A stretch of DNA of 64,000 nucleotides, from assembly GCA_017518185.1 (NCBI GenBank), contig JAFWWB010000049.1:1-64000 (forward strand). Direction: 5' to 3'. A program made the position numbers and the translations under genes. Each line of letters opens with the position of its first letter. The stretch's first letter is position 1. Origin of the DNA: Lachnospiraceae bacterium. GTDB taxonomy: Bacteria > Bacillota > Clostridia > Lachnospirales > Lachnospiraceae. This document shows positions 1 to 64,000 of the stretch, piece by piece. The notes beneath the pieces were generated by a model. That model was not told where the DNA came from and searched no databases. It saw nothing but the letters and a program-made list of their open reading frames with translations.

Positions 1-62
1 ATCATACCGTCTTGAAATGAACGGTAAGAATATGAGGAATCTTGAACCTATAAACAAGCGTA

Positions 63-128
63 AAAACGGATAGCGCACCGTTGGTGCGAAAAACCTGTAC
101 CGCTCACGCGGTACAGGCGTACCGTTTT
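63..128. other. Predicted three-way-junction RNA structure
   Basis: Bases 63-69 can pair with 122-128 and close two perfect hairpins. The first is 74-79 with 83-88 (loop GTT). The second is 94-103 with 108-117 (10 bp, loop TCAC, which reads as the GNRA tetraloop GTGA on the minus strand). The fold is compact, and no ORF explains it. It may be a domain of a degraded group II intron, because its neighbours to the right are intron-derived, or an independent structured element. No function can be given. Confidence 0.4.
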
Positions 129-215
129 ACCGAAATGTGCAACTATTCCCGCCACTTTAAAAAATTTTTTTATCCTTCTCTTCATTTTAAGCTTCCTTAG
201 TCTATAAGTATAGTA

Positions 216-259
216 GGCTAAGGGCTCACGCCCTTAGCCCCTCACAGATCCGTGCGTGC
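216..259 (-). other. Second group II intron-like 3' end (domain V/VI remnant)
   Basis: Read on the minus strand, this stretch has the form of the distal half of domain V followed by a domain VI-like hairpin. The perfect 10-bp stem is 216-225 with 230-239, capped by GTGA. It lies just outside the 3' end of the intron at 267-900 and resembles that intron's own 3' segment. This suggests that one intron inserted into, or next to, another. The 5' half of this outer domain V was not found. Confidence 0.35.
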
Positions 260-266
260 GGCTTTG

Positions 267-900
267 GTTGGTAGACGTGCCCCTCACGAGGCACGCCCCC
301 AGTAGATCCCGGCGTGCAGCTTTCCTGCACCGGGCTCCCCAAAGGACTGATGGCAAAAGTGTCATAAAAAGAACACTTAACTTTCTTCCCGCTTTGTGTT
401 AGCCCCCATTCATCCGTCCCTGAGTACGGTGAAGGTTTCTGGCGGAAATATAGCCCTTCGCAACTCCCTTCCCTCCTTCGGCATTACTCGCTATCATCGG
501 TACTATGGAGTTGTCCGACTGCCTGCTATCCATCCAGTTTCCTGGCACGACTGTACGCTGTACTGCTAAGCACTTGATGCTATCGCAGAGATAACAGGCT
601 CTCTCCAGTTGACTGTGCACTCACAATGTGAAACATGATTGGCACTAATATCCCGTGGGGTACATATCACCTCACCAATAACGGTCATATGTATGTTGCC
701 TTCCATTTGCGAAAAAATGTCGGCCGCCCAGATGATGCCAATTTCGGGACTGTATTTGCCATATAACCCTGTTCCCTTGCTGTCTACGCTTCGCATCAGC
801 CGTTACCGCCATCATCCCAAGACTCGCTACTGCTGGTTGGTTAGACCTTCGCAGACGGGCTTTCCACCCGTTAGATTAATCGCCCTTCGTCTGGGCGCAC
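267..900 (-). mobile_element. ORF-less or degenerate group II intron
   Basis: On the minus strand the element opens at 900 with the group II 5' signature GTGCG, followed by a domain I-like tract of paired G/C-rich segments (about 760-900). Domain V is visible at 305-337: a 33-nt hairpin with the AGC triad near its 5' end, a GAAA-type loop and a two-base bulge on the 3' strand. A domain VI-like stem (about 273-300, GTGA loop) follows. A group II intron of this kind normally encodes a reverse transcriptase/maturase in domain IV, but only about 630 nt are present and no RT motifs (such as YADD) are found, so the ORF has been lost. Splicing or mobility would need a maturase supplied elsewhere. 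The 3' boundary is uncertain by tens of bases. Confidence 0.65.
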
Positions 901-1027
901 AACTGGAAGTTAATGTCCTAATGGGCCACCCCATATGCCAAACATGGTTTAAGCAAATTTATCTGCGTATTTACAATTCGCAGAGATCCCGAAACAACCT
1001 TTCCCCATATATCCCTATTAATGTAAC

Positions 1028-1042
1028 GATTTGGGGAGAAGT
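1028..1042. repeat. Left copy of a 15-bp inverted motif
   Basis: The 15-mer GATTTGGGGAGAAGT occurs here. Its exact reverse complement lies at 2136-2150. The pair brackets the truncated ATPase gene, and this copy sits just beyond that gene's stop codon. Confidence 0.7.
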
Positions 1043-1053
1043 TAAAAAATGCT

Positions 1054-2124
1054 TCAACGAAATAGATCTTCTATCGTAAGCTCATTGTCAACAATAGATT
1101 TATTGTCATTATCCTTTACCCCATACGTTGTGATGAAAGTGCATCTTAAAGCTTTTTTTGTTTTGGTCTGTTTTCTAAACAAGCTTGTCCGTTTTCTGAT
1201 TGTTTCAGCATATTTTTCAGTTATTGAATACTTGTCTTTTGAATACTTTATCTCACTAAGATTCATCACCTTATCATCTCTGTCTATTACAAGATCTATT
1301 TGTCCGCCTTCCCATTTTGTACCATCCGAATCAATAAAGCCTTTTTCTTTCCATGCATATATATTGCATAGTATTCCTGAAATACCAAGTCCGGCTTTTA
1401 TCTGCTCTGTATGATGTAAGCAAACCTGTTCAAATGCATACCCCAGCCATGCATTTACTTCACCTGTTCCAGCTTTTTTTGTCCAAAATTTCCTATCCTG
1501 ACCGTTATTATTCTTTACAAAACGGATATGAAACAACGTAAACATATCTGTCAACTGATATATTTTTCCTTTTTCTTTTTTATTCGGATCATAGTACACC
1601 CTGATAAAATCACAAGAATTCAGGTTTTTTAATATAGTAGTTAATTCTCCCCCTTCTATCCTGCATCCAGCTAATATTTCTTCTCTGGTCTGCCCTTCCA
1701 GTTTTTTTGATAAAAATTCAACTACCTTCCGATAATTAGTACTCTTTATAAAAAGCGATCTAAACAGAAAATCATATTCCGCCCGAAGCGGAGCATCTGT
1801 ATCAAAAAAAAGATTATCGACATTAACCGTCAAAGGACTATTCTTGCTCAACATGTCCAGGTAATATGGTATGCCGCCAAAGATCATGTATGTATCCAGA
1901 ACCTGCATCTTGTTGTAATTCATTTTTTTTACAACATTTAAAAACTGCTCTGTTTCACACAGGGTAAAGGGTGCAAGGTAAATTTGCCTGCTGACACGGC
2001 CATATAAGCCTCCCTTATCTCCTATCAGTTTATCAATCATCCATGTAGTTGCCGATCCACACACAAAAAGCTTCAAAAGTATTTTTTTGCTAATCCAATT
2101 ATTCCAAAAATATGAAAAAGCACT
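1054..2124 (-). pseudogene. 5'-truncated archaeal/bacterial-type ATPase (PF01637-like)
   Basis: The frame is open from 2124 down to a stop at 1054 and encodes about 356 residues. It begins in the middle of a domain: SAFSYFWNNWISKK followed by LFVCGSATTWM, which matches the sensor-1 region of AAA ATPases that carry a C-terminal DUF234-type nuclease-like domain. The Walker A and B part, roughly 130 residues, is absent, and an in-frame stop at 2125-2127 closes the frame upstream. The C-terminal half is intact, including the GGQIDLVIDR and LSEIKYSK motifs typical of the restriction-endonuclease-like fold (D and ExK residues). These ATPases often sit on mobile or defence-like islands. The remnant cannot hydrolyse ATP. 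The AT-rich composition differs from the core genome and indicates transfer. A short product from the TTG at 2076 is possible but unlikely to be functional. Confidence 0.75.
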
Positions 2125-2132
2125 TCAAGTCA

Positions 2133-2184
2133 ACGACTTCTCCCCAAATCTTGTGTAATTCAGTGCGTTTTGGGGAGAAGTCGT
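2133..2184. repeat. 16-bp perfect inverted repeat (hairpin) at the ATPase truncation point
   Basis: Bases 2133-2148 (ACGACTTCTCCCCAAA) are exactly complementary to 2169-2184, with a 20-nt loop. The left arm contains the right copy of the 15-bp motif also found at 1028-1042. The ATPase homology begins only nine bases from this repeat, so it marks the breakpoint. It could be a former promoter/operator hairpin of the ATPase gene or a recombination site. Confidence 0.75.
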
Positions 2185-2235
2185 ACGCATATATTATTCC
2201 GTCAACAGCCCATAGTCAATAAAACTGTAATACAA

Positions 2236-2309
2236 ACGGGCGATGGGGAAATCGCCCACCTACACGCGGCTTAACATGTCACCGCTCTGATCCTCTGAGC
2301 TATACCCGT
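2236..2309 (-). pseudogene. Degenerate tRNA-like sequence
   Basis: On the minus strand the segment shows a TAGCTC...GAGC D-arm, an anticodon-stem-like GCGG...CCGC pair with an oversized loop, and a strong T-arm-position hairpin (GGGCGAT, six bases, ATCGCCC). A short ACGGG/CCCGT acceptor pairing closes it. The T-loop lacks TTCRA and the anticodon loop is too long, so it is not a normal tRNA. It lies just downstream of the integrase gene. A decayed element-borne tRNA or an attachment-site relic are both possible. Confidence 0.35.
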
Positions 2310-2387
2310 ATTTTCACCATCCTTTGCCGGTATCATTATACCCAAAATCCTATCCCATGTAAAACGAAAAAGGATGCTGCTTCTTTA

Positions 2388-3635
2388 TTATCTTTCCTCT
2401 TCCGGAATGCTTATGTATGCTACTGTTTTTCCACGGCTCTCACGTATATCCCTATCGGCGATATAATACTTTTTTACTGTGGATTCCAAATCCCCAATAT
2501 AGGCAGCTATCTTTGCAGAGTCCCATCCGGCACGGTATTTGTTTGTGGCAAAGGTACGGCGCAGTATATGAAGGCCTCTTACTTCTTCCGAAGAAATCCC
2601 GGCATGATCGTATATTGTTTTAACACGGTGTTCCATATCCGTTGCAGACATTGGCTTTCCGTTATGCGTAGTACAGATATAGTCTGTACCCGAGCACCTG
2701 TCGGGTGATTCTTTCCAGATCATTTCGAGAATTCTTCTGGCTTCCCCGGTAAGCTGGATATTTCTCGCTTTATGATTTTTTGTAGAATCCTCAATAAATG
2801 TATACTCGAGTTTATCCTTCCTTGCATCGACTTTATTTCCTTTGCGTACCCTGACCCGTCCTTTCGATATCTTTAAGATCCCATCATCTTTATCATAATC
2901 ATCCCAACGCAACGCCAACAGTTCTCCTACACGCATGCCGGTCTCCAGCAACAAAACAAAACAAAGGCCCTGAATATAAATATAATTACCGTTCTTTCCT
3001 CTTCTTAAGGCTTCTTCTCTGAAGGCTTTTTCCTGTGAAGGGGACAAAACTCTGACATCTGTTTCATCCGCTGATTTTGCATCGCAGGCTTTCAACCTTT
3101 TTTCCAGCGAAGCGAGCAGAGGCGCTACAGGGTTCTCCGTAACTTCTTTACGCAGAAGCGCCCAGTTATATGCAGCATTCAGAATATCTTTTGCCTTATC
3201 AATCGACGAAGCCGAAAGAACCCCTTCTTTAAATAATTTACGGAAATGATCATCGACGTCAGCTACTCTAAGCTTATCTGCCCGAATATCACCCAACTTA
3301 TATGCCTCGATCTGATTATTAATGGTCGTCATGTTCCGATCCCTTGATGAAGGCTTAATAAGCCCCTGGTCAACCTTATATTCGAGATGCATCTTACACA
3401 GCTCTGCCACGGTCATTTTTGTAATACAGTTACCGTCTTCTTCATATTCGGCTTCAGCATCATGGATATCATTCAGTTTTTTCTGAATCTTCTGCCTGCA
3501 TGCAGCTTCTGTTTTTGCCGTGACCTGTATTTTTCTTCTCACGCCGGTTTTCGAATCGATATACGTCATAAATAAAGTCTTACTTCCATCCTCGTTATTA
3601 CGAAGATACCCGCTTCCGTTCGGTCTTCTACTCAT
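2388..3635 (-). CDS. int: Tyrosine-family site-specific integrase
   Basis: This 415-residue phage/ICE-type tyrosine recombinase would catalyse integration and, with the excisionase, excision of a mobile element. It has an N-terminal arm-binding AP2-like segment (about 1-60), a SAM-like core-binding domain (about 75-165) and a C-terminal catalytic domain. Catalytic signatures are the first Arg in ETGMRVGELLALRW, the HILRRTFATN box (His-x-x-Arg) and the nucleophilic Tyr in the final VKKYYIADRD segment. Length is normal for Tn916/phage-type integrases. Its ATG overlaps the stop of the excisionase gene by four bases, so the two are co-translated. It lies at the 3' side of tRNA-Gln, which is probably the attachment target. 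The gene is AT-richer than the core. Confidence 0.93.
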   Translation of the reverse strand: MSRRPNGSGYLRNNEDGSKTLFMTYIDSKTGVRRKIQVTAKTEAACRQKIQKKLNDIHDAEAEYEEDGNCITKMTVAELCKMHLEYKVDQGLIKPSSRDRNMTTINNQIEAYKLGDIRADKLRVADVDDHFRKLFKEGVLSASSIDKAKDILNAAYNWALLRKEVTENPVAPLLASLEKRLKACDAKSADETDVRVLSPSQEKAFREEALRRGKNGNYIYIQGLCFVLLLETGMRVGELLALRWDDYDKDDGILKISKGRVRVRKGNKVDARKDKLEYTFIEDSTKNHKARNIQLTGEARRILEMIWKESPDRCSGTDYICTTHNGKPMSATDMEHRVKTIYDHAGISSEEVRGLHILRRTFATNKYRAGWDSAKIAAYIGDLESTVKKYYIADRDIRESRGKTVAYISIPEEER

Positions 3636-3850
3636 TTGACAAACCTCCCTTCTTCTAAATCATAATACTTACCTTCAGCTACTCTTAACCATCTCTCCAG
3701 AGCGTCCTCTGTGACTATGTAGCGATCCCCCAGCTTTATAGATGGGAAACCTGCACTCCTCATCAACGAGTAAGCCTTATCTCTCCCGATACTCAGACGT
3801 TCTGCAAGCATTTTGGGGGTCAATGCCCGATTTTTTTTGATTTCTTCCAT
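3632..3850 (-). CDS. xis: Excisionase-like helix-turn-helix protein
   Basis: This 72-residue protein carries an excisionase/MerR-like winged helix: a TPKMLAERLSIGRDKAYSLM helix-turn-helix followed by the wing GFPSIKLGDRYIVTEDAL and a WL motif. Such proteins bend DNA at attachment sites and tip an integrase towards excision. It directly precedes and overlaps the integrase gene. The start is supported by an AAAGGAAT ribosome site a few bases upstream. A Tn916-Xis-like role is inferred from size, fold and position. Confidence 0.85.
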   Translation of the reverse strand: MEEIKKNRALTPKMLAERLSIGRDKAYSLMRSAGFPSIKLGDRYIVTEDALERWLRVAEGKYYDLEEGRFVK

Positions 3851-4201
3851 AATTTAAATTCCTTTCTTTCTTCTTGGAACCAGCCGGTTGATCACTCATT
3901 CCGTCTGCGTTATCAGCGTTGCAAAAAAAACATGAACGAAAGGTTTTCGAATACCGGCCATTTTTTATGTTTTTTCCACGGTTCACAAAAATTTCACAAT
4001 TTAGCACGGATTTTATTCAATTAACGGACAGATTTTCCCGTGTTAGCTTCCACTAACCCTCCAATACCCCTCCAATTTTTCCAAAACAAAGCCTCTCAAA
4101 TCAGTTTTTTTCGAACAAACATACGGTTATTTACTGATTTTTACTGATGGGGATCCTGCTTACTGAAATGGCCTGAAACGCCCTGTTTTAGGGCAAAAAA
4201 G
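3851..4201. other. Intergenic region between excisionase and tRNA-Gln
   Basis: No credible gene is seen in this 351-bp AT-rich stretch. It should contain the attachment site and the int/xis promoter. The only clear repeat is CCCTCCAAT, present as two close direct copies at about 4068-4087, a candidate arm-type integrase site. The integrated end of the element is expected near the 3' end of tRNA-Gln. Confidence 0.4.
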
Positions 4202-4231
4202 AACCCTCAACGATATCTCATTGAGGGTTTT
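4202..4231 (-). terminator. Rho-independent terminator of tRNA-Gln
   Basis: A perfect 9-bp stem (4202-4210 with 4221-4229) is followed on the minus strand by a T-rich tract (GTTCTTTTTT). It begins six bases past the 3' end of tRNA-Gln. Confidence 0.85.
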
Positions 4232-4236
4232 GTGAG

Positions 4237-4309
4237 CAGCGCTACCAGGATTCGAACCTGGAAAATGACGGAGTCAGAGTCCGTTGCCTTACCATTTGGC
4301 GATAGCGCT
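4237..4309 (-). tRNA. tRNA-Gln (anticodon CUG)
   Basis: A full cloverleaf is present: acceptor AGCGCTA/TAGCGCT, D-stem GCC/GGC, anticodon stem ACGGA/TCCGT around loop CTCTGAC (anticodon CTG), and T-arm CCAGG-TTCGAAT-CCTGG. Discriminator base is G, and the CCA end is not encoded. It has its own promoter and terminator. Its 3' side faces the integrase-bearing island and is a likely integration target. Confidence 0.97.
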
Positions 4310-4341
4310 ATATGATGCCGTTCTTTTGAACGGCAAGGAGT

Positions 4342-4370
4342 ATTTTATACCATAATCCGATAAAATGCAA
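4342..4370 (-). promoter_or_regulatory. Sigma-A promoter of tRNA-Gln
   Basis: TTGCAT (4365-4370), a 17-nt spacer and TAAAAT (4342-4347) on the minus strand, with an overlapping TGGTATAAA extended -10. Between promoter and tRNA lies a perfect hairpin (4317-4323 with 4328-4334). Confidence 0.65.
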
Positions 4371-4405
4371 GTACTTTTTTTAGATTATGCAGAAACCGTA
4401 CGATA

Positions 4406-5755
4406 TCACAGAACGGTCTTGGTTATGAGGGCTGCAAGGCGCTTTGCTTCATCCTCTATAAGGGCCTGATCTTTTCCCTCGATCATAACGCGGACCAGGG
4501 GCTCGGTGCCGGAGGGACGGATCAGCACCCTGCCCTCGCCGGCAAATTTCTTCTCCAGGGCATCGATGGCCTCGGCGATCTCGGGATAATCCATGTAGCT
4601 CTCTTTTTTGTGGTTGGGGACCTTTGCGTTGACCAGTGCCTGGGGAAGCACCTCCATTACGGATGCCAGTTCGGAAAGCTTCTTTCCGCTCTCCTTCATG
4701 ACCTCCAGAAGATGGAGTGCGGAAAGCAGGCCGTCACCGGTGGTGTTTTCATCCAGAAAAATGATGTGGCCGGACTGCTCGCCGCCCAGGTTGGAACCGA
4801 TCTCCTTCATGCGCTCCAGCACATACCGGTCGCCCACCTTGGTCTGCTCTATGGAAATACCGTTGGCCTTTGCCATCAGAGAGAAGCCCAGATTGCTCAT
4901 GACCGTGACGATTATCTTATTGTCCTTTAAGGTACCCTGTTCCTTCATGTGGCGGCCAACTATGGCCATTATCTGGTCACCGTCCACCATATGTCCGTTC
5001 TCATCCACGGCAAGGCATCTGTCGGCGTCACCGTCAAAGGCAATGCCTATATCCGCTTTTTCGTATACAACCCTGGCCATAAGCTCTTCCATATGCGTAG
5101 AGCCGCAGTTGGCATTGATGTTCACACCGTCGGGATTGTTATGGATGGGGGTCACCTGAGCTCCCAGCCTGCGGAGGGCCTCCACGGAGGTGTAATGGGA
5201 TGCGCCTTCAGCACAGTCCACCACCACCTTAAGTCCCTTGAGATCCACGGGAACGGCGTTCACGGAATGGTTGATATAGTCCTCACGGGCCTCCATACGG
5301 TACTGTATGCGGCCGATACGGCTGCCTGTAACAAACTCCACACCCTGCATGCCGTTCTTTATATATGCTTCGATCTCGTCCTCCAGCGCATCCGGCAGCT
5401 TGTAGCCGTCACCGTCGAAGAACTTGATGCCGTTAAATTCCACGGGATTATGTGAAGCCGAGATCACGACTCCCGCATCTACACGGTAACGCTTTGTGAG
5501 ATAGGCCACCGCGGGGGTGGGGACCACTCCGACATAAACCGCATTTGCTCCCACGGAACAGACACCGGCCATCAGCGCGTGCGCCAGCATGTCACCGGAG
5601 ATCCTGGTATCGCAGCCTACCATTATCGTGGGCTTATGATCCTTCTCTCTTGTGAGCACAGTGGCTCCGGCCTGTCCGAGCTGCATTGCCAGCAGCGGTG
5701 TCAGTTCATCGTTTGCAACTCCCCTGACACCGTCGGTGCCGAATAATCTGGCCAT
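4406..5755 (-). CDS. glmM: Phosphoglucosamine mutase
   Basis: This 449-residue enzyme converts glucosamine-6-phosphate to glucosamine-1-phosphate, feeding UDP-GlcNAc and thus peptidoglycan. It begins with the family signature LFGTDGVRG. The phosphoserine loop is VISASHNP (about residue 100), the metal site is DGDADR (about 240), the sugar-binding GGEQSGH loop is near 325 and the phosphate-binding RPSGTEP is near 405. Length is standard. The ATG overlaps the cdaR stop by one base. The order cdaA-cdaR-glmM is conserved in Firmicutes, where GlmM binds and inhibits CdaA, coupling c-di-AMP to wall synthesis. Confidence 0.97.
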
Positions 5756-7086
5756 TACTCCTCTTCCTCCTCAGCTTCTTTTTGAAGTCTTATATCCGCA
5801 TAGCAGGGTTCCGCCACCTCAAGACCTTCGGGAAGGGTGAGCTGAAGCTCGATGGAGTAAATGCCCTCCTCGGGAACCTGGATGCCGTTTTCCTCAAGAT
5901 ATGCGGCAATATCCGCAGTTGCTCTCAGATCCACGCCGGTCACACCGTCAAAGGCCGCCTCTATGCCCTTAAGGCTCACCGGCAGCTGCACAACACGGCG
6001 CGCAGGCTCTTCCTCACCGTCTCCCGCATCCAGCAGCACCTCTGAGATATAGCCCTCCGGCGTACCCTTTGTAGTGATATTGGCTATCGGAATATTTATG
6101 ACTCTGGTCTGCAGCTCTTCTATATCAAGACTTACATTTACCTTGCCGTCAAAGCTGTCACCCTCCGAAAGCACCAGTCTCACACCGTCAGGCAGGTATG
6201 AATTGATGTCGATCTGCTTCGAGATGCTCTTTGTAGCGCCATCCACGGAAAGCTCGCTTGCCGGAACGGAGACTACGTTCAGACGGTTCAGGGCGCTGCT
6301 GCGGCCGGCTACGTAGATGGCCGTCCTGTCCGCCCTGGGCTCACCGGTGACCACATAGCCCTCAGCAGGCTCACCGGTCCAGTCATATTCTATATCCACC
6401 GCTTTGGTGGGCAGTATCTCCACTCCCACATTTATCGAAGAAATATTGGTCTTCAGATTATGATGGGTAACGGTGTTATTATTCTTGTCATAAAGCCTTA
6501 TATCGGCGCTGGTGGCAAGGTCGGTGGTGCGGCCCGCCACACTTACATTGCACTCTGCCCTTGCGATACGGTTCACCACGGATTCTGGCCCGGAAACACG
6601 GACGGAGTTCTGGTTCTGGGTGATCTCGCCGCGGACATAACCCTCGGCAGGCTCACCGGTAGTCACGATATTGACGGTGAAGGGCATCTCCTTCCTGTCC
6701 TCCACTGCAAGCTCCAGCATGTTGCGGCTCAAGTGGATACTGTCAATCTGGTCGTTGTTCTTATTGGCCACCACCTGTATAGCCACCGTGTTCATTATGG
6801 TGATGTCTTCCAGATCGGCATAGGCAGTGATGTTCTCGATACTGAGGTTGTCCACCACCGAACGCTTTCCACGGACCTCCACATTCACGGTATCGGAATT
6901 GTTTATGACCTCATATACCTTTCCCTTATCCGTAAGGCTCGAGGAGTTTATGATGTTCACATGAATGCCGCTGTATTCGTTGGTTCCCACGGGATCCGCG
7001 TAGTTTATGACTATCAGCCACACCGCAAAGGCCACCAGCACGGCAAGGAGCTTAAGTCCCAGATTCTTCGTTAGCCGTTTCAGCAT
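5755..7086 (-). CDS. cdaR: CdaA regulatory protein, YbbR-domain
   Basis: The 443-residue protein has one N-terminal membrane helix ([19 protein letters not shown]) followed by an extracytoplasmic part of four YbbR-like beta domains (about 40-125, 130-215, 220-310, 320-425) and an acidic tail. CdaR-type proteins contact the membrane c-di-AMP synthase CdaA and tune its activity. The start at 7086 is chosen because GGGAGG lies six bases before this ATG and the membrane helix follows directly. An upstream in-frame ATG at 7137 lies inside cdaA. The gene overlaps the cdaA 3' end by 35 bases. Confidence 0.93.
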
Positions 7087-7960
7087 TGTGACCTCCCTTC
7101 CGGCGGGAGAAGATATTCTTCCTTGCCTGTTTTTCATCGTCCCTGGGCTTATCCTGGGCTATCTCCAGCTTTTCCCTCAGTCCCTCCTGGGAAAGGCCTG
7201 TAAAGAGCTCTCCGCCGTAGGCTACGCTGACCTTGCCGTTCTCTTCCGAAACGATCACCGTAAGAGAATCGGTCACCTCTGAGATACCCACAGCCGCGCG
7301 GTGTCTGGTGCCCAGAGCCTTGCTCAGGTTCCTGTTATCGGAAAGGGGAAGATAGCAGGTGGCTGATACTATCCTGTCACCGCGGAAGATCACCGCGCCG
7401 TCGTGGAGCGGTGTATTATGCTCAAAGATATTGATAAGGAGCTGGGAAGAAACGGCAGCATCTATGCCTATGCCGGTCTTCTCATACTCGCTCAGGGTCT
7501 CATTTCTCTCCAGTACCATGAGCGCGCCCGTCTTCACCCTGCCCATGGCAAAGGAAGCACGGACTATCTCATCTATGGTATGATCGGAATAACGTCCCCT
7601 GGCCTTTGCCGAGTCGGGATTCAGAAAGGAAAAGATTATATTCTTCTGCCCCAGCTGCTCCAGCACGCGGCGCAGCTCAGGCTGCAGCACAACGACCACG
7701 GCAATGGCCATGACGGAGAAGCTCTTCTCCGCGATCCAGAGTATGGTGGACATGTTGAAGATCGCTGCCAGCAGTAAAAAGCCCAAAACAACGATAAGTC
7801 CCTTTAAAAGGGACCATGCCTTTGTCTTCCGCACCCATACAAGTATATTGTAGACCAGAAAGGATATTATCGCGATCTCGATTATATCCGTGATCCGCAT
7901 CTTGGGCATGTGGATGCCGGAAATATACTCTTCGGCAAAACTCATCAGCCGTCTCATCAT
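7052..7960 (-). CDS. cdaA: Diadenylate cyclase CdaA
   Basis: This 302-residue enzyme makes cyclic di-AMP from two ATP. Three N-terminal membrane helices (about 28-95) are followed by a DAC/DisA_N domain containing the catalytic DGA motif (HDGAVIFRG, about 190) and the RHR motif (GTRHRAAVG, about 222). c-di-AMP controls potassium uptake, osmolytes and wall homeostasis in Firmicutes. Length is slightly greater than B. subtilis CdaA because of a basic C-terminal tail. The ATG overlaps the upstream gene's stop by one base. Confidence 0.97.
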   Translation of the reverse strand: MMRRLMSFAEEYISGIHMPKMRITDIIEIAIISFLVYNILVWVRKTKAWSLLKGLIVVLGFLLLAAIFNMSTILWIAEKSFSVMAIAVVVVLQPELRRVLEQLGQKNIIFSFLNPDSAKARGRYSDHTIDEIVRASFAMGRVKTGALMVLERNETLSEYEKTGIGIDAAVSSQLLINIFEHNTPLHDGAVIFRGDRIVSATCYLPLSDNRNLSKALGTRHRAAVGISEVTDSLTVIVSEENGKVSVAYGGELFTGLSQEGLREKLEIAQDKPRDDEKQARKNIFSRRKGGHNAETANEESGT

Positions 7961-9093
7961 CAGGTCTTATCTTCCTCCTCCGGAAGGTTAATGCGTCTTG
8001 TCCTGCTTTTATTGCTCTTTTGTACGGCAGCTTTTGAAGTGCTCACCATGTTCTTTATCCTGTCGTCACCCTGGGAGACAGAACGCCGCACCCTATACTC
8101 GGGAGCATCCGTACCTTCTTCTTCACGTCGGCCGTGTCCGGCAGGCGGCGAAGGCAGCTTCTCCCTTCCCTTTATCTTTTTGACCTTGCGGTCGGCAAGC
8201 GAGACGGTATTCTTCGGAACTGCCTTTACATAATAGTAATACTCATCATCCTCGAACTGTACCTTCTCCGTGCGGGTATAGTCCACATTGAACACGAAGA
8301 ATTTCAGCACCATAGCCACAAGCAGCGCGACTATGCTTCCCACGATGAGACCGACGATGGAGATGCGGGTCTCGAAACGCAGGTCACCCACCAGGATGAC
8401 CACTATGTCGATCAGTGTTCCGGTGATCATGGCTATGGTCCAGCAGTGATCCACCGGCAGCCGCCTGATTATATAGACAAAAAGTATCGCTACCGCAAAC
8501 GCTGCCACCAGCACCTGCATCTCACGGTTGCCCATGAGCGCGTCGATGAGTATCTTAAGCTTTTCAAGGGCAAAGATTGCTTCGTCCTCCTGTGTGGTCA
8601 GAGCCGCGCTGTTCAGCGAGATGTACCTCAGCATATGCCAGGTCACCACGCCGCAGCCCGCCGCTATGACAGAGGCAGGGGTGCAGATGAGGCCTGCGCA
8701 GATAGGGATCACATAAGGGATCTTCAGCGCAAAGCAGATGGGCGTAAAGAGCAGCAGCACCGTATCCTTAGGTGAAAAGCGGAAATATACCAGGAACATG
8801 AGAAAAAATATCACCGCGGCCACCAGCACCGTCTCAAGAGACAGGGCATAGAGGTGCAGCAATATCACGAGCACTCCCAGTATAAGGATAAAATTCGTAG
8901 GGAAAAAGGAGCACAGCAATGCCATTATCAGCACCACGGGAAGCTTCGTGAGTATGCGGGCATAACCCACTCCCCTGTTGATAAGGGTGAAGGTGATGAA
9001 TGCCAGCAGGAACTTGAGCGCGGGTCTGACGTAATTCTCAAACCTGCTGTAGAAATTCCTCAACTTTTCCCGGATGATCAGTAGTGACGCCAT
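7960..9093 (-). CDS. Multi-pass membrane protein of unknown function
   Basis: This 377-residue protein is not assigned to a characterised family. It shows about eight hydrophobic segments between residues 20 and 275 in two groups, with a soluble stretch (about 165-190) between them. An approximately 100-residue charged cytoplasmic tail is rich in Lys/Arg and Glu/Asp, includes the run EDDEYYYYVK, and ends EEEDKT. It overlaps cdaA by one base and follows the gene at 9097 after three bases, so a role connected to c-di-AMP or envelope physiology is plausible but unproven. The fold could be a permease-like scaffold, but no ATPase partner is adjacent. Confidence 0.8.
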   Translation of the reverse strand: MASLLIIREKLRNFYSRFENYVRPALKFLLAFITFTLINRGVGYARILTKLPVVLIMALLCSFFPTNFILILGVLVILLHLYALSLETVLVAAVIFFLMFLVYFRFSPKDTVLLLFTPICFALKIPYVIPICAGLICTPASVIAAGCGVVTWHMLRYISLNSAALTTQEDEAIFALEKLKILIDALMGNREMQVLVAAFAVAILFVYIIRRLPVDHCWTIAMITGTLIDIVVILVGDLRFETRISIVGLIVGSIVALLVAMVLKFFVFNVDYTRTEKVQFEDDEYYYYVKAVPKNTVSLADRKVKKIKGREKLPSPPAGHGRREEEGTDAPEYRVRRSVSQGDDRIKNMVSTSKAAVQKSNKSRTRRINLPEEEDKT

Positions 9094-9096
9094 AGC

Positions 9097-9510
9097 TTAA
9101 CTGTCTTCAGACTGAGAAGAAGCCTCCTTCTTATACATGGAATTCAGTCTCCGCAGGTTATTGTAATAAATGCGCAGATTCTTCCTGGCCTTCCTGTAAC
9201 GGAAGGAATAGATGATATAGGTTACAAGGGCATATATACCCACCACCGCCAGATAGCGGTAAAGCAGGGTCTTGCCCAGCTGGAGAAGATCTATATTATA
9301 GATATTCGCCATGAATTCCTCGAAGTCGTAGGCAACATAACCCACTATCACTATGCCGTAGGCCATGGTGACGTAGATTATGGATTTTATGACTTCCCTG
9401 GCTATATAGTCGGAACGGAAATAGCTTCCTATAGCCATGCTCTTCCTGCCCTCGCCGGTCTCAAACGCGGCCAGCCGGGTCATGAGCTTTATCCTTGATT
9501 CGTTCAGCAT
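9097..9510 (-). CDS. Small two-helix membrane protein of unknown function
   Basis: This 137-residue protein has two membrane segments (about 38-60 and 85-108). They are preceded by a basic N-terminus and followed by a KARKNLRIYYNNLRRLNSMY amphipathic, probably coiled, tail. No family is recognised. It lies two bases after the flagellar YvyF-like gene and three bases before the larger membrane protein, inside a tightly packed operon. Co-expression with cdaA and flagellar genes is implied by the spacing, but no function can be claimed. Confidence 0.75.
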   Translation of the reverse strand: MLNESRIKLMTRLAAFETGEGRKSMAIGSYFRSDYIAREVIKSIIYVTMAYGIVIVGYVAYDFEEFMANIYNIDLLQLGKTLLYRYLAVVGIYALVTYIIYSFRYRKARKNLRIYYNNLRRLNSMYKKEASSQSEDS

Positions 9511-9512
9511 CT

Positions 9513-9920
9513 TTATTTCTTGAAGGTGTACATCTTGGCGCCGCTGTCATGCCTGCCGGGAGCGGGCTTCGAGGCTTCGGGTCTCTGGCCTGCAGCGCTG
9601 AAGGTGTCGGCCTGGCCTTTCTTGCACTTATCGCAGTAGCGGCCTGTGATTATAGGAGCGCCGCAGGTCTCGCAGAAGAGCTTTATGGGGGATTCATCGG
9701 AGAACACCAGTCTCTCCTCGCGCACCCACTGCTCCACCTGTCTCTGCTCAACATCGCAGTCCCGAACGATCTGCTGCATGGTGGCAGCCCTGTGCTCACG
9801 GACATACTCCTTTACTCCCTGGAATTTTGCCTCGATGGCTTCGCGGCATGCGGGGCAGATGGGAGGCCCGGCAATGTAATTAAACATCTTTCCGCACTTC
9901 TTACAGTTTTTTACATTCAT
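9513..9920 (-). CDS. yvyF: YvyF-like flagellar operon protein
   Basis: This 135-residue protein has an N-terminal zinc finger (CKKCGKMF...CPAC), a helical DNA-binding-like middle (QIVRDCDVEQRQVEQWVREE) and a second C-terminal zinc finger (CETCGAPI...CDKC). This matches the YvyF/TIGR03826 family. In Bacillus yvyF lies between comFC and flgM, and the same comFC-yvyF order is seen here. The exact role in flagellar regulation is unresolved even in Bacillus. The start codon overlaps the comFC stop. Confidence 0.88.
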   Translation of the reverse strand: MNVKNCKKCGKMFNYIAGPPICPACREAIEAKFQGVKEYVREHRAATMQQIVRDCDVEQRQVEQWVREERLVFSDESPIKLFCETCGAPIITGRYCDKCKKGQADTFSAAGQRPEASKPAPGRHDSGAKMYTFKK

Positions 9921-10660
9921 TATGCAGCCCCTCCTTTATCACCGGTGCCTGTAGCCAGCGCAAGAAAATAAACCCTATCGATCCCTTTCCTCTTCAACGC
10001 CAGCGCCGCCTCATCCATGGTGGCACCCGTAGTATATATGTCGTCAACCACAACTACTGTACCTAATTGTACTACATCTTGTGTAATATTGAAAGCGTTT
10101 TTTAAGTTTATTTGCCTTTCCCGGGCGCTCAGCTTCTTCTGTGGCCCTGTATTCCTGCTTCTCTTAAGGAGCTTATCCTTAAGCGGTACGCCTGTGCAGG
10201 CCGAAAGCACCTCCGCGACTGCTGCCGCCTGGTTATATCCCCGGCGCCTCTGCCTTGCTGGATGAAGGGGTATGGGTATGATGGCCTCCACGCCCCATTC
10301 CTTGAGCTGCCTGCCGAAGCACCGGGCCAGATCCCTGCCGTAGAACTCCGCGTACTCCTTTCTTCCGCCGTATTTGAAACGGTAGAGACTGCTCCTGACA
10401 CTTCCGTAAACATAAAGTGAACGTCCGCGGTCGAAATAATGCCTGTGCTTTTCGCAGCCGCTGCAGTATTCGCCCCCGGGATCCTTAAGCGGGGCTCCGC
10501 ATTTCATGCAGTACGGTTCCTGCACATACTTGAGCTCCTTACGGCAGCGGGAACAGACATGGAGTTTCATCTCCTCCTGAGCCAGAAGTCCGTCGCAGAT
10601 GGCGCAGCGGGGAGGAAAGAGCAGGTCCTTTATATATTCGTGAATCCTCAGAGGCCGCAT
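9920..10660 (-). CDS. comFC: ComF family phosphoribosyltransferase-like protein
   Basis: This 246-residue protein has an N-terminal double zinc ribbon (CAICDGLL...CSRC and CMKCGAPL...CSGC) and a C-terminal PRTase fold with the PRPP loop VVVVDDIYTTGATMDEA. ComFC homologues take part in DNA uptake and single-strand DNA handling. The rest of a com uptake machine (comFA) is not adjacent here. The ATG follows AAGGAGA and lies inside the recD2 3' end (13-base overlap), so translation is coupled. Confidence 0.93.
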   Translation of the reverse strand: MRPLRIHEYIKDLLFPPRCAICDGLLAQEEMKLHVCSRCRKELKYVQEPYCMKCGAPLKDPGGEYCSGCEKHRHYFDRGRSLYVYGSVRSSLYRFKYGGRKEYAEFYGRDLARCFGRQLKEWGVEAIIPIPLHPARQRRRGYNQAAAVAEVLSACTGVPLKDKLLKRSRNTGPQKKLSARERQINLKNAFNITQDVVQLGTVVVVDDIYTTGATMDEAALALKRKGIDRVYFLALATGTGDKGGAA

Positions 10661-12834
10661 ATCTTCTCCTTTAAGCCTGTGTAGCGGGACTGTTCGTTGT
10701 CGTTATCCGTCATGCGGTACACCGTCTCCGCGCTGCCTATGATGATGACGCACTGCTTTGCCCTGGTCACAGCTGTATACAGGAGATTGCGGTTCATCAG
10801 CATCTTCGGGCCGGAAAGCAGGGGCAGGATCACCACATCATACTCACTGCCCTGGGACTTGTGTATGGTCACGGCATAGGCGCTTTCCAGCTCGTCCAGC
10901 TGCTGGAAGCCGTAATATACTTCCCTGCCGTCATCAAACACCACCTCCATCAGCTTAAGATAGGTGTTAATATGCCTGATGGTGCCGGTATCGCCATTGA
11001 ATACGCCCTTGCCGCTTTCCACGGTGATACCGAAGCTCCCCTTTATCTCCCAGTCAAGCTGGTAGTCGTTTTTTATCTGCATTACCCTGTCGCCCTCACG
11101 GAATACCGTGTCGCCGAAGGTATACTCCGTCTTCTCCGGCGATGAGGGATTGAGGCGTTCCTGCAGGATCTGGTTCAGGGCTTCCACTCCGAGGTTCCCC
11201 CTCCGCATGGGTGTCAGAACCTGTATGCTGTTCCTTTCAAGCTGAAGCTTCCTGGGGATGACATCTTCTATCAGGCTGCAGATATAATTACAGACAGTGG
11301 CGGAGTCACCCTTTTCAAGCAGGAAGAAATCCGGATACTTTATGCTTAAGTCAGGATGCTTTCCTTCATTTATCATATGGGCATAGGAGACTATGTGGCT
11401 CTCCCCGGCCTGGCGGAAGATATGCTTCAGCCTGACAGAAGGAAAAGCGCCGCTTTCCAGTATGTCCCTGAGCACCTGACCCGGGCCTACGCTGGGTAGC
11501 TGGTCCACATCTCCCACCATGATGAGACGGCAGCCCGCGGGTATTGCCGCCAGGAGAGCCTTTATAAGATGAAGATCCACCATACTCATTTCGTCTATGA
11601 TGACGGTGTCCGCCTCCAGGGGTTCATCCTCATTCCGGCCGTAAAAGTAGTGTTCCGTATTCTCACCCTGTTCGCCGCCTATCTCCAGAAGGCGGTGTAT
11701 GGTGACAGCATCGCGGCCGGTGGTCTCACTCATGCGCTTTGCGGCACGGCCTGTGGGAGCTGCCAGAAGAACGGTCTCATCCCGTTCCTCAAGCCTGCTT
11801 ATGATGGCGTTTATCGTGGTGGTCTTTCCGGTACCGGGACCGCCGGATAATATGAAGACACCGTTGGAAAGGCTCTTTTGCACTGCCTCCCGCTGAAGGG
11901 GGTCAAGACTGATGCCAGGCAGATCGTCTTCAGGGGATATGGTGACCTCTTCACCGGTCATGTCGTCACGGATCTCCTTAAGACGTCTTGCCACATAAAG
12001 CTCCGCACGGTAATAGGTGCTGAGATAGACCCTGCCGCATTCCGTGACTACCTTACCCTCCATGGCAAGATCCGGAAGCTGCTCCTCCACAGCATCCGCG
12101 CTGCATTCCAGAAGCTCGGCGGTCCTGGACTTAAGTTCTTCCCGGGGAAGGTAGCAGTGGCCTTCCATGGTCATGTTGCTCAGGATATAGACGGCTCCGC
12201 AGCGTATCCTGTATTGTGAATCCGCAGGAATGCCGGCCTTCAGGGCGATGGCGTCAGCCCTTTTGAAGCCGACTGCCGGCACATCTTCAGCCAGTTTATA
12301 GGGGTTGTTACGCATGACGCTGTAGATGGTGTCACCGTATATGCCGTAGATCCTGTCCGCAAGAGCTGCGGTTATACCGAACTGCTGCAAAAAAAGCAGC
12401 GCTCTCCGCTGCTCCCTTCTGTCTGCCAGCTGGTCCGAGATCTCCCTTGCCATCCTTGCGGATATGCCCTTGACCTCCGCAAGCCTCTCGGGCTCTTCCT
12501 CCAATATCCTCAGCGTGTCATCGCCGAATTTTTCAACTATCTTTGCCGCAAGCTTCTCGCCAAGGCCTTTTATGGCTCCGGAGCCCAGATATCTCAGCAC
12601 CGAGATCTTATCCGAAGGGGCCACGGCCCGGATACTGCTGAATTTGAACTGCCGTCCGTAGGTGGCATGCTCGGTGTGATCGCCCTCCAGTTCCACCGTC
12701 TCGCCGGCGCTGAAGCCCCTTGCCTGACCCACGCAGGTGATGCTGCCTGTATCGCTTGTAAGGGTCATCACCGTATATCCGTTTTCCTCGTTCTGATAGC
12801 TTATGCGGTCTATGTAACCCTTAAGCGTTTCCAT
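10648..12834 (-). CDS. recD2: RecD2-type ATP-dependent DNA helicase
   Basis: This 728-residue 5'-3' helicase acts in repair and replication-fork maintenance without RecBC. It has an N-terminal OB-like region (about 1-85) and helix-hairpin-helix segments (about 90-200). The SF1B motor has Walker A GGPGTGKTTT (about 335), motif Ia APTGRAAKR, Walker B VIIDEMSMVD, motif III GDVDQLPSVG and the late motif AVTIHKSQGSEYDVV. Length is typical for RecD2. It overlaps the flgJ-like gene by 14 bases, an unusual partnership of repair and flagellar genes in one transcript. Confidence 0.96.
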   Translation of the reverse strand: METLKGYIDRISYQNEENGYTVMTLTSDTGSITCVGQARGFSAGETVELEGDHTEHATYGRQFKFSSIRAVAPSDKISVLRYLGSGAIKGLGEKLAAKIVEKFGDDTLRILEEEPERLAEVKGISARMAREISDQLADRREQRRALLFLQQFGITAALADRIYGIYGDTIYSVMRNNPYKLAEDVPAVGFKRADAIALKAGIPADSQYRIRCGAVYILSNMTMEGHCYLPREELKSRTAELLECSADAVEEQLPDLAMEGKVVTECGRVYLSTYYRAELYVARRLKEIRDDMTGEEVTISPEDDLPGISLDPLQREAVQKSLSNGVFILSGGPGTGKTTTINAIISRLEERDETVLLAAPTGRAAKRMSETTGRDAVTIHRLLEIGGEQGENTEHYFYGRNEDEPLEADTVIIDEMSMVDLHLIKALLAAIPAGCRLIMVGDVDQLPSVGPGQVLRDILESGAFPSVRLKHIFRQAGESHIVSYAHMINEGKHPDLSIKYPDFFLLEKGDSATVCNYICSLIEDVIPRKLQLERNSIQVLTPMRRGNLGVEALNQILQERLNPSSPEKTEYTFGDTVFREGDRVMQIKNDYQLDWEIKGSFGITVESGKGVFNGDTGTIRHINTYLKLMEVVFDDGREVYYGFQQLDELESAYAVTIHKSQGSEYDVVILPLLSGPKMLMNRNLLYTAVTRAKQCVIIIGSAETVYRMTDNDNEQSRYTGLKEKICGL

Positions 12835-13231
12835 CTTCTGTTACGGCTGCCTGCTCCTCTTCCTGTTTTTTCAGGACCTCCTCTATGGTAAGCCCGCCCA
12901 CGTTTCTCTTCATCTGCTCGAACATCTGCATGGCAAGACTGTTGGGGCCCAGGGACTGCTCCGTGAGCTGTCTCGCCGTTTCGGTGATGGCGCTGTCCAT
13001 GTGGTAATCCACCATCATATTCTTGTCTTCCTCGCCGGAGAATACTTCGGCGCTCTTCTTCATGGATTTTATGACCTGCTCCCAGAGATAGGTCTCGAAC
13101 TCCTTGCAGGCGTCCAGCATCTCCGCTTCGCTCTCGGCGTTCTTAACGCTGTCCTGAAGCTTTTTGCTGTTTTGGGACGACGCCAGTTTGGAAGCGTAGT
13201 CGGTCATGCTGTTGAGGTTATTTATATCCAT
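12821..13231 (-). CDS. flgJ: FlgJ-like flagellar rod-binding protein
   Basis: This 136-residue protein corresponds to the N-terminal rod-capping domain of FlgJ: the ACKEFETYLWEQVIKSMKKS core followed by MMVDYHMDSAITETARQLTEQ and the LAMQMFEQM tail. The muramidase domain of enterobacterial FlgJ is absent, as is usual in Firmicutes. It should help the rod cross peptidoglycan. It follows the two rod genes by 30 bases and overlaps recD2. Confidence 0.9.
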   Translation of the reverse strand: MDINNLNSMTDYASKLASSQNSKKLQDSVKNAESEAEMLDACKEFETYLWEQVIKSMKKSAEVFSGEEDKNMMVDYHMDSAITETARQLTEQSLGPNSLAMQMFEQMKRNVGGLTIEEVLKKQEEEQAAVTEDGNA

Positions 13232-13261
13232 AGGAACCTCCTAAGATCAATTGAAGCAGTC

Positions 13262-14077
13262 TTACTGCTTCAACTGATTGGCTTGCTGCATCATGGTGTC
13301 GGTGGTGGTGATCACACGGCTGTTGGCTTCGTAAGCGCGCTGGGCCACGATAAGGTTCACCATCTCGTCTGCCAGCTGCACATTGGAGCCTTCCAGGTAG
13401 CCCTGCACCACGCGGCTCTTATCCAGATTATTGTTCGTAAATTCGTTCATGGCTTCGCCGCTGGCATCCGAAACCAGATACAGCGAATCGGAAAGCTTCT
13501 CCAGTCCGGCAGGGTTATTAAACTGCCATGCACCTATCTTGATGCCCATTGACCTGGGATTGTTCTTCTCGTCGGGATAGCAGAGATCTCCCTCCTGGGA
13601 CAGGGTAATGCGGCTGGTGGTGTAATCTCCGTTCAGCTTTATCTCCCTTCCCTGGGAATCCAGCACCGCGTTGCCGTCGGAATCCGTAAGGGCAAGACCT
13701 GTTGTGGTGGTAGCCCAGTGGAAATCACCGTTGCGGGTGTAAGCCGTACTGCCGTCACTGCGCTTTACCGCGAAGAAGCCCTTGCCGTCTATGGCAAAGG
13801 AGGAATCGCTGGCGCTCTCCAGGAACGCCCCCTGCCTGAAAATGGTAGTTATCGAAGAAGAACGCACACCGAGACCCACCTGGGAATCGATGGGCTTGGG
13901 CTCAGCATTGGCAGTGGTCGTCTTCGTCTGCAGCTCCTGATAGAGCAGCGACTTGAACTCATTCTGGCTGGTCTTGTAGCCCGTGGTGTTAACGTTTGCT
14001 ATGTTATTGGAAATGGTGTCTACCGCTGTCTGCTGCGCGAGCATGCCGGTCGCACCGGACCATAATGAACGTACCAT
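13262..14077 (-). CDS. flhP: Flagellar rod protein, FlhP/FlgG type
   Basis: This 271-residue protein opens with the axial-protein helix and the ANVNTTGYKTSQNEF rod signature. Its hook/rod core contains IDGKGFFAVKRSDGS and YTRNGDFHWA, and it ends with the C-terminal heptad segment MVNLIVAQRAYEANSRVI. It builds the distal rod of the flagellar basal body and is exported by the flagellar type III system without a signal peptide. Its place after mbl and flhO is the same as in Bacillus mbl-flhO-flhP. Confidence 0.93.
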   Translation of the reverse strand: MVRSLWSGATGMLAQQTAVDTISNNIANVNTTGYKTSQNEFKSLLYQELQTKTTTANAEPKPIDSQVGLGVRSSSITTIFRQGAFLESASDSSFAIDGKGFFAVKRSDGSTAYTRNGDFHWATTTTGLALTDSDGNAVLDSQGREIKLNGDYTTSRITLSQEGDLCYPDEKNNPRSMGIKIGAWQFNNPAGLEKLSDSLYLVSDASGEAMNEFTNNNLDKSRVVQGYLEGSNVQLADEMVNLIVAQRAYEANSRVITTTDTMMQQANQLKQ

Positions 14078-14135
14078 ATCAGATCCTCCTGTTCTGCTTC
14101 AAAGATCTGCCGTCAGGCAAATCTTCCTTTCTTAC

Positions 14136-14924
14136 TTACCCCTGCAGTCTTCCCAGCTGGGTTGCGGTCTGGAGCGAGGTATCGTAGGTCTGGATGACCT
14201 TCTGGTTTGCCTCGTACTGGCGGGATACGCTTATCATCTCCACCATCTCGGAGACCACGCTGACGTTGGAGGTCTCCAGATATCCCTGGAAGACCTGGCC
14301 TTCAAACTCCTTAGCCGTGGCTCCGTCTATGGGATAATAGAAATTTTCGCCGTAATGCTCCAGATAGTTGTAATCCTCGAAATCGGACATGTTCAGCTGC
14401 GCTACCACATCCCCGTCCTGATATATGTAGCCCTGCCTGTCCACCACCACCTCCTGGGTGGGATCCAGCTTGATGTGCTCCTTGCCGCCGTTGCCGGTGC
14501 CCAGCACATAATCACCGTCGGTGGTGACCAGATAGCCCTCATCGGTCATCTGGAAGTTGCCGTCCCTGGTGTAAAAGGTGGAGGTGTCGCCGGCCTTATT
14601 GGTGAACTCCACGGTAAAGAAGCCCTTGCCTCCGATGGCAAAATCCATGGGGACCTCGGTGACCTGGAAGGAGCCCTCGCTCCAGTCCACGTAGCTCTCT
14701 CCGATCTTTACGCCGGGATTGGCGCTGCCTATTCTCTTTGCGTAGTGGTATCCTTCGGAATCGTCCTTGATCTTATCCACCAGCACGGTCTCAAAGGTCT
14801 GGCTGGAGAGCCCTTCCTTCTTAAAACCCGTGGTGTCGACATTAGCCAGGTTGTTGGACAGATTGTCCATACGCTTCTGTTCCTGGATCATGCCTGTATA
14901 TGCGACATAGAGACCTTTTAACAT
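14136..14924 (-). CDS. flhO: Flagellar rod protein, FlhO/FlgF type
   Basis: This 262-residue protein has the N-terminal axial helix (GMIQEQKRMDNLSNNLANV), the DTTGFKKEG signature, the core IGGKGFFTVEF and FYTRDGNFQMTDEGYL, and the C-terminal EMVEMISVSRQYEANQKVIQ segment. It belongs to the FlgF/FlgG rod family and is placed as FlhO by synteny with mbl. It is the first gene of the long minus-strand chain, with a sigma-28-like promoter 55 bases upstream and GGGAGG before the ATG. FlgF and FlgG are hard to tell apart by sequence alone. Confidence 0.9.
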   Translation of the reverse strand: MLKGLYVAYTGMIQEQKRMDNLSNNLANVDTTGFKKEGLSSQTFETVLVDKIKDDSEGYHYAKRIGSANPGVKIGESYVDWSEGSFQVTEVPMDFAIGGKGFFTVEFTNKAGDTSTFYTRDGNFQMTDEGYLVTTDGDYVLGTGNGGKEHIKLDPTQEVVVDRQGYIYQDGDVVAQLNMSDFEDYNYLEHYGENFYYPIDGATAKEFEGQVFQGYLETSNVSVVSEMVEMISVSRQYEANQKVIQTYDTSLQTATQLGRLQG

Positions 14925-14978
14925 AAGTATTCCTCCCTGTTACCGGCCTCCCTGCCTGTACAAAAATCCTTTAATACT

Positions 14979-15005
14979 TTATCGGTCCCTGTCGGAAAAA
15001 ACTTA
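14979..15005 (-). promoter_or_regulatory. Sigma-28 (sigma-D)-like flagellar promoter
   Basis: On the minus strand TAAG (15002-15005), exactly 15 nt, then ACCGATAA (14979-14986). The consensus is TAAA-N15-GCCGATAA, so only two positions differ. It is the only such match noticed, and it lies directly before flhO, between its ATG and the mbl stop. Confidence 0.7.
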
Positions 15006-15009
15006 AGAC

Positions 15010-16008
15010 TTAAACCGCGCTTTCGTCAAAGCCCGCAAGGAACTCGATGTAGCGGCCCGTTCCTATGGCAACGCAGGTCATGGGCTCGTCCGCCGTCATC
15101 GTATTGATATGGGTGCGCTCCTCGATGAGCTCCTCGAGTCCGCGGAGCATGGCGCCGCCGCCGGTAAGGACTATGCCTCTGTCCACGATATCTCCCGCCA
15201 GCTCAGGGGGAGTCTTCTCCAGCACGGCACAGATGGTATCCAGTATCTGGGATGTGGTCTCTCTGAGAGCCTCAGTGGTCTCATCGGAGGAAACCCGGAC
15301 AGTCTCGGGAAGACCCGTCACCAGGTTACGTCCGCGGACATCCATATAATCCACCTCGCTGCGCTTGAAGGCCGTGCCGATATTTATCTTGATATCCTCT
15401 GCCGTGCGGTCACCCACCAGCAGGTTGTATTTCTTTCTCATGTAACGGACGATGGCTTCGTCGAAATCATCGCCGGCTATCTTTATGGAAGCGCTCTCCA
15501 CCGTACCGCCCAGTGAGATGACTGCCACGTCGGTGGTACCGCCGCCTATATCCACTATCATGTTGCCCTGGGGCTTAGCGATATCTATGCCTGCGCCGAT
15601 GGCTGCCGCTATAGGCTCCTCGATGATGGCCACCTTGCCGGCGCCTGCCTGGTAGGTAGCATCCTCAACGGCCTTCTTCTCGACCTCGGTAACTCCCGAA
15701 GGCACGCAGACCGCTATCCTGGGCTTTCTGAAGCTCTTCCTGCCCATGGCCTTGGTAAGGAAGTATTTCATCATCTGCTCAGTGACCGTATAGTTGGAGA
15801 TAACGCCCTGCCTCAGGGGACGCACCGCCACGATGTTTCCGGGGGTACGGCCTATCATGAGCCTGGCATCCTCGCCTATTGCCTTTATCTGATTGGTGTC
15901 ACGGTCGAAAGCAACCACTGAGGGCTCCTTCAGGACCACACCCTTTCCTTTTATATAGACCAGCACGCTGGCCGTTCCAAGATCTATTCCTACGTCAGAG
16001 ATCGCCAT
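15010..16008 (-). CDS. mbl: MreB/Mbl actin-like cell-shape protein
   Basis: This 332-residue bacterial actin forms membrane-associated filaments that direct peptidoglycan synthesis along the cell side. Signatures are the phosphate-1 loop VGIDLGTASVLVYIKGKG, connect-1, the phosphate-2 motif VDIGGGTTDVAVISLGG and the adenosine motif VLTGGGAMLRGLEEL. The start at 16008 is chosen because an AGAGGA site precedes this ATG and MreB proteins begin just before IDLGTA. An in-frame ATG at 16059 would add 17 atypical residues. Mbl rather than MreB is favoured by the flhO-flhP neighbours and the absence of mreC/mreD. Confidence 0.95.
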   Translation of the reverse strand: MAISDVGIDLGTASVLVYIKGKGVVLKEPSVVAFDRDTNQIKAIGEDARLMIGRTPGNIVAVRPLRQGVISNYTVTEQMMKYFLTKAMGRKSFRKPRIAVCVPSGVTEVEKKAVEDATYQAGAGKVAIIEEPIAAAIGAGIDIAKPQGNMIVDIGGGTTDVAVISLGGTVESASIKIAGDDFDEAIVRYMRKKYNLLVGDRTAEDIKINIGTAFKRSEVDYMDVRGRNLVTGLPETVRVSSDETTEALRETTSQILDTICAVLEKTPPELAGDIVDRGIVLTGGGAMLRGLEELIEERTHINTMTADEPMTCVAIGTGRYIEFLAGFDESAV

Positions 16009-16126
16009 ATTTAAATCCTCTTCTTTGTTTAACTGCGTGTAAAGATCCCTCGACTGCACACCCCTGCGGGATGTTCCGCTCGGGATGACATGGTATCTGC
16101 AGGGATTGCGTTATCAGCGAAGGATT

Positions 16127-16156
16127 ATTATCGCACAGATATGGGGAGCTTGTCAA
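16127..16156 (-). promoter_or_regulatory. Sigma-A promoter of mbl
   Basis: TTGACA (16151-16156), 18 nt, GATAAT (16127-16132) on the minus strand. The -35 box overlaps the uvrA stop codon. It implies separate transcription of mbl after uvrA. Confidence 0.65.
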
Positions 16157-19014
16157 CCGAGCATCCTTTTCAGAAAGGCTCCGGTATAGGACTTTTCATT
16201 TTTTGCCACCTCTTCGGGGGTGCCGGTGCATACCACGGTGCCGCCGCCGTCACCGCCTTCGGGGCCCATATCTATGATGTAGTCCGCGTTCTTTATGACA
16301 TCCAGGTTATGCTCTATGACCACCACGGTATTCCCCCCGTCCGAGAGCTTCTGCAGTATGCCTATGAGCTTGTTCACATCCTCGAAATGAAGGCCTGTGG
16401 TGGGCTCGTCCAGTATATAGATGGTCCTGCCGGTGCTCCTTCTGGAAAGCTCCGTAGCCAGCTTTATCCTCTGGGCCTCGCCTCCGGAAAGCTCCGTACT
16501 GGGCTGTCCCAGTCTTATATAGGAAAGACCGACATCGTAAAGGGTCTGGATCTTGGTCCTTATGGCCTGGACAGGAGCAAAGAACTCCAGTGCCTCCTCC
16601 ACGGTCATGTCCAGGACCTCGTATATGTTCTTTCCTTTATAACGAACGTCCAGGGTCTCACGGTTGTAGCGCTTGCCGCCGCAGACCTCGCAGGGCACAT
16701 ACACATCGGGAAGAAAATGCATCTCTATCTTTACGATACCGTCGCCGGAGCAGGCCTCACAGCGGCCTCCCTTCACATTAAAGGAGAAGCGGCCCTTCTT
16801 ATAGCCTTTGGCCTTCGCATCCTGGGTAGAGGCGAAAAGGTCGCGGATAAGGTCGAAGACGCCGGTATAGGTTGCCGGATTTGAGCGGGGAGTCCGCCCT
16901 ATGGGGGACTGGTCTATGGCTATGACCTTGTCCAGGGACTCTATCCCCAGCACCTTCTTATGCTTTCCCGGAGTGGTGAAAGCGCGGTTCAGCTTTCTGG
17001 CCAGCACCTTGTATAGCACTTCGTTTATCAGGGAGGACTTTCCGGAACCCGAAACTCCTGTGACGCAGGTGAAAACCCCGAGAGGGATCTTCACATCGAT
17101 ACTCTTCAGATTATTTTCAGCAGCTCCCTGTACCGTAAGCCAGTTAACAGGCTTTCTCCTGACCGCGGGCACGGCTATCTTCTTTTTCCCGCTCAGGTAC
17201 TGTCCTGTGATGGAGCGCTTTTCCTTAATGATATCCTCCACAGTGCCGCAGGCCACGATCTCGCCGCCGTGCTCTCCCGCCAGAGGTCCCACGTCCACGA
17301 TGTAATCCGCCTCCCGCATGGTGTCCTCATCATGCTCCACCACGATCAGGGTATTGCCCAGGCTCTGCAGTCCTCTGAGGGCGCCTATGAGCTTGTCATT
17401 ATCCCTCTGGTGGAGGCCGATGGAGGGCTCATCAAGTATATAGCAGACTCCCACCAGGCCTGAGCCGATCTGGGTGGCCAGCCTTATGCGCTGGGCCTCG
17501 CCGCCGGAAAGGGTGGCCGTGGCCCGGGAAAGGGACAGGTACTCCAGCCCCACCTCCACAAGAAAGCCTACTCTTGAGTTTATCTCTTTTACTATGCTGT
17601 CTCCTATCAGGTGCTGCTGCCGGGTCAGCTTCATGCCGTCCAGAAAAGCCTTCAGTTCCCCGATGGAGATCGAGGTTATCTCATATATATTCTTATCCGC
17701 GACCGTCACCGCAAGTGAGGTCTTCTTAAGCCTCATGCCGCCGCACTCCTCGCAGGGGGAGATGGACATGAAGCGCTCGTATTCCGCCTTGCTGTAATCC
17801 GAACCGGTCTCCCTGTAGCGGCGTTCCACATTCTTGACCAGGCCCTCAAATGCTATTGGATAAACTCCGTAGCCCCGCTGGCCCTGGTAATGGACATCAA
17901 CTTCCTTATCGGTGCCGTAGAGCAGGATGTTTCTCACCTCATCACTGAGATCCGCCCAGGGAGTATCCAGGCTGAACTTAAACTTCTTAGCCATGGCAAC
18001 GAGCAGTGAATTGGAAAAGCTTCCCTCCGTATTTGCGGACTGCCAGCCCAGCACCGCGATACAGCCTTCGTTTATGGAACGGGTGGGGTCGGGGATCATG
18101 GAGCTCTCGGTAAATTCCATGCGTATGCCCAGTCCCGCACAGGCAGGGCAGGCTCCGAAGGGATTGTTGAAGGAAAAGCTCCTGGGTTCGATCTCTTCTA
18201 TACTTATACCGCAGTCAGGGCAGGAGAATGACTGGCTGAAGTTCATCCGTTCCCCGCCGATAACGTCCACCACAAGGAGTCCGTCCGCCAGACCCAGCAC
18301 GTTCTCTATGGAATCCGTGAGTCTCCTCTCGATGCCGGGCTTCACCACGAGCCTGTCCACCACCACCTCAATGGTGTGCTTGATGTTCTTGTCCAGGGCG
18401 ATGTCCTCCTCCAGTTCATAGAGGCTGCCGTCTATCTCTGCCCTGACATAGCCGCTCTTTTTCATGCGCTCCAGCACCTTCTCGTGGCGGCCCTTTTTTC
18501 CGCGGACCACCGGCGCCAAAAGCTGGATCTTCGTGCCCTCCTCAAGAGCCATGACCTGGTCCGCCATCTGGTCCACGGTCTGCCGCGCTATCTCCCTGCC
18601 GCACTGAGGGCAGTGTGGTATGCCGGCTCTCGCATAGAGCAGACGGAAATAGTCATATATCTCCGTCACCGTACCCACGGTGGAACGGGGATTCTTGTTG
18701 GTGGATTTCTGGTCTATGGAGATGGCAGGGCTCAGGCCCTCGATCTTGTCCACATCAGGCTTCTCCATCTGCCCCAGGAACTGACGCGCATAAGAAGAAA
18801 GGCTCTCCATGTAGCGCCTCTGTCCTTCCGCATATATGGTATCAAATGCAAGCGAGGATTTTCCCGAGCCCGAAAGGCCGGTAAAGACCACGAATTTATT
18901 CCGGGGAATGGTGAGATCCACCCCCTTAAGATTATGCTCCCTTGCGCCGGTAATGCGTATGCATTCCGAGGCCGGGAGCATCTTAAGTTTCTTATCATTA
19001 TTCTTTGCGGGCAT
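16153..19014 (-). CDS. uvrA: Excinuclease ABC subunit A
   Basis: This 953-residue damage-sensing ATPase of nucleotide excision repair loads UvrB onto lesions. It has two ABC modules, each interrupted by insertions: first Walker [21 protein letters not shown] (about 47), a first zinc module (CPQCGRE, CPDC, CPAC), ABC signature LSGGEAQRI (about 490) and Walker [11 protein letters not shown]. The second module has [13 protein letters not shown], the CEACSGDG...[10 protein letters not shown] zinc finger, a second LSGGEAQRI and [11 protein letters not shown]. Length is standard. uvrB and uvrC are not adjacent. Confidence 0.98.
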
Positions 19015-19050
19015 GCTCCGAACTCCTTGTTCCGAAAAGTCATGTCCACG

Positions 19051-19079
19051 ATGATATCACATTTTCCCTCGGCGGTCAA
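19051..19079 (-). promoter_or_regulatory. Sigma-A promoter of uvrA
   Basis: TTGACC (19074-19079), 17 nt, TATCAT (19051-19056) on the minus strand, 37 bases before the uvrA ATG. It overlaps the end of the preceding gene. No clear clostridial LexA box was seen. Confidence 0.65.
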
Positions 19080-19669
19080 AGTGAAGATTCACTTCTTACC
19101 TGCCTCTTTTCCACAAGGGCGCTGGCCTTGGAGATGAGCTCCAGCGTTTCCCTTATCATCTCTTCCCTGCGGGGAAGCTTCTCACAGGAGAGCAGCAGCT
19201 GGCACATCTGCGGAGGAACATCATAGAGCTCCAGAAAATCCCTGAGCTCGCGCCTGTCGCCTTCGCCGCAGGCCTCTTCAACAAACTCCGCCACCTCCAT
19301 TGCCTCTTTATCGGCAAAGCCCTCCTCGATGAGGAGCTCGTATACATCCTCCATCACGAGTACGGGATAGCGTCTGAACCATTTCTTTCTGTACACCGGT
19401 ACATCGGTATCATACACCGTATGCAGGAAGGAAACGGCATCACACATCTGCCAGAAATTCCTGGGCCTGAGCTCTTCGATGACCGCCCGGCCTTCTTCAC
19501 TGTCCTGCACTATGTACAGATCCTCCCAGGTCAGCTTCCTGAAATCCCTGGGATCTACACCTGTCTCCTCCAACAGCTGGTTTATCCATGTGGAATTTAT
19601 GCAAAGAGCACAGCAGCCCTGCATGAATCCCAGGTCACGGATGATAAACCTGTAACCTCTGTTTCTCAC
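19076..19669 (-). CDS. Hypothetical soluble helical protein
   Basis: This 197-residue protein is not recognised. It is acidic and mostly helical, with several Trp-rich stretches (FRKLTWEDLYIV, RPRNFWQMCDAV) and a Cys pair near the N-terminus (QGCCALC). No membrane segment or signal is seen. The GTG at 19669 is preferred because GGGAG lies six bases before it. Alternatives are the ATG at 19690 and GTG at 19696. A TATAAT box at 19735-19740 may drive it. It stands alone between galE and uvrA. Confidence 0.7.
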   Translation of the reverse strand: MRNRGYRFIIRDLGFMQGCCALCINSTWINQLLEETGVDPRDFRKLTWEDLYIVQDSEEGRAVIEELRPRNFWQMCDAVSFLHTVYDTDVPVYRKKWFRRYPVLVMEDVYELLIEEGFADKEAMEVAEFVEEACGEGDRRELRDFLELYDVPPQMCQLLLSCEKLPRREEMIRETLELISKASALVEKRQVRSESSL

Positions 19670-19825
19670 ATCATTCTCCCTTTGCGCCATTGCCACAACA
19701 TCTTGTGCCGGTCAAAACACGCGCTACGGATTTCATTATACACGCTTTTCGGAAAAATGGTAGTATTTTTTTCAATATTTAGTATTTTTTATTTTTAAGG
19801 CGCATATTTGTAGGGTTTAAGCCAA

Positions 19826-19853
19826 AAAATAAGGGTTCCCGCGACGGGAACCC
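19826..19853 (-). terminator. Terminator of galE
   Basis: A perfect 9-bp stem GGGTTCCCG/CGGGAACCC (19833-19841 with 19845-19853, 3-nt loop) is followed on the minus strand by TTATTTTTT. It lies 23 bases past the galE stop. Confidence 0.9.
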
Positions 19854-19875
19854 TTTGATTTCAAGATGTTGTTTC

Positions 19876-20892
19876 TTATTTTCCGTAGCCGTCAGGGTTG
19901 TTCTTCTGCCAGTTCCAGGAATCGGCGCACATTTCAAGTATGCCCTTTTCCGCCTTCCAGCCCATCTCCCGCTCGGCCTTTGATGCATCGGAATAGTTCT
20001 CGGCGATATCCCCGGGGCGTCTCGCCTGTATCTCGTAAGGGATCTTCACACCGGAAGCTTCCTCGAAGTTCTTCACTATCTCGAGCACGCTGTACCCCCT
20101 GCCGGTACCCAGATTGTAAACCGCAAGACCGCAGTTTGCCTTGATACGCTCCAGCGCCTTTACATGGCCCTTTGCAAGATCCACCACGTGGATGTAATCA
20201 CGTACGCCCGTGCCGTCCGGAGTGGGATAATCATTTCCGAAGACCCTGAGGAAGGGCTGCTTTCCCACTGCCACCTGGGTGATGTAAGGCATAAGGTTAT
20301 TGGGGATGCCGTTGGGATCCTCACCGATCTTCCCTGAAGGGTGCGCGCCTATGGGATTGAAATAGCGGAGCAGCACGATATTCCACTCGGGATCCGCATG
20401 CTGGATATCCGCAAATATGGTCTCCTGCATACTCTTGGTGGAGCCGTAGGGATTGGTGCACTTCTTCACCGGGCTCTCCTCGGTAACGGGCACGCTGTCG
20501 GGATCGCCGTAAACTGTTGAGGATGAGGAGAAGATCATGTTCTTCACGCCGTGCTGCCTCATGACATCCACCAGGGTCAATGTTCCGCCGATATTGTTCT
20601 CATAGTATTCCCAGGGCTTTGCCACGGATTCGCCCACAGCCTTAAGCCCCGCAAAATGAATGCAGCTGTCGATATCCTCTTTCTCAAAGAGCTCATTCAG
20701 TCCTTCCCTGTCCCTGATGTCCAGTTTATAAAACTTCACGCTCTTTCCGGTTATCTCCTCCACGCGCTTTAAGGACTTCTCGGTGGAATTCGACAGGTTG
20801 TCTATCACCACCACCTCGTAACCTGCCTCCTGGAGCTCCACAACGGTGTGGCTGCCTATGAATCCGCTTCCTCCGGTAACAAGAATCGCCAT
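19876..20892 (-). CDS. galE: UDP-glucose 4-epimerase
   Basis: This 338-residue enzyme interconverts UDP-glucose and UDP-galactose for the Leloir pathway and for surface glycans. It has the NAD-binding GGSGFIGSHTVVEL at the N-terminus, the DIRDREGL loop, catalytic Ser in SSSSTVYG (about 124) and the YGSTKSMQE Tyr-x3-Lys pair (about 149). The product-binding GVRDYIHVVDLA segment and the NLGTGRGYSVLE end motif are also present. Length is standard. AGGAGG precedes the ATG. It follows the DUF6472-type gene after 25 bases, so the two are probably co-transcribed. Confidence 0.97.
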   Translation of the reverse strand: MAILVTGGSGFIGSHTVVELQEAGYEVVVIDNLSNSTEKSLKRVEEITGKSVKFYKLDIRDREGLNELFEKEDIDSCIHFAGLKAVGESVAKPWEYYENNIGGTLTLVDVMRQHGVKNMIFSSSSTVYGDPDSVPVTEESPVKKCTNPYGSTKSMQETIFADIQHADPEWNIVLLRYFNPIGAHPSGKIGEDPNGIPNNLMPYITQVAVGKQPFLRVFGNDYPTPDGTGVRDYIHVVDLAKGHVKALERIKANCGLAVYNLGTGRGYSVLEIVKNFEEASGVKIPYEIQARRPGDIAENYSDASKAEREMGWKAEKGILEMCADSWNWQKNNPDGYGK

Positions 20893-20917
20893 GTTTTATT
20901 CCTCCTATATAAATATG

Positions 20918-21094
20918 TTAGATCTGTTTTTTTACTATCTGGTATTCGTTTCCCGCCCTGAAGAACGGGCACTCCTGCGCTCCCCTGCTTATGATCCGGT
21001 ACATATCGTCCTCGTCCAGGGCGCCTTCCCGGGAACAGGCAAACTCATCAAACTCCTCGTCATATTCATAATACATGCAGTATTCACAGTCCAT
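20918..21094 (-). CDS. Small Cys-rich acidic protein (DUF6472-like)
   Basis: This 58-residue protein runs from ATG at 21094 to TAA at 20918. It begins MDCEYCMYYEYDEEFDEF, with further Cys at SRxxAC-type and CPFF positions and a basic end. Four cysteines in CxxC...C...C spacing suggest metal binding. It resembles small DUF6472-type proteins common in Lachnospiraceae, and its function is unknown. It lies six bases from the potassium-channel stop and 25 bases before galE, so all three may share a transcript. Confidence 0.75.
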   Translation of the reverse strand: MDCEYCMYYEYDEEFDEFACSREGALDEDDMYRIISRGAQECPFFRAGNEYQIVKKQI

Positions 21095-21100
21095 TTTCTG

Positions 21101-22306
21101 TTATTCCCTGTTTTTGGTATTTTTAGTATACATCACTATCTCATCCCCCGCAAGGAGCTTCATATCTCCCTTAGGCACCATTTCACGGCCCCTGCGGACG
21201 AGCTTGACCAGAAAGCTCTGCCTTGAGATATCCAGATCCTTGATCCGCTTTCCGTTCCAGGGATGCTGTTCCTTCAGCGTGATCTCCTTAAGGCTAATGC
21301 CGAGGCCGCCCCTCTCACCGTCCACGCCAAGCACCAGCATGTCACCCGCCATTATCTCCACCTCGCCTCTGGGGATGACCACATCATCCCCCCTGAGGAC
21401 AGCTGCGATCATTATAGTGTGGGGGAGGTTCAGCTGGGCTATGGTCATGCCGGCCCAGCGGTCCTTATCATTGACCAGCACACGGATGAAACGGTATTCC
21501 GCCTCGTCACCCTCCTCGTTCTTTACCCTCAGCTTTTCGTACTGCTCAACGAAGCCTGCGCTTATGATACCCGTGGGAATGGCCACCAGACCCACGCCCA
21601 GCATGGTCACGCCCATCCCCACGATACGTCCCGCGGTGGTAACGGGATAGATATCACCGTAGCCCACGGTCAGCAGGGAAGCCGCCGCCCACCACATGCC
21701 GCTTAAGGCATTGTCAAAAGCCTCCGGCTGGGCATCGTGCTCGAGGCCGTACATGGTAAGGCTGGACGCCAGCATCAGCATCAGTATTATGAACACCGAG
21801 GATATCAGCAGCCTGGCCTTGCTCCTGATGACGGCTGAGATGACATTCAGCGAATCGAAATATGCATTGATCCGGAATATACGGAAGATGCGCATGACCC
21901 TGAATATACGGAAAGCCATGACTCCTCCGGGGAAGAACACGGGAAGATAATAAGGCACGCAGGACAGTACATCCACTATACCCTGGAAGGAGAATATGTA
22001 GCGGAACACCGCTCTGACAGGGCCTGCTCCCGGATATATGCAGCCTGCAGTCCAGATGCGGAGGATCAGATCGAACAGGAAGAAGCCCATGGTGACGGCT
22101 TCTATTATGAGAAGCAGCTCACCCATGCTTTCCATGAGGCTGTCATAAGTGAGCATCACACTGACTGCAAGGTTTACGACTATCAGGAAAAAGTTTACGA
22201 CATCATAGCCCCTGCCCCAGAAATCCTCATCAAAGCCCACTTCGATGATATCCGATATTCTCTTTCTTATGCGGTCATATTCCGACCTTTTTCCCCTCTT
22301 GGCCAT
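21101..22306 (-). CDS. Kv-type potassium channel with two RCK_C-like domains
   Basis: This 401-residue channel has six membrane helices: a voltage-sensor-like S1-S4 with a basic S4 (RIFRVMRIFRIFRI, about 132-146), then S5, the pore helix and selectivity filter TVGYGD (about 217), and S6. The cytoplasmic C-terminus (about 265-401) holds two consecutive TrkA-C/RCK_C-like folds, one around MTIAQLNLPHTIMIAAVLRG and one around ISRQSFLVKLVRRGREMVP. There is no NAD-binding RCK_N domain between pore and RCK_C. RCK_C domains in KtrA, KtrC and CpaA bind c-di-AMP, so gating by this nucleotide is an attractive inference. Confidence 0.93.
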   Translation of the reverse strand: MAKRGKRSEYDRIRKRISDIIEVGFDEDFWGRGYDVVNFFLIVVNLAVSVMLTYDSLMESMGELLLIIEAVTMGFFLFDLILRIWTAGCIYPGAGPVRAVFRYIFSFQGIVDVLSCVPYYLPVFFPGGVMAFRIFRVMRIFRIFRINAYFDSLNVISAVIRSKARLLISSVFIILMLMLASSLTMYGLEHDAQPEAFDNALSGMWWAAASLLTVGYGDIYPVTTAGRIVGMGVTMLGVGLVAIPTGIISAGFVEQYEKLRVKNEEGDEAEYRFIRVLVNDKDRWAGMTIAQLNLPHTIMIAAVLRGDDVVIPRGEVEIMAGDMLVLGVDGERGGLGISLKEITLKEQHPWNGKRIKDLDISRQSFLVKLVRRGREMVPKGDMKLLAGDEIVMYTKNTKNRE

Positions 22307-22353
22307 ATTATGTAAATCTTACCATGCAGTTCACTATTCTTCAAGGATTTTGA

Positions 22354-22382
22354 TTGAAATATTATCTGTCGTATGTTACAAT
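22354..22382 (+). promoter_or_regulatory. Sigma-A promoter of the HDOD gene
   Basis: TTGAAA (22354-22359), 17 nt, TACAAT (22377-22382), 54 bases before the ATG. It lies in the divergent region shared with the potassium-channel gene. Confidence 0.75.
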
Positions 22383-22436
22383 ATTGGCGTTAATGTACGA
22401 ACTCAAGTACAAACCCGACATAAGAGGAGGAGCATC

Positions 22437-23663
22437 ATGTTAGCTACACTGATTCCCTTATTTGACCATAGTATGAGCGTATGTGCCTATTCGGTGTTTG
22501 CCCAGAAGGAGAATTTCCTCCTGAACCCCCGTTATCTCGGGGTAGGACGCTATGACGGAGCCGCAAATGTGGTCGGCTTCGAGCTCATCGAGAGCATGGG
22601 CCTTGAGACCGTGGCCGGGGATCAGATGGTGTTCATCGAGATGAATAACATCGCCCTCTTCTCCGATATAGCCGAGCAGTGCAATGCACCTCATGACAAG
22701 ACGGTGCTCCTGGTGGATCAGGAACTGCCTGCCGAGGGAAAGTACATCAACCGTCTGAAGGAGCTGAAGGCCGACAAGTACAAGCTGGCCATCACCAAGC
22801 TTCCGGTAAGCCGTTTTGAGGAATACCGTGAGGTTCTTTCCCTCATGGATTTCATAATGCTGAACCACAAGAAGATAGACATAAGCAAGGCAAAGGTCTA
22901 CTTCTCCAAGGTTTATCCGGGCGTCAAGCTCATAGCCATAAATGTAGACTCCCAGGAAGAGTACGACAGGCTCAAGGAAGGCGGCGGATATGACCTTTAC
23001 GAAGGCGAGTTCTTCCGTATGCCGGTCAAGAAGGGCACCGAGGAGCTGGCTCCCCTGAAGGTCAACTATCTGGAACTGCTGAAGGTGGTCAATGATATCG
23101 ACTTTGACCTTACGGATGCGGCATCAGTCATAGAGCGTGACCCCGCGCTTACGCTGTCCATGCTCAAGATGGTCAACCGCATGACCGTGAACTCCGGGAT
23201 CAATTCCGTCAAGCACGCTGCTGCGATGCTGGGACAGAGGGAACTGAAGCGCTGGATCAACACTGCAGCTACCAAGGAGCTCTGTGTTGACAGACCCAGC
23301 GAACTTATGCGCATATCCATGATAAGGGCGCGCTTCGCCGAGAATCTGGCTCCCGTCTTCAAGATGGCAAGCCAGTCCTCCGAGCTTTTCCTTATGGGAC
23401 TTTTCTCCGTACTGGACATCATAATCGAAAAGCCCATGGAAGAGGCGCTGGAAATGGTTCGTGTCTCCAGGGAGATCAGACAGGCTCTGCTGGAAAAGAC
23501 CGGTCCCTTCTGGCCGCTCTACGATTTCATGATACAGTATGAGCACGCTTCCTGGCAGGAGGTTTCCCGCCAGATGGTAGTGGGTGACATAGAGATGGAT
23601 CCCGTATATCAGGCATATGTGGATTCTCTCCGCTGGTTCAGGGATCTGTTCTCACAGGACTGA
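22437..23663 (+). CDS. Degenerate EAL plus HDOD signalling protein (YuxH-like)
   Basis: This 408-residue protein has an N-terminal EAL-like barrel (about 1-190) without the EAL, DDFG or other catalytic signatures. A C-terminal HDOD domain (about 200-400) includes DLTDAASVIERDPALTLSML and VKHAAAMLGQRELKRWI. This architecture matches the YuxH/CdgJ-type family of c-di-GMP-linked regulators, in which the EAL part usually does not hydrolyse c-di-GMP. CdgJ-type relatives influence motility. The start at 22437 follows a perfect AGGAGG and a consensus promoter, while upstream in-frame ATGs lack such a site. It is one of the few plus-strand genes and is monocistronic. Confidence 0.9.
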   Translation: MLATLIPLFDHSMSVCAYSVFAQKENFLLNPRYLGVGRYDGAANVVGFELIESMGLETVAGDQMVFIEMNNIALFSDIAEQCNAPHDKTVLLVDQELPAEGKYINRLKELKADKYKLAITKLPVSRFEEYREVLSLMDFIMLNHKKIDISKAKVYFSKVYPGVKLIAINVDSQEEYDRLKEGGGYDLYEGEFFRMPVKKGTEELAPLKVNYLELLKVVNDIDFDLTDAASVIERDPALTLSMLKMVNRMTVNSGINSVKHAAAMLGQRELKRWINTAATKELCVDRPSELMRISMIRARFAENLAPVFKMASQSSELFLMGLFSVLDIIIEKPMEEALEMVRVSREIRQALLEKTGPFWPLYDFMIQYEHASWQEVSRQMVVGDIEMDPVYQAYVDSLRWFRDLFSQD

Positions 23664-23675
23664 GAAAGAGATTGA

Positions 23676-23712
23676 AAAGCCCCCGATGCTTCGGCATCAG
23701 GGGCTTTTTTTG
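23676..23712 (+). terminator. Terminator of the HDOD gene
   Basis: GCCCC-C-GATGC, UUCG tetraloop, GCATC-A-GGGGC, then eight T (23679-23712). It lies a few bases past the stop codon. Confidence 0.93.
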
Positions 23713-23726
23713 TTGCCTGCACAATA

Positions 23727-23761
23727 TACAAAACATGGCCGGAAACTGTTTTCCGGCCATG
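23727..23761 (-). terminator. Terminator of the giant surface-protein gene
   Basis: A perfect 12-bp stem (23734-23745 with 23750-23761, loop 4) is followed on the minus strand by TTTTGT. It faces the HDOD terminator. Confidence 0.85.
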
Positions 23762-23786
23762 CTCTTAATTCTTTACCTGCTGCTGT

Positions 23787-26700
23787 TTACAGCCATCTCA
23801 GCTTACCCTTGGTGATCCTGAAGGATCCGGAACAGCTTCCGTAGAATCCCGATGCGCTGCCGGTTCCCGTGATGACGTAGACCGCCTTGCCCACGTTCAC
23901 ATTGTTAAAGTAATGTACGGTGTAATTGGAGGTGCCGACGTACTTTCCGCCTACGGTCAGATTGAACCTGTTGCTTCCTCCCACGGTCACAGCGCTTCCG
24001 GTGTAAGCGAATTTGCTCACCTTCTTCTTTTTGCTGTCCACGATGCTGATCTTTGCCTTTTTATCTATGGCTCTGGATGCATCCACCTTTGTTATGGTAT
24101 AGCTTCCCGTGATCACACCATCGTAGTTGCCGTTACTCTTTGCGGTGATCTCTACGCTTACCGCAAGACCTTCCTCAGGTATATCGGCAGCCTTTAGTCT
24201 GGTCACATCCTTGCCGTTTGCCGCGGTCCACTTTACGGAGTACTCCTTTGCTCCGACAAGGGTATCGCCTGCTGCCACAAAGGGCGCTGAAGCATACTTG
24301 CCGTCTTTTACAAAAGCCATATCGGGGCAGAATACCGCAGTGCCCTCAAGCGGTGCCTTTGTCACATTGAATTCATATTTCTGTGCCTTTACACCCTTAT
24401 AGTTACCCATAAAGCTTACGGTGACCTTAGCTTTTGCTCCGGCTTTCTTATTGCTGCTGTACTTGAGCTTATAATCCTTTCCTTCCTTAAGCACCGTTTC
24501 GCCGTCCTTTACGGTAACGGAAGCCTTAGCGCCAGAAGGAGCATAGACTGCGCTCTTTGCACACTCAACCGTGGGTGCGGCAGAGCAGGCCTTTATGGTA
24601 TAGCTCTTCTTATAGCTCTTGCTGTAGCCTGCAAGGGGAACGATGACTATGTTCACCTTTCCGGCCGAAATGACATCATCGGGATAGAGCACCATGTAAG
24701 CTTCGTTCTCGCTGACAACCTTTCCGTCGGCTGTCACTACAAGCTCGCCTTCCTTAAGCTTCTGCTCCTCACCGTTGTAGACACGCTCTGCAGGCTTGAA
24801 GCTCTGGATCTTCAGTGCAACGGGCTCAGCCTTCTTTACAAGGAAGGTTCTGGTTCCCTTGAAGTTTTCCTTTCCTTCAACGACTATCTCTATGTTCTGT
24901 CCGTCTGCGGAATCAGTCTTACTCTTCACTTCAAAATCCTTTGAAGTCAGCTTGTAGCTTCCGAGATAGAATTCCGGCTTTACTTTGGACGCATTCGTTG
25001 CGGGAGCCGTGGCACTGGTAACATCATCCATGCTCCTGGCCACTATGCTGAATCCGGAGCTTGCGGTACCGCCCACGGTAATGCCCTTTACGGTCACAGT
25101 GGGCACCTTATTGCCATTCTTCACCTTTACGTTGTTGCTGTAGCTGACCTTGTAATCAACGGTCTCGATAAGCTCCTTACCGTTGTACATTACCCTGACG
25201 GGAGGCTGTATCTTTCCGCCGGTGAAGGCAAAGACGTTGCCCGCCGCAAATTCCACATAGAGGTCAGTTGCTACGGGATCCACCGGCTGCACTGAGGAAT
25301 CCGCCGCCGCAAAGTATCCGGTCCGGGTTTCGGTGTAGCCCATGCAGTCGCTCACGCGGCAGATGTATATGGTCTTGGGATCCAGATCCTTCATCTCCTT
25401 TGAAGAAAAATCATGGCTTCCGGAATCCTTCACGGTAAACTGCGAGACCAGTGTATAGCTGTCCGAATACTTATAGAAGCTGAAGGTATAAGGTGAGCGG
25501 CCATAGGTGTCACCGATGTATACCCGTGTATATGCCGTTCTGTCACCATCATTCTGAAAGTTGAAGTACCTGTTCCTTGAGGCCCACTTTCCGTACCTGT
25601 CATCCCTCTCTTTCTCTGAATAGTTAGCATCGTATGCGTAGTAGCTCTCGGTTCCGTTGCCGTGAAGCGCAGTCACGGAAGAACCTGCTGCGGTGACCCT
25701 GAAATAATAGCCTCTTTCGGAAGCGGAAAGACCGGTCACGCTGCAGTAAAGATAACCGTTGCTGTTCATATCGGTGAACTCATACTTTACACCGCTTACA
25801 GGCTTCAGATCCCAGGTATAGACCTCCAGTGCGATATCGTTTTCTTTAACGAATTTCTTTACATCCGTCTTATCTCCGGAATACATGGGGAACTCTGCCC
25901 CAAGGCTCGCCTTTCCCATATCCTTCATATCGTAACTTACATACTGATATGACTGCAGGAGTTTTACGTTTCTTACCAGTATGCTGCAGCTGCAGAGTAC
26001 CTTCTCGCTTCCGTCAAAAACCTCACAGACCTTTACCGTATAACTGCCGGGATCATTTATCACAAGATCCCAGTCTCCGGTTTCGAAGCTGTCGTAACCG
26101 TCATAGCTGCCGCTCTTTGTCATATTCTTACTCACGGTCTGGTCGCCGATGGCGATACGCGCGTAAAGTGCATCAGTACTGTGCCTGTCGGCGCCGCCTC
26201 TTGCCCCGACGCTGATCTTTACGTTTCCGCTGAGGTTATAGTAAGGCGATGCCCATGCGTAGAAATTGTAATCAGGCTCGTCGCTGCTGCTTTCGCTGTA
26301 GTTGTAATAGACCACCTCAAAGTCCGTATTGTGCATTTCATATACATCCCCGGTCACTTCATCCGTGATCTTAAACATCATGCGGGTACCCTTTCGGGGA
26401 ATATAGAGGCCGGCTGCATCCGTAAGACCCAGCCTGAGCACTCCTTCGCCGTCGATGATGCCGTTGCCGCTTATGTTCCATTCATCAGCCGTATTGGTCT
26501 TTGCCTTTACTGCAATGCCGTGGCCGGCCCTGTTCTTATCAAGACGGAATTCGAACTTGCCGGTCTTCCAGTTATAGACCTTGGAATATACATTCAGCTC
26601 GCCTTCGGAAACATAGCTTCCGTCGATGAGGAGTCTGCTGTCCAGCTCCATGGGGAAGGTATTGTTCACGTCGTCGGGATCGCCCTTCAGTACCAGGCTG

Positions 26701-29700
26701 TACTTCCCTTCCTCGTTTATGCTGCTCCAGTTTGACTTCTTTTTAAAGCGGATGTAATAGTAGTTTCCTCTGTCTGAACTGCTGCCGGTCTTTACAAGCT
26801 CACCGAACTCCGTGTAGATGGTTCCTTTCTCATCTTCTATCTGAAGCTTCGGATCCTTATCCAGATTATAGCCCCTGAGTGAGAAATAGATATCATCTCC
26901 GGTATTGTCATAGCCGTTGCCCACTGTGCTGCATTCGAAGATCACGGGACCGTCCGCAACCTTTACCGCCTTCTCAAGAACACTCTTTGAACCGTCGGGG
27001 AGTGTCAGCACCACGTCATAGTCTCCGTCCTCAAGTATCCTTCTGATGGGGATATTGATGTCGGCGCGGCCGTATTCATAGTTCCCCGGATTACTGAAAT
27101 AATGGCCCTTTATAACATTTTTGTAGAGCTCGGAGAATCTGTTGCTGGTGGAGATATTCTTACTGCCGTCCCCGCTCCAGACAACGCCGTTCTTCTGAAG
27201 GTTTGCGCTGACGGTTCCCTTCAGATCCGCAGATCCGGGAGTCCAGATCTGGACGCTGAGCGAATCCGCATCCCTGCTTATGTAAGGCTGAACAGTGATG
27301 CCTGTGCTGACCTCCTCGCATTTGAGATCAAAGCTGTACTCAAGGGTAGTGCCTTCCCCATCGCTTATCAGTACGGAAGCTTTGTATGTCTGACCTGCAG
27401 AAAGCCCGAGGATCTCTCCGAAATCCCCGCAGGTAAGTACCATTCCTCTGTTCCAGGTACTTGTTTCAGCCGCCTTTGTATAGGCCTCGCTCTTACCGCT
27501 GAGATTGACGCTCACGGTATATTTTCTTGCCTTCAGATCGTCTGTTTCAAGGCAGAAGGTAAAGCCTCCTTTCGTATCCCTGTAAACAGTTTCCGATACA
27601 TAGATATTTTCGGATCTGCGGGTATATTTGAAATCCGTCAGGGAAGAAGGGATCTTTGCGGAAGCTGCTGCCGTATCGCTTACAAGGTTTCCGGTAAGAT
27701 CCAGCTTCTCCAGGGCCGTGGCGGAAAGATCGGGTATAGTCTTGATATCGTTATACTGAAGGTCAAGGCTCTTAAGCTTCTTCATGCCTGCAAGGGGAGA
27801 CATATCACTTATGGCCTGATCCTTTATGGTCAGGGACTGGAGATTGGGAAGCTTCTCCGGTATATCTGCCAGTGAAGTGATAAAGCCCTGCTGGCCGCTG
27901 TAGCTGTAGTAGCTCAGATCCAGATTGGTCTCAAGCTCAAGCTGCGCATTGGTCATGTTGTAATACCTGTTCTTCAGCAGCTTATAGAGGACGGGATCAG
28001 TGAAATCCTCTTCCGTGTATGTCACGGTCTTAGCTGTACGGTAGCTTACAGGAGCCTCCTCCGAACCCAGGACATCCACGGCCCTATCCGTTAAGGAAGA
28101 GCCGAGCTGTATATAATACTCATACTCCGTGTCGTCATTCAGTCCTGAGATCTCCAGCCTGCTAAAGCTGCCGCTCTGTTTGCTTTCGTTCCAGCTGTAG
28201 CTAGAATACGTAGAGTGGTTGAACTTTTCTTCTCCCGCCTTTCTTAACTTAAGTATGAAGCGGGGGCTGTCGATCCTGTAGCTGGGATACGCGGATACGG
28301 TGTAGGCTATGCTTGTTATGCCGTTCTCGGAAACAAGAGTGACTTTTCGCTTACTCTGATCCTGTCTCTTTATTTCGATGGGTACGGTCACAACCTTCTT
28401 TTCCGCATCGGCGCCGACATATACCTCGTAAGCCAGGTAAAGTTCGTCATAACCTTCAGTGGAAAAGGTGATCACAATATTTCCATCCTTATCATATGAC
28501 TTGCTGCCTGCCTTTATGGAAACCTTGTTCTCGCTGCATATATAAATATCCCGTATCGTCTCGTTGCCGGGATTATCAAAGCTGACCTTCACGCTTTCGC
28601 CGATGTAGCCGTATTCCAGCACTTCGACCGATGCCGTTACCCTGCTCTCGGTCACTGCAGCCTTTGTGGTGAAGGTCCCTATATCCGATATGCGGAGATA
28701 CTTGTTGTTATTGAGTACCGCAACGCAGTATCTGTATTCGGTATCCGGCAGCAGCGGCGTACTTCCCGTGCCTATGGTACCGCTTATATCGGTATTGGTG
28801 GTCTGATAAGTTGAGGGGAACTGCCCTATCTTTTCATTCCTGAGGCCTTCAGCATCTTTGTTGATGATCACGTTGTTTCCCGAAAGCACATCATCCGATG
28901 CCTTGCCGTAGAAGCAGTAGACCTGTCCGTAGCGTATCCAGTAGTCACTGTACTGACTGTCCTTTTCTTCATCGTACTTAAGAGGCACCGTCAGTTCTGC
29001 CGAATAGCTGGATGCATTCAGCGAGACAGTAGTCCTGTACTGTTCAAGGGTGGTGAAGCTGTAAGTCTCCGTAAGGTAATGGAAATCCGTCGCATTGTTT
29101 CCGATCTTTCCGATAAAGCGGGCACTGTAGGCAGTTTCGGGCGCAAGATCGTTCAAAGTAAAATCCTGGTAGCTTGCATAATACGATCTTATGCCTTCGG
29201 GCAGAGCGTTGGGATCGGGGTTCTCGGGAAATACCGTATCATCCGCACCTTCCGTATATATCATATAGACCTTGCGTGAAGATGTATCATCCGCAGGCAC
29301 CCATTCATAGGTATATCTCACAGCAGCTTCCGCGACTTTGGGAGTGATCTCAACACCGGTTATCTTAAATCCTTCCTGTGTGGTGAACTCGAGGATACCT
29401 GTCTTGAAAACATATCTGGTGCCTTCAAGAACAGCCAGTCTGTACTGATATGTAGTAGAATGAGTAAGATTGGAAAGGTTTATCTGCTGTACACCTGCCC
29501 CCTGGAACTTTAGTCCCCTGTTACTCCTCTTGAATACGCTCAGGTCCGAATAAGAACCCTCGTCAGCTGTGGTCATCTCTCCATCGGTGTAGTAAACATA
29601 AACCTCTACACTCCGGTTTTCGGATACAAGGCCGCTGAGGGTTATTTCCACATCGGCTTTGAAAGCCTTGGGCACCACATTTGCGCTGAGGGTATAACCC

Positions 29701-30104
29701 TCACCTTCGCTGACAGGATCTTCTGTATCTATGATCTCCTCAGCCTCTTCGGACGCCTCTTCTTCGGAGTCTTCCTCTCCGGCAGACTCCTCTTCGAAAG
29801 CCTCTATAGCCTCTTCAGCTTCCTCAGCCTCAGCTGCCTCTTCTTCCTCTTCTGCAGCCTCTTCCTCTTCCTCATCGTAAGTATCGGCTTCTTCGCTTTC
29901 TCCGGAGTCTTCCTTATCGACGGATGCATCTTCGGATCCGGTGTTGTCCGCATCTTCCTCTTCGATGCCTTCTTCTTCAGCCGCATCGAAAGCCTCCGCC
30001 TCCTCTGCTGCCGGAGCTGCCATCGCCGTCATGGACCCGATCTCGGAAAAGATCATGGTAAAAGACAGCAATCCGCTCAGGATCCTGTAATACTTTCTTT
30101 TCAT
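23787..30104 (-). CDS. Giant secreted Ig-like/LRR surface protein
   Basis: This 2105-residue protein has an N-terminal signal peptide (KRKYYRILSGLLSFTMIFSE, probable cleavage near AMAA). A very acidic Glu/Asp/Ala region follows (about 30-140), then FN3/Ig-like beta domains (about 145-720). A short leucine-rich block (about 735-815, e.g. LKSLDLQYNDIKTIPDLS) is followed by further beta-sandwich domains (to about 1600). At least four Ig-like repeats with a DYKVSYSNN...G type pattern lie near the C-terminus. No LPXTG, SLH or cell-wall-binding motif is visible, so attachment is unclear. A substrate-binding or adhesion role is plausible but not shown. The last repeats resemble the partial gene at 63339-64000. 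Promoter and AAGGAGG are clear. Confidence 0.9.
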   Translation of the reverse strand: MKRKYYRILSGLLSFTMIFSEIGSMTAMAAPAAEEAEAFDAAEEEGIEEEDADNTGSEDASVDKEDSGESEEADTYDEEEEEAAEEEEEAAEAEEAEEAIEAFEEESAGEEDSEEEASEEAEEIIDTEDPVSEGEGYTLSANVVPKAFKADVEITLSGLVSENRSVEVYVYYTDGEMTTADEGSYSDLSVFKRSNRGLKFQGAGVQQINLSNLTHSTTYQYRLAVLEGTRYVFKTGILEFTTQEGFKITGVEITPKVAEAAVRYTYEWVPADDTSSRKVYMIYTEGADDTVFPENPDPNALPEGIRSYYASYQDFTLNDLAPETAYSARFIGKIGNNATDFHYLTETYSFTTLEQYRTTVSLNASSYSAELTVPLKYDEEKDSQYSDYWIRYGQVYCFYGKASDDVLSGNNVIINKDAEGLRNEKIGQFPSTYQTTNTDISGTIGTGSTPLLPDTEYRYCVAVLNNNKYLRISDIGTFTTKAAVTESRVTASVEVLEYGYIGESVKVSFDNPGNETIRDIYICSENKVSIKAGSKSYDKDGNIVITFSTEGYDELYLAYEVYVGADAEKKVVTVPIEIKRQDQSKRKVTLVSENGITSIAYTVSAYPSYRIDSPRFILKLRKAGEEKFNHSTYSSYSWNESKQSGSFSRLEISGLNDDTEYEYYIQLGSSLTDRAVDVLGSEEAPVSYRTAKTVTYTEEDFTDPVLYKLLKNRYYNMTNAQLELETNLDLSYYSYSGQQGFITSLADIPEKLPNLQSLTIKDQAISDMSPLAGMKKLKSLDLQYNDIKTIPDLSATALEKLDLTGNLVSDTAAASAKIPSSLTDFKYTRRSENIYVSETVYRDTKGGFTFCLETDDLKARKYTVSVNLSGKSEAYTKAAETSTWNRGMVLTCGDFGEILGLSAGQTYKASVLISDGEGTTLEYSFDLKCEEVSTGITVQPYISRDADSLSVQIWTPGSADLKGTVSANLQKNGVVWSGDGSKNISTSNRFSELYKNVIKGHYFSNPGNYEYGRADINIPIRRILEDGDYDVVLTLPDGSKSVLEKAVKVADGPVIFECSTVGNGYDNTGDDIYFSLRGYNLDKDPKLQIEDEKGTIYTEFGELVKTGSSSDRGNYYYIRFKKKSNWSSINEEGKYSLVLKGDPDDVNNTFPMELDSRLLIDGSYVSEGELNVYSKVYNWKTGKFEFRLDKNRAGHGIAVKAKTNTADEWNISGNGIIDGEGVLRLGLTDAAGLYIPRKGTRMMFKITDEVTGDVYEMHNTDFEVVYYNYSESSSDEPDYNFYAWASPYYNLSGNVKISVGARGGADRHSTDALYARIAIGDQTVSKNMTKSGSYDGYDSFETGDWDLVINDPGSYTVKVCEVFDGSEKVLCSCSILVRNVKLLQSYQYVSYDMKDMGKASLGAEFPMYSGDKTDVKKFVKENDIALEVYTWDLKPVSGVKYEFTDMNSNGYLYCSVTGLSASERGYYFRVTAAGSSVTALHGNGTESYYAYDANYSEKERDDRYGKWASRNRYFNFQNDGDRTAYTRVYIGDTYGRSPYTFSFYKYSDSYTLVSQFTVKDSGSHDFSSKEMKDLDPKTIYICRVSDCMGYTETRTGYFAAADSSVQPVDPVATDLYVEFAAGNVFAFTGGKIQPPVRVMYNGKELIETVDYKVSYSNNVKVKNGNKVPTVTVKGITVGGTASSGFSIVARSMDDVTSATAPATNASKVKPEFYLGSYKLTSKDFEVKSKTDSADGQNIEIVVEGKENFKGTRTFLVKKAEPVALKIQSFKPAERVYNGEEQKLKEGELVVTADGKVVSENEAYMVLYPDDVISAGKVNIVIVPLAGYSKSYKKSYTIKACSAAPTVECAKSAVYAPSGAKASVTVKDGETVLKEGKDYKLKYSSNKKAGAKAKVTVSFMGNYKGVKAQKYEFNVTKAPLEGTAVFCPDMAFVKDGKYASAPFVAAGDTLVGAKEYSVKWTAANGKDVTRLKAADIPEEGLAVSVEITAKSNGNYDGVITGSYTITKVDASRAIDKKAKISIVDSKKKKVSKFAYTGSAVTVGGSNRFNLTVGGKYVGTSNYTVHYFNNVNVGKAVYVITGTGSASGFYGSCSGSFRITKGKLRWL

Positions 30105-30137
30105 CTTACGCCTCCTTATTTAGGATAATGATTTCCA

Positions 30138-30166
30138 ATGTTACCACTATCAAACAGTAACTGCAA
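30138..30166 (-). promoter_or_regulatory. Promoter of the giant surface-protein gene
   Basis: TTGCAG (30161-30166), 17 nt, TAACAT (30138-30143) on the minus strand, 33 bases before the ATG. It lies in the 77-bp gap after the recombinase stop. Confidence 0.6.
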
Positions 30167-30181
30167 GCAAAGCAGCGTTTT

Positions 30182-31942
30182 TTAATCGCTTAGTCTCTCT
30201 ATCTCTGCCTTCAGGGAATTAAGTTCCATCTCCTCAAGGGAAAGCTTCTTTTCGGGAATGATGGCGTCGTCCCTGTCGTTATCCTTAAGGAGCTCCAGGT
30301 TTATACGCCCTACGTAATTATAGAATATCTCCACATGCTGAATACGATTCTTTCCCTTCCCTGTAGGCTCGTGTATCACCACCTTCTGTATAAGGTCGTT
30401 GAGGATACGGTCGCTGACCTTTGTGAAATTCCCTTCGCTCTTTAAAATGCGGGCAAACTTCTCTGCGCCCTTACGCTGATCCCTTATCTCATCAGCCTGT
30501 ATCTTCAGGTATTTCACCTTCTGCTCCAGGTCCCGCTGCTCATCATCATAGTCACGCATCAGCTTCTGGAAGAGACGCTCCGAAATGCGGCCTCCGGAGC
30601 TGTCCTCATACAGCTTTTTGATCAGCTTATCCAGCTCTTCCACCCTGGTCTCCATCAGCTGCATCTCACCTCTGTTCTGCTTTGCATCCCTTTCCTGGTC
30701 TATGGAAGCCACGGAACGGACCAGCTTCAGGAACACCTCTTCCCGTCGTTTTATGAAATCCCTTATGTAATTAAGCTCCTCCGCTATCTGCTCTTCCACA
30801 ACGATGCTCCTTATGTAGTGCATGGTGCAGTCACCGTTGAAAACAGCGCTGCGGTAGCGGCTGCAGATGAAAGCGCTGTCCGCATTGTAGGTGCGTCCGC
30901 CAGCGCGGTGTGCCGAGTTGGGACTCCTGTAGGTCATGCGTTTGCCGCACTGTGCACAGAAGCAGAAGGATGAAAGGCGGTGGGACTTGTATTTCTTCGG
31001 TCCCGGAACTCTGGGGCGCCTGCCCTTCATGGTATTGTACTGGGCTATGTCCCAGGTGAGCTTATCCACCAGGGGCTCGTGGTTATCGTAAAAGATAAAC
31101 TGCTCTTCCTCCGGTATATATTTAACCTTCTTGGTCTTGAAATTCTCTATGGTGGTGCGGCCCATGATAAGATGCCCCAGGTATTCCTTTCTGGACAGTA
31201 TTGTGCGGACAGTTGAAGCTGTCCAGCCATACTCGTTTGCAAACTTATGGCGCACCGCTTCATCGGGCCTGTTCTTCTGGGCATATGCCGCAGGTATGAG
31301 CCAGCGTTCCTGTCTCATATAATAAGCGATGGAGGTAACACCCCTTCCGTTTCTCGCCATCTCGAAGACCCTGCGCACAGTTTTTGCCGCTTCCTCATCC
31401 ACCACAAAGGTCCTGGGATCCTTTTTATCAAGCTTATAGCCGAAGGGGGCCGTGTTTCCAACCCATCTGCCCTGTTCCATCTTTGTGCGGAGCATGGCAC
31501 GGATCTTCCGGCTGGTATCTTTTGCGTACCATTCGTTCATTATATTGATAAAGGGTGTCATCTCGTTTTCCGAGCCGTTCGCTGAGTCCACGGAATTGTT
31601 CACGGCTATGAAACGTACCCCGGCATCGGGGAACATTATCTCCGTAAAGTATCCCACCTGCAGATAGTTTCGGCCGAGGCGGCTTAAGTCCTTTACTACA
31701 AGGCATCCCACCTTCCCGGCCCTTATCTCTTCAAGGAGCTGGTTAAAGCCGGGGCGTTCAAAGCTTACGCCGCTGTAGCCGTCATCAGTAAAATGGCGGA
31801 ACTCTCCCAGATGGTTACGCATGGCGTAATCCTCAAGGAAGATCTTCTGGTTGATGATAGAGTTGCTCTCGCCGACCTGTTCATCATCTCTGGAAAGCCG
31901 CTCATACAATGCTGTGTACTTCTGTTCCCTTGATCTGCCCAT
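30182..31942 (-). CDS. Large serine recombinase
   Basis: This 586-residue protein is of the TndX/phage-integrase type. It has a resolvase catalytic domain (about 1-155; nucleophile Ser17 in YERLSRDDEQ, and the KDLSRLGRNY motif with the conserved Arg). A recombinase domain (about 165-270) precedes a zinc ribbon (CAQCGKRM...CSRY, about 340-385) and a coiled-coil (about 400-520). The start at 31942 follows AGGAGG, and 26 extra upstream residues are not supported. No partner genes of an element are seen around it: sufD lies 139 bp upstream and the giant surface gene 77 bp downstream. It may be the relic of a phage or transposon, or may act on a local site. Confidence 0.92.
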   Translation of the reverse strand: MGRSREQKYTALYERLSRDDEQVGESNSIINQKIFLEDYAMRNHLGEFRHFTDDGYSGVSFERPGFNQLLEEIRAGKVGCLVVKDLSRLGRNYLQVGYFTEIMFPDAGVRFIAVNNSVDSANGSENEMTPFINIMNEWYAKDTSRKIRAMLRTKMEQGRWVGNTAPFGYKLDKKDPRTFVVDEEAAKTVRRVFEMARNGRGVTSIAYYMRQERWLIPAAYAQKNRPDEAVRHKFANEYGWTASTVRTILSRKEYLGHLIMGRTTIENFKTKKVKYIPEEEQFIFYDNHEPLVDKLTWDIAQYNTMKGRRPRVPGPKKYKSHRLSSFCFCAQCGKRMTYRSPNSAHRAGGRTYNADSAFICSRYRSAVFNGDCTMHYIRSIVVEEQIAEELNYIRDFIKRREEVFLKLVRSVASIDQERDAKQNRGEMQLMETRVEELDKLIKKLYEDSSGGRISERLFQKLMRDYDDEQRDLEQKVKYLKIQADEIRDQRKGAEKFARILKSEGNFTKVSDRILNDLIQKVVIHEPTGKGKNRIQHVEIFYNYVGRINLELLKDNDRDDAIIPEKKLSLEEMELNSLKAEIERLSD

Positions 31943-32081
31943 AATCCATACCTCCTGTTTTAGAGTAAAAATGTCCCAAGCCGCGTGTATCACCCGGCCG
32001 GGGACATAACAATGTATCATTCTGATTATGGACTATAACTCAGATAAGAGCTAAAGAAAGGGATCGGTTTGACCCCGGAAG

Positions 32082-33101
32082 TCAAAGCACAGGCTGGTCA
32101 CAGCCGCTGCAGTCGTCACGTGTGCAGAAAAGAGTATCCACATAGCGTGATGCCGCCTCTTTAAGCTTATCGTCGGGGATATGGGAGCTTACCCTCTGTA
32201 TCAGAGCGCGGACCATGAGCTGGCGCGCGATGTCTTCGGAAATGCCGCGGCTTCCCATATAATAGAGCATATCGGCTGAAAGGCGGCCTATGTTCACGGC
32301 ATGGCGGCCGCTCACATCCTCCTCTTCGCCGAGTATCATGGGAACGGCACGGTCTTTGCTGTCCTCACCGAAGACCAGCATCTGTTCTTCCTCATCTCCC
32401 ACGGCGCCTTTGCTGCCTGCCCTGAAATCCAGGGTCTCGCGGGAAGTCTTCTCAGCATCGTCAAGGAGCACTCCGTAAAAGCGCATGAGTCCTTCCGTCT
32501 TCTTTCCGCGGAACACATCCACATGGTTATGGTCTATGCTCATGCCCTTTGAACAGATATAACCCAGGCGGCTTTCCACTGTGGAACGCGCCCCCTGCTG
32601 GTCATAATATGCGCCGGCATAAACCTTTCCGGCTCCCAGCTCCAGTTCCGTATGCTTAAAGGAAGCTCCTGCTTCCAGTCTCACTCCCACATCGTTTAAG
32701 AAGGTGCATTCCTTCGGCAGCATCTGAAAGCTCACCAGATGGAGCTTTGCATCCTCCTCGAGATAAACCCTTACGGAAGAGGCGATGGTGCCGCTGCCTT
32801 CGGTGAATCTCAGGATCACCGTGGCTTCCTCACCCTTTTTAACATGGATGTATTCCGGCTGAAGCCCCGCGTCCGCAAGCAGGTCATCCATGCCCTTTCC
32901 CATGCCTGAAGGGAAAGCCTGGTCGCAGACCATGGGATACTTACCCGCCACGAATTCTTCCCTGCGGGCCGCCGCGATAGCCTCCGGTATGAGGTTCTTT
33001 GCCGGAGTTCCCGTTATATCTTTTACGTTTATTTCCTCGCCGTTGAGACCCAGCTTATTCCAGGTCAGCACCGGGAGGCGGTTGATCATCGTATTCATCA
33101 T
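32082..33101 (-). CDS. sufD: SufD-like Fe-S scaffold protein
   Basis: This 339-residue protein has a SufB/SufD beta-helix core. Conserved late segments are VDVFRGKKTEGLMRFYG, VGDEEEQMLVFGEDS and HAVNIGRLSADMLYYMGSRG. SufD pairs with SufB in the SufBC2D complex that assembles iron-sulphur clusters. Its C-terminus ends in a Cys-rich CTRDDCSGC stretch not usual for SufD. The ATG overlaps the sufB stop by four bases. It is the last gene of the sufCBD operon. Confidence 0.88.
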   Translation of the reverse strand: MMNTMINRLPVLTWNKLGLNGEEINVKDITGTPAKNLIPEAIAAARREEFVAGKYPMVCDQAFPSGMGKGMDDLLADAGLQPEYIHVKKGEEATVILRFTEGSGTIASSVRVYLEEDAKLHLVSFQMLPKECTFLNDVGVRLEAGASFKHTELELGAGKVYAGAYYDQQGARSTVESRLGYICSKGMSIDHNHVDVFRGKKTEGLMRFYGVLLDDAEKTSRETLDFRAGSKGAVGDEEEQMLVFGEDSKDRAVPMILGEEEDVSGRHAVNIGRLSADMLYYMGSRGISEDIARQLMVRALIQRVSSHIPDDKLKEAASRYVDTLFCTRDDCSGCDQPVL

Positions 33102-34543
33102 CCCATTTCCATTTCAAGCTTGATAAGATTGTTCATCTCGGCAGCGTACTCCAGCGGGAGCTCCTTGCTCACCGGGTTGGCAAAGCCGCTGACTATCATG
33201 GCCCTGGCCTCTGTTTCGCTTATTCCCCTGCTCATCATATAGAACACGGCCTCATCGCTTATCCTGCCTATCTTTGCCTCATGTCCCACATCAGCCTTGT
33301 CCGTGCGCACATCCATTGCGGGGATAGTATCGGAGCGGGATACGGAATCCAGCATCAGCGATCCGCAGTTCACGGAAGCCTTTGAGCCCTCCGCGCTCTT
33401 CCGGATCTCCACCGAACTCCTGTAAGTGCTGATACCGCCGCTCTTGCAGACAGACTTGGTGTCGATGAAGGAAGATGTATTCTTTCCTATGTGTATCATC
33501 TTCGCACCGGTATCCAGGTTCTGCCCCTTTCCCGCAAAGGTAATACCTGTGAACTCTCCGTGCGAGTGGTCACCCTTCAGAACGGAAGTGGGGTATAAAT
33601 AGGACACATGCGAACCGAAGGAGCCGGAGATCCACTCAATGGTTCCTCCCTCTTCACAGATGGCGCGTTTGGTGTTTAAGTTGTACATGTTCTTGGACCA
33701 GTTCTCTATGGTGGAATAACGCAGGTGCGCGTTCTTTCCGACGAAGAGCTCCACACAGCCGGCGTGAAGATTGGCGATATTGTATTTGGGTGCGGAGCAG
33801 CCCTCGATGAAATGCACATCCGCTCCTTCATCGATGATTATAAGGGTATGCTCGAACTGTCCCGCTCCGGGGGCATTGAGTCTGAAATAGGACTGCAGCG
33901 GGATCTCCACCTTTGCTCCCGGAGGAGCGTAGACAAAGGATCCGCCGCTCCAGACAGCACCGTGAAGGGCTGCAAACTTGTGATCCGTAGGAGGCACCAG
34001 CTTCATGAAATAGCTTCTGACCATTTCGGAATATTCGCCGGTAAGGGCGCTCTCCATATCGGTATACACCACGCCCTGGGCCTCCACATCCTTGCGGAGA
34101 TTGTGATACACCAGCTCGGAATCGTACTGGGCTCCCACACCCGCGAGGGCTTCACGCTCTGCCTGGGGAATTCCCAGCTTTTCGAAGGCGTTCTTGATAT
34201 CCTCCGGTACCTCGTCCCAGCTGGCGCTCATCTTCGTCTTCGGTTTGACGTAGGTGACTATCCTGTCCATGTTGAGGCCGTCGATGGGAGGGCCCCAGTC
34301 CGGAACCTCAAGTCTATTGTATATCTCAAGGGACTTGAGCCTGAACTCCAGCATCCAGTCGGGATCATGCTTTTCCTTTGAGATGAAGCGGATGATATCC
34401 TCGGTCAGACCCTCCTCCGCCTTGAGGAAATCCTCATCCCGCTCCTCATCCTTGAAATCGTAGAGCCCCCGCTCCACCTCAGGGATGAGTCCGCCGGAAC
34501 GGTCCTCGCTTATATCGATGGGATTATCTGTTCTTGCTTCCAT
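33098..34543 (-). CDS. sufB: SufB Fe-S cluster assembly scaffold
   Basis: This 481-residue protein is the core scaffold on which clusters are built. Family motifs include HAAVWSGGSFVYAPPGAK-type sequence, NLHAGCVELFVGKNAHLRYS, SFGSHVSYLYPTS, the Cys in SVNCGSLML (equivalent to E. coli Cys405) and the Glu in VGHEAKIGRISDE. The start at 34543, one base after the sufC stop, gives the normal length. An alternative in-frame start at 34567 lies within sufC. Translation is probably coupled to sufC. Confidence 0.95.
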   Translation of the reverse strand: MEARTDNPIDISEDRSGGLIPEVERGLYDFKDEERDEDFLKAEEGLTEDIIRFISKEKHDPDWMLEFRLKSLEIYNRLEVPDWGPPIDGLNMDRIVTYVKPKTKMSASWDEVPEDIKNAFEKLGIPQAEREALAGVGAQYDSELVYHNLRKDVEAQGVVYTDMESALTGEYSEMVRSYFMKLVPPTDHKFAALHGAVWSGGSFVYAPPGAKVEIPLQSYFRLNAPGAGQFEHTLIIIDEGADVHFIEGCSAPKYNIANLHAGCVELFVGKNAHLRYSTIENWSKNMYNLNTKRAICEEGGTIEWISGSFGSHVSYLYPTSVLKGDHSHGEFTGITFAGKGQNLDTGAKMIHIGKNTSSFIDTKSVCKSGGISTYRSSVEIRKSAEGSKASVNCGSLMLDSVSRSDTIPAMDVRTDKADVGHEAKIGRISDEAVFYMMSRGISETEARAMIVSGFANPVSKELPLEYAAEMNNLIKLEMEMG

Positions 34544-34544
34544 G

Positions 34545-35279
34545 TCATGCACCAAGATACTTCGCATAGCCGCCGGCGTTTATCTCCTCCACGAGGGTGC
34601 CGTCGCCGCTGTGTACGATACGGCCGTCCACAAGCACGTGGGTGCGGTCGATATCCAGATCATCAAGTATACGGGTGGAATGGGTGATTATGAGAAGGGT
34701 ACCGCCGTTCTCCTTGAATAGGCGTATGCCCTTTGACACCGTGCGCACCGCATCCACATCGAGACCGGAATCGGTCTCGTCAAGTATCGCCAGCTTGGGC
34801 TCCAGCAGGAGCAGCTGGAATATCTCGGCCTTTTTCTTCTCACCGCCGGAAAAGCCTGTATTCAGATCTCTTTCGGCAAAGGCCATATCCATATCGAGAA
34901 GAGCTGCCGTCTCCTCCATCTTCTTTCTGAAGGCGAAAACCTTTACGGGCTTTCCGCTCTTCTCCCTTATGGCGCTTCTGAGGAAAGCTTCAAGCGTAAG
35001 CCCCGGCACCTCCAGAGGATTCTGGAAGGAAAGGAAGATACCTTTCTTTGCACGCTCGTTCACGGCTACGCCCAGCAGACTCTCTCCTTCAAATTCAAGA
35101 CTGCCCTCCGTCACCTTATAAGCAGGGCTTCCCATGATAACATTTCCAAGGGTTGATTTTCCGGCTCCGTTGGGGCCCATGAGCACATGGGTCTCTCCGG
35201 CGTTCATGGAAAGATCCAGCCCCTTCAGGATCTCTCCCTCTTCTGTTCCGGCTCTCAGGCCTTTTATATCAAGTATCAT
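34545..35279 (-). CDS. sufC: SufC Fe-S assembly ATPase
   Basis: This 244-residue ABC-type ATPase drives conformational change in SufBD. It has Walker A MGPNGAGKSTLGNVIMG (about 36), Q-loop LSFQNPLEVPG, signature FSGGEKKKAEI (about 143), Walker B LAILDETDSGLDVDAV (about 168) and the switch His in LLIITHSTR. It is the first gene of the operon, with GGGAGG before the ATG and a consensus promoter bearing a palindrome. sufS and sufU are not in the operon here. Confidence 0.96.
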   Translation of the reverse strand: MILDIKGLRAGTEEGEILKGLDLSMNAGETHVLMGPNGAGKSTLGNVIMGSPAYKVTEGSLEFEGESLLGVAVNERAKKGIFLSFQNPLEVPGLTLEAFLRSAIREKSGKPVKVFAFRKKMEETAALLDMDMAFAERDLNTGFSGGEKKKAEIFQLLLLEPKLAILDETDSGLDVDAVRTVSKGIRLFKENGGTLLIITHSTRILDDLDIDRTHVLVDGRIVHSGDGTLVEEINAGGYAKYLGA

Positions 35280-35306
35280 TATCTACCTCCCAGTTTAACG
35301 CCCATT

Positions 35307-35335
35307 ATTATATCGTAACATTTGTTACGTGTCAA
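35307..35335 (-). promoter_or_regulatory. Consensus suf promoter with palindromic operator
   Basis: TTGACA (35330-35335), 17 nt, TATAAT (35307-35312) on the minus strand: both boxes are perfect. The spacer is filled by a 16-bp perfect palindrome, CGTAACA-TT-TGTTACG on the plus strand (35314-35329). Such strong boxes with an internal palindrome imply a repressor. The regulator cannot be named from the site. The region overlaps the stop codon of the upstream glycosyltransferase gene. Confidence 0.85.
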
Positions 35336-36380
35336 ATCCTATCGCTTTTAATCTCTCTTTCGCCTTTTCATAATCCCCGCATTTTCTGTAATAGGCTGCA
35401 GCGCTTTCCTTATCTCCCATGCACTCCCTTACCACACCGGCATTGAAGTATGCGGAATACTCTCCTATGTCCCTTGCTCTCGCATCGGGATTTACCGCAG
35501 CTTTTTCAAACTCCTCCACCGCATTGTCGAAGAGACCGTTATTCATGTATATCAGTCCCATAAGGAACTGGAAATCCGCGGTATGTCCGAAGAACTCATA
35601 GATGTTCACAAAGGCCAGCGCATCCTCCGCACGGCCGCATTTGATCAGGGAATATCCGTAACTTTCCACGCAGTCCGAAATATAGGACAGTGCCGGATCG
35701 ATGTCCTCCTCCAGGGCACGGCCCAGATACACTGCGGCTTTATCATACTCCCCGGCGAAATACTCCGTCTTTCCCAGCTGGTAGAGTATATAGGCATCCT
35801 CCGGCGCATCCTTAAGCTCCGCCAGCAGAAGCCGCCTGTTCCTCTCCGTCTTTTTCTCCATCTCCTCCGGATCCAGACTGTAGCCGTCATGATCCATCAC
35901 AAGGCAGCTCTCATAGAACAAGGGACTTTCATTTCCCGTAAGCTGTTCGTGGATACGGCCTTCATAATGCCAGAGCCTGCGGTCATAGATACGGCTTATG
36001 TATTCCTCCAGCTGTCTTGTCCCGTCGCTGATGGAATTGACGCACTTTATGCGGCCCAGCCCGCCGGGGCAGGCTTCGATCTCCTTTACCAGCGTATCCG
36101 CATCGAAGGGCCTCAGCGCCTCGTCGCTGTCCAGAAAGAGTATGATATCGTTTGTGGCTTTGGATGCCGCGAAATTCTTCGCTGCGGAAAAATCATCGAT
36201 CCATCTGAATTCGAAAAGCTTTGCCCCCTCTTCAAGGGCGGTCTCCCGGCTTTTGTCGGAAGAACCGGTATCAACTACAACTATCTCCCAGGAGTAGGGT
36301 GCAAGTGCCTTCAGGCAGCGCCTCAGCTTCTCCTCCTGATCCCTGGTTATTATACATACGGAAATATCACTGATCAACAA
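35325..36380 (-). CDS. Family 2 glycosyltransferase with TPR tail
   Basis: This 351-residue protein has an N-terminal GT-A domain (about 1-200): VCIITRDQEEKLRRCLKAL, the VVVDTGSSD nucleotide-binding motif, DDFSAAKNFA and the metal-binding FLDSDEAL. Tetratricopeptide-like helices follow (about 195-345, e.g. LYQLGKTEYFAGEYDKAAVYLGRAL). This fold resembles SunS/TPR-linked glycosyltransferases. The acceptor is unknown. The likely TTG start overlaps the upstream gene's stop by 14 bases and has AGAGGT before it. Confidence 0.9.
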   Translation of the reverse strand: MLISDISVCIITRDQEEKLRRCLKALAPYSWEIVVVDTGSSDKSRETALEEGAKLFEFRWIDDFSAAKNFAASKATNDIILFLDSDEALRPFDADTLVKEIEACPGGLGRIKCVNSISDGTRQLEEYISRIYDRRLWHYEGRIHEQLTGNESPLFYESCLVMDHDGYSLDPEEMEKKTERNRRLLLAELKDAPEDAYILYQLGKTEYFAGEYDKAAVYLGRALEEDIDPALSYISDCVESYGYSLIKCGRAEDALAFVNIYEFFGHTADFQFLMGLIYMNNGLFDNAVEEFEKAAVNPDARARDIGEYSAYFNAGVVRECMGDKESAAAYYRKCGDYEKAKERLKAIGFDT

Positions 36381-37935
36381 CTTCTGTTACCTCTTCATAA
36401 AGAGCGGGGAGCTCCAGCTCCGTGAAGCTGAGATCGTAGTTTATCCGCACGTAATGTCTTTCCTCGTCGTGATCCTTTACGCAGGCCATGGGAGCTCCGT
36501 CCACCAGGATAAGCTCGCTCATGTACCAGTAATAATCATCGTCTATAGGCATCTCTTCAACGGAACCGTCCCGGAGATCCACACGCACCAGTGTCTCCCT
36601 GTCATCAGCCGTATAGAGCACATAGCTGTCATAGAATACACAGTTATAAGTGTCATAGCGGCTGCCGGCATAGGCGGTGCCGATGACATATTCATCGCCG
36701 CTCCATATGTTCAGCGCCCTGAGGGAAAGCTCCTCATAGCAGTAATCGTAGGCCACGTAATAGAGGAAATCCTCCGCATAGGCAGGTACATCGCTTTCGT
36801 AGGAATAATTGGAGCCCTGGCAGATATAGCCGTAGTCTTCGCCTGTGACCGCGTCAATAAGCCCCCAGGATTCGCCGTCATAGATAAAGAGCTTGCCCTC
36901 GTCATACTCGAAGCAGTATACCGTGTAGTCCCAGATCACCTCGCTCTTTCCGTCCATGACACGTACCAGATTGTTGTAATCCGTATAGAACACCATGCCG
37001 TCTGCGCAGAGGAAGTCCTTGGCCGGGCCTTCGGTGATCAGCTCCGTCTCAAGAGTCAAAAGCTCCAGACTGTAAAGCGTCTTTGTAGCGTAGCCGTTCT
37101 CAGTCTCTTCACCAACACCCACCACGGCCCTGCTGCCGTCCCAGCCGAAAACAGTGAGCTTCTCCTCCTCGGTAGAAAGGAATACGGGACGGGGAGTCTC
37201 CGTCATGTCTTTGTCTACCGTATACAGGTCATCGCCTATCCTGACTAGCAGGCAGTCTCCGGCATCCGCAACATTCCAGCTTTCACGGCCGGTCTTGTCT
37301 TCGAAACGCTCAGTATTCAGATACCAGGCGGGAGTATCATCGAAACGGTCCAGGGAAGCGGTTTCCGTGATATTGAAATGATCCTCAAGCACGGTGATGC
37401 CCGGCGAAACATCTGCCGAGGCCTGGGTGGCATCACCCCAGCCGGAATCGAAGATCACCGCATCATCGCCCTGTACCGCGATATAGAGAGTATAGGAATT
37501 GCCCGTCCTGCGGCTTCCGAAATAAAGCTCCTCTTCCACCACAACTTCTGCCGCATAATAGCGGGGATTGGTGAATATTCCGGCCACCTTAAGGGCATCG
37601 CCCGTGAGCTCGCCGCTTTCCAGCTTTCTCACGCTCATGCTGCCCTTTATGTAATTCTCGGTCTGTTCACTGATGAAATAGTAGCCGCCGTCTTCCGTAA
37701 AATAATAGTTTCCCTCGGGGGTGGACCAGGCGGAGGGAAGTATTCCCGGATCCTCCTCTGTCACCTGCGTGGGCTCAGGTTCCGTTGGATCTTCGCCGCC
37801 ATCGGCATACATGCCGCGGCCGCCGAAGTCCGTCGCCTCCTTCGGCAGGGTCATGTATCTGGTCAGAAGTATGCTGTCACAGGCAGCAAAGACGCAGCAC
37901 ATTATGAGAAAGAATGTAAAAATACCTTTTTTCAT
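36367..37935 (-). CDS. Membrane-anchored or lipoprotein-like protein of unknown function
   Basis: This 522-residue protein starts with a hydrophobic signal (GIFTFFLIMCCVFAACDS) that contains a possible lipobox Cys. A linker and a long beta-rich extracytoplasmic domain follow, with repeated Tyr/Asp/Gly stretches such as FLCADGMVFYTDYNNLV and FIYDGESWGLIDAVTGEDYG. These resemble propeller-type repeats (DUF5050-like), which is an inference. It overlaps the glycosyltransferase gene, so both probably act on the envelope. Confidence 0.75.
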   Translation of the reverse strand: MKKGIFTFFLIMCCVFAACDSILLTRYMTLPKEATDFGGRGMYADGGEDPTEPEPTQVTEEDPGILPSAWSTPEGNYYFTEDGGYYFISEQTENYIKGSMSVRKLESGELTGDALKVAGIFTNPRYYAAEVVVEEELYFGSRRTGNSYTLYIAVQGDDAVIFDSGWGDATQASADVSPGITVLEDHFNITETASLDRFDDTPAWYLNTERFEDKTGRESWNVADAGDCLLVRIGDDLYTVDKDMTETPRPVFLSTEEEKLTVFGWDGSRAVVGVGEETENGYATKTLYSLELLTLETELITEGPAKDFLCADGMVFYTDYNNLVRVMDGKSEVIWDYTVYCFEYDEGKLFIYDGESWGLIDAVTGEDYGYICQGSNYSYESDVPAYAEDFLYYVAYDYCYEELSLRALNIWSGDEYVIGTAYAGSRYDTYNCVFYDSYVLYTADDRETLVRVDLRDGSVEEMPIDDDYYWYMSELILVDGAPMACVKDHDEERHYVRINYDLSFTELELPALYEEVTEVVDQ

Positions 37936-37962
37936 CGGCTTATGTTTTCCCTGCCTTCTGCT

Positions 37963-38901
37963 TTATTTCCAATAAGGCCCGTACTCCACGCCGTCGGCTG
38001 CAGCGGGCCGTTCCTCCAGCGGATAGATCCAGCTGTCGTTGTAATAGCGTTTCAGCTTTTCATGCATATGCTCCGGCCCCCCGAAACGGGATCCGTCCCA
38101 GCGGCGTCCCATTATGCCGAAGAGTATCTGCATCACTCCTCCCATGCACACGGCCTGCCGCCCGCTTTTCTTTATATCTGCCGCCAGGGGAAAACCGTAG
38201 GCCCCGGCAGCGATAAGGGCGATGTCGAACTCCTTCTCCCTTATCTCCTTCTTCATATGTTCCAGTCCTTCAAACCAGTCGGTAAAGCGTTCGTCGCGCA
38301 TATCGCCTATGGTGTTCAAGGGTTCATAGACCTGCAGTTCCTTAAACTCCGGAAGTATTTCCGTCCCCGGATATATCAGTTCACGTTTTCCGTACTGTTC
38401 TCTTACGGAATCGGGAAAGGAGGTGACCACCAGCACGCGCTTTCCCTTAAGAGCAGAGGTCCAGGGCTCCTCCAGCTTAAAGACATCGTAAAGTCCCATA
38501 TGCTCTGCCGCCACAATATTCTTCGCCGTATACCTGTCGATAAAGTAGCTCTCCGCAGGTTCGCGGTTGCAGGCGTAGAGATCACAGCGTCCGTAGGCGC
38601 TCTTCATCTCTTCCGAAAAGCGTCCGGCAAGAGCCGTATCCTCAGGGAAAAATCCTGCGCAGCAATAGAGACTGTGCATGCTGCTTTCCAGCTTACCTCT
38701 CATGCCGAACTCATCATTGCGCATGACAGCAAGTTCAAAGAAGCCCATTCGTCCGGCATTAAAAGGCTTCCGGCTCAGGATCAGCTCCTTAAGTCTCACT
38801 GAAGCCTCATTCACGGACAGGCACTCCCGGTGACAGTATCGGCCGGGATATCCCAGCCGGTGCCTCAGCATCTCATAAAGCCAGCGGGCTTTACTGCTCA
38901 A
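37963..38901 (-). CDS. GT-D-like glycosyltransferase-type protein
   Basis: This 312-residue soluble protein resembles GT-D/DUF1792-type proteins found in surface-glycan clusters. The N-terminal NAGRMGFFELAVMRN takes the place of the usual RIGDGE-like motif, followed by FPEDTALAGRFSEEM. The late segment FDIALIAAGAYGFPLAADIK leads to QAVCMGGVMQILFG. A canonical DxE motif is not obvious, so activity is uncertain. It overlaps the citrate synthase 3' end by 11 bases and precedes other envelope genes. Confidence 0.6.
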   Translation of the reverse strand: MSSKARWLYEMLRHRLGYPGRYCHRECLSVNEASVRLKELILSRKPFNAGRMGFFELAVMRNDEFGMRGKLESSMHSLYCCAGFFPEDTALAGRFSEEMKSAYGRCDLYACNREPAESYFIDRYTAKNIVAAEHMGLYDVFKLEEPWTSALKGKRVLVVTSFPDSVREQYGKRELIYPGTEILPEFKELQVYEPLNTIGDMRDERFTDWFEGLEHMKKEIREKEFDIALIAAGAYGFPLAADIKKSGRQAVCMGGVMQILFGIMGRRWDGSRFGGPEHMHEKLKRYYNDSWIYPLEERPAAADGVEYGPYWK

Positions 38902-40234
38902 GCTTTTTCTCCTTCATGATGCTCAGATAAGCCGGACGGATTATCTTGCTGTTGCCCACCAGCTCTTCAAGCCTGTGAGCGCTCCAGCCCGTTATACGCG
39001 CTATCGCAAAGAGCGGAGTATAAAGCTCCACCGGTATTCCCAGCATGTTGTAAACAAAGCCGGAATAAAAATCCACATTGGGACTGACGCCCTTGTAGAT
39101 ATGTCGCTTTTCGGCTATGACCTCCGGCGCGATCTTTTCTATGTTCTCATAAAGAGCCAGTTCGTCGCAGCGGCCCTTTTCCTGGGCCAGCTTCTGCACA
39201 AAGCTCTTGAAGATACGCTCCCTGGGATCGGATACGGAATATACCGCGTGGCCCATACCATAGATAAGCCCCTTGCGGTCAAAGGCCTCTCCATCCACCA
39301 TCTTGGCAAGGTACCTTCTTATCTCATCTTCGTCCTCGTAGTCCCTTATGGTATCCTCGATATCCGCCATCATTTCCATGACCTTGATGTTGGCACCGCC
39401 GTGACGGGGCCCCTTCAGCGAGCCCATGGAAGCTGCTATTGTGGCATAGGTATCGGAGCCCGAGCTGGTGACCACCCTTGTGGTAAAGGTGGAGTTGTTT
39501 CCTCCGCCGTGTTCCATGTGGAGCATAAGAGCCACATCCAGAACATCTGCTTCGGTCTTCGTATATTTCTTGTCCGGACGGAGCATGGTCAGAATGTTCT
39601 CCGCCGTGGATTTCCTGGGATTGGGAAGGTGTATGTACATGCTGGCGTTCTTCTCGTAGTGATTATAGGCATGATAGCCGTAAACGGCCAGCATGGGGAA
39701 GGTGGCGATGAGCATCATGCACTGTCTAAGGTTCACCGCCAGGTCTCCCGTAAGAGCCTGGGGATCGTAACTGGCAAGAGTTAGTATGCTCCTGGTCATG
39801 CTGTTCATGATGTCCCTGCCCGGGGCCTTCATGATGACATCTCTGGTGAAGTTTGTGGGAAGTGAACGGCATCTTGCCAGGCTCCGTATGAATTCCTGCC
39901 TTTCATCCTCATCCGGCAGCTCACCAAAAAGAAGAAGATATGCTGTAGTCTCAAAGCCGAAGCAGGAACCTGCGCAGAGCTTTACCAGTTCCTCCACGTT
40001 ATACCCCCTGTACCATAACTCACCGTCACAGGGTGTGCGCTTTCCGTCCTCTTCCTTAAAGGAAACTATCTTTGAAATGTTGGTGAGCCCCGTGAGCACT
40101 CCCTTTCCGTTAAGGTCCCTGAGGCCGCGGTTCACTCCGAACTCGGAAAAGAGGTCATCCGAGATCTGTCCGATCTCGCTGACCATAGGTATCTTTTTTT
40201 CAGCGTATTCCATCTGCGCCTTAAAATATGCCAT
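38891..40234 (-). CDS. gltA: Citrate synthase
   Basis: This 447-residue enzyme condenses oxaloacetate and acetyl-CoA. Catalytic residues are visible: the first His in MLHMEHGGGNNSTF (about 245), the second in YGMGHAVYSVSDPRERIF (about 330) and the Asp of SPNVDFYSGFVYNMLGIP (about 385). Sequence style is that of the citrate synthases of Clostridia that supply 2-oxoglutarate for glutamate synthesis in an incomplete TCA pathway. Aconitase and isocitrate dehydrogenase are not adjacent. It follows the zinc-ribbon gene after 15 bases. Confidence 0.95.
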   Translation of the reverse strand: MAYFKAQMEYAEKKIPMVSEIGQISDDLFSEFGVNRGLRDLNGKGVLTGLTNISKIVSFKEEDGKRTPCDGELWYRGYNVEELVKLCAGSCFGFETTAYLLLFGELPDEDERQEFIRSLARCRSLPTNFTRDVIMKAPGRDIMNSMTRSILTLASYDPQALTGDLAVNLRQCMMLIATFPMLAVYGYHAYNHYEKNASMYIHLPNPRKSTAENILTMLRPDKKYTKTEADVLDVALMLHMEHGGGNNSTFTTRVVTSSGSDTYATIAASMGSLKGPRHGGANIKVMEMMADIEDTIRDYEDEDEIRRYLAKMVDGEAFDRKGLIYGMGHAVYSVSDPRERIFKSFVQKLAQEKGRCDELALYENIEKIAPEVIAEKRHIYKGVSPNVDFYSGFVYNMLGIPVELYTPLFAIARITGWSAHRLEELVGNSKIIRPAYLSIMKEKKLEQ

Positions 40235-40249
40235 TCAATTTCCTCCCTC

Positions 40250-41941
40250 TTATTTGGAACCCAGTATATCCCTCACCCAATCAAAAGAATTGGGATCATT
40301 GCTGAACTCGCCCACATCCAGCGGACCTCCGCTCTGGAAATAGCAGGGCGTCCAGACAACGGCATCCACGCCGTCAGGTATGGTATAGGTGCGCACCCTG
40401 TCATTGGTATATATGCTGCAGCGCACGGTCTTGCCCATCTCTGAGCTGGTGCCTCCCAGCGAAGTAGTATAAGAATCCAGAACGTAAAGGGTCTGGGCCT
40501 TATTCCAGTTGATATCCCTTATCTGGAAGAGCTCGTATCCTTTCAAACCGTTGTTATCGGCATAGAGGAAGTTACCCCTCTTGTCGATACCGTTGGCGTT
40601 GTTCACATAAACCCTGTCTCCCGAGTTGAAGAGGCAGATATCCAGATCCAGATCCTGGTTATCCCATTCCACCAGCACCAGTGCGCCGGAATCCTCGGTA
40701 GGAAGGGGAACCATGCGTTCCTCCACGTTCATGTCTCCGTTGACGGTGACATTCTGGACTTCTTCGAACATGCCATCGGCGCGGAATACCACGGTGTAGT
40801 CTCCCAGCTCCAGCTGCGGCACCTTTGCCCAGCCGGTCTCGCCGCTTGCAGTGATAACATCGGGAGTACCCCCGGCATTGTCATGTCCCTTTATAAAGCT
40901 TATGCTCACATTTCTTGCGGAATAGCCCTCATTGGTGGCTTCCACGTACACGATCACATCCGCCGCGACTCTCTCAAGAGGCTGGTGTATGCTGCCTCCG
41001 GGGAAGCTCTCGTCGATGGTGACTTCTCCGGTATAGTTCGCAAACTTGTCCGCCGTAACAAGATAGGAATAGGTTCCCTCTTCCAGATCCTTGAAGGTGG
41101 CCTTTCCGTCTGCCGCCGTCACCACACTGCCTATCTCTGTTGCGCCGTTATAGAGCACGACATTAACAGCCTCGGCGTTGTTGCCTTCACTATCCTCAAA
41201 GTAGATGGTCAGATCGCCTCTTACGGGTTCGGGTTCGGGCTCTGGCTGCTTATTCTCTTCTTCCTTATCCTTGTCCTTATCGACGTCCTCTTCCTTTTCC
41301 TTTGAGGCTTTTTTATTATCCTCTTTGTCAACTCCATCGGATCCCGAACCGGGAAGGATGAAGATGACCACTACCACTATGATAGCCACCAGAAGCACAG
41401 CCGCTATTATTATGAAAGGAAGTGCGGAACCCTTCTTGGGCGGACGCTGGCCACCGTTTGCCTGAGGCGGGGGCGCAACCCGGTTCCCGCCATTTACCGG
41501 CGGCGGGGGCGGCACCTGGTTCCCGCTGTTCACCTGGGGCGGGGGCGGCACCTGGTTCCCGCTGTTCACCGGCGGCGGAGGCGGCACCTGATTCCCTCCG
41601 TTCACCGGGGGCGGAGGCGGTACCTGGTTCCCGCTGTTCACCGGCGGCGGGGGCGGTACGCTTCCCATCAGCATCATGGTCTTGTCAGGATCCCCGTATG
41701 CAGGCTTTTTGTCACCCGGCATGAATATCTTCGTCTTCTCCTCCTGAGCAGGAACCGGGGGCGGAGGCGGTACCTGGTTCCCGGCATTTACCGGCGGCGG
41801 GGGCGGTACCTGGTTTCCGGCATTTACCGGCGGCGGGGGCGGCGTCTGCGCGCCGGGGGCCACCATCTTGACAGGGTGTCCGCATTTCGAACAGAACCTT
41901 ACTCCTTCTTTTATCACATTACCGCATTCAGAACAGAACAT
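40250..41941 (-). CDS. Zinc-ribbon, proline-repeat membrane protein with CnaB-like domains
   Basis: This 563-residue protein begins with a zinc ribbon (MFCSECGNVI...FCSKCGHP). A proline repeat follows (about 30-165): seven full 12-residue units of the form PPPPPVNxGNQV, in blocks of two and five, separated by a segment with KTKIFMPGDKKPAYGDPDK. Next come one membrane helix (about 177-198), a Lys/Glu-rich linker (about 205-240), and two beta domains of CnaB/carboxypeptidase-regulatory type (about 243-420). The C-terminal domain (about 425-560) contains LVEWDNQDLDLDICLF. The DLDL-type motif recalls TerD-like or calcium-binding proteins, but this is not firm. Function is unknown. The topology suggests an intracellular proline arm and an outside sensory or adhesive part. 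Confidence 0.85.
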   Translation of the reverse strand: MFCSECGNVIKEGVRFCSKCGHPVKMVAPGAQTPPPPPVNAGNQVPPPPPVNAGNQVPPPPPVPAQEEKTKIFMPGDKKPAYGDPDKTMMLMGSVPPPPPVNSGNQVPPPPPVNGGNQVPPPPPVNSGNQVPPPPQVNSGNQVPPPPPVNGGNRVAPPPQANGGQRPPKKGSALPFIIIAAVLLVAIIVVVVIFILPGSGSDGVDKEDNKKASKEKEEDVDKDKDKEEENKQPEPEPEPVRGDLTIYFEDSEGNNAEAVNVVLYNGATEIGSVVTAADGKATFKDLEEGTYSYLVTADKFANYTGEVTIDESFPGGSIHQPLERVAADVIVYVEATNEGYSARNVSISFIKGHDNAGGTPDVITASGETGWAKVPQLELGDYTVVFRADGMFEEVQNVTVNGDMNVEERMVPLPTEDSGALVLVEWDNQDLDLDICLFNSGDRVYVNNANGIDKRGNFLYADNNGLKGYELFQIRDINWNKAQTLYVLDSYTTSLGGTSSEMGKTVRCSIYTNDRVRTYTIPDGVDAVVWTPCYFQSGGPLDVGEFSNDPNSFDWVRDILGSK

Positions 41942-41957
41942 CTCTCCATCCTCCCTT

Positions 41958-43022
41958 TTAATGCTGTCTTATCAATTTATCATTACCGTCTTTCTTTGTC
42001 AAACTCCGGGCAGCCTTCTCTATCAGTTCAAACAGGTACGCTGCCGCAAGTGACAGACCGGCGATCACAAGGTAATAAACGACCGGGACCGTATGCGCCG
42101 TCAGAAACTCAAAGCATCTCATCCAGACTGCTCCGTGAACCAGCCAGATATAAGTGGAGTGCTTTCCGAAATAATCCGCTGCTGCCAGGAAGGGCTTTAT
42201 TACCCTCATAAGCCTCACAAGTCCCCATATCAGTACCGGCACCAGCACTATATCCTGCTTTGCCTCCGAGGGCGTTGCAGTGAAGAGGTACCTGACCGCC
42301 ACTACAATGATGACGGCAAAGAGCCCGGCGGCCCCGAATATCAGCCTCACTCTCTTTTCCTCCTCCGGCTTACGGTCTTTCCTCTTCTTTACTGTATCCT
42401 GAAGAAATGCCGCAAGGTATCCCTCGCCGAAGATGATAAGGAAGATAAGCTCTACCTTCTCATGTATAAAATCAAGTACCGGCCTGAGGCCCGGTATGAA
42501 CAGGAGCGCAGCCGCTGCCGCTGCCAGGATAATACCCACTGCCGCAAGTATAAGGCGGTTCTTCTTATCTCCACGGAAGAACACCGCCATGAAAGGTGCC
42601 GCGATGAGCATGCAGGCATATTCCCTGACATACCACCAGGTATTATTATAGGTAGGGTCGGTGGCCAGCAGGTTTCCCGGCAGCTCCGCCCACTTTATCT
42701 CCTCGCCGAGCATAAGGGCCGGAAGGATTATCGAAAGAGCCATCGCCAGCCAGAGCCGGATATAAAGCCTCAGTATCCGAATGATCACCGGCTTTATGCC
42801 GGCTGCAAAGGAAGCCTTATCCTTAAGCAGGTGGAATATGCCCACACCGCTGACAAAGGAGAACATACCCACGCACATGCGCCCGCACCAGGCCAGCTGC
42901 TGTGTCCGTTCCGGAAAAGCAAGGAACCCTTCCGGGAACATCCACGCATACAAAAAAAAATGATGAAACATCATCATGAGCACGGCGATCCCCTGTACCG
43001 CAGAGCTTTCCCGCCTGCTCAT
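41958..43022 (-). CDS. Acyltransferase 3 family membrane protein
   Basis: This 354-residue protein with about ten membrane helices begins with the family pattern RRESSAVQGIAVLMMMFHHFF, which holds the catalytic-type His. NNTWWYVREYACMLIAAPF and STYIWLVHGAVWM near the end are also typical. Such proteins O-acetylate or otherwise acylate surface sugars. The ATG overlaps the EAL gene's stop by four bases. A basic C-terminal tail follows the last helix. Confidence 0.88.
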   Translation of the reverse strand: MSRRESSAVQGIAVLMMMFHHFFLYAWMFPEGFLAFPERTQQLAWCGRMCVGMFSFVSGVGIFHLLKDKASFAAGIKPVIIRILRLYIRLWLAMALSIILPALMLGEEIKWAELPGNLLATDPTYNNTWWYVREYACMLIAAPFMAVFFRGDKKNRLILAAVGIILAAAAAALLFIPGLRPVLDFIHEKVELIFLIIFGEGYLAAFLQDTVKKRKDRKPEEEKRVRLIFGAAGLFAVIIVVAVRYLFTATPSEAKQDIVLVPVLIWGLVRLMRVIKPFLAAADYFGKHSTYIWLVHGAVWMRCFEFLTAHTVPVVYYLVIAGLSLAAAYLFELIEKAARSLTKKDGNDKLIRQH

Positions 43023-44953
43023 GCCACTGTCCCATAAACAGGACTCTTCAGCCGTTCCTCGTAATCCTTCTTCGGAAGGGGTCTGTCATACAGAAAGCCC
43101 TGTCCGATAAAGCAGCCCACGCCCTTCAGAAAGTCCACCTGTTCCCGGGTTTCTACGCCTTCGCAGATGACTGAACGGTTGAGATCCTTTATCATCTGTA
43201 CCACATTTGCGATCAGCCTGGAGGTAAGATCGTTACTTCTTTCCAGACCTGTAAGGAAGGAGCGGTCCAGCTTGACCACATCCGCGTCCACATCCTTCAG
43301 CATCGAAAGTGAAGAGTAGCCGGTCCCGAAATCATCTATGGAAATACTTATCCCCTCCGACCTCATCCTTGCCACGAAGCTCTCAAGCGCCTCCGGATCC
43401 TCATAACCCGAAGACTCCGTAAGCTCCACTTCGATATACTTTCCGTCAACACCGTAGCGTTTTATGATATTCAACACCTTGTCAGCGAAGCCCTCGTCCC
43501 GCAGATGGAGCTTGGAAAAATTTGAGGAGGTCTTCACAGGCTTCATTCCGGCATCCAGCCAGCCCTTTATATCCCTGCAGACATGCTCCAGAACGTAATA
43601 ATCGAGCTGTACTATCCTGCCTTCTTCTTCCAGTATGGGTATGAAATCCATGGGAGGCACCACTTTTCCGTCCCTTATCCAGCGCACCAGAGCCTCGCTC
43701 CCGCAGAGGGTGTTGCTCCGCATATCAACCTTAGGCTGATAATATACCTGAAAATCCTCTTTGTTCAGGGCAGCGGTATAGCGGTTCAGCACCTCACGGC
43801 GCTCCAGTATCTTACCCTGCATATCCTGCAGGAACCACATCTGATCCGCCATGTTGTTCTTTCTTGCCTCGGCAAGGGCCATAACACAGGCCTCTACTAT
43901 ACTGCTGACAGTATCATCATCCCTGGCATCATATATGCCGCAGCGGCTGTCCAGCCTGTGCTTTTCTTCCACACCGGGCAGCACCACTTCCACGTTCTTC
44001 AGCTTGCCGAGAAAGTCCCTGACATTATCCTTCTTTATGAGCAGTATATAATTGTCGGCGCCGTTCCTGGCCGCTATCTCCCCGGGTGAAAGGGCAGCGG
44101 TAAGTATGCCGGCAAACTGCTGGAGAACACTGTCTCCGGCTTTTGATCCGTATTCCTGGTTTATGAAACGGAAATTCCTTATGCTTACGGCCACGCCGGA
44201 GTACTGTCCTATGCGGCCGTTCTTCTCCAGGCCTTCGCCGTATTTTTTGAAACGGTCCACATTTGCCATGCCGGTGAGAAGGTCGGTGCCCGCCGCATCC
44301 TCTGATATCCTGGTACAGAGTATCACACTGGCTGCCGCAGCGGCTATCATCACTGCAAGTATTGCCACCGACTCCCTGTTGTTTGCCCGTGTTCTCTCTT
44401 CTATCTTATTCCTTGCAGCTTCCATATCGCCTTCGAGGATCTGATCCAGACGGTCCATGCTGTCATCAACCCCGGATATGTACTCCTTCAGGCTGCTGTT
44501 CATATAATAGGAAGCTGTAGCGGTCTCCCCTTTTCTGCTGAAGCTCAGGATCACCTCAACATTTTTGAAATACCCGATAAGTCCGCCGTAGATCTCATGA
44601 TAATAGCTCTCGTATTCACTGTTTTTCATGCTTTCGCCAAAGGACGCCAGCTGCTCCCTGATGCGGCCCTCTATCTCCGAAGCGCTCTCTTCAAGGCGCG
44701 GGCGCGATTCCGGATCCTCTGCCAGAAGATGCGAAAATACCAGCATCTGGTGCTCACACATCAGATGGCTTATCTGATGCATACATCTGACATTTGCATA
44801 GTCCTCGTCTATGACCGAAAGATACGATTTACTTATGGCCTGGGTATTGAACCTGAGCTTAAAAAGCCCGGCAACGCAAAGAAGAGCCGAGAGAAGCGTT
44901 ATGACTGCCACACGAAGTGACATCTGTTTTTTTCTGTTCTGAAAGTTCTTCAA
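43019..44953 (-). CDS. Membrane c-di-GMP phosphodiesterase (degenerate GGDEF, intact EAL)
   Basis: This 644-residue protein has an N-terminal membrane helix, an extracytoplasmic four-helix sensor region (about 35-190) and a second membrane helix (about 192-212). Its GGDEF domain has NGADN in place of GGDEF, so it is probably inactive as a cyclase. The EAL domain keeps EALVRW, the Asn in NFSKLHL, the Glu in IEVELTESS, DDFGTGYSSL, the Lys in VVKLDRSF and CEGVETREQ, as in active phosphodiesterases. It should lower c-di-GMP on a signal sensed outside the cell. It overlaps the solute-binding lipoprotein gene by four bases, hinting at a ligand-sensing pair. Confidence 0.93.
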   Translation of the reverse strand: MKNFQNRKKQMSLRVAVITLLSALLCVAGLFKLRFNTQAISKSYLSVIDEDYANVRCMHQISHLMCEHQMLVFSHLLAEDPESRPRLEESASEIEGRIREQLASFGESMKNSEYESYYHEIYGGLIGYFKNVEVILSFSRKGETATASYYMNSSLKEYISGVDDSMDRLDQILEGDMEAARNKIEERTRANNRESVAILAVMIAAAAASVILCTRISEDAAGTDLLTGMANVDRFKKYGEGLEKNGRIGQYSGVAVSIRNFRFINQEYGSKAGDSVLQQFAGILTAALSPGEIAARNGADNYILLIKKDNVRDFLGKLKNVEVVLPGVEEKHRLDSRCGIYDARDDDTVSSIVEACVMALAEARKNNMADQMWFLQDMQGKILERREVLNRYTAALNKEDFQVYYQPKVDMRSNTLCGSEALVRWIRDGKVVPPMDFIPILEEEGRIVQLDYYVLEHVCRDIKGWLDAGMKPVKTSSNFSKLHLRDEGFADKVLNIIKRYGVDGKYIEVELTESSGYEDPEALESFVARMRSEGISISIDDFGTGYSSLSMLKDVDADVVKLDRSFLTGLERSNDLTSRLIANVVQMIKDLNRSVICEGVETREQVDFLKGVGCFIGQGFLYDRPLPKKDYEERLKSPVYGTVA

Positions 44954-46194
44954 TCCTGTTTTTCCGTTATCCCTGCCGTCATCTCATCAAGCAGTTCCTG
45001 GAGATCCCTTCCATCGGCATTTCCGCCGGAGATGGTGATCCCGAATATCTGTGAAGCGCTCCAGAAGGGATCCGCCACATTCTGCGCATAACCGAACTCC
45101 GACTGCTCTGTCAGTGCCGCCACCGCAGGCGCCGCCTGTACCTCTTCACGCTGCGCTGCATTCAGGTTGACCGGACAGTCCCCTATCTTTTTGAAACGCT
45201 TAAGCTGGGCCTCTTCCGAAGTGAGATACTCTGCCGCCTTTACCGCCCATTCCGGAGAAGATGTATTGGCATTTACCCCCATGAGCTTGTAGCCCATGAA
45301 GCTGGCCATCTGTACCTCGTCTCCGTTAATGGTACAGACAGGAAGTTTTGCGGCCGAATAGGCCCTTCCCCAGGCTGATGATACTTTTTCCGCATTCCAG
45401 GCCCCGTTTATGCCGGCAATGACTTCACCGGATGCCACGGCCTCCTGGAAGCCCTCGTCGCCCAGATCCTTAAAGCCCGGATCCGTGGCCATCTTAAGCA
45501 TGCACTCAGTCACCATGACGCCTGTATAAGGCATATCCGTGCTGTTCCAGTTGCATATGTTGCAGTCTTCTTCAGGGGATCTCTCCATCGTCAGACCGGC
45601 CCCTTTAAAGAAGGAATAGATATACCAGCCGCTGCCCAGATCCATGGTGAAATACTTACCGTTATCCCGGGCCACCTCAAGTATCCGGTCCAGACTCTTA
45701 ACATCCTCTTCCGTAAGATAATCGCGGTTATAATACAGAAAATATCCGTTGCCGGCACTCATGGGGCAGGCCATAAGCTTTCCGTCCCTCATGGCAACCC
45801 GCGCCGCTCCGGAATCAGGACCGCCTACACTGTCGATGATGGCGTCTTTATCTTCGCTTATCTCCAGTAAGGCTCCGGCCATATACAGCTCCTGCAGCTG
45901 GTCATCCGGAAAACAGAAGATGTCCGCCGCAGCCTTCGGATCCGCCAGCACCGTGGTCTTGCAGGTATCCTCTTCCTCTACGCTGACGGTATATTCCAGC
46001 TTCACCTCATCCTTGTGAAGCTGTTTGAATTCTTCCATGGATTCAATGACCAGCCCCCGGCTCGCGCCGGAAGCCCAGACCGAAAGCTTTACCTCCGGAA
46101 GCTCTGCCTCTGTCTCCTTCCCGTTCCCGCATCCGGCAAGAACGAGGATAGAGGCTGCAGCCAGCAGTTCTATAAATCTTTTACGCAAGCTCAT
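44950..46194 (-). CDS. Extracellular solute-binding lipoprotein
   Basis: This 414-residue protein has a lipoprotein signal (ELLAAASILVLAGC, Cys near residue 22) and a family 1 (maltose-type) binding-protein fold. Typical motifs include KLSVWASG, AAADIFCFPDDQLQELYMAGALLEI and AVKAAEYLTSEEAQ near the end. It would bind a carbohydrate or similar ligand outside the membrane. No ABC permease or ATPase gene is nearby. Its stop overlaps the ATG of the EAL phosphodiesterase, and it may serve as the sensor subunit rather than in import. Confidence 0.9.
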   Translation of the reverse strand: MSLRKRFIELLAAASILVLAGCGNGKETEAELPEVKLSVWASGASRGLVIESMEEFKQLHKDEVKLEYTVSVEEEDTCKTTVLADPKAAADIFCFPDDQLQELYMAGALLEISEDKDAIIDSVGGPDSGAARVAMRDGKLMACPMSAGNGYFLYYNRDYLTEEDVKSLDRILEVARDNGKYFTMDLGSGWYIYSFFKGAGLTMERSPEEDCNICNWNSTDMPYTGVMVTECMLKMATDPGFKDLGDEGFQEAVASGEVIAGINGAWNAEKVSSAWGRAYSAAKLPVCTINGDEVQMASFMGYKLMGVNANTSSPEWAVKAAEYLTSEEAQLKRFKKIGDCPVNLNAAQREEVQAAPAVAALTEQSEFGYAQNVADPFWSASQIFGITISGGNADGRDLQELLDEMTAGITEKQD

Positions 46195-46969
46195 CCCTGT
46201 CCCTCCTGTGTGAGAACAGCCATTTCCACATCTCCATGTCCTTTCCGGCCGGCACCCAGCTGCAATGGGCGTGAAGACCGTAACGGCGCATCATTTCTCC
46301 GGGTTCAAAAGAAGTGAGATGTATATCCTCTGCCCCGAGAGCCTTAAGTCTTTCATACAATGCCGCGGATCCCAGATATTCCTCTTTCCACATTCCTCTG
46401 TGTATGCCGCTGTTCACTATCATATCGTCATCGGCATGGTATAGCCAGAGAGGGATTTTCTTAAGCTCCTCCAGCCCTTCGGTCCCTGTGGAACCGCAGA
46501 TAAGGACCGCGGCGGCGTAAAACCCCGGATATTTCTTCAGAAGCTCGAATGCCCCTATGGCACCCGCGCTGTAACCGTATATATAGATCCTGTCCCTGTC
46601 GGCATTTTCATGTCTGCGGAGATGATCCCCTACCAGGGACTGCAGCCACCGGCCCGTATTCCCGGCAGCCCAGTGCGTTCCGTTGTCATACTGGGGCGCC
46701 AGGATATGGCAGGGTTCTTTCTTCTGCCATGCCGGATCCGCGAATATCGTACCGATATCATGCATGGAAAGCTGCTGCAGATTATCCCTGCCGGTGACAT
46801 CCGCGCCATGGAGAAAAAGCACCACCGGCACCTTTTCACCTGTCTTTGCCTCAAAATACCTGTAGGGCATTTCTATGCCGTTAAACTCATAAGAAGCAGC
46901 TTCAAAGCTCCTGCAGCGCACTGCGTTCTCCGCCGATGGCTTGTCCCAGTCTTTGATGCCGCTCCACAT
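46181..46969 (-). CDS. Alpha/beta-hydrolase (esterase, phospholipase/carboxylesterase-like)
   Basis: This 262-residue protein has the oxyanion strand VPVVLFLHGADVTGRDN, nucleophile elbow YIYGYSAGAIGAFE (Ser about 145), acid loop YHADDDMIV (about 195) and the His near GLHAHCSW (about 238). No signal peptide is seen, so it is cytoplasmic. It resembles the esterase D/peptidase-like hydrolases. Its substrate is unknown. It lies four bases from the aminotransferase gene and overlaps the binding protein by 14. Confidence 0.85.
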   Translation of the reverse strand: MWSGIKDWDKPSAENAVRCRSFEAASYEFNGIEMPYRYFEAKTGEKVPVVLFLHGADVTGRDNLQQLSMHDIGTIFADPAWQKKEPCHILAPQYDNGTHWAAGNTGRWLQSLVGDHLRRHENADRDRIYIYGYSAGAIGAFELLKKYPGFYAAAVLICGSTGTEGLEELKKIPLWLYHADDDMIVNSGIHRGMWKEEYLGSAALYERLKALGAEDIHLTSFEPGEMMRRYGLHAHCSWVPAGKDMEMWKWLFSHRRDRDELA

Positions 46970-46972
46970 AGT

Positions 46973-48142
46973 TTACGCCTTATTTCTGAGTTTTCCGAGG
47001 AAGCTCTCCATCCTGTCCATGGCGGCACGCAGATTGTCTATTGAATATGCATAGGAGATCCTCAGGAATCCTTCACCGCAGTCTCCGAAAGCGGTGCCCG
47101 GCACCACTGCCACATGCTCCTCTTCCACAAAGCGCATGGCAAAGTCCTCCGAGCTCATGCCGAATTCCTTTATGCATGGAAATACATAAAATGCACCATA
47201 GGGCTCAAAGCACTTAAGCCCCATATTCCTGAAGCGTTCCATAAGGAAACGCCTGCGCTGGTCATAGGCCTCCCTCATTTCGGCCACATCCTTATCACCG
47301 TTCTTAAGCGCCTCCACTGCAGCGTACTGGCTGGTAGTGGGCGCGCACATGATGGCGAACTGGTGTATCTTCAGCATCTGCTTAAGTATGATCTCGGGAG
47401 CGCAGGCATAGCCCAGTCTCCAGCCCGTCATGGCATAGGCCTTGGAAAAGCCGTTTATAAGCACCGTTCTCTCCCTCATCCCGGGTATCTGTGTTATGGA
47501 AACATGATCTCCCTTGTAGGAAAGCTCGGAATAGATCTCATCGGAAAGCACGTAAAGATCGTGCTTCTTTACCACCTCTGCAACTGCTTCCAGATCGGAG
47601 CGCTCCATGATCGCGCCGGTAGGATTGTTGGGAAAAGGCAGTATGAGGAGCTTGGTCTTCTCCGTTACAGCGGCTTCAACCTGTGCCGCCGTAAGACGGA
47701 ATTCATCCTCGTTCTTCAGCTCTATTATCACTGGTTTCCCCCCTGCCAGCACGCAGCAGGGCTCATAGGAAACATAAGAAGGCTGGGGTATCAGCACCTC
47801 GTCACCGGGATCCAGCATGGCGCGCATGGCCACGTCTATACCCTCGGAACCGCCCACCGTCACCATGATCTCGTTCTTCGCGTCGTACTCCACGCCTATG
47901 CGGCGTTTAAGATAGGCCGCTATCTCCTCACGGAGCTCTATAAGTCCCGTATTCGAGGTGTAGAAGGTCCTGCCTCTTTCCAGGGAATAGATACCCTCAT
48001 CCCTTATATGCCAGGGGGTATCGAAATCGGGCTCACCTACACCCAGTGAGATCACGTCCTCCATCTCGCTGGCTATATCGAAGAACTTTCTTATGCCTGA
48101 GGGCTTGATGCCCTTTATTACTTTAGATAAGGGATCCCTCAT
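46973..48142 (-). CDS. Class I/II PLP aminotransferase
   Basis: This 389-residue aspartate-aminotransferase-superfamily enzyme shows substrate-binding SLGVGEPDFDTPWHI, PFPNNPTGAIM, cofactor Asp/Tyr in LYVLSDEIYSELSY, the Lys of NGFSKAYAMTGWRLGY (about 235) and carboxylate Arg in FLRISYAYS. It probably transaminates aromatic or branched amino acids. Its translational overlap with an Lrp/AsnC gene is the usual arrangement for a pathway-specific regulator. Confidence 0.93.
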   Translation of the reverse strand: MRDPLSKVIKGIKPSGIRKFFDIASEMEDVISLGVGEPDFDTPWHIRDEGIYSLERGRTFYTSNTGLIELREEIAAYLKRRIGVEYDAKNEIMVTVGGSEGIDVAMRAMLDPGDEVLIPQPSYVSYEPCCVLAGGKPVIIELKNEDEFRLTAAQVEAAVTEKTKLLILPFPNNPTGAIMERSDLEAVAEVVKKHDLYVLSDEIYSELSYKGDHVSITQIPGMRERTVLINGFSKAYAMTGWRLGYACAPEIILKQMLKIHQFAIMCAPTTSQYAAVEALKNGDKDVAEMREAYDQRRRFLMERFRNMGLKCFEPYGAFYVFPCIKEFGMSSEDFAMRFVEEEHVAVVPGTAFGDCGEGFLRISYAYSIDNLRAAMDRMESFLGKLRNKA

Positions 48143-48624
48143 GGCGTGATCACCTGCCTTTCATCCTTCGGCTTCTTGGCCATTATCGTTCCGTGATCCT
48201 TGTACTTCTTGAGTATGAAATGGGTAGCCGTGCTGAGAACGCTGTCAAGAGTGGAAAGCTTGTCGGATACGAAGGCCGAGACCTCCTTTATGGACTTGCC
48301 TTCCAGAGTCACCAGCAGGTCGTAGCCTCCGCTTATGAGATATACGCTCTTGACCTCGGGATAATTGTAGATGCGCTCGGCTATGCGGTCGAAGCCCTGG
48401 CCCCTCTGCAGGGTGGCCCTTACCTCGATGAGCGCCGTAACACTCTCGAGCTCGGTCTTCTCCCAGTCGATCATGGTGTGGTAGCCGCAGATCACACCTT
48501 CCTCTTCCATCTTCTGAAGCTCGTTCAGAACTTCTTCATCGGTAGAACCGAGGCGTACCGCCAGTTCGTGCAGATCCGCACGGGCGTCCTTTTCGATATT
48601 TCTCAGTATCTGTTCTCTTAACAT
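48139..48624 (-). CDS. Lrp/AsnC family transcriptional regulator
   Basis: This 161-residue protein has an N-terminal helix-turn-helix (LHELAVRLGSTDEEVLNELQKM) and a C-terminal RAM domain (VTALIEVRATLQ...VYLISGGYDLLVTLEG) that binds an amino acid effector. It overlaps the aminotransferase start by four bases and most likely controls that gene. The length is standard for the family. Confidence 0.93.
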   Translation of the reverse strand: MLREQILRNIEKDARADLHELAVRLGSTDEEVLNELQKMEEEGVICGYHTMIDWEKTELESVTALIEVRATLQRGQGFDRIAERIYNYPEVKSVYLISGGYDLLVTLEGKSIKEVSAFVSDKLSTLDSVLSTATHFILKKYKDHGTIMAKKPKDERQVITP

Positions 48625-48706
48625 GATTTATCCCTCCGTTCCTGGGCATGAGGTGGCTCCGAAGGAGCCGGAGTCCTGATGCCGGTTTTCGTTTACATTG
48701 TATTCT

Positions 48707-49213
48707 TTACGAAAGATTTTCCGGTTTTGTGAGAAACCTCTCTATCCCATCATATATGAGCAGGCGCTTCGCATCTGCTGCCGTATGCCCGCAGAGTGCC
48801 GTTGCATGTCCTTCTGCCTTAAGCTCCTCTGCAAGGGTATCGCCTCCGTGAGAAAATATCACGAAAGTGCCCCTGCTCTCCAGCGTGTAGGGATCCCTGC
48901 CAAGAAGCTCACAGAGCTCCACTGTTTCCTGAAGCAGCGGTATCTCCTTTAGCCTGAGCCGCATGCCGCAGCCCGCTTTCCCGCATATATCCCACAGCGC
49001 CGCGTTCACGCCGCCGTTTCCGGCTTCAAGGCTTAGCGCGTCCTCCGGGATAAGGGTGCGGAGTGCGGCGGCTGCCGTATTTCCTTCCTCAAACATCCTT
49101 TCCATACGCTTCACATAAGACGGCGGGAAGGATTCCCCTGCCTTTACGGCATTCTCCCTGAAAAGCTTAAGACTGCCGGATAAACCCGCATATCCCGCGA
49201 TGACTATATCCAT
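48707..49213 (-). CDS. AIR synthase C-terminal/HypE-like protein
   Basis: This 168-residue protein resembles the C-terminal domain of AIR-synthase and HypE/ThiL-type enzymes: SLEAGNGGVNAALWDI, LKEIPLLQETVELCELLGRDPYTLESRG and GTFVIFSHGGDTLAEEL. The N-terminal ATP-binding half with its Asp residues is missing, so an enzymatic role alone is unlikely. It may be a stand-alone binding module or a shortened paralogue. It follows the VanW gene after six bases. Confidence 0.75.
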   Translation of the reverse strand: MDIVIAGYAGLSGSLKLFRENAVKAGESFPPSYVKRMERMFEEGNTAAAALRTLIPEDALSLEAGNGGVNAALWDICGKAGCGMRLRLKEIPLLQETVELCELLGRDPYTLESRGTFVIFSHGGDTLAEELKAEGHATALCGHTAADAKRLLIYDGIERFLTKPENLS

Positions 49214-49219
49214 CCCTGA

Positions 49220-50848
49220 TCAGGGTGCTGCCGCATCGCCCGAAGGCTCCGTCACCACCTGGGGTGCCTCTGAACCCTGCTGCTGGGCCTGTGCCGCCAG
49301 CTCAGCCGCTGCCGCCGCATGAGCCTGTATCTGCGCTATGGCAGCCTTGCACTCATCGATGCTGCCGGTATCTATCGCAGACTGCATCCTCTGGGCGTAA
49401 AGCGGTTCGGGTGACGCAATGCCCACCACGGCAGTCCGGGGCGTCATGTTGTATTTGCTCTCGTTGACTACTTCACGGCCCACTTCCGTGCCGTTCTCAT
49501 AGGTTATCTTCCAAAGCTTGGCCGTGTATCCAATGTGGGCGCTCTGAACGCTCATGTAGCCCACCACCTGGCCCGCATCTGGAATGATCCTGTCTGCAGG
49601 AGGCTGGGTCTCGGAGATGATCTCGCTCTTGAACTCCACCGTATGCCCCGGATCCCTGGTCTCCACGCCGTAGATATTGAAGGTGATCTTCTTATCCTGG
49701 GTGTAGCCTTCTATATAGATGGGATGCTCCGTGTTATTCACGAAACGGAAATCCTTGCCTGCAGATTCCGCGATGGCGGCGTCGGCAGACTTGTCAACAT
49801 AGCTGACGATAAGTGAATGGTTATGCCTTTCGGTGACCTGGAGCTCTGCCCTGAGCACCGCATTATAAAGAGTAGAGGAAACCTGGCAGATACCGCCGCC
49901 GAGGCTCTCCACCACCTGGCCGTTCAGATAGGAACCCGCCAGATAATAACCGTTCTCCGTAGAGATGGGACGCACTGCCTCGTAGGCGGAGAACTCCTCT
50001 CCGGGATAGAGCACCGTGCCGTTGATCAGCCTGCAGCCGTTGGACACGTTGGCGCTGCGGCTGCTGCCCGAAGATGAAAAGCTGGTGGTAAAGCTGCCCA
50101 GCAGATCCTTCACCAGATAAAGCTCTTCGGTCTGGCCCTGGGGAAGCAGTTCCTCCATGGGCAGTTCTATGCGGGTCTGGCCCGTGGTAAGCTTGTCATA
50201 TAAGGTATTCTCAAGTATTGCCGTGGATTCGGAGATGTTTATCCCCTCGCCGGGCTGGCCTTCGATGACCTTGAACTCCCCGTCCTCACGGGTCAGGGTG
50301 GCGTTCTCCATGGGAGTGTCATAGATGCTGCACTTGTCCGTAAGCAGCTTCATGACCTTTTCCTTGTCGCAGGAAAGCTCAAGCGGATATTCCAGGCCGG
50401 CGGAAGCAATATCCCTGGAGAGCTTGTAACGCTCCACCACGTCGCCGCCCTCGCCCAGGGCGCTCATGCCTTCCAGTACATCGCTGTTGGCCCAGTAGGG
50501 TCCCAGCTCCCTTACCTTTACCTTAACCTCATTTCCGCTGGCAGCCACCAGGGTGAGTTCGTTATCATAAAGGCTTTCCAGATAGCTGTTCACAGCCTCT
50601 TCCGCGGCCTCCGGGGTCATTCCTGAAATGTCCACGGGGCCGATACGCATGCCTTCAAAAGCGGTAGACCTGGCGCCTATGGCCGGCTCTTCCGCTTCCT
50701 CTATCTCCCCGCTGACACCGGGAAGAAAGACAACACGCCTGTCCGTTTTTACGGCCACCGCCTTATTGTCCATGGAATACCATATTACAAGTCCTGCACC
50801 GATAGCGCAGAGCAGGAACAGGAGTACCAGTCCTTTCCCTTTTTTCAT
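49220..50848 (-). CDS. VanW family protein with peptidoglycan-binding-like domains
   Basis: This 542-residue protein has an N-terminal membrane anchor (GLVLLFLLCAIGAGLVIWYS), two PG_binding_4-type domains (about 65-250) and a VanW domain (about 255-400; LGGGICQVSSTLYNAVL and ERHNHSLIVSYVD). A Gln/Ala-rich tail follows. Such proteins are common cell-wall-associated proteins in Clostridia, and only some occur with vancomycin-resistance genes. None of those are present here, so a general wall function is likely. AAGGGAGG precedes the ATG. Confidence 0.92.
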   Translation of the reverse strand: MKKGKGLVLLFLLCAIGAGLVIWYSMDNKAVAVKTDRRVVFLPGVSGEIEEAEEPAIGARSTAFEGMRIGPVDISGMTPEAAEEAVNSYLESLYDNELTLVAASGNEVKVKVRELGPYWANSDVLEGMSALGEGGDVVERYKLSRDIASAGLEYPLELSCDKEKVMKLLTDKCSIYDTPMENATLTREDGEFKVIEGQPGEGINISESTAILENTLYDKLTTGQTRIELPMEELLPQGQTEELYLVKDLLGSFTTSFSSSGSSRSANVSNGCRLINGTVLYPGEEFSAYEAVRPISTENGYYLAGSYLNGQVVESLGGGICQVSSTLYNAVLRAELQVTERHNHSLIVSYVDKSADAAIAESAGKDFRFVNNTEHPIYIEGYTQDKKITFNIYGVETRDPGHTVEFKSEIISETQPPADRIIPDAGQVVGYMSVQSAHIGYTAKLWKITYENGTEVGREVVNESKYNMTPRTAVVGIASPEPLYAQRMQSAIDTGSIDECKAAIAQIQAHAAAAAELAAQAQQQGSEAPQVVTEPSGDAAAP

Positions 50849-50888
50849 CTTATGCCTCCCTTGCGTTTTAGACGCTTATAGTTTACTA

Positions 50889-50993
50889 TTATAACGCTAA
50901 TGCCGCTGCTATCGTGGGCAGTATCATTGCAAGCGTCAGTATTACGATCACTATGGTGGTAAACACCTTGCGTTTTTTACCGTTATTAAACAT
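50889..50993 (-). CDS. 34-residue single-pass membrane peptide
   Basis: ATG at 50993 to TAA at 50889 encodes MFNNGKKRKVFTTIVIV followed by a hydrophobic stretch ending in LAL. A basic N-terminus and one predicted membrane helix form almost the whole protein. GAGG lies eight bases before the ATG, and a near-consensus promoter precedes it. It is 40 bases upstream of the vanW-type gene and probably co-transcribed. No family is claimed. Small DUF4044-like membrane peptides have similar shape. Confidence 0.7.
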   Translation of the reverse strand: MFNNGKKRKVFTTIVIVILTLAMILPTIAAALAL

Positions 50994-51026
50994 CGTATAC
51001 ACCTCTATCATTTACCTGGCGGAGTG

Positions 51027-51055
51027 ATTATATATGTTCCTTCCTGTTTTATCAA
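51027..51055 (-). promoter_or_regulatory. Promoter of the 34-residue peptide and vanW genes
   Basis: TTGATA (51050-51055), 17 nt, TATAAT (51027-51032) on the minus strand. It overlaps the first codons of the divergent gene at 51034, so the two genes may compete for polymerase. Confidence 0.7.
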
Positions 51056-51660
51056 GTGTACTTATACTGGTCCTGGTCATCGCACTGGTCAACAAGCGGA
51101 ACCAGCGCCGCATCGACGACGGCATGAAGGCCTTCTGGGAGAAGGAACGCGCCGCCAATTCAGTAAGGCGCCAGAGCCTTGACGGTCTTGATTACATCAA
51201 TATCCCCGAAAGCTTTTTTTCTTTCCCCCGGGATGCTTCGGACCACGACTGTTCCGAGGCTGTCCGTATGCTGGAATCCCTCAGAGGGGAAAAGATCGTA
51301 AACCTGAGCGGCATAAGCAATACCGACCTGAAGCTGAAGTACGGTCCCGCAAACCTTCCGGACCTGAGCCGTTTCGATGAGAACTATACCTCCCTTGCCA
51401 GGTCGCTCCAGCTTTACGCCTCCTTCCTTGCGAAGAAGGGCTGCCGCGCCGAAGCCTGCGAGATCCTTGAGTTTGCCCTGGGCACCGATACCGATGTCAC
51501 GGCCTCATACCGCCTGCTCTGCTCACTCTATCTTGAGGCGGAAGATCAGGAAAAGGCTGAAAGCGTATTGGCCCGGGCAAAGCATCCGGGCCGTCTTGGC
51601 TTCTCATCTCTGGTCAGTGATCTGCAGGAGCTTATTGATCGAGCTGCATCGGAGAATTGA
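51034..51660 (+). CDS. Membrane-anchored TPR-like protein
   Basis: This 208-residue protein has one N-terminal membrane helix (VLSSVLILVLVIALV), a charged linker, and a C-terminal pair of TPR-like helices (about 120-205; LYASFLAKKGCRAEACEILEF and YLEAEDQEKAESVLARA). No specific family is recognised. GGAG lies nine bases before the ATG. It converges on the PfkB-type gene, and the two overlap by 29 bases at their 3' ends. Confidence 0.8.
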   Translation: MFLPVLSSVLILVLVIALVNKRNQRRIDDGMKAFWEKERAANSVRRQSLDGLDYINIPESFFSFPRDASDHDCSEAVRMLESLRGEKIVNLSGISNTDLKLKYGPANLPDLSRFDENYTSLARSLQLYASFLAKKGCRAEACEILEFALGTDTDVTASYRLLCSLYLEAEDQEKAESVLARAKHPGRLGFSSLVSDLQELIDRAASEN

Positions 51661-52567
51661 TCCCCCAGATCAGGTTATGCCACTGTTCAAGCTGTTCCAC
51701 CGTAAGGAAACCGGTGGATGTCCCCACATATCCTATCTTATATGATGCAAAGAGCAGTGCATCCTTGATGGCCAGCACGGAATCCCCCGTCTCCAGATAG
51801 AAGTGGAGGAAGCAGGCCAGCAGGGCATTTCCCGCGCCGGCGGTGTTCACCACCTCGTTGGTCTGCACCGTGTTGTAGTGCACCTTGAGCTGCTTCTTCT
51901 TATCGTAAAGTATAAGTCCCTTCGCCCCCTGTCCAAGGATTATGACTTCGGGATCGTACTTTTCTATGATGTCGTTCACAAAATCAAAAGGATCACCCGT
52001 TATGGTATCATCGCTGAAATACATTACGGAGGCCGCTTTCAGGAAGTCCTCGCTGTACTTTTCCTTATCTTCCCTGTATTCGTGTACGTTCACCGCAATA
52101 GGTTTTCCGTAACGCTCTGCCACCTTGATGAAGGGACGGCAGAAGTTTGCGTTGGACAGCACCACCATATCGCAGTAGGCGATGCCGGGTGCAACCATCG
52201 ACATATCATAACTTACGTCACGGAGATCCTTGATATCCTCAAAGATCTGCTGCTGTCTTTCCTTATCGCAGAGTATCACCTGCATGGGCAGATGGTCCAC
52301 CAGCGGCAGCATGTATTCAGTGGAGATGGTGACCCTGCTTCCGGGGGGATTGAACAGGCTCATATCCTGATTGCGTCCGACTATGGAATAGAGCTGCACA
52401 TTATCTCCCAGCCAGGTAAGGGCCAGTGCCTCATTATAGGCATCTCCGCCGGGAGCTATATGGATGGAATCCGGCACACTGGTCATGGGAACAAAATCCG
52501 CGGGAAGGTGTTCCACTTTTACGATTGTCTCGATCTGGGTAATGCCTGCCACTACAAAAGTACTCAT
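51632..52567 (-). CDS. PfkB-fold protein lacking the catalytic Asp
   Basis: This 311-residue protein has the ribokinase fold: N-terminal motif IAPGGDAYNEALALTWLG, a lid region, VIILGQGAKGLILYD and the anion-hole region NTAGAGNALLACF. In active PfkB kinases that motif is DTxGAGD, with the last Asp as catalytic base. Here both Asp positions are Asn. Sugar phosphorylation is therefore doubtful, and a binding or regulatory role is possible. Length is normal. GGAGGACAAAGGC precedes the ATG. Confidence 0.88.
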   Translation of the reverse strand: MSTFVVAGITQIETIVKVEHLPADFVPMTSVPDSIHIAPGGDAYNEALALTWLGDNVQLYSIVGRNQDMSLFNPPGSRVTISTEYMLPLVDHLPMQVILCDKERQQQIFEDIKDLRDVSYDMSMVAPGIAYCDMVVLSNANFCRPFIKVAERYGKPIAVNVHEYREDKEKYSEDFLKAASVMYFSDDTITGDPFDFVNDIIEKYDPEVIILGQGAKGLILYDKKKQLKVHYNTVQTNEVVNTAGAGNALLACFLHFYLETGDSVLAIKDALLFASYKIGYVGTSTGFLTVEQLEQWHNLIWGINSPMQLDQ

Positions 52568-52579
52568 GCCTTTGTCCTC

Positions 52580-54163
52580 CTACCATTTAGCATTATCGAT
52601 CTCCCTGCGGAGACTCTCCACCTCATCCTTCGGGGCTCCCAGCTTTTCAGCCACATCGGGCAGCACGGACAGATCCGAATCCGAGAAATAATCCATCACA
52701 TCCAGATAGTCGTTCATGCGGTTGACACTTCTCCCGGAAGGCAGCTCTATATCCGGAGCCTCGCTTGTATTTATCTTTACCAGTATCGCCAGCTTTTCCT
52801 CATCATCGTCTACGAGGGCCAGATAGGTATCCACGTTGCCGTTCTTTATCTCCCTGGTGATCACCAGCTCACCCTCCATGCTCTTAAGGAGGGATACGAC
52901 CATAGGATCATCAGCCTCCTTGTAGGCAAGATCAAAAAGGGGCGTGGTATCCAGTCTGAAGGTGCCGCCGGAAGGGCTGACATTCTCCAGCGAAAAATCA
53001 AAACTCAGATCCGAAGCATCGGAAGCCACCATAAAGTCTCCGGTAAATCCGGATTTTCCTACTCTGCCCTTGCCACGGAGTTCTACCATCTGGTCCTTGC
53101 CTTCAAAAGCGCTGACCTCGCAGTAAATGTCCAGACCTTTTCTCACAGCTCCCGCAAAGAACTGGTCCTTGTCGGTATCCACCTCAAAGCCGCAGATCCG
53201 GCCCTTTTCATTTACATATACGGTGATGTCGCCTTCGCCCTGGATGTCCATGTCATCGAGCTCGTCTCCGGCTTTTTCAAGGGCGTCCATCGCTTCCTCC
53301 CAGATCTTTTCCGAATCTTCATCGGGAAGTGTGCGCTCCAGAACGTTCAGCACCATATCCTCCAGTTCATCGTCATCCAGCATCTCATCTATGAGGGCAT
53401 GGCTCAGCTCCTTTATCTGGTCTCCGTCCATGGTGAAGCTGAGGGCCGCGCAGCGCTTCTTTGTGCCGTTTACGGTGATGTCCTCGTCCTTATCGCTGAT
53501 GCCCGTTATGCCGGTGACCAGTACATGCAGATATCTGCCGTAGATGCTCTTTAAGGTCTTGACATCCGGGATCATATCCACGGAGCCGCTGACGCCGTCA
53601 ATGTATTCCTCGATCTTGTCTATCTTGTCCGCATCAAGGAAATCCTTGAGCTTGACGGATGCGTACTCCTCATTGATCTGCTCCGAACGTACGTAAACCG
53701 TGGACTTATCCAGGTCGTACATTTCCTCCAGGGAGATAAGGTACTCCTTATCCTTGATCTGAAGGGCCTGGAATGCGCGGAGGTTGTCTTCCTTTCGCGC
53801 CGCCTCCCAGATCACGGCAATATCATTATAAGCATCCAGGCGGCCCACACTATCGCCGGCGCTGTTTTCTATAACCCCCAGCAGATCGTCGGAAAGACGG
53901 AACCTGGTCTCGCCCGAGATCTTGATGTTCCTGTGGTCCCTGGCATTTTTTGTAGCCTCCTCATAGGCTTCGAAGTAGCCCATGCCGTCGCCGAACTGGC
54001 GCTCGCAGACCCACGCAAAATACTCCTCGGGAGATTTCGTCTTTCTCGCCCAGGCATTTTCAAGATTCTCCCTGTATACAAAGGCCAGCACGCCGCCACC
54101 TATAAGGATGAACAGCACCAGCACAAGTACCCAGGGCCAGATTTTTCTTTTTTGATCGTTCAT
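52580..54163 (-). CDS. Large membrane-anchored protein of unknown function
   Basis: This 527-residue protein has a short basic N-terminus, one membrane helix (IWPWVLVLVLFILIGGGVLAF) and a large external domain of mixed alpha/beta character. Acidic helices include EEAMDALEKAGDELDDMD. It is not recognised. The start at 54163 is the second of two adjacent ATGs and lies five bases after AAGAAGG. A TTG at 54205 overlapping the esterase gene is less likely. It lies between the esterase and the PfkB-type gene, all in one direction with short gaps. Confidence 0.8.
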   Translation of the reverse strand: MNDQKRKIWPWVLVLVLFILIGGGVLAFVYRENLENAWARKTKSPEEYFAWVCERQFGDGMGYFEAYEEATKNARDHRNIKISGETRFRLSDDLLGVIENSAGDSVGRLDAYNDIAVIWEAARKEDNLRAFQALQIKDKEYLISLEEMYDLDKSTVYVRSEQINEEYASVKLKDFLDADKIDKIEEYIDGVSGSVDMIPDVKTLKSIYGRYLHVLVTGITGISDKDEDITVNGTKKRCAALSFTMDGDQIKELSHALIDEMLDDDELEDMVLNVLERTLPDEDSEKIWEEAMDALEKAGDELDDMDIQGEGDITVYVNEKGRICGFEVDTDKDQFFAGAVRKGLDIYCEVSAFEGKDQMVELRGKGRVGKSGFTGDFMVASDASDLSFDFSLENVSPSGGTFRLDTTPLFDLAYKEADDPMVVSLLKSMEGELVITREIKNGNVDTYLALVDDDEEKLAILVKINTSEAPDIELPSGRSVNRMNDYLDVMDYFSDSDLSVLPDVAEKLGAPKDEVESLRREIDNAKW

Positions 54164-54201
54164 CATAACCTTCTTATTATAATGTGTCTGCGGTATTTTT
54201 G

Positions 54202-55038
54202 TCAATTACCGCGCTTAAGCCCCTTTACCCAGGTGATGGCAAGGTCGATCCAGACCTGGCATTCCTTCTGGATGCCGTAGCCCCCGGGGATCTGGGTGAT
54301 CTCGCTGCAGAGTCCGAGTCCGTGCCCTCCTTCAGGAAAGATATGAAGCTCCATCGGCACATCATGCTTCCTGAGGGCTTCCGCAAGCAGCAGGGAATTC
54401 TGTACAGGCACGCAGTCATCGGTCCAGGTATGCCAGGAGAACACGGGAGGCGTGGTCGCCTTCACCTGTGTCTCCAGGGACATCTTCTTAAGCATGGGAT
54501 CCTTCTTCAGTTCGGCGTAGTTCTTCCCGAGCAGGGCTTCAAAGGAGCCCCGGTGTGCATACTTTCCGGAGGTGATGACGGGATAGCAGAGCATGCAGCC
54601 CGCAGGTCTTGCCTCTTCCTTTGTAAGTCCCGTTTCCTTAAGAAGGAACTCCTCTTCATAAAATACGCTGTAGGAGAATGCCAGATGGCCGCCGGCGCTG
54701 CTGCCCTGCATCACTATCCTGTCCGGATCCACGTTCCACTTCTTTGCATTCTTCCTTATCAGGGCGAAGGCCAGGGCCGCCTCCTTCAGGGCAGTAGGAT
54801 ATACCGCAGGCGCACAGCTGTATCTCAGCACAGCCGCATGAAAGCCTTCGGCATTAAACTTCATCGCAAACCCTTCCGCCTCACGGTCGGAAGTATATTC
54901 ATATCCGCCGCCGGGGCAGATCAGTATGAGAGGCTTGGGGTTCTTTACTATCTCCGGTGACCCGTCAAGAACATAGGTCACAAGCTTTGCAGGGCTTTTC
55001 TGGCCCTTTGTTTCGATCTTAAATGTTTTATGCAGCAT
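54202..55038 (-). CDS. Alpha/beta-hydrolase (esterase, BD-FAE/acetyl-xylan-like)
   Basis: This 278-residue protein has the oxyanion motif LILICPGGGYEYTSDREAEG, nucleophile elbow VMQGSSAGGHLAFS (Ser about 122), acid TWTDDCVPVQNS (about 212) and His in FPEGGHGLGL (about 245). It is close to hydrolases that deacetylate or deesterify plant polysaccharide-derived sugars, a plausible role for a gut or rumen bacterium, but substrate is inferred. There is no signal peptide. GGAGG precedes the ATG. Confidence 0.9.
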   Translation of the reverse strand: MLHKTFKIETKGQKSPAKLVTYVLDGSPEIVKNPKPLILICPGGGYEYTSDREAEGFAMKFNAEGFHAAVLRYSCAPAVYPTALKEAALAFALIRKNAKKWNVDPDRIVMQGSSAGGHLAFSYSVFYEEEFLLKETGLTKEEARPAGCMLCYPVITSGKYAHRGSFEALLGKNYAELKKDPMLKKMSLETQVKATTPPVFSWHTWTDDCVPVQNSLLLAEALRKHDVPMELHIFPEGGHGLGLCSEITQIPGGYGIQKECQVWIDLAITWVKGLKRGN

Positions 55039-55138
55039 AATATACCTCCGAACTTTTACCGGGAATGTCCCGTTTTTGCTGTATTTATTCTACATAATGC
55101 CTGCTTCAAATAAAAGAGCGCCGCGAAATATTTTCTCC

Positions 55139-55168
55139 TTGACATTCAACCCCCATGTAGGGTATAAT
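55139..55168 (+). promoter_or_regulatory. Promoter of tRNA-Ser
   Basis: TTGACA (55139-55144), 18 nt, TATAAT (55163-55168), 39 bases before the tRNA 5' end. Both boxes match the consensus exactly. Confidence 0.85.
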
Positions 55169-55207
55169 CAAATGCGCGTTTGAAGTTAATACATTACCAT
55201 TTAATTC

Positions 55208-55295
55208 GGAGAAGTACTCAAGAGGCCGAAGAGGCGCCCCTGCTAAGGGTGTAGGTCGGGTAACCGGCGCGAGGGTTCAAATCCCTCCTTCTCCG
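55208..55295 (+). tRNA. tRNA-Ser (anticodon GCU)
   Basis: 88-nt class II tRNA: acceptor GGAGAAG/CTTCTCC with discriminator G, long variable arm, anticodon loop CTGCTAA (anticodon GCT) and T-arm GAGGG-TTCAAAT-CCCTC. CCA is not encoded. It has its own promoter and terminator. Accessory DNA begins on its 3' side. Confidence 0.97.
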
Positions 55296-55300
55296 CGAAA

Positions 55301-55334
55301 AATAAGATCCCGCAAAAGCGGGATCTTATTTTTT
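55301..55334 (+). terminator. Terminator of tRNA-Ser
   Basis: A perfect 13-bp stem (55301-55313 with 55318-55330, AAAA loop) followed by T's. It starts five bases after the tRNA. Confidence 0.95.
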
Positions 55335-55342
55335 GCGGAGGG

Positions 55343-55529
55343 GATTTGAACCCGAGCGCCGGAGGTGCGCGATAGCTGCAGTTAACGAGCGCCACAGCGC
55401 GAGTTCTACTGCAGCAAGTGCAGAGCAGCAGGTCCGTTTTTGACCTGCTGCGTCGCAAGGGTTCAAATCCCGGTCGTTCCAGATTCCATTTGAACCCGAG
55501 CGCCGGAGGCGCGCGATAGCTGCAGTTCA
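55343..55529. repeat. Scrambled tRNA-derived repeats beside tRNA-Ser
   Basis: A 40-bp direct repeat with one mismatch lies at 55344-55383 and 55488-55527. On the minus strand each copy has CCGGCGC next to GGGTTCAAAT, which resembles the variable/T-arm part of tRNA-Ser. Another T-arm piece in the plus direction is at 55459-55471, so GGGTTCAAAT (55459-55468) faces ATTTGAACCC (55488-55497). A perfect 10-bp hairpin is at 55425-55434 with 55442-55451. The array is best read as debris of repeated integration at the tRNA 3' end. It gives rise to a spurious minus-strand ORF. Confidence 0.65.
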
Positions 55530-56555
55530 ACGCAGCGTACTTATATACTTTTCAAACCTCTGGTTATGTGACTTCATTGCATCCTCTGAATCAACGTATG
55601 CGAGGAATTGCTGCTTATCCAGCCATTTATGATCCGTGGTCTCTCCTTCCTGAAGGATTATGCGGTCTTTGTCGCCACTGACTCTTGCAAGATATGAATA
55701 AAACAATGCATGACTTGCGTCTTTAAACAGGATATTAACAAGTTCCAATGAGTCAGCTGTAAGTCCTGTCTCTTCCAGGAGTTCTCTCGCGGCTGCTTCA
55801 GGCGGATCTTCTCCGCTTAATGCCGAACCGCCTGCACTTGCCTCCCAGCAGCCCGGATAAACATCCTTGCATTCACTTCTCTTCATCAGGAGATATGTTC
55901 CATCTTCGTGTACTGCCAAAAGATCTACTACCAGATGATATCTTCCGTCAGGAATGCTCTTGAACTGACCAAACCCTCTTACGAATGTCTCTCCTGTCCT
56001 TCTGCCTTCACGATCGTACAGATCCCAGACCTCGTGTCCTGCTTCTATTACCGTCTTAAGCATCCGGAGGACACGGAGTTCTCTTTTGATCATGACCTCA
56101 TTGAAATAAACATCACTGGTATAAATATCATTTGCTTCAATGGCAGTATCTATATCTACGATACGTAATTCAAATCCGGCTTCATCCTCATAAGCATCAA
56201 GATCCTGATCGACCAGTTCATCCCGGACATCACAGAAATAATAATAGTTCTCCTGTTCAAAAATGGTATTCTCATCTTTGTCGCTTTTTTGTCTTCTAAG
56301 TACGCTGCCGAATTCTTTTATACTTTCGGGTATCACTATCATTCCGGCTTCTTCCCTGACTTCACGGGCTAATGCCTGCTTTTTATCTTCGTCATCATGG
56401 ATCCCGCCACCCGGAAATTTGTAATATTTTTCCTTTCTGCTGTATACAAGCGCTATTTTATCCCCGCGGACGATCATCGCTCTGGCAGAAGGTCGCCTGA
56501 ATACCTTGTCTGTTTCCCTGTAATCCTTAATATCTATCTCAAATAATCTGTTCAT
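55527..56555 (-). CDS. Tandem double-NUDIX hydrolase
   Basis: This 342-residue protein has two NUDIX domains in one chain. The first box is GGGIHDDEDKKQALAREVREEAGM (key residues only: G, R-E-V-R-E-E, about 50-72). The second is GGSALSGEDPPEAAARELLE, continuing ETGL (about 240-262). A linker (about 150-190) holds YDREGRRTGETFVRG, as in IDI/NUDIX proteins. It should hydrolyse nucleoside-diphosphate-linked compounds. The domains may differ in substrate. The gene is AT-rich, ends at the edge of the tRNA-derived repeats, and looks acquired. Confidence 0.9.
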   Translation of the reverse strand: MNRLFEIDIKDYRETDKVFRRPSARAMIVRGDKIALVYSRKEKYYKFPGGGIHDDEDKKQALAREVREEAGMIVIPESIKEFGSVLRRQKSDKDENTIFEQENYYYFCDVRDELVDQDLDAYEDEAGFELRIVDIDTAIEANDIYTSDVYFNEVMIKRELRVLRMLKTVIEAGHEVWDLYDREGRRTGETFVRGFGQFKSIPDGRYHLVVDLLAVHEDGTYLLMKRSECKDVYPGCWEASAGGSALSGEDPPEAAARELLEETGLTADSLELVNILFKDASHALFYSYLARVSGDKDRIILQEGETTDHKWLDKQQFLAYVDSEDAMKSHNQRFEKYISTLR

Positions 56556-56760
56556 TCCTGCTCAATTCAAGGGTGTCTGCACCCTATTATCTTTGTTGAT
56601 TTTACAGTGTTTTAAGATTTGCATTTTGTCCATATTTGCCTGTTTTTGTTTGACTTGCAAAATTATTGTACTCAATTTGTACTCACCGATAAGATTATAT
56701 AATATCAGAGGCTACACTTTTTTGTGGAAGTTTTTGTGGTAGTGTTATCATAATCACACC

Positions 56761-58260
56761 TCATATATCCGTTTTCAAGCGATAAGTTCTGTTACGGTTT
56801 CCACCAAGTGCTTCCAACTCCGGCATATTAGCAAGAATCACTCTGGTACGATCCGGACTTAGACCCAATTGCTCTGCAATATCCGCAGTTTTTACCTCTC
56901 CTACCTCTCTCAAATAAGCTACAATTTTGTCTGTATGCTCCTGTGATTTTATCGTTTGTTTTTTATCGTTTGTTTTTATCGTTTGTTTTTTATCGCTTGT
57001 TTTTATCGCTTGTTTTTTTCTTTTTTCAAACGATAAAATAAGCTTCGTTCTATCCGGATTAAATTCCTCAATAATTTCCGGTGACTCAAACCCCTCATCA
57101 TTCCATACATTGAAGATATCCGGCACACCACTCCCTGCCCTTTCGCCGATATCGATCAAATTAAACATCTTCATCAAGCCTTTATTTCGGGGGTCAGAGA
57201 CCCCACCAAGCCTTATCTGCTTCTTTCCTACTCGGATATATCCGGGATTCTCAAGAGTAAGCTTATGATCCTCCAATTTGACCACGATCCCTCGCGGTTC
57301 ATAAAAGTCCGCATTCATAAGACAATTAGCAAGTGCCTCTCGCAAAGCTTTATGCACCGGTGTATCATCTATCCGTGTACCACCCACCGTCTTAAACGGA
57401 ACCTTCACCTCTTTGATCACTTTATTATACACTCGAAAATAAAAATCGCACACATTACCAGACCATTCACCGGAACTGGACTGCAGTCTGTCTGTCCAGC
57501 GTATTGTGGGATCAAGCATTTCTCTGTAATCCAGAAAATACTCCGGATACTGTCTTACAATGTTGTACTCATCACCAAACATAAGTAAACCGGCCCCGGT
57601 AGGATGATACTTTCCATCCTTGCTGGATACGGCTGCTGCTCCAATGCTTCGAAGATACTCATCATCCGCATATCGTTCAAAAGGATGTCCCGGCTTAAGT
57701 GATTTGTGCCTGTTCCTGTACCCGTGGACTGTCTCCATGTTCAGATATTCCATCGGGATATCCTCAAGAATCTCCATATCCATTGTGTTCTCAGGCTGAT
57801 CACGAAGCATCGCCTTTACCTGTGCCCTTGTACAATGATAATCGCCCTCACTATTGCGTCGGAATGTATGTCCAAACATATCATCATTAAGATACACCGG
57901 TTTATCTTCTCTCCGTGCCATAGGAACGGTAATAACGAGGATCAGGTCATCTTCCACCTCATATGGTTCCACATCTTTATCTGTAAGAAGATTGATGCTC
58001 ACCTTTTTTCGGTCATTGATCGTATCCCAGAAATTCTTGATTAGCTTTCGCGTATCATCTTTCTTCAGCCCGGTGGTATACCATGAGCCGTCTTCCCGCT
58101 CCAAAACACCCAGAAGAATCACTCCTCCATTACTGTTAGCAAGAGCAGAATACGAATCCCAAAGGCTAAGTGGAAGCCCACCTTTAGCCTTTTTCACCTC
58201 GCGACGATTGTCTTCTTTATATTCATCAAATTTTCTGATGTCAAACACATCTTGTTTCAT
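56761..58260 (-). CDS. AlbA_2/Schlafen-type ATP-binding regulator
   Basis: This 499-residue protein begins with an AlbA_2/Schlafen-type domain (about 10-150; KFDEYKEDNRREVKKAKGGL, ALANSNGGVILLGV). An HATPase_c_4-type region (about 290-415) includes ALREALANCLMNADFYEPRG and DPRNKGLMKMFNLIDIGERAGSG. A repeat block has three 9-residue units of KKQ(A/T)IKT(S/N)D type (about 420-446), and a winged-helix segment ends the protein (IAEQLGLSPDRTRVILANM). Such proteins are common on mobile islands and act as regulators or defence-linked factors. Role here is unknown. A broken second copy lies just upstream. Confidence 0.9.
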   Translation of the reverse strand: MKQDVFDIRKFDEYKEDNRREVKKAKGGLPLSLWDSYSALANSNGGVILLGVLEREDGSWYTTGLKKDDTRKLIKNFWDTINDRKKVSINLLTDKDVEPYEVEDDLILVITVPMARREDKPVYLNDDMFGHTFRRNSEGDYHCTRAQVKAMLRDQPENTMDMEILEDIPMEYLNMETVHGYRNRHKSLKPGHPFERYADDEYLRSIGAAAVSSKDGKYHPTGAGLLMFGDEYNIVRQYPEYFLDYREMLDPTIRWTDRLQSSSGEWSGNVCDFYFRVYNKVIKEVKVPFKTVGGTRIDDTPVHKALREALANCLMNADFYEPRGIVVKLEDHKLTLENPGYIRVGKKQIRLGGVSDPRNKGLMKMFNLIDIGERAGSGVPDIFNVWNDEGFESPEIIEEFNPDRTKLILSFEKRKKQAIKTSDKKQTIKTNDKKQTIKSQEHTDKIVAYLREVGEVKTADIAEQLGLSPDRTRVILANMPELEALGGNRNRTYRLKTDI

Positions 58261-58314
58261 TTGCTCTTATTCCTATAGCCCTTATTTCTATATCTGTTAA
58301 TTTCATCTGTTTCC

Positions 58315-58342
58315 TTTATACCTCGACTATAGCAAACCACAA
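58315..58342 (-). promoter_or_regulatory. Putative promoter of the AlbA-type gene
   Basis: TTGTGG (58337-58342), 16 nt, TATAAA (58315-58320) on the minus strand, 54 bases before the ATG at 58260. Confidence 0.5.
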
Positions 58343-58352
58343 TCATACAGTC

Positions 58353-58472
58353 CTAAATTGCTTTACTATCCAAAATATCTAAATCATTGATATACAATTC
58401 TTCAATAATGCTTATCCCTGCACATTTAGCCGCTGCGGTTACTAATGCTCTTTCATATTCCGGCATCCTCAT
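58353..58472 (-). CDS. Short ORF, 39 residues, uncertain
   Basis: An ATG overlapping the stop of the AlbA fragment (ATGA) opens a frame encoding MRMPEYERALVTAAAKC and continuing ISIIEELYINDLDILDS. The sequence looks protein-like (charged helix), but no family is recognised and no ribosome site is evident. It may be the tail of the decayed AlbA-type copy or of another lost gene. Confidence 0.3.
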   Translation of the reverse strand: MRMPEYERALVTAAAKCAGISIIEELYINDLDILDSKAI

Positions 58473-58680
58473 CCCTCTCCAGTGTTTTTGTCGCTTGTTT
58501 TTATCGCTTGTTTTTTCCTTTTTTCAAACGATAAGATAAGCTTCGTTCTATCCGGATTAAATTCCTCAATGATTTCCGGCGACTCAAACCCCTCAACGTT
58601 CCAAACATTGAAGATATCAGGAACACCACTACCTGCTCTCTCGCCGATATCTATCAGATTGAACATCTTCATCAAACCCA
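58469..58680 (-). pseudogene. Truncated tandem copy of the AlbA-type gene
   Basis: The 68-residue frame MMKMFNLIDIGERAGSGV onward is almost identical to residues about 375-430 of the intact neighbour at 56761-58260. The DNA differs at roughly one base in ten. It keeps one AIKTSDK repeat unit, then changes to NTGEG and stops. The copy lacks the N-terminal and ATP-binding parts. It is the remnant of a tandem duplication or of insertion of one gene copy next to another. Confidence 0.85.
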
Positions 58681-58845
58681 GTATTTTCAGGGCTTGCGGG
58701 ATTTTTTCAATTCATTCCTGCTCACCTCTTTCATCCGTCTCTGACAGTGCTCATTTCAGTGTTACAGTCTTATGAACACTGCCCTTACGGCAGGGGTTCT
58801 TCTCATTTGATCTTTTTGCATGAAAGGCAGGTTAAAGCAGGGGGT

Positions 58846-59448
58846 TCATCTGATCACCTGCAATATCAGGAACAGCAGGAGTACCGATATGACGAGTACG
58901 ACACCCCCTATGACTTTGTTTCCGCTTCTGCCGCTCTTTGCTACCCATATCACGATGGCGGCCAGGACGACGCCGAGTAAAACTATCGCCAGTTTTCCGA
59001 ATGCCTTTACCTTATAAGAGACGTCCAGCCTGTGCTCCGTTCCTGCCGGAAATTGAACTCCGGAACCTTTGATACTGTTCACTCTGGATACAAGTTCGTT
59101 TCTTACCTCGTAATCATTTACCCGCTTTGACAGGGCGGTCACCTCGAGACCGCCGGCAGCGACAGCGGTCATATCCTGATCAAAGTTCTTTTCATACCAT
59201 TTTTCTGTCGCCTGCAGTATATAGGCTTCCCCGCTGTCCCGGTCCAATCCGACATAGTAATGATCTGTGCCGATGGGGATCAGCCCGTTGATAGAATTTT
59301 CCACCTCCAGGATTTCTCCGCATTCATCTATATTTACGGTATATCTGTCTTTGGTATTGACCAGTTCATAGATACCGGTCCCGAGCAGATAGCCAACAAA
59401 GGCAAGGACCAGCAGTGCTGCAAGTATTTTTCTCAGGATTTCTTTCAT
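58846..59448 (-). CDS. Membrane protein with large external loop, unknown
   Basis: This 200-residue protein has an N-terminal helix (ILAALLVLAFVGYLLGTGIY), an extracytoplasmic domain of about 115 residues and two C-terminal helices (LAIVLLGVVLAAIVIWVA and VIGGVVLVISVLLLFLIL). The external part (VNSINGLIPIGTDHYYVGL-like) resembles no family I can name. It overlaps the preceding zinc-ribbon gene by four bases, so the two proteins probably act together. Confidence 0.75.
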   Translation of the reverse strand: MKEILRKILAALLVLAFVGYLLGTGIYELVNTKDRYTVNIDECGEILEVENSINGLIPIGTDHYYVGLDRDSGEAYILQATEKWYEKNFDQDMTAVAAGGLEVTALSKRVNDYEVRNELVSRVNSIKGSGVQFPAGTEHRLDVSYKVKAFGKLAIVLLGVVLAAIVIWVAKSGRSGNKVIGGVVLVISVLLLFLILQVIR

Positions 59449-59957
59449 CTTATCGTATCTCCCCCATATATCTGACGATCACCGCCTGTATAGTTTTCCG
59501 GGACATTGTAACCGAATTTCCTCAGCTTGTAAACATAGCCCGGGTCCTTCATGCGTTGTTCCGATTCTCTCAGCAATCTGTCAAATCTGCGCCGCTTTGC
59601 ACCTGTCATGACGGAAATGATGCCTATCAGTGCCGCGATGATGACTGCAATACCTGTGAGCATGAACGCAGAAGGCATCAGCCATTGTATTTCCTCAGGA
59701 ACCCCGAGCTGACGCCCGCCGAAAAGGTGCAGTCCGCGCCAGATAAAAAAAGCTCCCAGCGCGATCATCAATACATATTGCAGATATCCGAACTCGTCCT
59801 CGGGGATCCCGTCTAAGGCAAGTTCATGGTATCTTGGATCTGCATAGTCAACTCCGCATTTTCCGCATTTTCTGATGATCTCGCCGTATTTCCTCGTCCT
59901 GGCTTCATATGAGAACAGTTTTTTCCCGCATGTGGGGCATCTGAATTCAAGGCTCAT
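59445..59957 (-). CDS. Zinc-ribbon membrane protein, unknown
   Basis: This 170-residue protein starts with a zinc ribbon (CPTCGKKL...CGKCGVDY), then two membrane helices (YLQYVLMIALGAFFIW and AFMLTGIAVIIAALIGIISV) and a basic cytoplasmic tail. The start at 59957 follows AGGAG at eight bases. A longer frame to 59981 has no support. It overlaps the 58846 gene. A palindrome at 59996-60022 lies in its promoter region. Confidence 0.75.
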   Translation of the reverse strand: MSLEFRCPTCGKKLFSYEARTRKYGEIIRKCGKCGVDYADPRYHELALDGIPEDEFGYLQYVLMIALGAFFIWRGLHLFGGRQLGVPEEIQWLMPSAFMLTGIAVIIAALIGIISVMTGAKRRRFDRLLRESEQRMKDPGYVYKLRKFGYNVPENYTGGDRQIYGGDTIR

Positions 59958-59995
59958 GATGTTTTCTCCTAAAAGATCCAAAACCGCCGTTATTT

Positions 59996-60022
59996 CCCCA
60001 ACATTATATCATGATGTTGGGG
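59996..60022 (-). promoter_or_regulatory. Palindrome around a -10 box (operator candidate)
   Basis: A perfect 9-bp inverted repeat, CCCCAACAT (59996-60004) and ATGTTGGGG (60014-60022), brackets a TATAAT box read on the minus strand. A protein bound here would cover the core promoter of the zinc-ribbon gene. No matching regulator is identified. Confidence 0.5.
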
Positions 60023-60145
60023 TCAATTGAATATTCAACTTATATGATGCCCCCGAATTGCTCCGCTGCTTTGCAGCTCTCGCCATACCATTCGCTCCCG
60101 TCAGACGCTTTATGAAAATTATTTCAATTATTTTGTAAATTATAC

Positions 60146-60174
60146 TTGACATTATGCTATAGCAGTGTTATCAT
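60146..60174 (+). promoter_or_regulatory. Promoter of the membrane-protein/XRE pair
   Basis: TTGACA (60146-60151), 17 nt, TATCAT (60169-60174). The spacer holds the palindrome GCTATAGC (60156-60163), which could be an operator for the XRE protein encoded in the same operon. Confidence 0.75.
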
Positions 60175-60247
60175 CACCTCAGAACAGAAAAACAACCGAC
60201 CGCCCCTCAGCCGGGCGGCCAACATAAAAAGAAAGGTGGTAAACATT

Positions 60248-60772
60248 ATGTCAGCATTACAGTACGGAGCAGCAGTTGGTATCGCAGTAGGACTCATCCT
60301 GGTGGTCATCGTCCTTAAAGCCATTAACAAAGACGGTGCGGTTAAGACCAAATATGACGAACGCCAGCTCGTGGCCAGAGGAAATGCATACAGATACGGC
60401 TTCTTTTCAACCATCATCTGCTGCGCGATCCTCCTGGTCCTGGATATGGACGGGGATATCAGTTCAAAGCTCGGCTATGTAAGCTTCTTCATTCCAGTCA
60501 TGGCAGGCCTCATTGTACAGATCAGCTACAGCATCTTCTCAGATGCTTATGTAGGCCAGAACACCAACATGACTAAGTTCATCGTGATAATGACAGCCAT
60601 CTCCGTGTTCAACCTGCTCGTCGGATTGATCCCTCTCGTAAGGGGAGAGCTGCTTTCGGAAGGAAAGCTCACCGGTCCCTTCATAAATCTTACCGTAGGC
60701 TTACTCTTCATAATCGTGGCCGCTGAACTTCTTGTAAAGAAGGCCATAGACAGCAGAGAGGAGCGTGACTGA
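60248..60772 (+). CDS. Five-helix membrane protein paired with XRE regulator
   Basis: This 174-residue protein has about five membrane helices (first LQYGAAVGIAVGLILVVIVL, last INLTVGLLFIIVAAELLV). The DERQLVARGNAYRYGFF loop is typical of small DUF2178-like proteins that occur with a tiny XRE regulator. Start at 60248 is chosen over an upstream frame because AGGTGG precedes it and the first helix follows. It lies one base before the regulator's start. Function is unknown. Confidence 0.8.
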   Translation: MSALQYGAAVGIAVGLILVVIVLKAINKDGAVKTKYDERQLVARGNAYRYGFFSTIICCAILLVLDMDGDISSKLGYVSFFIPVMAGLIVQISYSIFSDAYVGQNTNMTKFIVIMTAISVFNLLVGLIPLVRGELLSEGKLTGPFINLTVGLLFIIVAAELLVKKAIDSREERD

Positions 60773-60773
60773 T

Positions 60774-60968
60774 ATGAAGAATCTGAGATTAAAAGCAGCC
60801 CGGGCAGGTCTTGATATGTCACAGGATGATCTGGCCAAGGCAGTGGGAGTTTCAAGACAGACCATCAGCGCAGTTGAAAAGGGGGATTACAATCCGACCA
60901 TAAACCTCTGCATAAGCATCTGCAAGGTCCTGGGAAAGACTCTGGACGAGCTGTTCTGGGACGAATAA
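60774..60968 (+). CDS. Small XRE-family transcriptional regulator
   Basis: This 64-residue Cro/CI-type helix-turn-helix protein has the recognition region SQDDLAKAVGVSRQTISAVE and ends TLDELFWDE, as in YozG-like repressors. It follows the membrane-protein gene directly and probably represses the common promoter. A GTG start at 60765 is also possible and would add three residues. Confidence 0.88.
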   Translation: MKNLRLKAARAGLDMSQDDLAKAVGVSRQTISAVEKGDYNPTINLCISICKVLGKTLDELFWDE

Positions 60969-60974
60969 AGGAAA

Positions 60975-61004
60975 CGGGGGCAGGAAATCCTGTCCCCGCT
61001 TTTT
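60975..61004. terminator. Bidirectional terminator
   Basis: An 11-bp stem (60975-60985 with 60988-60998, one G-T pair) followed by CTTTTT on the plus strand. It ends the membrane/XRE operon and touches the stop of the convergent nucleotidase gene at 61003. Confidence 0.85.
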
Positions 61005-62466
61005 AATGTATCACCATCCTGCCCTCCACCTTTGCATTCTGGTGCTGTCCCTTCTGCAGGCTCTCTTCGAGGATCTGCGCACAGGAAGTTGCTATCTCTC
61101 TCCGGGGATGATCCTTCTCCACTTCATCATAGTCAAGGTCGAAAGAATCCTTAAGATCCTTGTAGCTGAAATCCTGAAGACCCACAGTGTAGACCCGGTC
61201 ATCCTCCACCGGCTCACCTTCAAATTCGATCCTTAACAGGGAGTGTGTCTTCTGATCATATTCAAAAGACAGCCCGCGGGAAACCTGGTAGAACTCGGTG
61301 TGCTCTCCCGCAAGGGCCTCATCCCTGAGCATACGCAGCAGCGCATGTTTCAGCTGCGCTCCGGTCAGATGTAGCATATGCGCCGAATCATCGAAAGGGA
61401 AGCACTCATCGAAACCGCCCTTGGTCACGACAGGCCCGAACTCCTGTACACGTATGGATCCTGAGGACAGAAGAAAGATGTCCACACCCAGGGAATCCTT
61501 TAAAATGTCCGCAAAGAGATCTCCAATCTCCGTCTCTTCTATATGTGAAGGGGCGGTGAGCTTTCTCACCAGCTTGGTTATGATGCGCCCGTACTTCTCA
61601 TCCGTGGTATCCTTGTATCCGCGTATGACGTCTTCTATGGCCTCATCCCTGGGGCAGGTCTTATCGTTTATCGGAACGGGTGTCCAGGTATAGCTGTCTA
61701 TGCAGTTATTGTCAGTGTCGATCGTTATGTCGAAGCGGCCTATCTCATCCGTGCCGGTCCCGGCCTGCACGATGGGAACACCGTTCACTACGATGGGCTC
61801 CTCCAGAAAGTCATGGGAGTGGCCGCCTATTATCACATCCACTCCCCATGCCGGATCCAGCATGGCCGCCAGCTTCTTATCCTCCTCAAGGCCTATATGT
61901 GTGAGCAGTACAGTAAAGTCCACATCCGCTGCATTATAGGCATTACAGATCTTTCCGACCTCCCCCACAGCGTCCTCAAGGGTAACGAAGGTGCCCACCA
62001 TCTTGTCCTTTTTGCATTTCATCAGCGTTATCTCGGTCATAACGCCGATGAAGAGTATCTTCATGCCGTCGATCTCTATGATGCGGCAGGGATCGAACAG
62101 CCTTGTGTGATTGGTCTTCAAATACAGGTTCGCATTTATGATGGGAAATTCAGCGCACTTTTCCAGGAACAGCAGATGCGTCACACCGTAATCCACTTCA
62201 TGATTGCCGAGGGTTACGATATCCGGTCCCAGCATGTTCATGATCTGTATCGTGGAGATGCCGTGGAACTCGGAATCGATGACAGAGCCGCAGAACATGT
62301 CGCCGGCAATGGCGTAGATCACGTTCTTCTCCTCCTGCCGCACCTTGTTTATATAGCCGGAAAGCAGTGAAACGCCTCCCACCAGCTCATCGTCCACCTG
62401 CTCCGCAAGAAAATCTCCGTGCATGTCATTTGAATGGAGCAATGTCAGTTTCTTAAGATTTTTCAT
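61003..62466 (-). CDS. 5'-nucleotidase/UshA-type metallophosphatase
   Basis: This 487-residue protein has the metallophosphatase motifs LLHSNDMHGD, GDMFCGSVID, TLGNHEVDYG and GGHSHDF (two-metal site), and a C-terminal 5'_nucleotid_C domain (about 300-480; SSGSIRVQEFGPV, FPFDDSAHMLHLTG). Relatives release phosphate from nucleotides. Unlike most family members it has no signal peptide, so it is probably cytoplasmic. It has its own promoter. Confidence 0.92.
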   Translation of the reverse strand: MKNLKKLTLLHSNDMHGDFLAEQVDDELVGGVSLLSGYINKVRQEEKNVIYAIAGDMFCGSVIDSEFHGISTIQIMNMLGPDIVTLGNHEVDYGVTHLLFLEKCAEFPIINANLYLKTNHTRLFDPCRIIEIDGMKILFIGVMTEITLMKCKKDKMVGTFVTLEDAVGEVGKICNAYNAADVDFTVLLTHIGLEEDKKLAAMLDPAWGVDVIIGGHSHDFLEEPIVVNGVPIVQAGTGTDEIGRFDITIDTDNNCIDSYTWTPVPINDKTCPRDEAIEDVIRGYKDTTDEKYGRIITKLVRKLTAPSHIEETEIGDLFADILKDSLGVDIFLLSSGSIRVQEFGPVVTKGGFDECFPFDDSAHMLHLTGAQLKHALLRMLRDEALAGEHTEFYQVSRGLSFEYDQKTHSLLRIEFEGEPVEDDRVYTVGLQDFSYKDLKDSFDLDYDEVEKDHPRREIATSCAQILEESLQKGQHQNAKVEGRMVIH

Positions 62467-62526
62467 GCTGTACCTTTTCCTCGCTGATTTTTTCGCGCTG
62501 CTCTGCTATACAGAAATACCGGGTGA

Positions 62527-62555
62527 ATAATATCACAGAAGGGATGTTATTACAA
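62527..62555 (-). promoter_or_regulatory. Promoter of the nucleotidase gene
   Basis: TTGTAA (62550-62555), 17 nt, TATTAT (62527-62532) on the minus strand, about 60 bases before the ATG. Confidence 0.6.
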
Positions 62556-62593
62556 CACGAAGTATCACCCAACAGGGAAATCTTACCCAACAC

Positions 62594-62627
62594 AAAACCG
62601 CCCCCGGTTTCCCGGAGGCGGCCTGTG
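62594..62627 (-). terminator. Terminator of brnTA (left 33-bp repeat)
   Basis: CCGCCCCCGG/CCGGAGGCGG stem (62598-62607 with 62612-62621, one mismatch), followed on the minus strand by TTTTG. It is nearly identical to the terminator at 63280-63312. Confidence 0.8.
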
Positions 62628-62629
62628 GT

Positions 62630-62911
62630 TTATACACAACGTCTCAACAGATTAGTATCGTTTATAGCAAGATCCAACAGCCTGCTGAGGATCTGCGCAC
62701 AGTTACCTCCCACAGCCCTTATCTTTGCCATATTTTCAGAAGATATGCGTACCGGGACACTATCCATGCGATGAAACTGTTTTAACATCTCATCTGTCAT
62801 CTCCGGACAGTCCTCGTCAAAAAACATGGGAAGGGTTTCCGCCCTTTCTATCTCTCTTATCTCCTCTTCACTGAGTGTAGGAGAAACACTATTCATCGTA
62901 ACTATCGCCAT
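62630..62911 (-). CDS. brnA: BrnA-like antitoxin
   Basis: This 93-residue protein follows the BrnT toxin gene, as antitoxin genes in BrnT/BrnA modules do. An acidic N-terminal half (FFDEDCPEMTDEMLKQFHRM) leads to a ribbon-helix-helix-like end (VPVRISSENMAKIRAVGG). The start at 62911 is chosen because GGAGG lies seven bases upstream, whereas the ATG two codons earlier is one base from that site. It overlaps the toxin by 23 bases. It should neutralise BrnT and repress the promoter. Confidence 0.85.
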   Translation of the reverse strand: MAIVTMNSVSPTLSEEEIREIERAETLPMFFDEDCPEMTDEMLKQFHRMDSVPVRISSENMAKIRAVGGNCAQILSRLLDLAINDTNLLRRCV

Positions 62912-63203
62912 ATTCATACCTCCGCTTTTCCCTAACCGTGGCCGGCCTGGCCGATATTATCCTGACTCTGTCTTCCGTTTTAAATGCACACACCACAAAA
63001 AGAACTTTTCCCACCTTCCCCAGTATATTATACCTTTCTTCACTGACATGTTCTTCATCAAGTCTTATAAGCTTATTGTCATCTGCAAATACTTTTATCG
63101 CAGTTTCAAAACGAATACCATGCTTTTCAAAATTTCTTGCAGCTTTCTCATCGTCCCATTCAAAACTGACATTTTCATAATCAAATTCAAAGAATGCGTA
63201 CAT
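62889..63203 (-). CDS. brnT: BrnT-family toxin
   Basis: This 104-residue ribonuclease-like toxin of a type II toxin-antitoxin module shows the family pattern FEWDDEKAARNFEKHGIRFE, a central LDEEHVSEERYNILGKV, and the late RVRIISARPATVREKRRYE with the catalytic-type Arg/Tyr. It should cut RNA and stop growth when free of BrnA. It is the first gene of the operon, under a TTGACA-N17-TAGAAT promoter. Confidence 0.93.
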   Translation of the reverse strand: MYAFFEFDYENVSFEWDDEKAARNFEKHGIRFETAIKVFADDNKLIRLDEEHVSEERYNILGKVGKVLFVVCAFKTEDRVRIISARPATVREKRRYEYGDSYDE

Positions 63204-63245
63204 TTCCTACCTCAAACATTCCGGTCGTTCCATTCTTTTTCTATA

Positions 63246-63274
63246 ATTCTATTCTCTTTACATCATAATGTCAA
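63246..63274 (-). promoter_or_regulatory. Promoter of brnTA
   Basis: TTGACA (63269-63274), 17 nt, TAGAAT (63246-63251) on the minus strand, 43 bases before the toxin ATG. BrnA autorepression is expected from the family. Confidence 0.75.
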
Positions 63275-63279
63275 ACGAA

Positions 63280-63312
63280 AAACCGCCCCCGGTTTCCCGG
63301 GGGCGGCCTGTG
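63280..63312 (-). terminator. Terminator of the right-edge surface-protein gene (right 33-bp repeat)
   Basis: A perfect 10-bp stem CCGCCCCCGG/CCGGGGGCGG (63283-63292 with 63297-63306) followed on the minus strand by TTTTTCG. It lies just past the stop codon at 63339 and matches 62595-62627 over 33 bp with one difference. Confidence 0.85.
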
Positions 63313-63338
63313 TTACTTTGTTAGAACTTTTTCAGTTC

Positions 63339-64000
63339 TCATTGCATAGGCTTGCTGTTGATCTTCACCTTCACCTTAGCGGTTCCGCTGTAGGTTCCGG
63401 TACCCTCGATGTAAACAGTCATGGTGCCCTTCTTAAGGTTTGCGCTTGCGTCAACAACCTCGAAGTCGGTGCCGTATGCAAGAGTTCCAACTCCCTTCAG
63501 GTTGACTACGATGTTCTCCCAGTCAGTATCCTCGAGGTAGATCCTCTCGCCCGTGAAGGTCTTGGAAACGTTCACGGTAGCCTTTGCCTTCTTGATGTCG
63601 GTACCCACGGTCACATCCTTGCTGATGCTTCCGGTCAGCACATCCTTCTTTGCGGTCACGGTAACGGTGTAGGTCTCGCCTGCAACAAGCTTATCGGTAA
63701 CTGCTGCGCCGTCCTTGGTGACTGCCACGCTGTAGTTAGCTGCGGGGATCACGTCTCCGTTGCCATCAACGATGGTAACCTTGACGGACTTGCCCTTAAC
63801 GCCTGCTGCTGCAGTCGTTGCGAAGCTCTCTACGCTGCTGAGGTCGAATGCCTTCACCTGGAAAGACTGCTCGACCTTGCCCTTGAAGTTGTTCTTTCCG
63901 CTGATCACTACGGTTGCTCCGCCGACCTTCTTGTTGTTCTTGTAGGTAAGCTTGTAATCTGCGCCTTCGTTAAGCTCAAGATCCTTGTAGGTAACTGCTA
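63339..64000 (-). CDS. Ig-like repeat surface protein, partial
   Basis: The open frame enters from the right edge and encodes about 219 C-terminal residues: a repeat with DYKLTYKNNKKVGGATVVIS, then NFKGK and further beta strands (YSVAVTKDGAA, YTVTVTAKK), ending INSKPMQ. The repeat matches the C-terminal Ig-like repeats of the 2105-residue protein at 23787-30104, so this is a second secreted surface protein of the same type. No anchor is visible at the C-terminus. The start lies beyond 64000. Confidence 0.88.
   Translation of the reverse strand, partial: AVTYKDLELNEGADYKLTYKNNKKVGGATVVISGKNNFKGKVEQSFQVKAFDLSSVESFATTAAAGVKGKSVKVTIVDGNGDVIPAANYSVAVTKDGAAVTDKLVAGETYTVTVTAKKDVLTGSISKDVTVGTDIKKAKATVNVSKTFTGERIYLEDTDWENIVVNLKGVGTLAYGTDFEVVDASANLKKGTMTVYIEGTGTYSGTAKVKVKINSKPMQ

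Follow-up and report, generated by a model that had tools for sequence, protein, structure and literature searches.

A solute-binding lipoprotein and a membrane-bound c-di-GMP phosphodiesterase, encoded by overlapping genes in a Lachnospiraceae bacterium, very probably form a two-part sugar receptor, in which the solute-binding protein (SBP) and the four-helix-bundle (4HB) portion of its partner would control an EAL phosphodiesterase. The pair is one member of a larger family, and we consider it likely that this family arose in the Clostridia through a single recruitment of a galactan-importer SBP as a dedicated lipoprotein co-receptor, with the 4HB partner serving as a common front end behind which at least five outputs (MCP, HD-GYP, EAL, GGDEF and hybrid histidine kinase) have been exchanged. 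The genes lie in a 64,000-nucleotide stretch of DNA (GenBank assembly GCA_017518185.1, contig JAFWWB010000049.1, positions 1 to 64,000), termed here the window. A preliminary description of this DNA had already read the two genes as a two-part receptor; genomic context supports that reading well and extends it more widely than supposed, to a clade with several outputs in which 125 of 135 SBPs are encoded next to a signaling protein. The relevant features of the window are the following:

46181-46969, minus strand: alpha/beta hydrolase (esterase-like), upstream of the SBP gene and overlapping it by 14 bases
44950-46194, minus strand: solute-binding lipoprotein, a receptor-clade SBP of 414 aa, of the maltodextrin/galacto-oligosaccharide type (PF13416, E 1.3e-29)
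46129-46131, minus strand: lipobox cysteine C22 (LAGC) of the SBP, invariant in 66/66 aligned SBPs
44950-44953, minus strand: four-base stop/start overlap TTGA between the SBP and phosphodiesterase genes, with the TTG start on the TGA stop
43019-44953, minus strand: predicted membrane c-di-GMP phosphodiesterase of 644 aa, composed of a 4HB sensor, a degenerate GGDEF domain and an EAL domain
44309-44953, minus strand: N-terminal four-helix-bundle sensor (PF12729), residues 1-215, with two membrane-spanning ends, the spans being read from sequence
43856-44290, minus strand: degenerate GGDEF domain, residues 222-366, its site RNGADN (residues 296-301) lying inside 44048-44071
43079-43780, minus strand: EAL domain, residues 392-625 (E 8.2e-60), with EALVRW at 43679-43696, DDFGTGYS at 43313-43336, CEGVE and QGFLYDRP
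41958-43022, minus strand: acyltransferase-3, downstream of the phosphodiesterase gene and overlapping it by four bases (ATGA)

By Pfam and fold comparison, the window SBP has the two-lobe, MBP-like fold of the maltodextrin-binding proteins (PF13416/PF01547), and the solved structures closest to it (4UA8, MalE1) are binders of maltotriose or maltodextrin. Its partner carries the periplasm-like sensor domain that the preliminary description had reported: residues 17-171 match 4HB_MCP_1 (PF12729, E 3.8e-8), an extracytoplasmic domain of a type that accepts SBPs, and the modeled sensor is all-helical, with four long helices at residues 2-77, 83-109, 115-140 and 144-221. A fold search with the whole phosphodiesterase model covered residues 222-641 only, so that the 4HB part fell outside it. 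Within the covered part, the EAL region can be aligned with that of MorA (4RNH). All seven EAL motif patterns tried on the window protein are present, and nine catalytic-motif columns are the same as the window's in 17/17 full-length EAL partners, window included (two text patterns for these motifs were too strict and missed four and five rows). The EAL residues are therefore intact, as had been claimed, and with its EAL fold the protein qualifies, on sequence evidence, as an EAL-type c-di-GMP phosphodiesterase. The GGDEF site likewise departs from the consensus as described earlier (NGADN in place of GGDEF); neither the window protein (RNGADN) nor its 17 EAL relatives (GGDN, GGDK or GGDQ) have an intact GG[D/E]EF active site, and the domain is best explained as a regulatory or spacer element rather than a cyclase.

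The four-base overlap of the two genes, also part of the preliminary description, hinges on the TTG start, an in-frame ATG lying ten codons further on. Among the 17 EAL relatives, as judged from longest ORFs, the SBP/partner genes overlap or touch in 6/17 and are separated by gaps of 1-120 bases in 11/17. Neither the acyltransferase-3 nor the esterase-like ORF was found beside the two same-genus EAL pairs (in genomes G013 and G023), and since the acyltransferase-3 is missing beside both, it probably lies outside the receptor. The pairs of the genus were sought in a sample of 35 genomes, of which 15 yielded matches in the SBP search (E up to 1e-20) and six (G000, G013, G023, G026, G017 and G008) hold a receptor-type SBP as judged by neighborhood, the remaining matches being of importer type or undecided. 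The distribution of the pair is patchy, none being seen in 29/35 genomes, 8 of which are <90% complete. The partner in G013 and G023 is an EAL protein whose orthology to that of the window covers almost the full length (SBP 57% and phosphodiesterase 52-54% identity). The G017 and G008 partners instead combine 4HB and HD-GYP domains in one protein, and G026 has the same combination divided between two overlapping ORFs. The G013 pair is flanked by CorA upstream and, after the phosphodiesterase gene, by a metal-type ABC ATPase and permease downstream (locus L012), and the G023 pair adjoins a radical-SAM gene and a DUF402 gene; because the adjoining genes differ among the window, G013 and G023, the pair itself is the conserved unit. 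Conservation of the pair, proposed earlier as a check, thus extends to two more genus genomes in its EAL form and to three with HD-GYP, and such pairs are widespread in the Lachnospiraceae and Oscillospiraceae. A broader proposition, that SBPs of this kind accompany the majority of the genus's GGDEF-EAL proteins, was rejected: no such SBP was found in L013-L030, the EAL proteins of L014-L030 (about 35-40% identical) align over the GGDEF-EAL part only, and those of L013-L015 and L020 begin with other N-terminal regions. Another GGDEF-EAL match, at G000:C66:24192-25430, is in a frame that would be open but for a single internal TAG.

Beyond the genus, six receptor SBPs served as queries against genome contigs and brought out 386 relatives; the 80 best of these were taken as named loci, and more were added from family and order searches (best matches only) and from 40 regions chosen by hand from the match table. 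All loci were ranked by likeness to the six receptor SBPs and some species may appear twice, so the fractions given here are no census. Neighbors were classed by phmmer likeness to a few reference proteins, and a Pfam check on samples confirmed the output types. In a first set of 117 SBPs (11 duplicate loci skipped), the nearest classified same-strand neighbor within 900 bases was HD-GYP in 44, EAL in 18, MCP in 18, a permease in 15, GGDEF in 6, a histidine kinase in 3 and none in 13. With the window excluded, the partner lies downstream of the SBP in 81/88 and upstream in the six GGDEF cases and one MCP row (L070), where it is the nearest classed neighbor. A 4HB domain was detected in the same ORF in 84/89 classified partners; in L031, L108, L141 and L070 a 4HB-bearing ORF is adjacent as well, and L138 is without one. 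At L031 6761-8069, and also in L108 and L141, the 4HB and HD-GYP parts occupy two overlapping or abutting ORFs, which may represent a real split or an assembly error. The single-ORF HD-GYP partners have HD[IV]GK in 41/41 and the HHExWxGxGYP pattern in 34/41, and all six GGDEF-class partners read GSDEF. The same type of SBP and sensor is found in front of both EAL and HD-GYP, two c-di-GMP phosphodiesterase folds that are unrelated to each other.

A second set of 174 SBPs was used for a tree rooted on ten remote importer SBPs. Three SBPs were left out of both trees (L043, L044 and L114, the last a split gene from Ruminococcus; fragments or split genes), and L042 (a long branch with no classified neighbor), identical proteins and proteins <330 aa were left out of the second. 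The receptor clade (SH-aLRT 98) holds 135/174 SBPs, of which 125 are signal-adjacent, one of them (L163) counted by a cut-off 4HB stretch only, and 10 are unclassified, whereas 38/39 SBPs outside it adjoin an ABC permease, one is unclassified and none is signal-adjacent. Across species, therefore, the SBP gene is linked to a transmembrane receptor gene more often than by chance, given that 125/135 receptor-clade SBPs are so placed. Parsimony on the rooted tree requires one transporter-to-signal change and five changes for the six neighbor states, the minimum possible, each output (EAL, HD-GYP, GGDEF, histidine kinase, MCP) being gained once, by subclade. One subclade of 53 SBPs (support 100) comprises 51 that are MCP-linked and two cut-off loci (L068, L163), and another of 82 (support 99) is linked to c-di-GMP enzymes and kinases, with the EAL group forming a branch inside the HD-GYP-linked SBPs. 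All ten MCP-subclade partners scanned match 4HB_MCP_1, and nine also match TarH (E up to 0.001), with six of these exceeding Pfam's TarH cut-off. From the rooted tree, the clean separation of the two classes and the minimal number of changes, we infer that an SBP was recruited from transport once, and that outputs were then exchanged while the type of sensor stayed the same. Those SBPs of the receptor clade that are unclassified, ten in all, consist of L046 (Hpt-adjacent), L068 (near a contig end) and eight from Oscillospiraceae/Ruminococcus (L106, L111, L115-L117, L121, L122 and L135), the last with no classified partner within 3.5 kb, although several of these stretches are short and L116 ends just past the SBP. 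These eight are nested inside the EAL branch; loss or relocation of the partner, or a position past the end of the sequence examined, may account for them. Next to L106, the other strand encodes a second SBP (PF01547) and a membrane protein without a Pfam match. At L098 3165-6221 (the same place as L046), an Hpt gene and a divergent response-regulator-GGDEF gene precede a receptor-clade SBP, replacing the usual 4HB partner. Named isolates in the class include Lachnospiraceae bacterium 10-1, P6B14 and Ruminococcus flavefaciens SAb67.

Pairwise distances among SBPs and among their sensors are correlated, both in 41 HD-GYP pairs (r 0.86, with 0/2000 permutations as high) and in 18 EAL pairs (r 0.85), and the SBP-sensor correlation across EAL and HD-GYP rows is 0.51. 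Given the output domain, the SBP-sensor partial r is 0.42 for HD-GYP and 0.65 for EAL pairs; given the sensor, the SBP-output partial r is 0.55 and 0.05, respectively. The correlation partly reflects shared ancestry, since in HD-GYP pairs the SBP-HD partial value (0.55) exceeds that for SBP and sensor (0.42); it shows that the two proteins are inherited together and gives no more than a hint of contact between them.

These features are consistent with a mechanism in which the lipoprotein SBP binds an oligosaccharide on the outer side of the membrane, a beta-1,4-galacto-oligosaccharide being the likeliest kind, and, once loaded, would dock on the extracellular four-helix bundle of its membrane partner. 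Docking may then shift the partner's transmembrane helices and thereby alter how active its EAL phosphodiesterase is in the cytoplasm; the availability of sugar would in this way govern the c-di-GMP level. By its sequence, the receptor SBP descends from the SBP of a galactan importer of the GanSPQ type, probably through one recruitment event, after which the output of the 4HB partner was swapped several times. Because hydrolyzing outputs were kept across the exchange between EAL and HD-GYP, we favor a ligand effect of the same sign on both kinds of phosphodiesterase, possibly a rise in activity and not a fall. In the window bacterium, whose genome yields 8 MCP and 3 PilZ matches and whose window contains two flagellar rod-type genes, c-di-GMP plausibly sets motility against attachment.

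The nature of the ligand is the part of this scheme on which alternatives weigh most. A beta-1,4-galacto-oligosaccharide is our best guess, held with modest confidence and drawn from ancestry alone, because the nearest transporter relatives adjoin GH53 galactanases. GH53-like ORFs occur in 5/5 wide-flank importer loci near the receptor clade (L182-L186), Pfam confirming GH53 in L182, L183 and L185 and GH42 in L182; generally, the near transporter loci have GH53, plus GH42 or GH2 in some. It is possible, if less probable, that the receptor works as proposed on another sugar, such as maltodextrin or another plant or host oligosaccharide, as the maltotriose- or maltodextrin-bound nature of the closest solved structures would suggest; against this stand the galactan linkage of the nearest importer relatives on the tree, with GH53-like ORFs in all five of the above loci, and the importer locus of the window genome itself. 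That locus, situated elsewhere in the genome, encodes a whole galactan importer and comprises LacI, two permeases, a GH53 galactanase, GH2 and its own SBP, the last being the closest paralogue of the receptor SBP in the genome (41% identity, the SBP loci L002-L010 having been compared with the reference proteins of the window and the galactan locus only). Across 71 enzyme-linked receptors, 18 MCP-linked receptors and 14 importers, 47 SBP positions, 13 of them aromatic, are >=90% identical, a figure for conservation in the alignment. Only Y287, and that weakly, separates receptor from importer SBPs at the thresholds used, and therefore no conserved docking patch is visible on the receptor SBPs.

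The paralogous importer and the many positions shared by receptor and importer SBPs, aromatic ones included, raise the question of whether the window SBP is instead a second feeder for the importer's GanPQ permease, its adjacency to the phosphodiesterase being incidental. We regard this as highly improbable: the importer has an SBP of its own, and genomes G026, G017 and G008 bear the pair without a recognizable GanP orthologue, their best matches having 22-30% identity at E of about 1e-6 to 1e-7 (G017 and G008 being 72% and 82% complete). Feeding of GanPQ is made unlikely by these three genomes, and receptor signaling seems not to need the galactan permease. Nor was an importer-type permease seen within 1.2 kb of the receptor-clade SBP in any of 134 loci. 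A profile built from the importer permeases, with many of the importer loci among its own seeds, matches 38/38 importer loci versus 2/134 receptor loci, the two being L145 994-2836 (two permeases on the same strand, 2.2-3.0 kb upstream of the SBP) and L200 348-2261 (two permeases on the opposite strand, at a distance of 1.3-2.3 kb). Receptor-locus flanks have a median of about 3.5 kb on each side, the upstream flank being shorter than 1 kb in 12 loci and the downstream flank in 4, and the search was limited to importer-type permeases, so linked importer permeases are excluded at close range only. In the window, as the preliminary description had stated, no permease is found among the 41 proteins scanned, which include the main ORFs from 30 to 56 kb; the ABC-type ATPases among them are a SufC-like protein (34545-35279) and UvrA. 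The linked permease genes expected of a CUT1 ABC importer SBP are thus lacking both among these 41 proteins and within 1.2 kb in the 134 related receptor loci. Both conditions that had been named earlier as counting against the receptor therefore turned out in its favor: the pair is conserved, and the transporter present elsewhere is a paralogous system with its own SBP. It is also doubtful in the extreme that the sensor acts alone on another cue while the SBP merely happens to share a transcript with it among a series of overlapping genes. The esterase and acyltransferase genes on both sides do overlap the pair, and eight related SBPs have no classified partner; however, in the two same-genus EAL loci the neighbors differ while SBP and sensor stay together, and nearly all receptor-clade SBPs (125/135) adjoin a signaling protein.

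The two-part receptor that we prefer is of a kind already known by analogy from NspS-MbaA, Tar-MBP and XylFII-LytS. In NspS-MbaA the genes are linked, NspS is not known to have an uptake role, and both the SBP family and the sensor domain are other than those of the window pair; E. coli MBP also serves the maltose importer, XylFII belongs to a different SBP family from the window SBP, and the periplasmic domain of LuxQ is tandem-PAS. An analogy with chemosensory or Lux-type systems had been drawn earlier. LuxP-LuxQ also pairs a binding protein with a membrane sensor, but the window sensor is an all-helical four-helix bundle with no tandem-PAS, and the comparison with LuxPQ is rejected; because the bundle is Tar-like, the pair stands closer to Tar-MBP, XylFII-LytS and NspS-MbaA. 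As far as the accessible parts of the cited papers go, SBPs that stimulate chemoreceptors, kinases and c-di-GMP enzymes form an accepted class (PMC9602780), and NspS-MbaA of Vibrio cholerae and Sinorhizobium, like the window pair, joins a periplasmic binding protein to a transmembrane c-di-GMP-modulating receptor (PMC8967002, PMC5646818, PMC9993111), although its ligand is a polyamine and its hosts are Gram-negative, whereas the window combines a sugar-type lipoprotein SBP with a 4HB sensor. Tar-MBP of E. coli maltose chemotaxis shares with this family an MBP-fold sugar SBP that interacts with a 4HB/TarH sensor, and XylFII-LytS of Clostridium beijerinckii, whose complex is solved, a sugar-sensing SBP on a 4HB sensor (both in the available text of PMC9769921); unlike MBP, the window SBP looks dedicated, and its output is an EAL phosphodiesterase, where XylFII-LytS has a xylose ligand and a histidine kinase (PMC9769921). 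CuaD-CuaS-CuaR of Ruminiclostridium cellulolyticum, also among the closest models, resembles the window in having a signaling-dedicated lipoprotein SBP apart from the importer's own, but it responds to cellobiose through a sensor ectodomain without a predicted domain and a histidine kinase, and the DNA-binding domain of its regulator is of the AraC type (PMC10384115, in the portion available). In the accessible portion of a review of c-di-GMP sensing, 4HB_MCP_1 is treated for the Wsp system, only SBP_bac_3 among the PBP-clan domains is said to have been studied, and sugar input to c-di-GMP enzymes is described only via the PTS (PMC8846402). A literature search, largely of papers outside subscription and seen in part, returned no description of SBP/4HB pairs with HD-GYP or of this family. 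The apparent novelty lies in an SBP family of Gram-positive bacteria that is devoted to signaling and whose outputs are interchangeable.

This one gene pair offers a candidate ligand (plant galactan fragments), a receptor and an output. In general, c-di-GMP enzymes have few recognized external signals, fewest of all in Gram-positive gut bacteria. The family illustrates clearly how a component of a nutrient importer can become a sensor, and its natural output swaps are material for learning how a 4HB domain drives unrelated enzymes. If the scheme is true, related gut bacteria would read the same class of plant-polymer fragment through different intracellular languages, and c-di-GMP breakdown would be coupled to it through two unrelated enzyme folds.

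Several other genes of the window deserve mention in their own right. A CdaA-type diadenylate cyclase (7052-7960) followed by a YbbR protein (5755-7137) would serve c-di-AMP synthesis. Of two plus-strand ORFs scanned, the one with a domain match encodes an HDOD-domain protein (22245-23663). A protein of 2105 residues with only a weak leucine-rich-repeat match (23787-30104) adjoins a large serine recombinase (30182-32020), and the product of 40250-41941 combines a zinc ribbon, a long PPPPPVN proline-rich repeat stretch, a transmembrane helix and carboxypeptidase-regulatory-like repeats.
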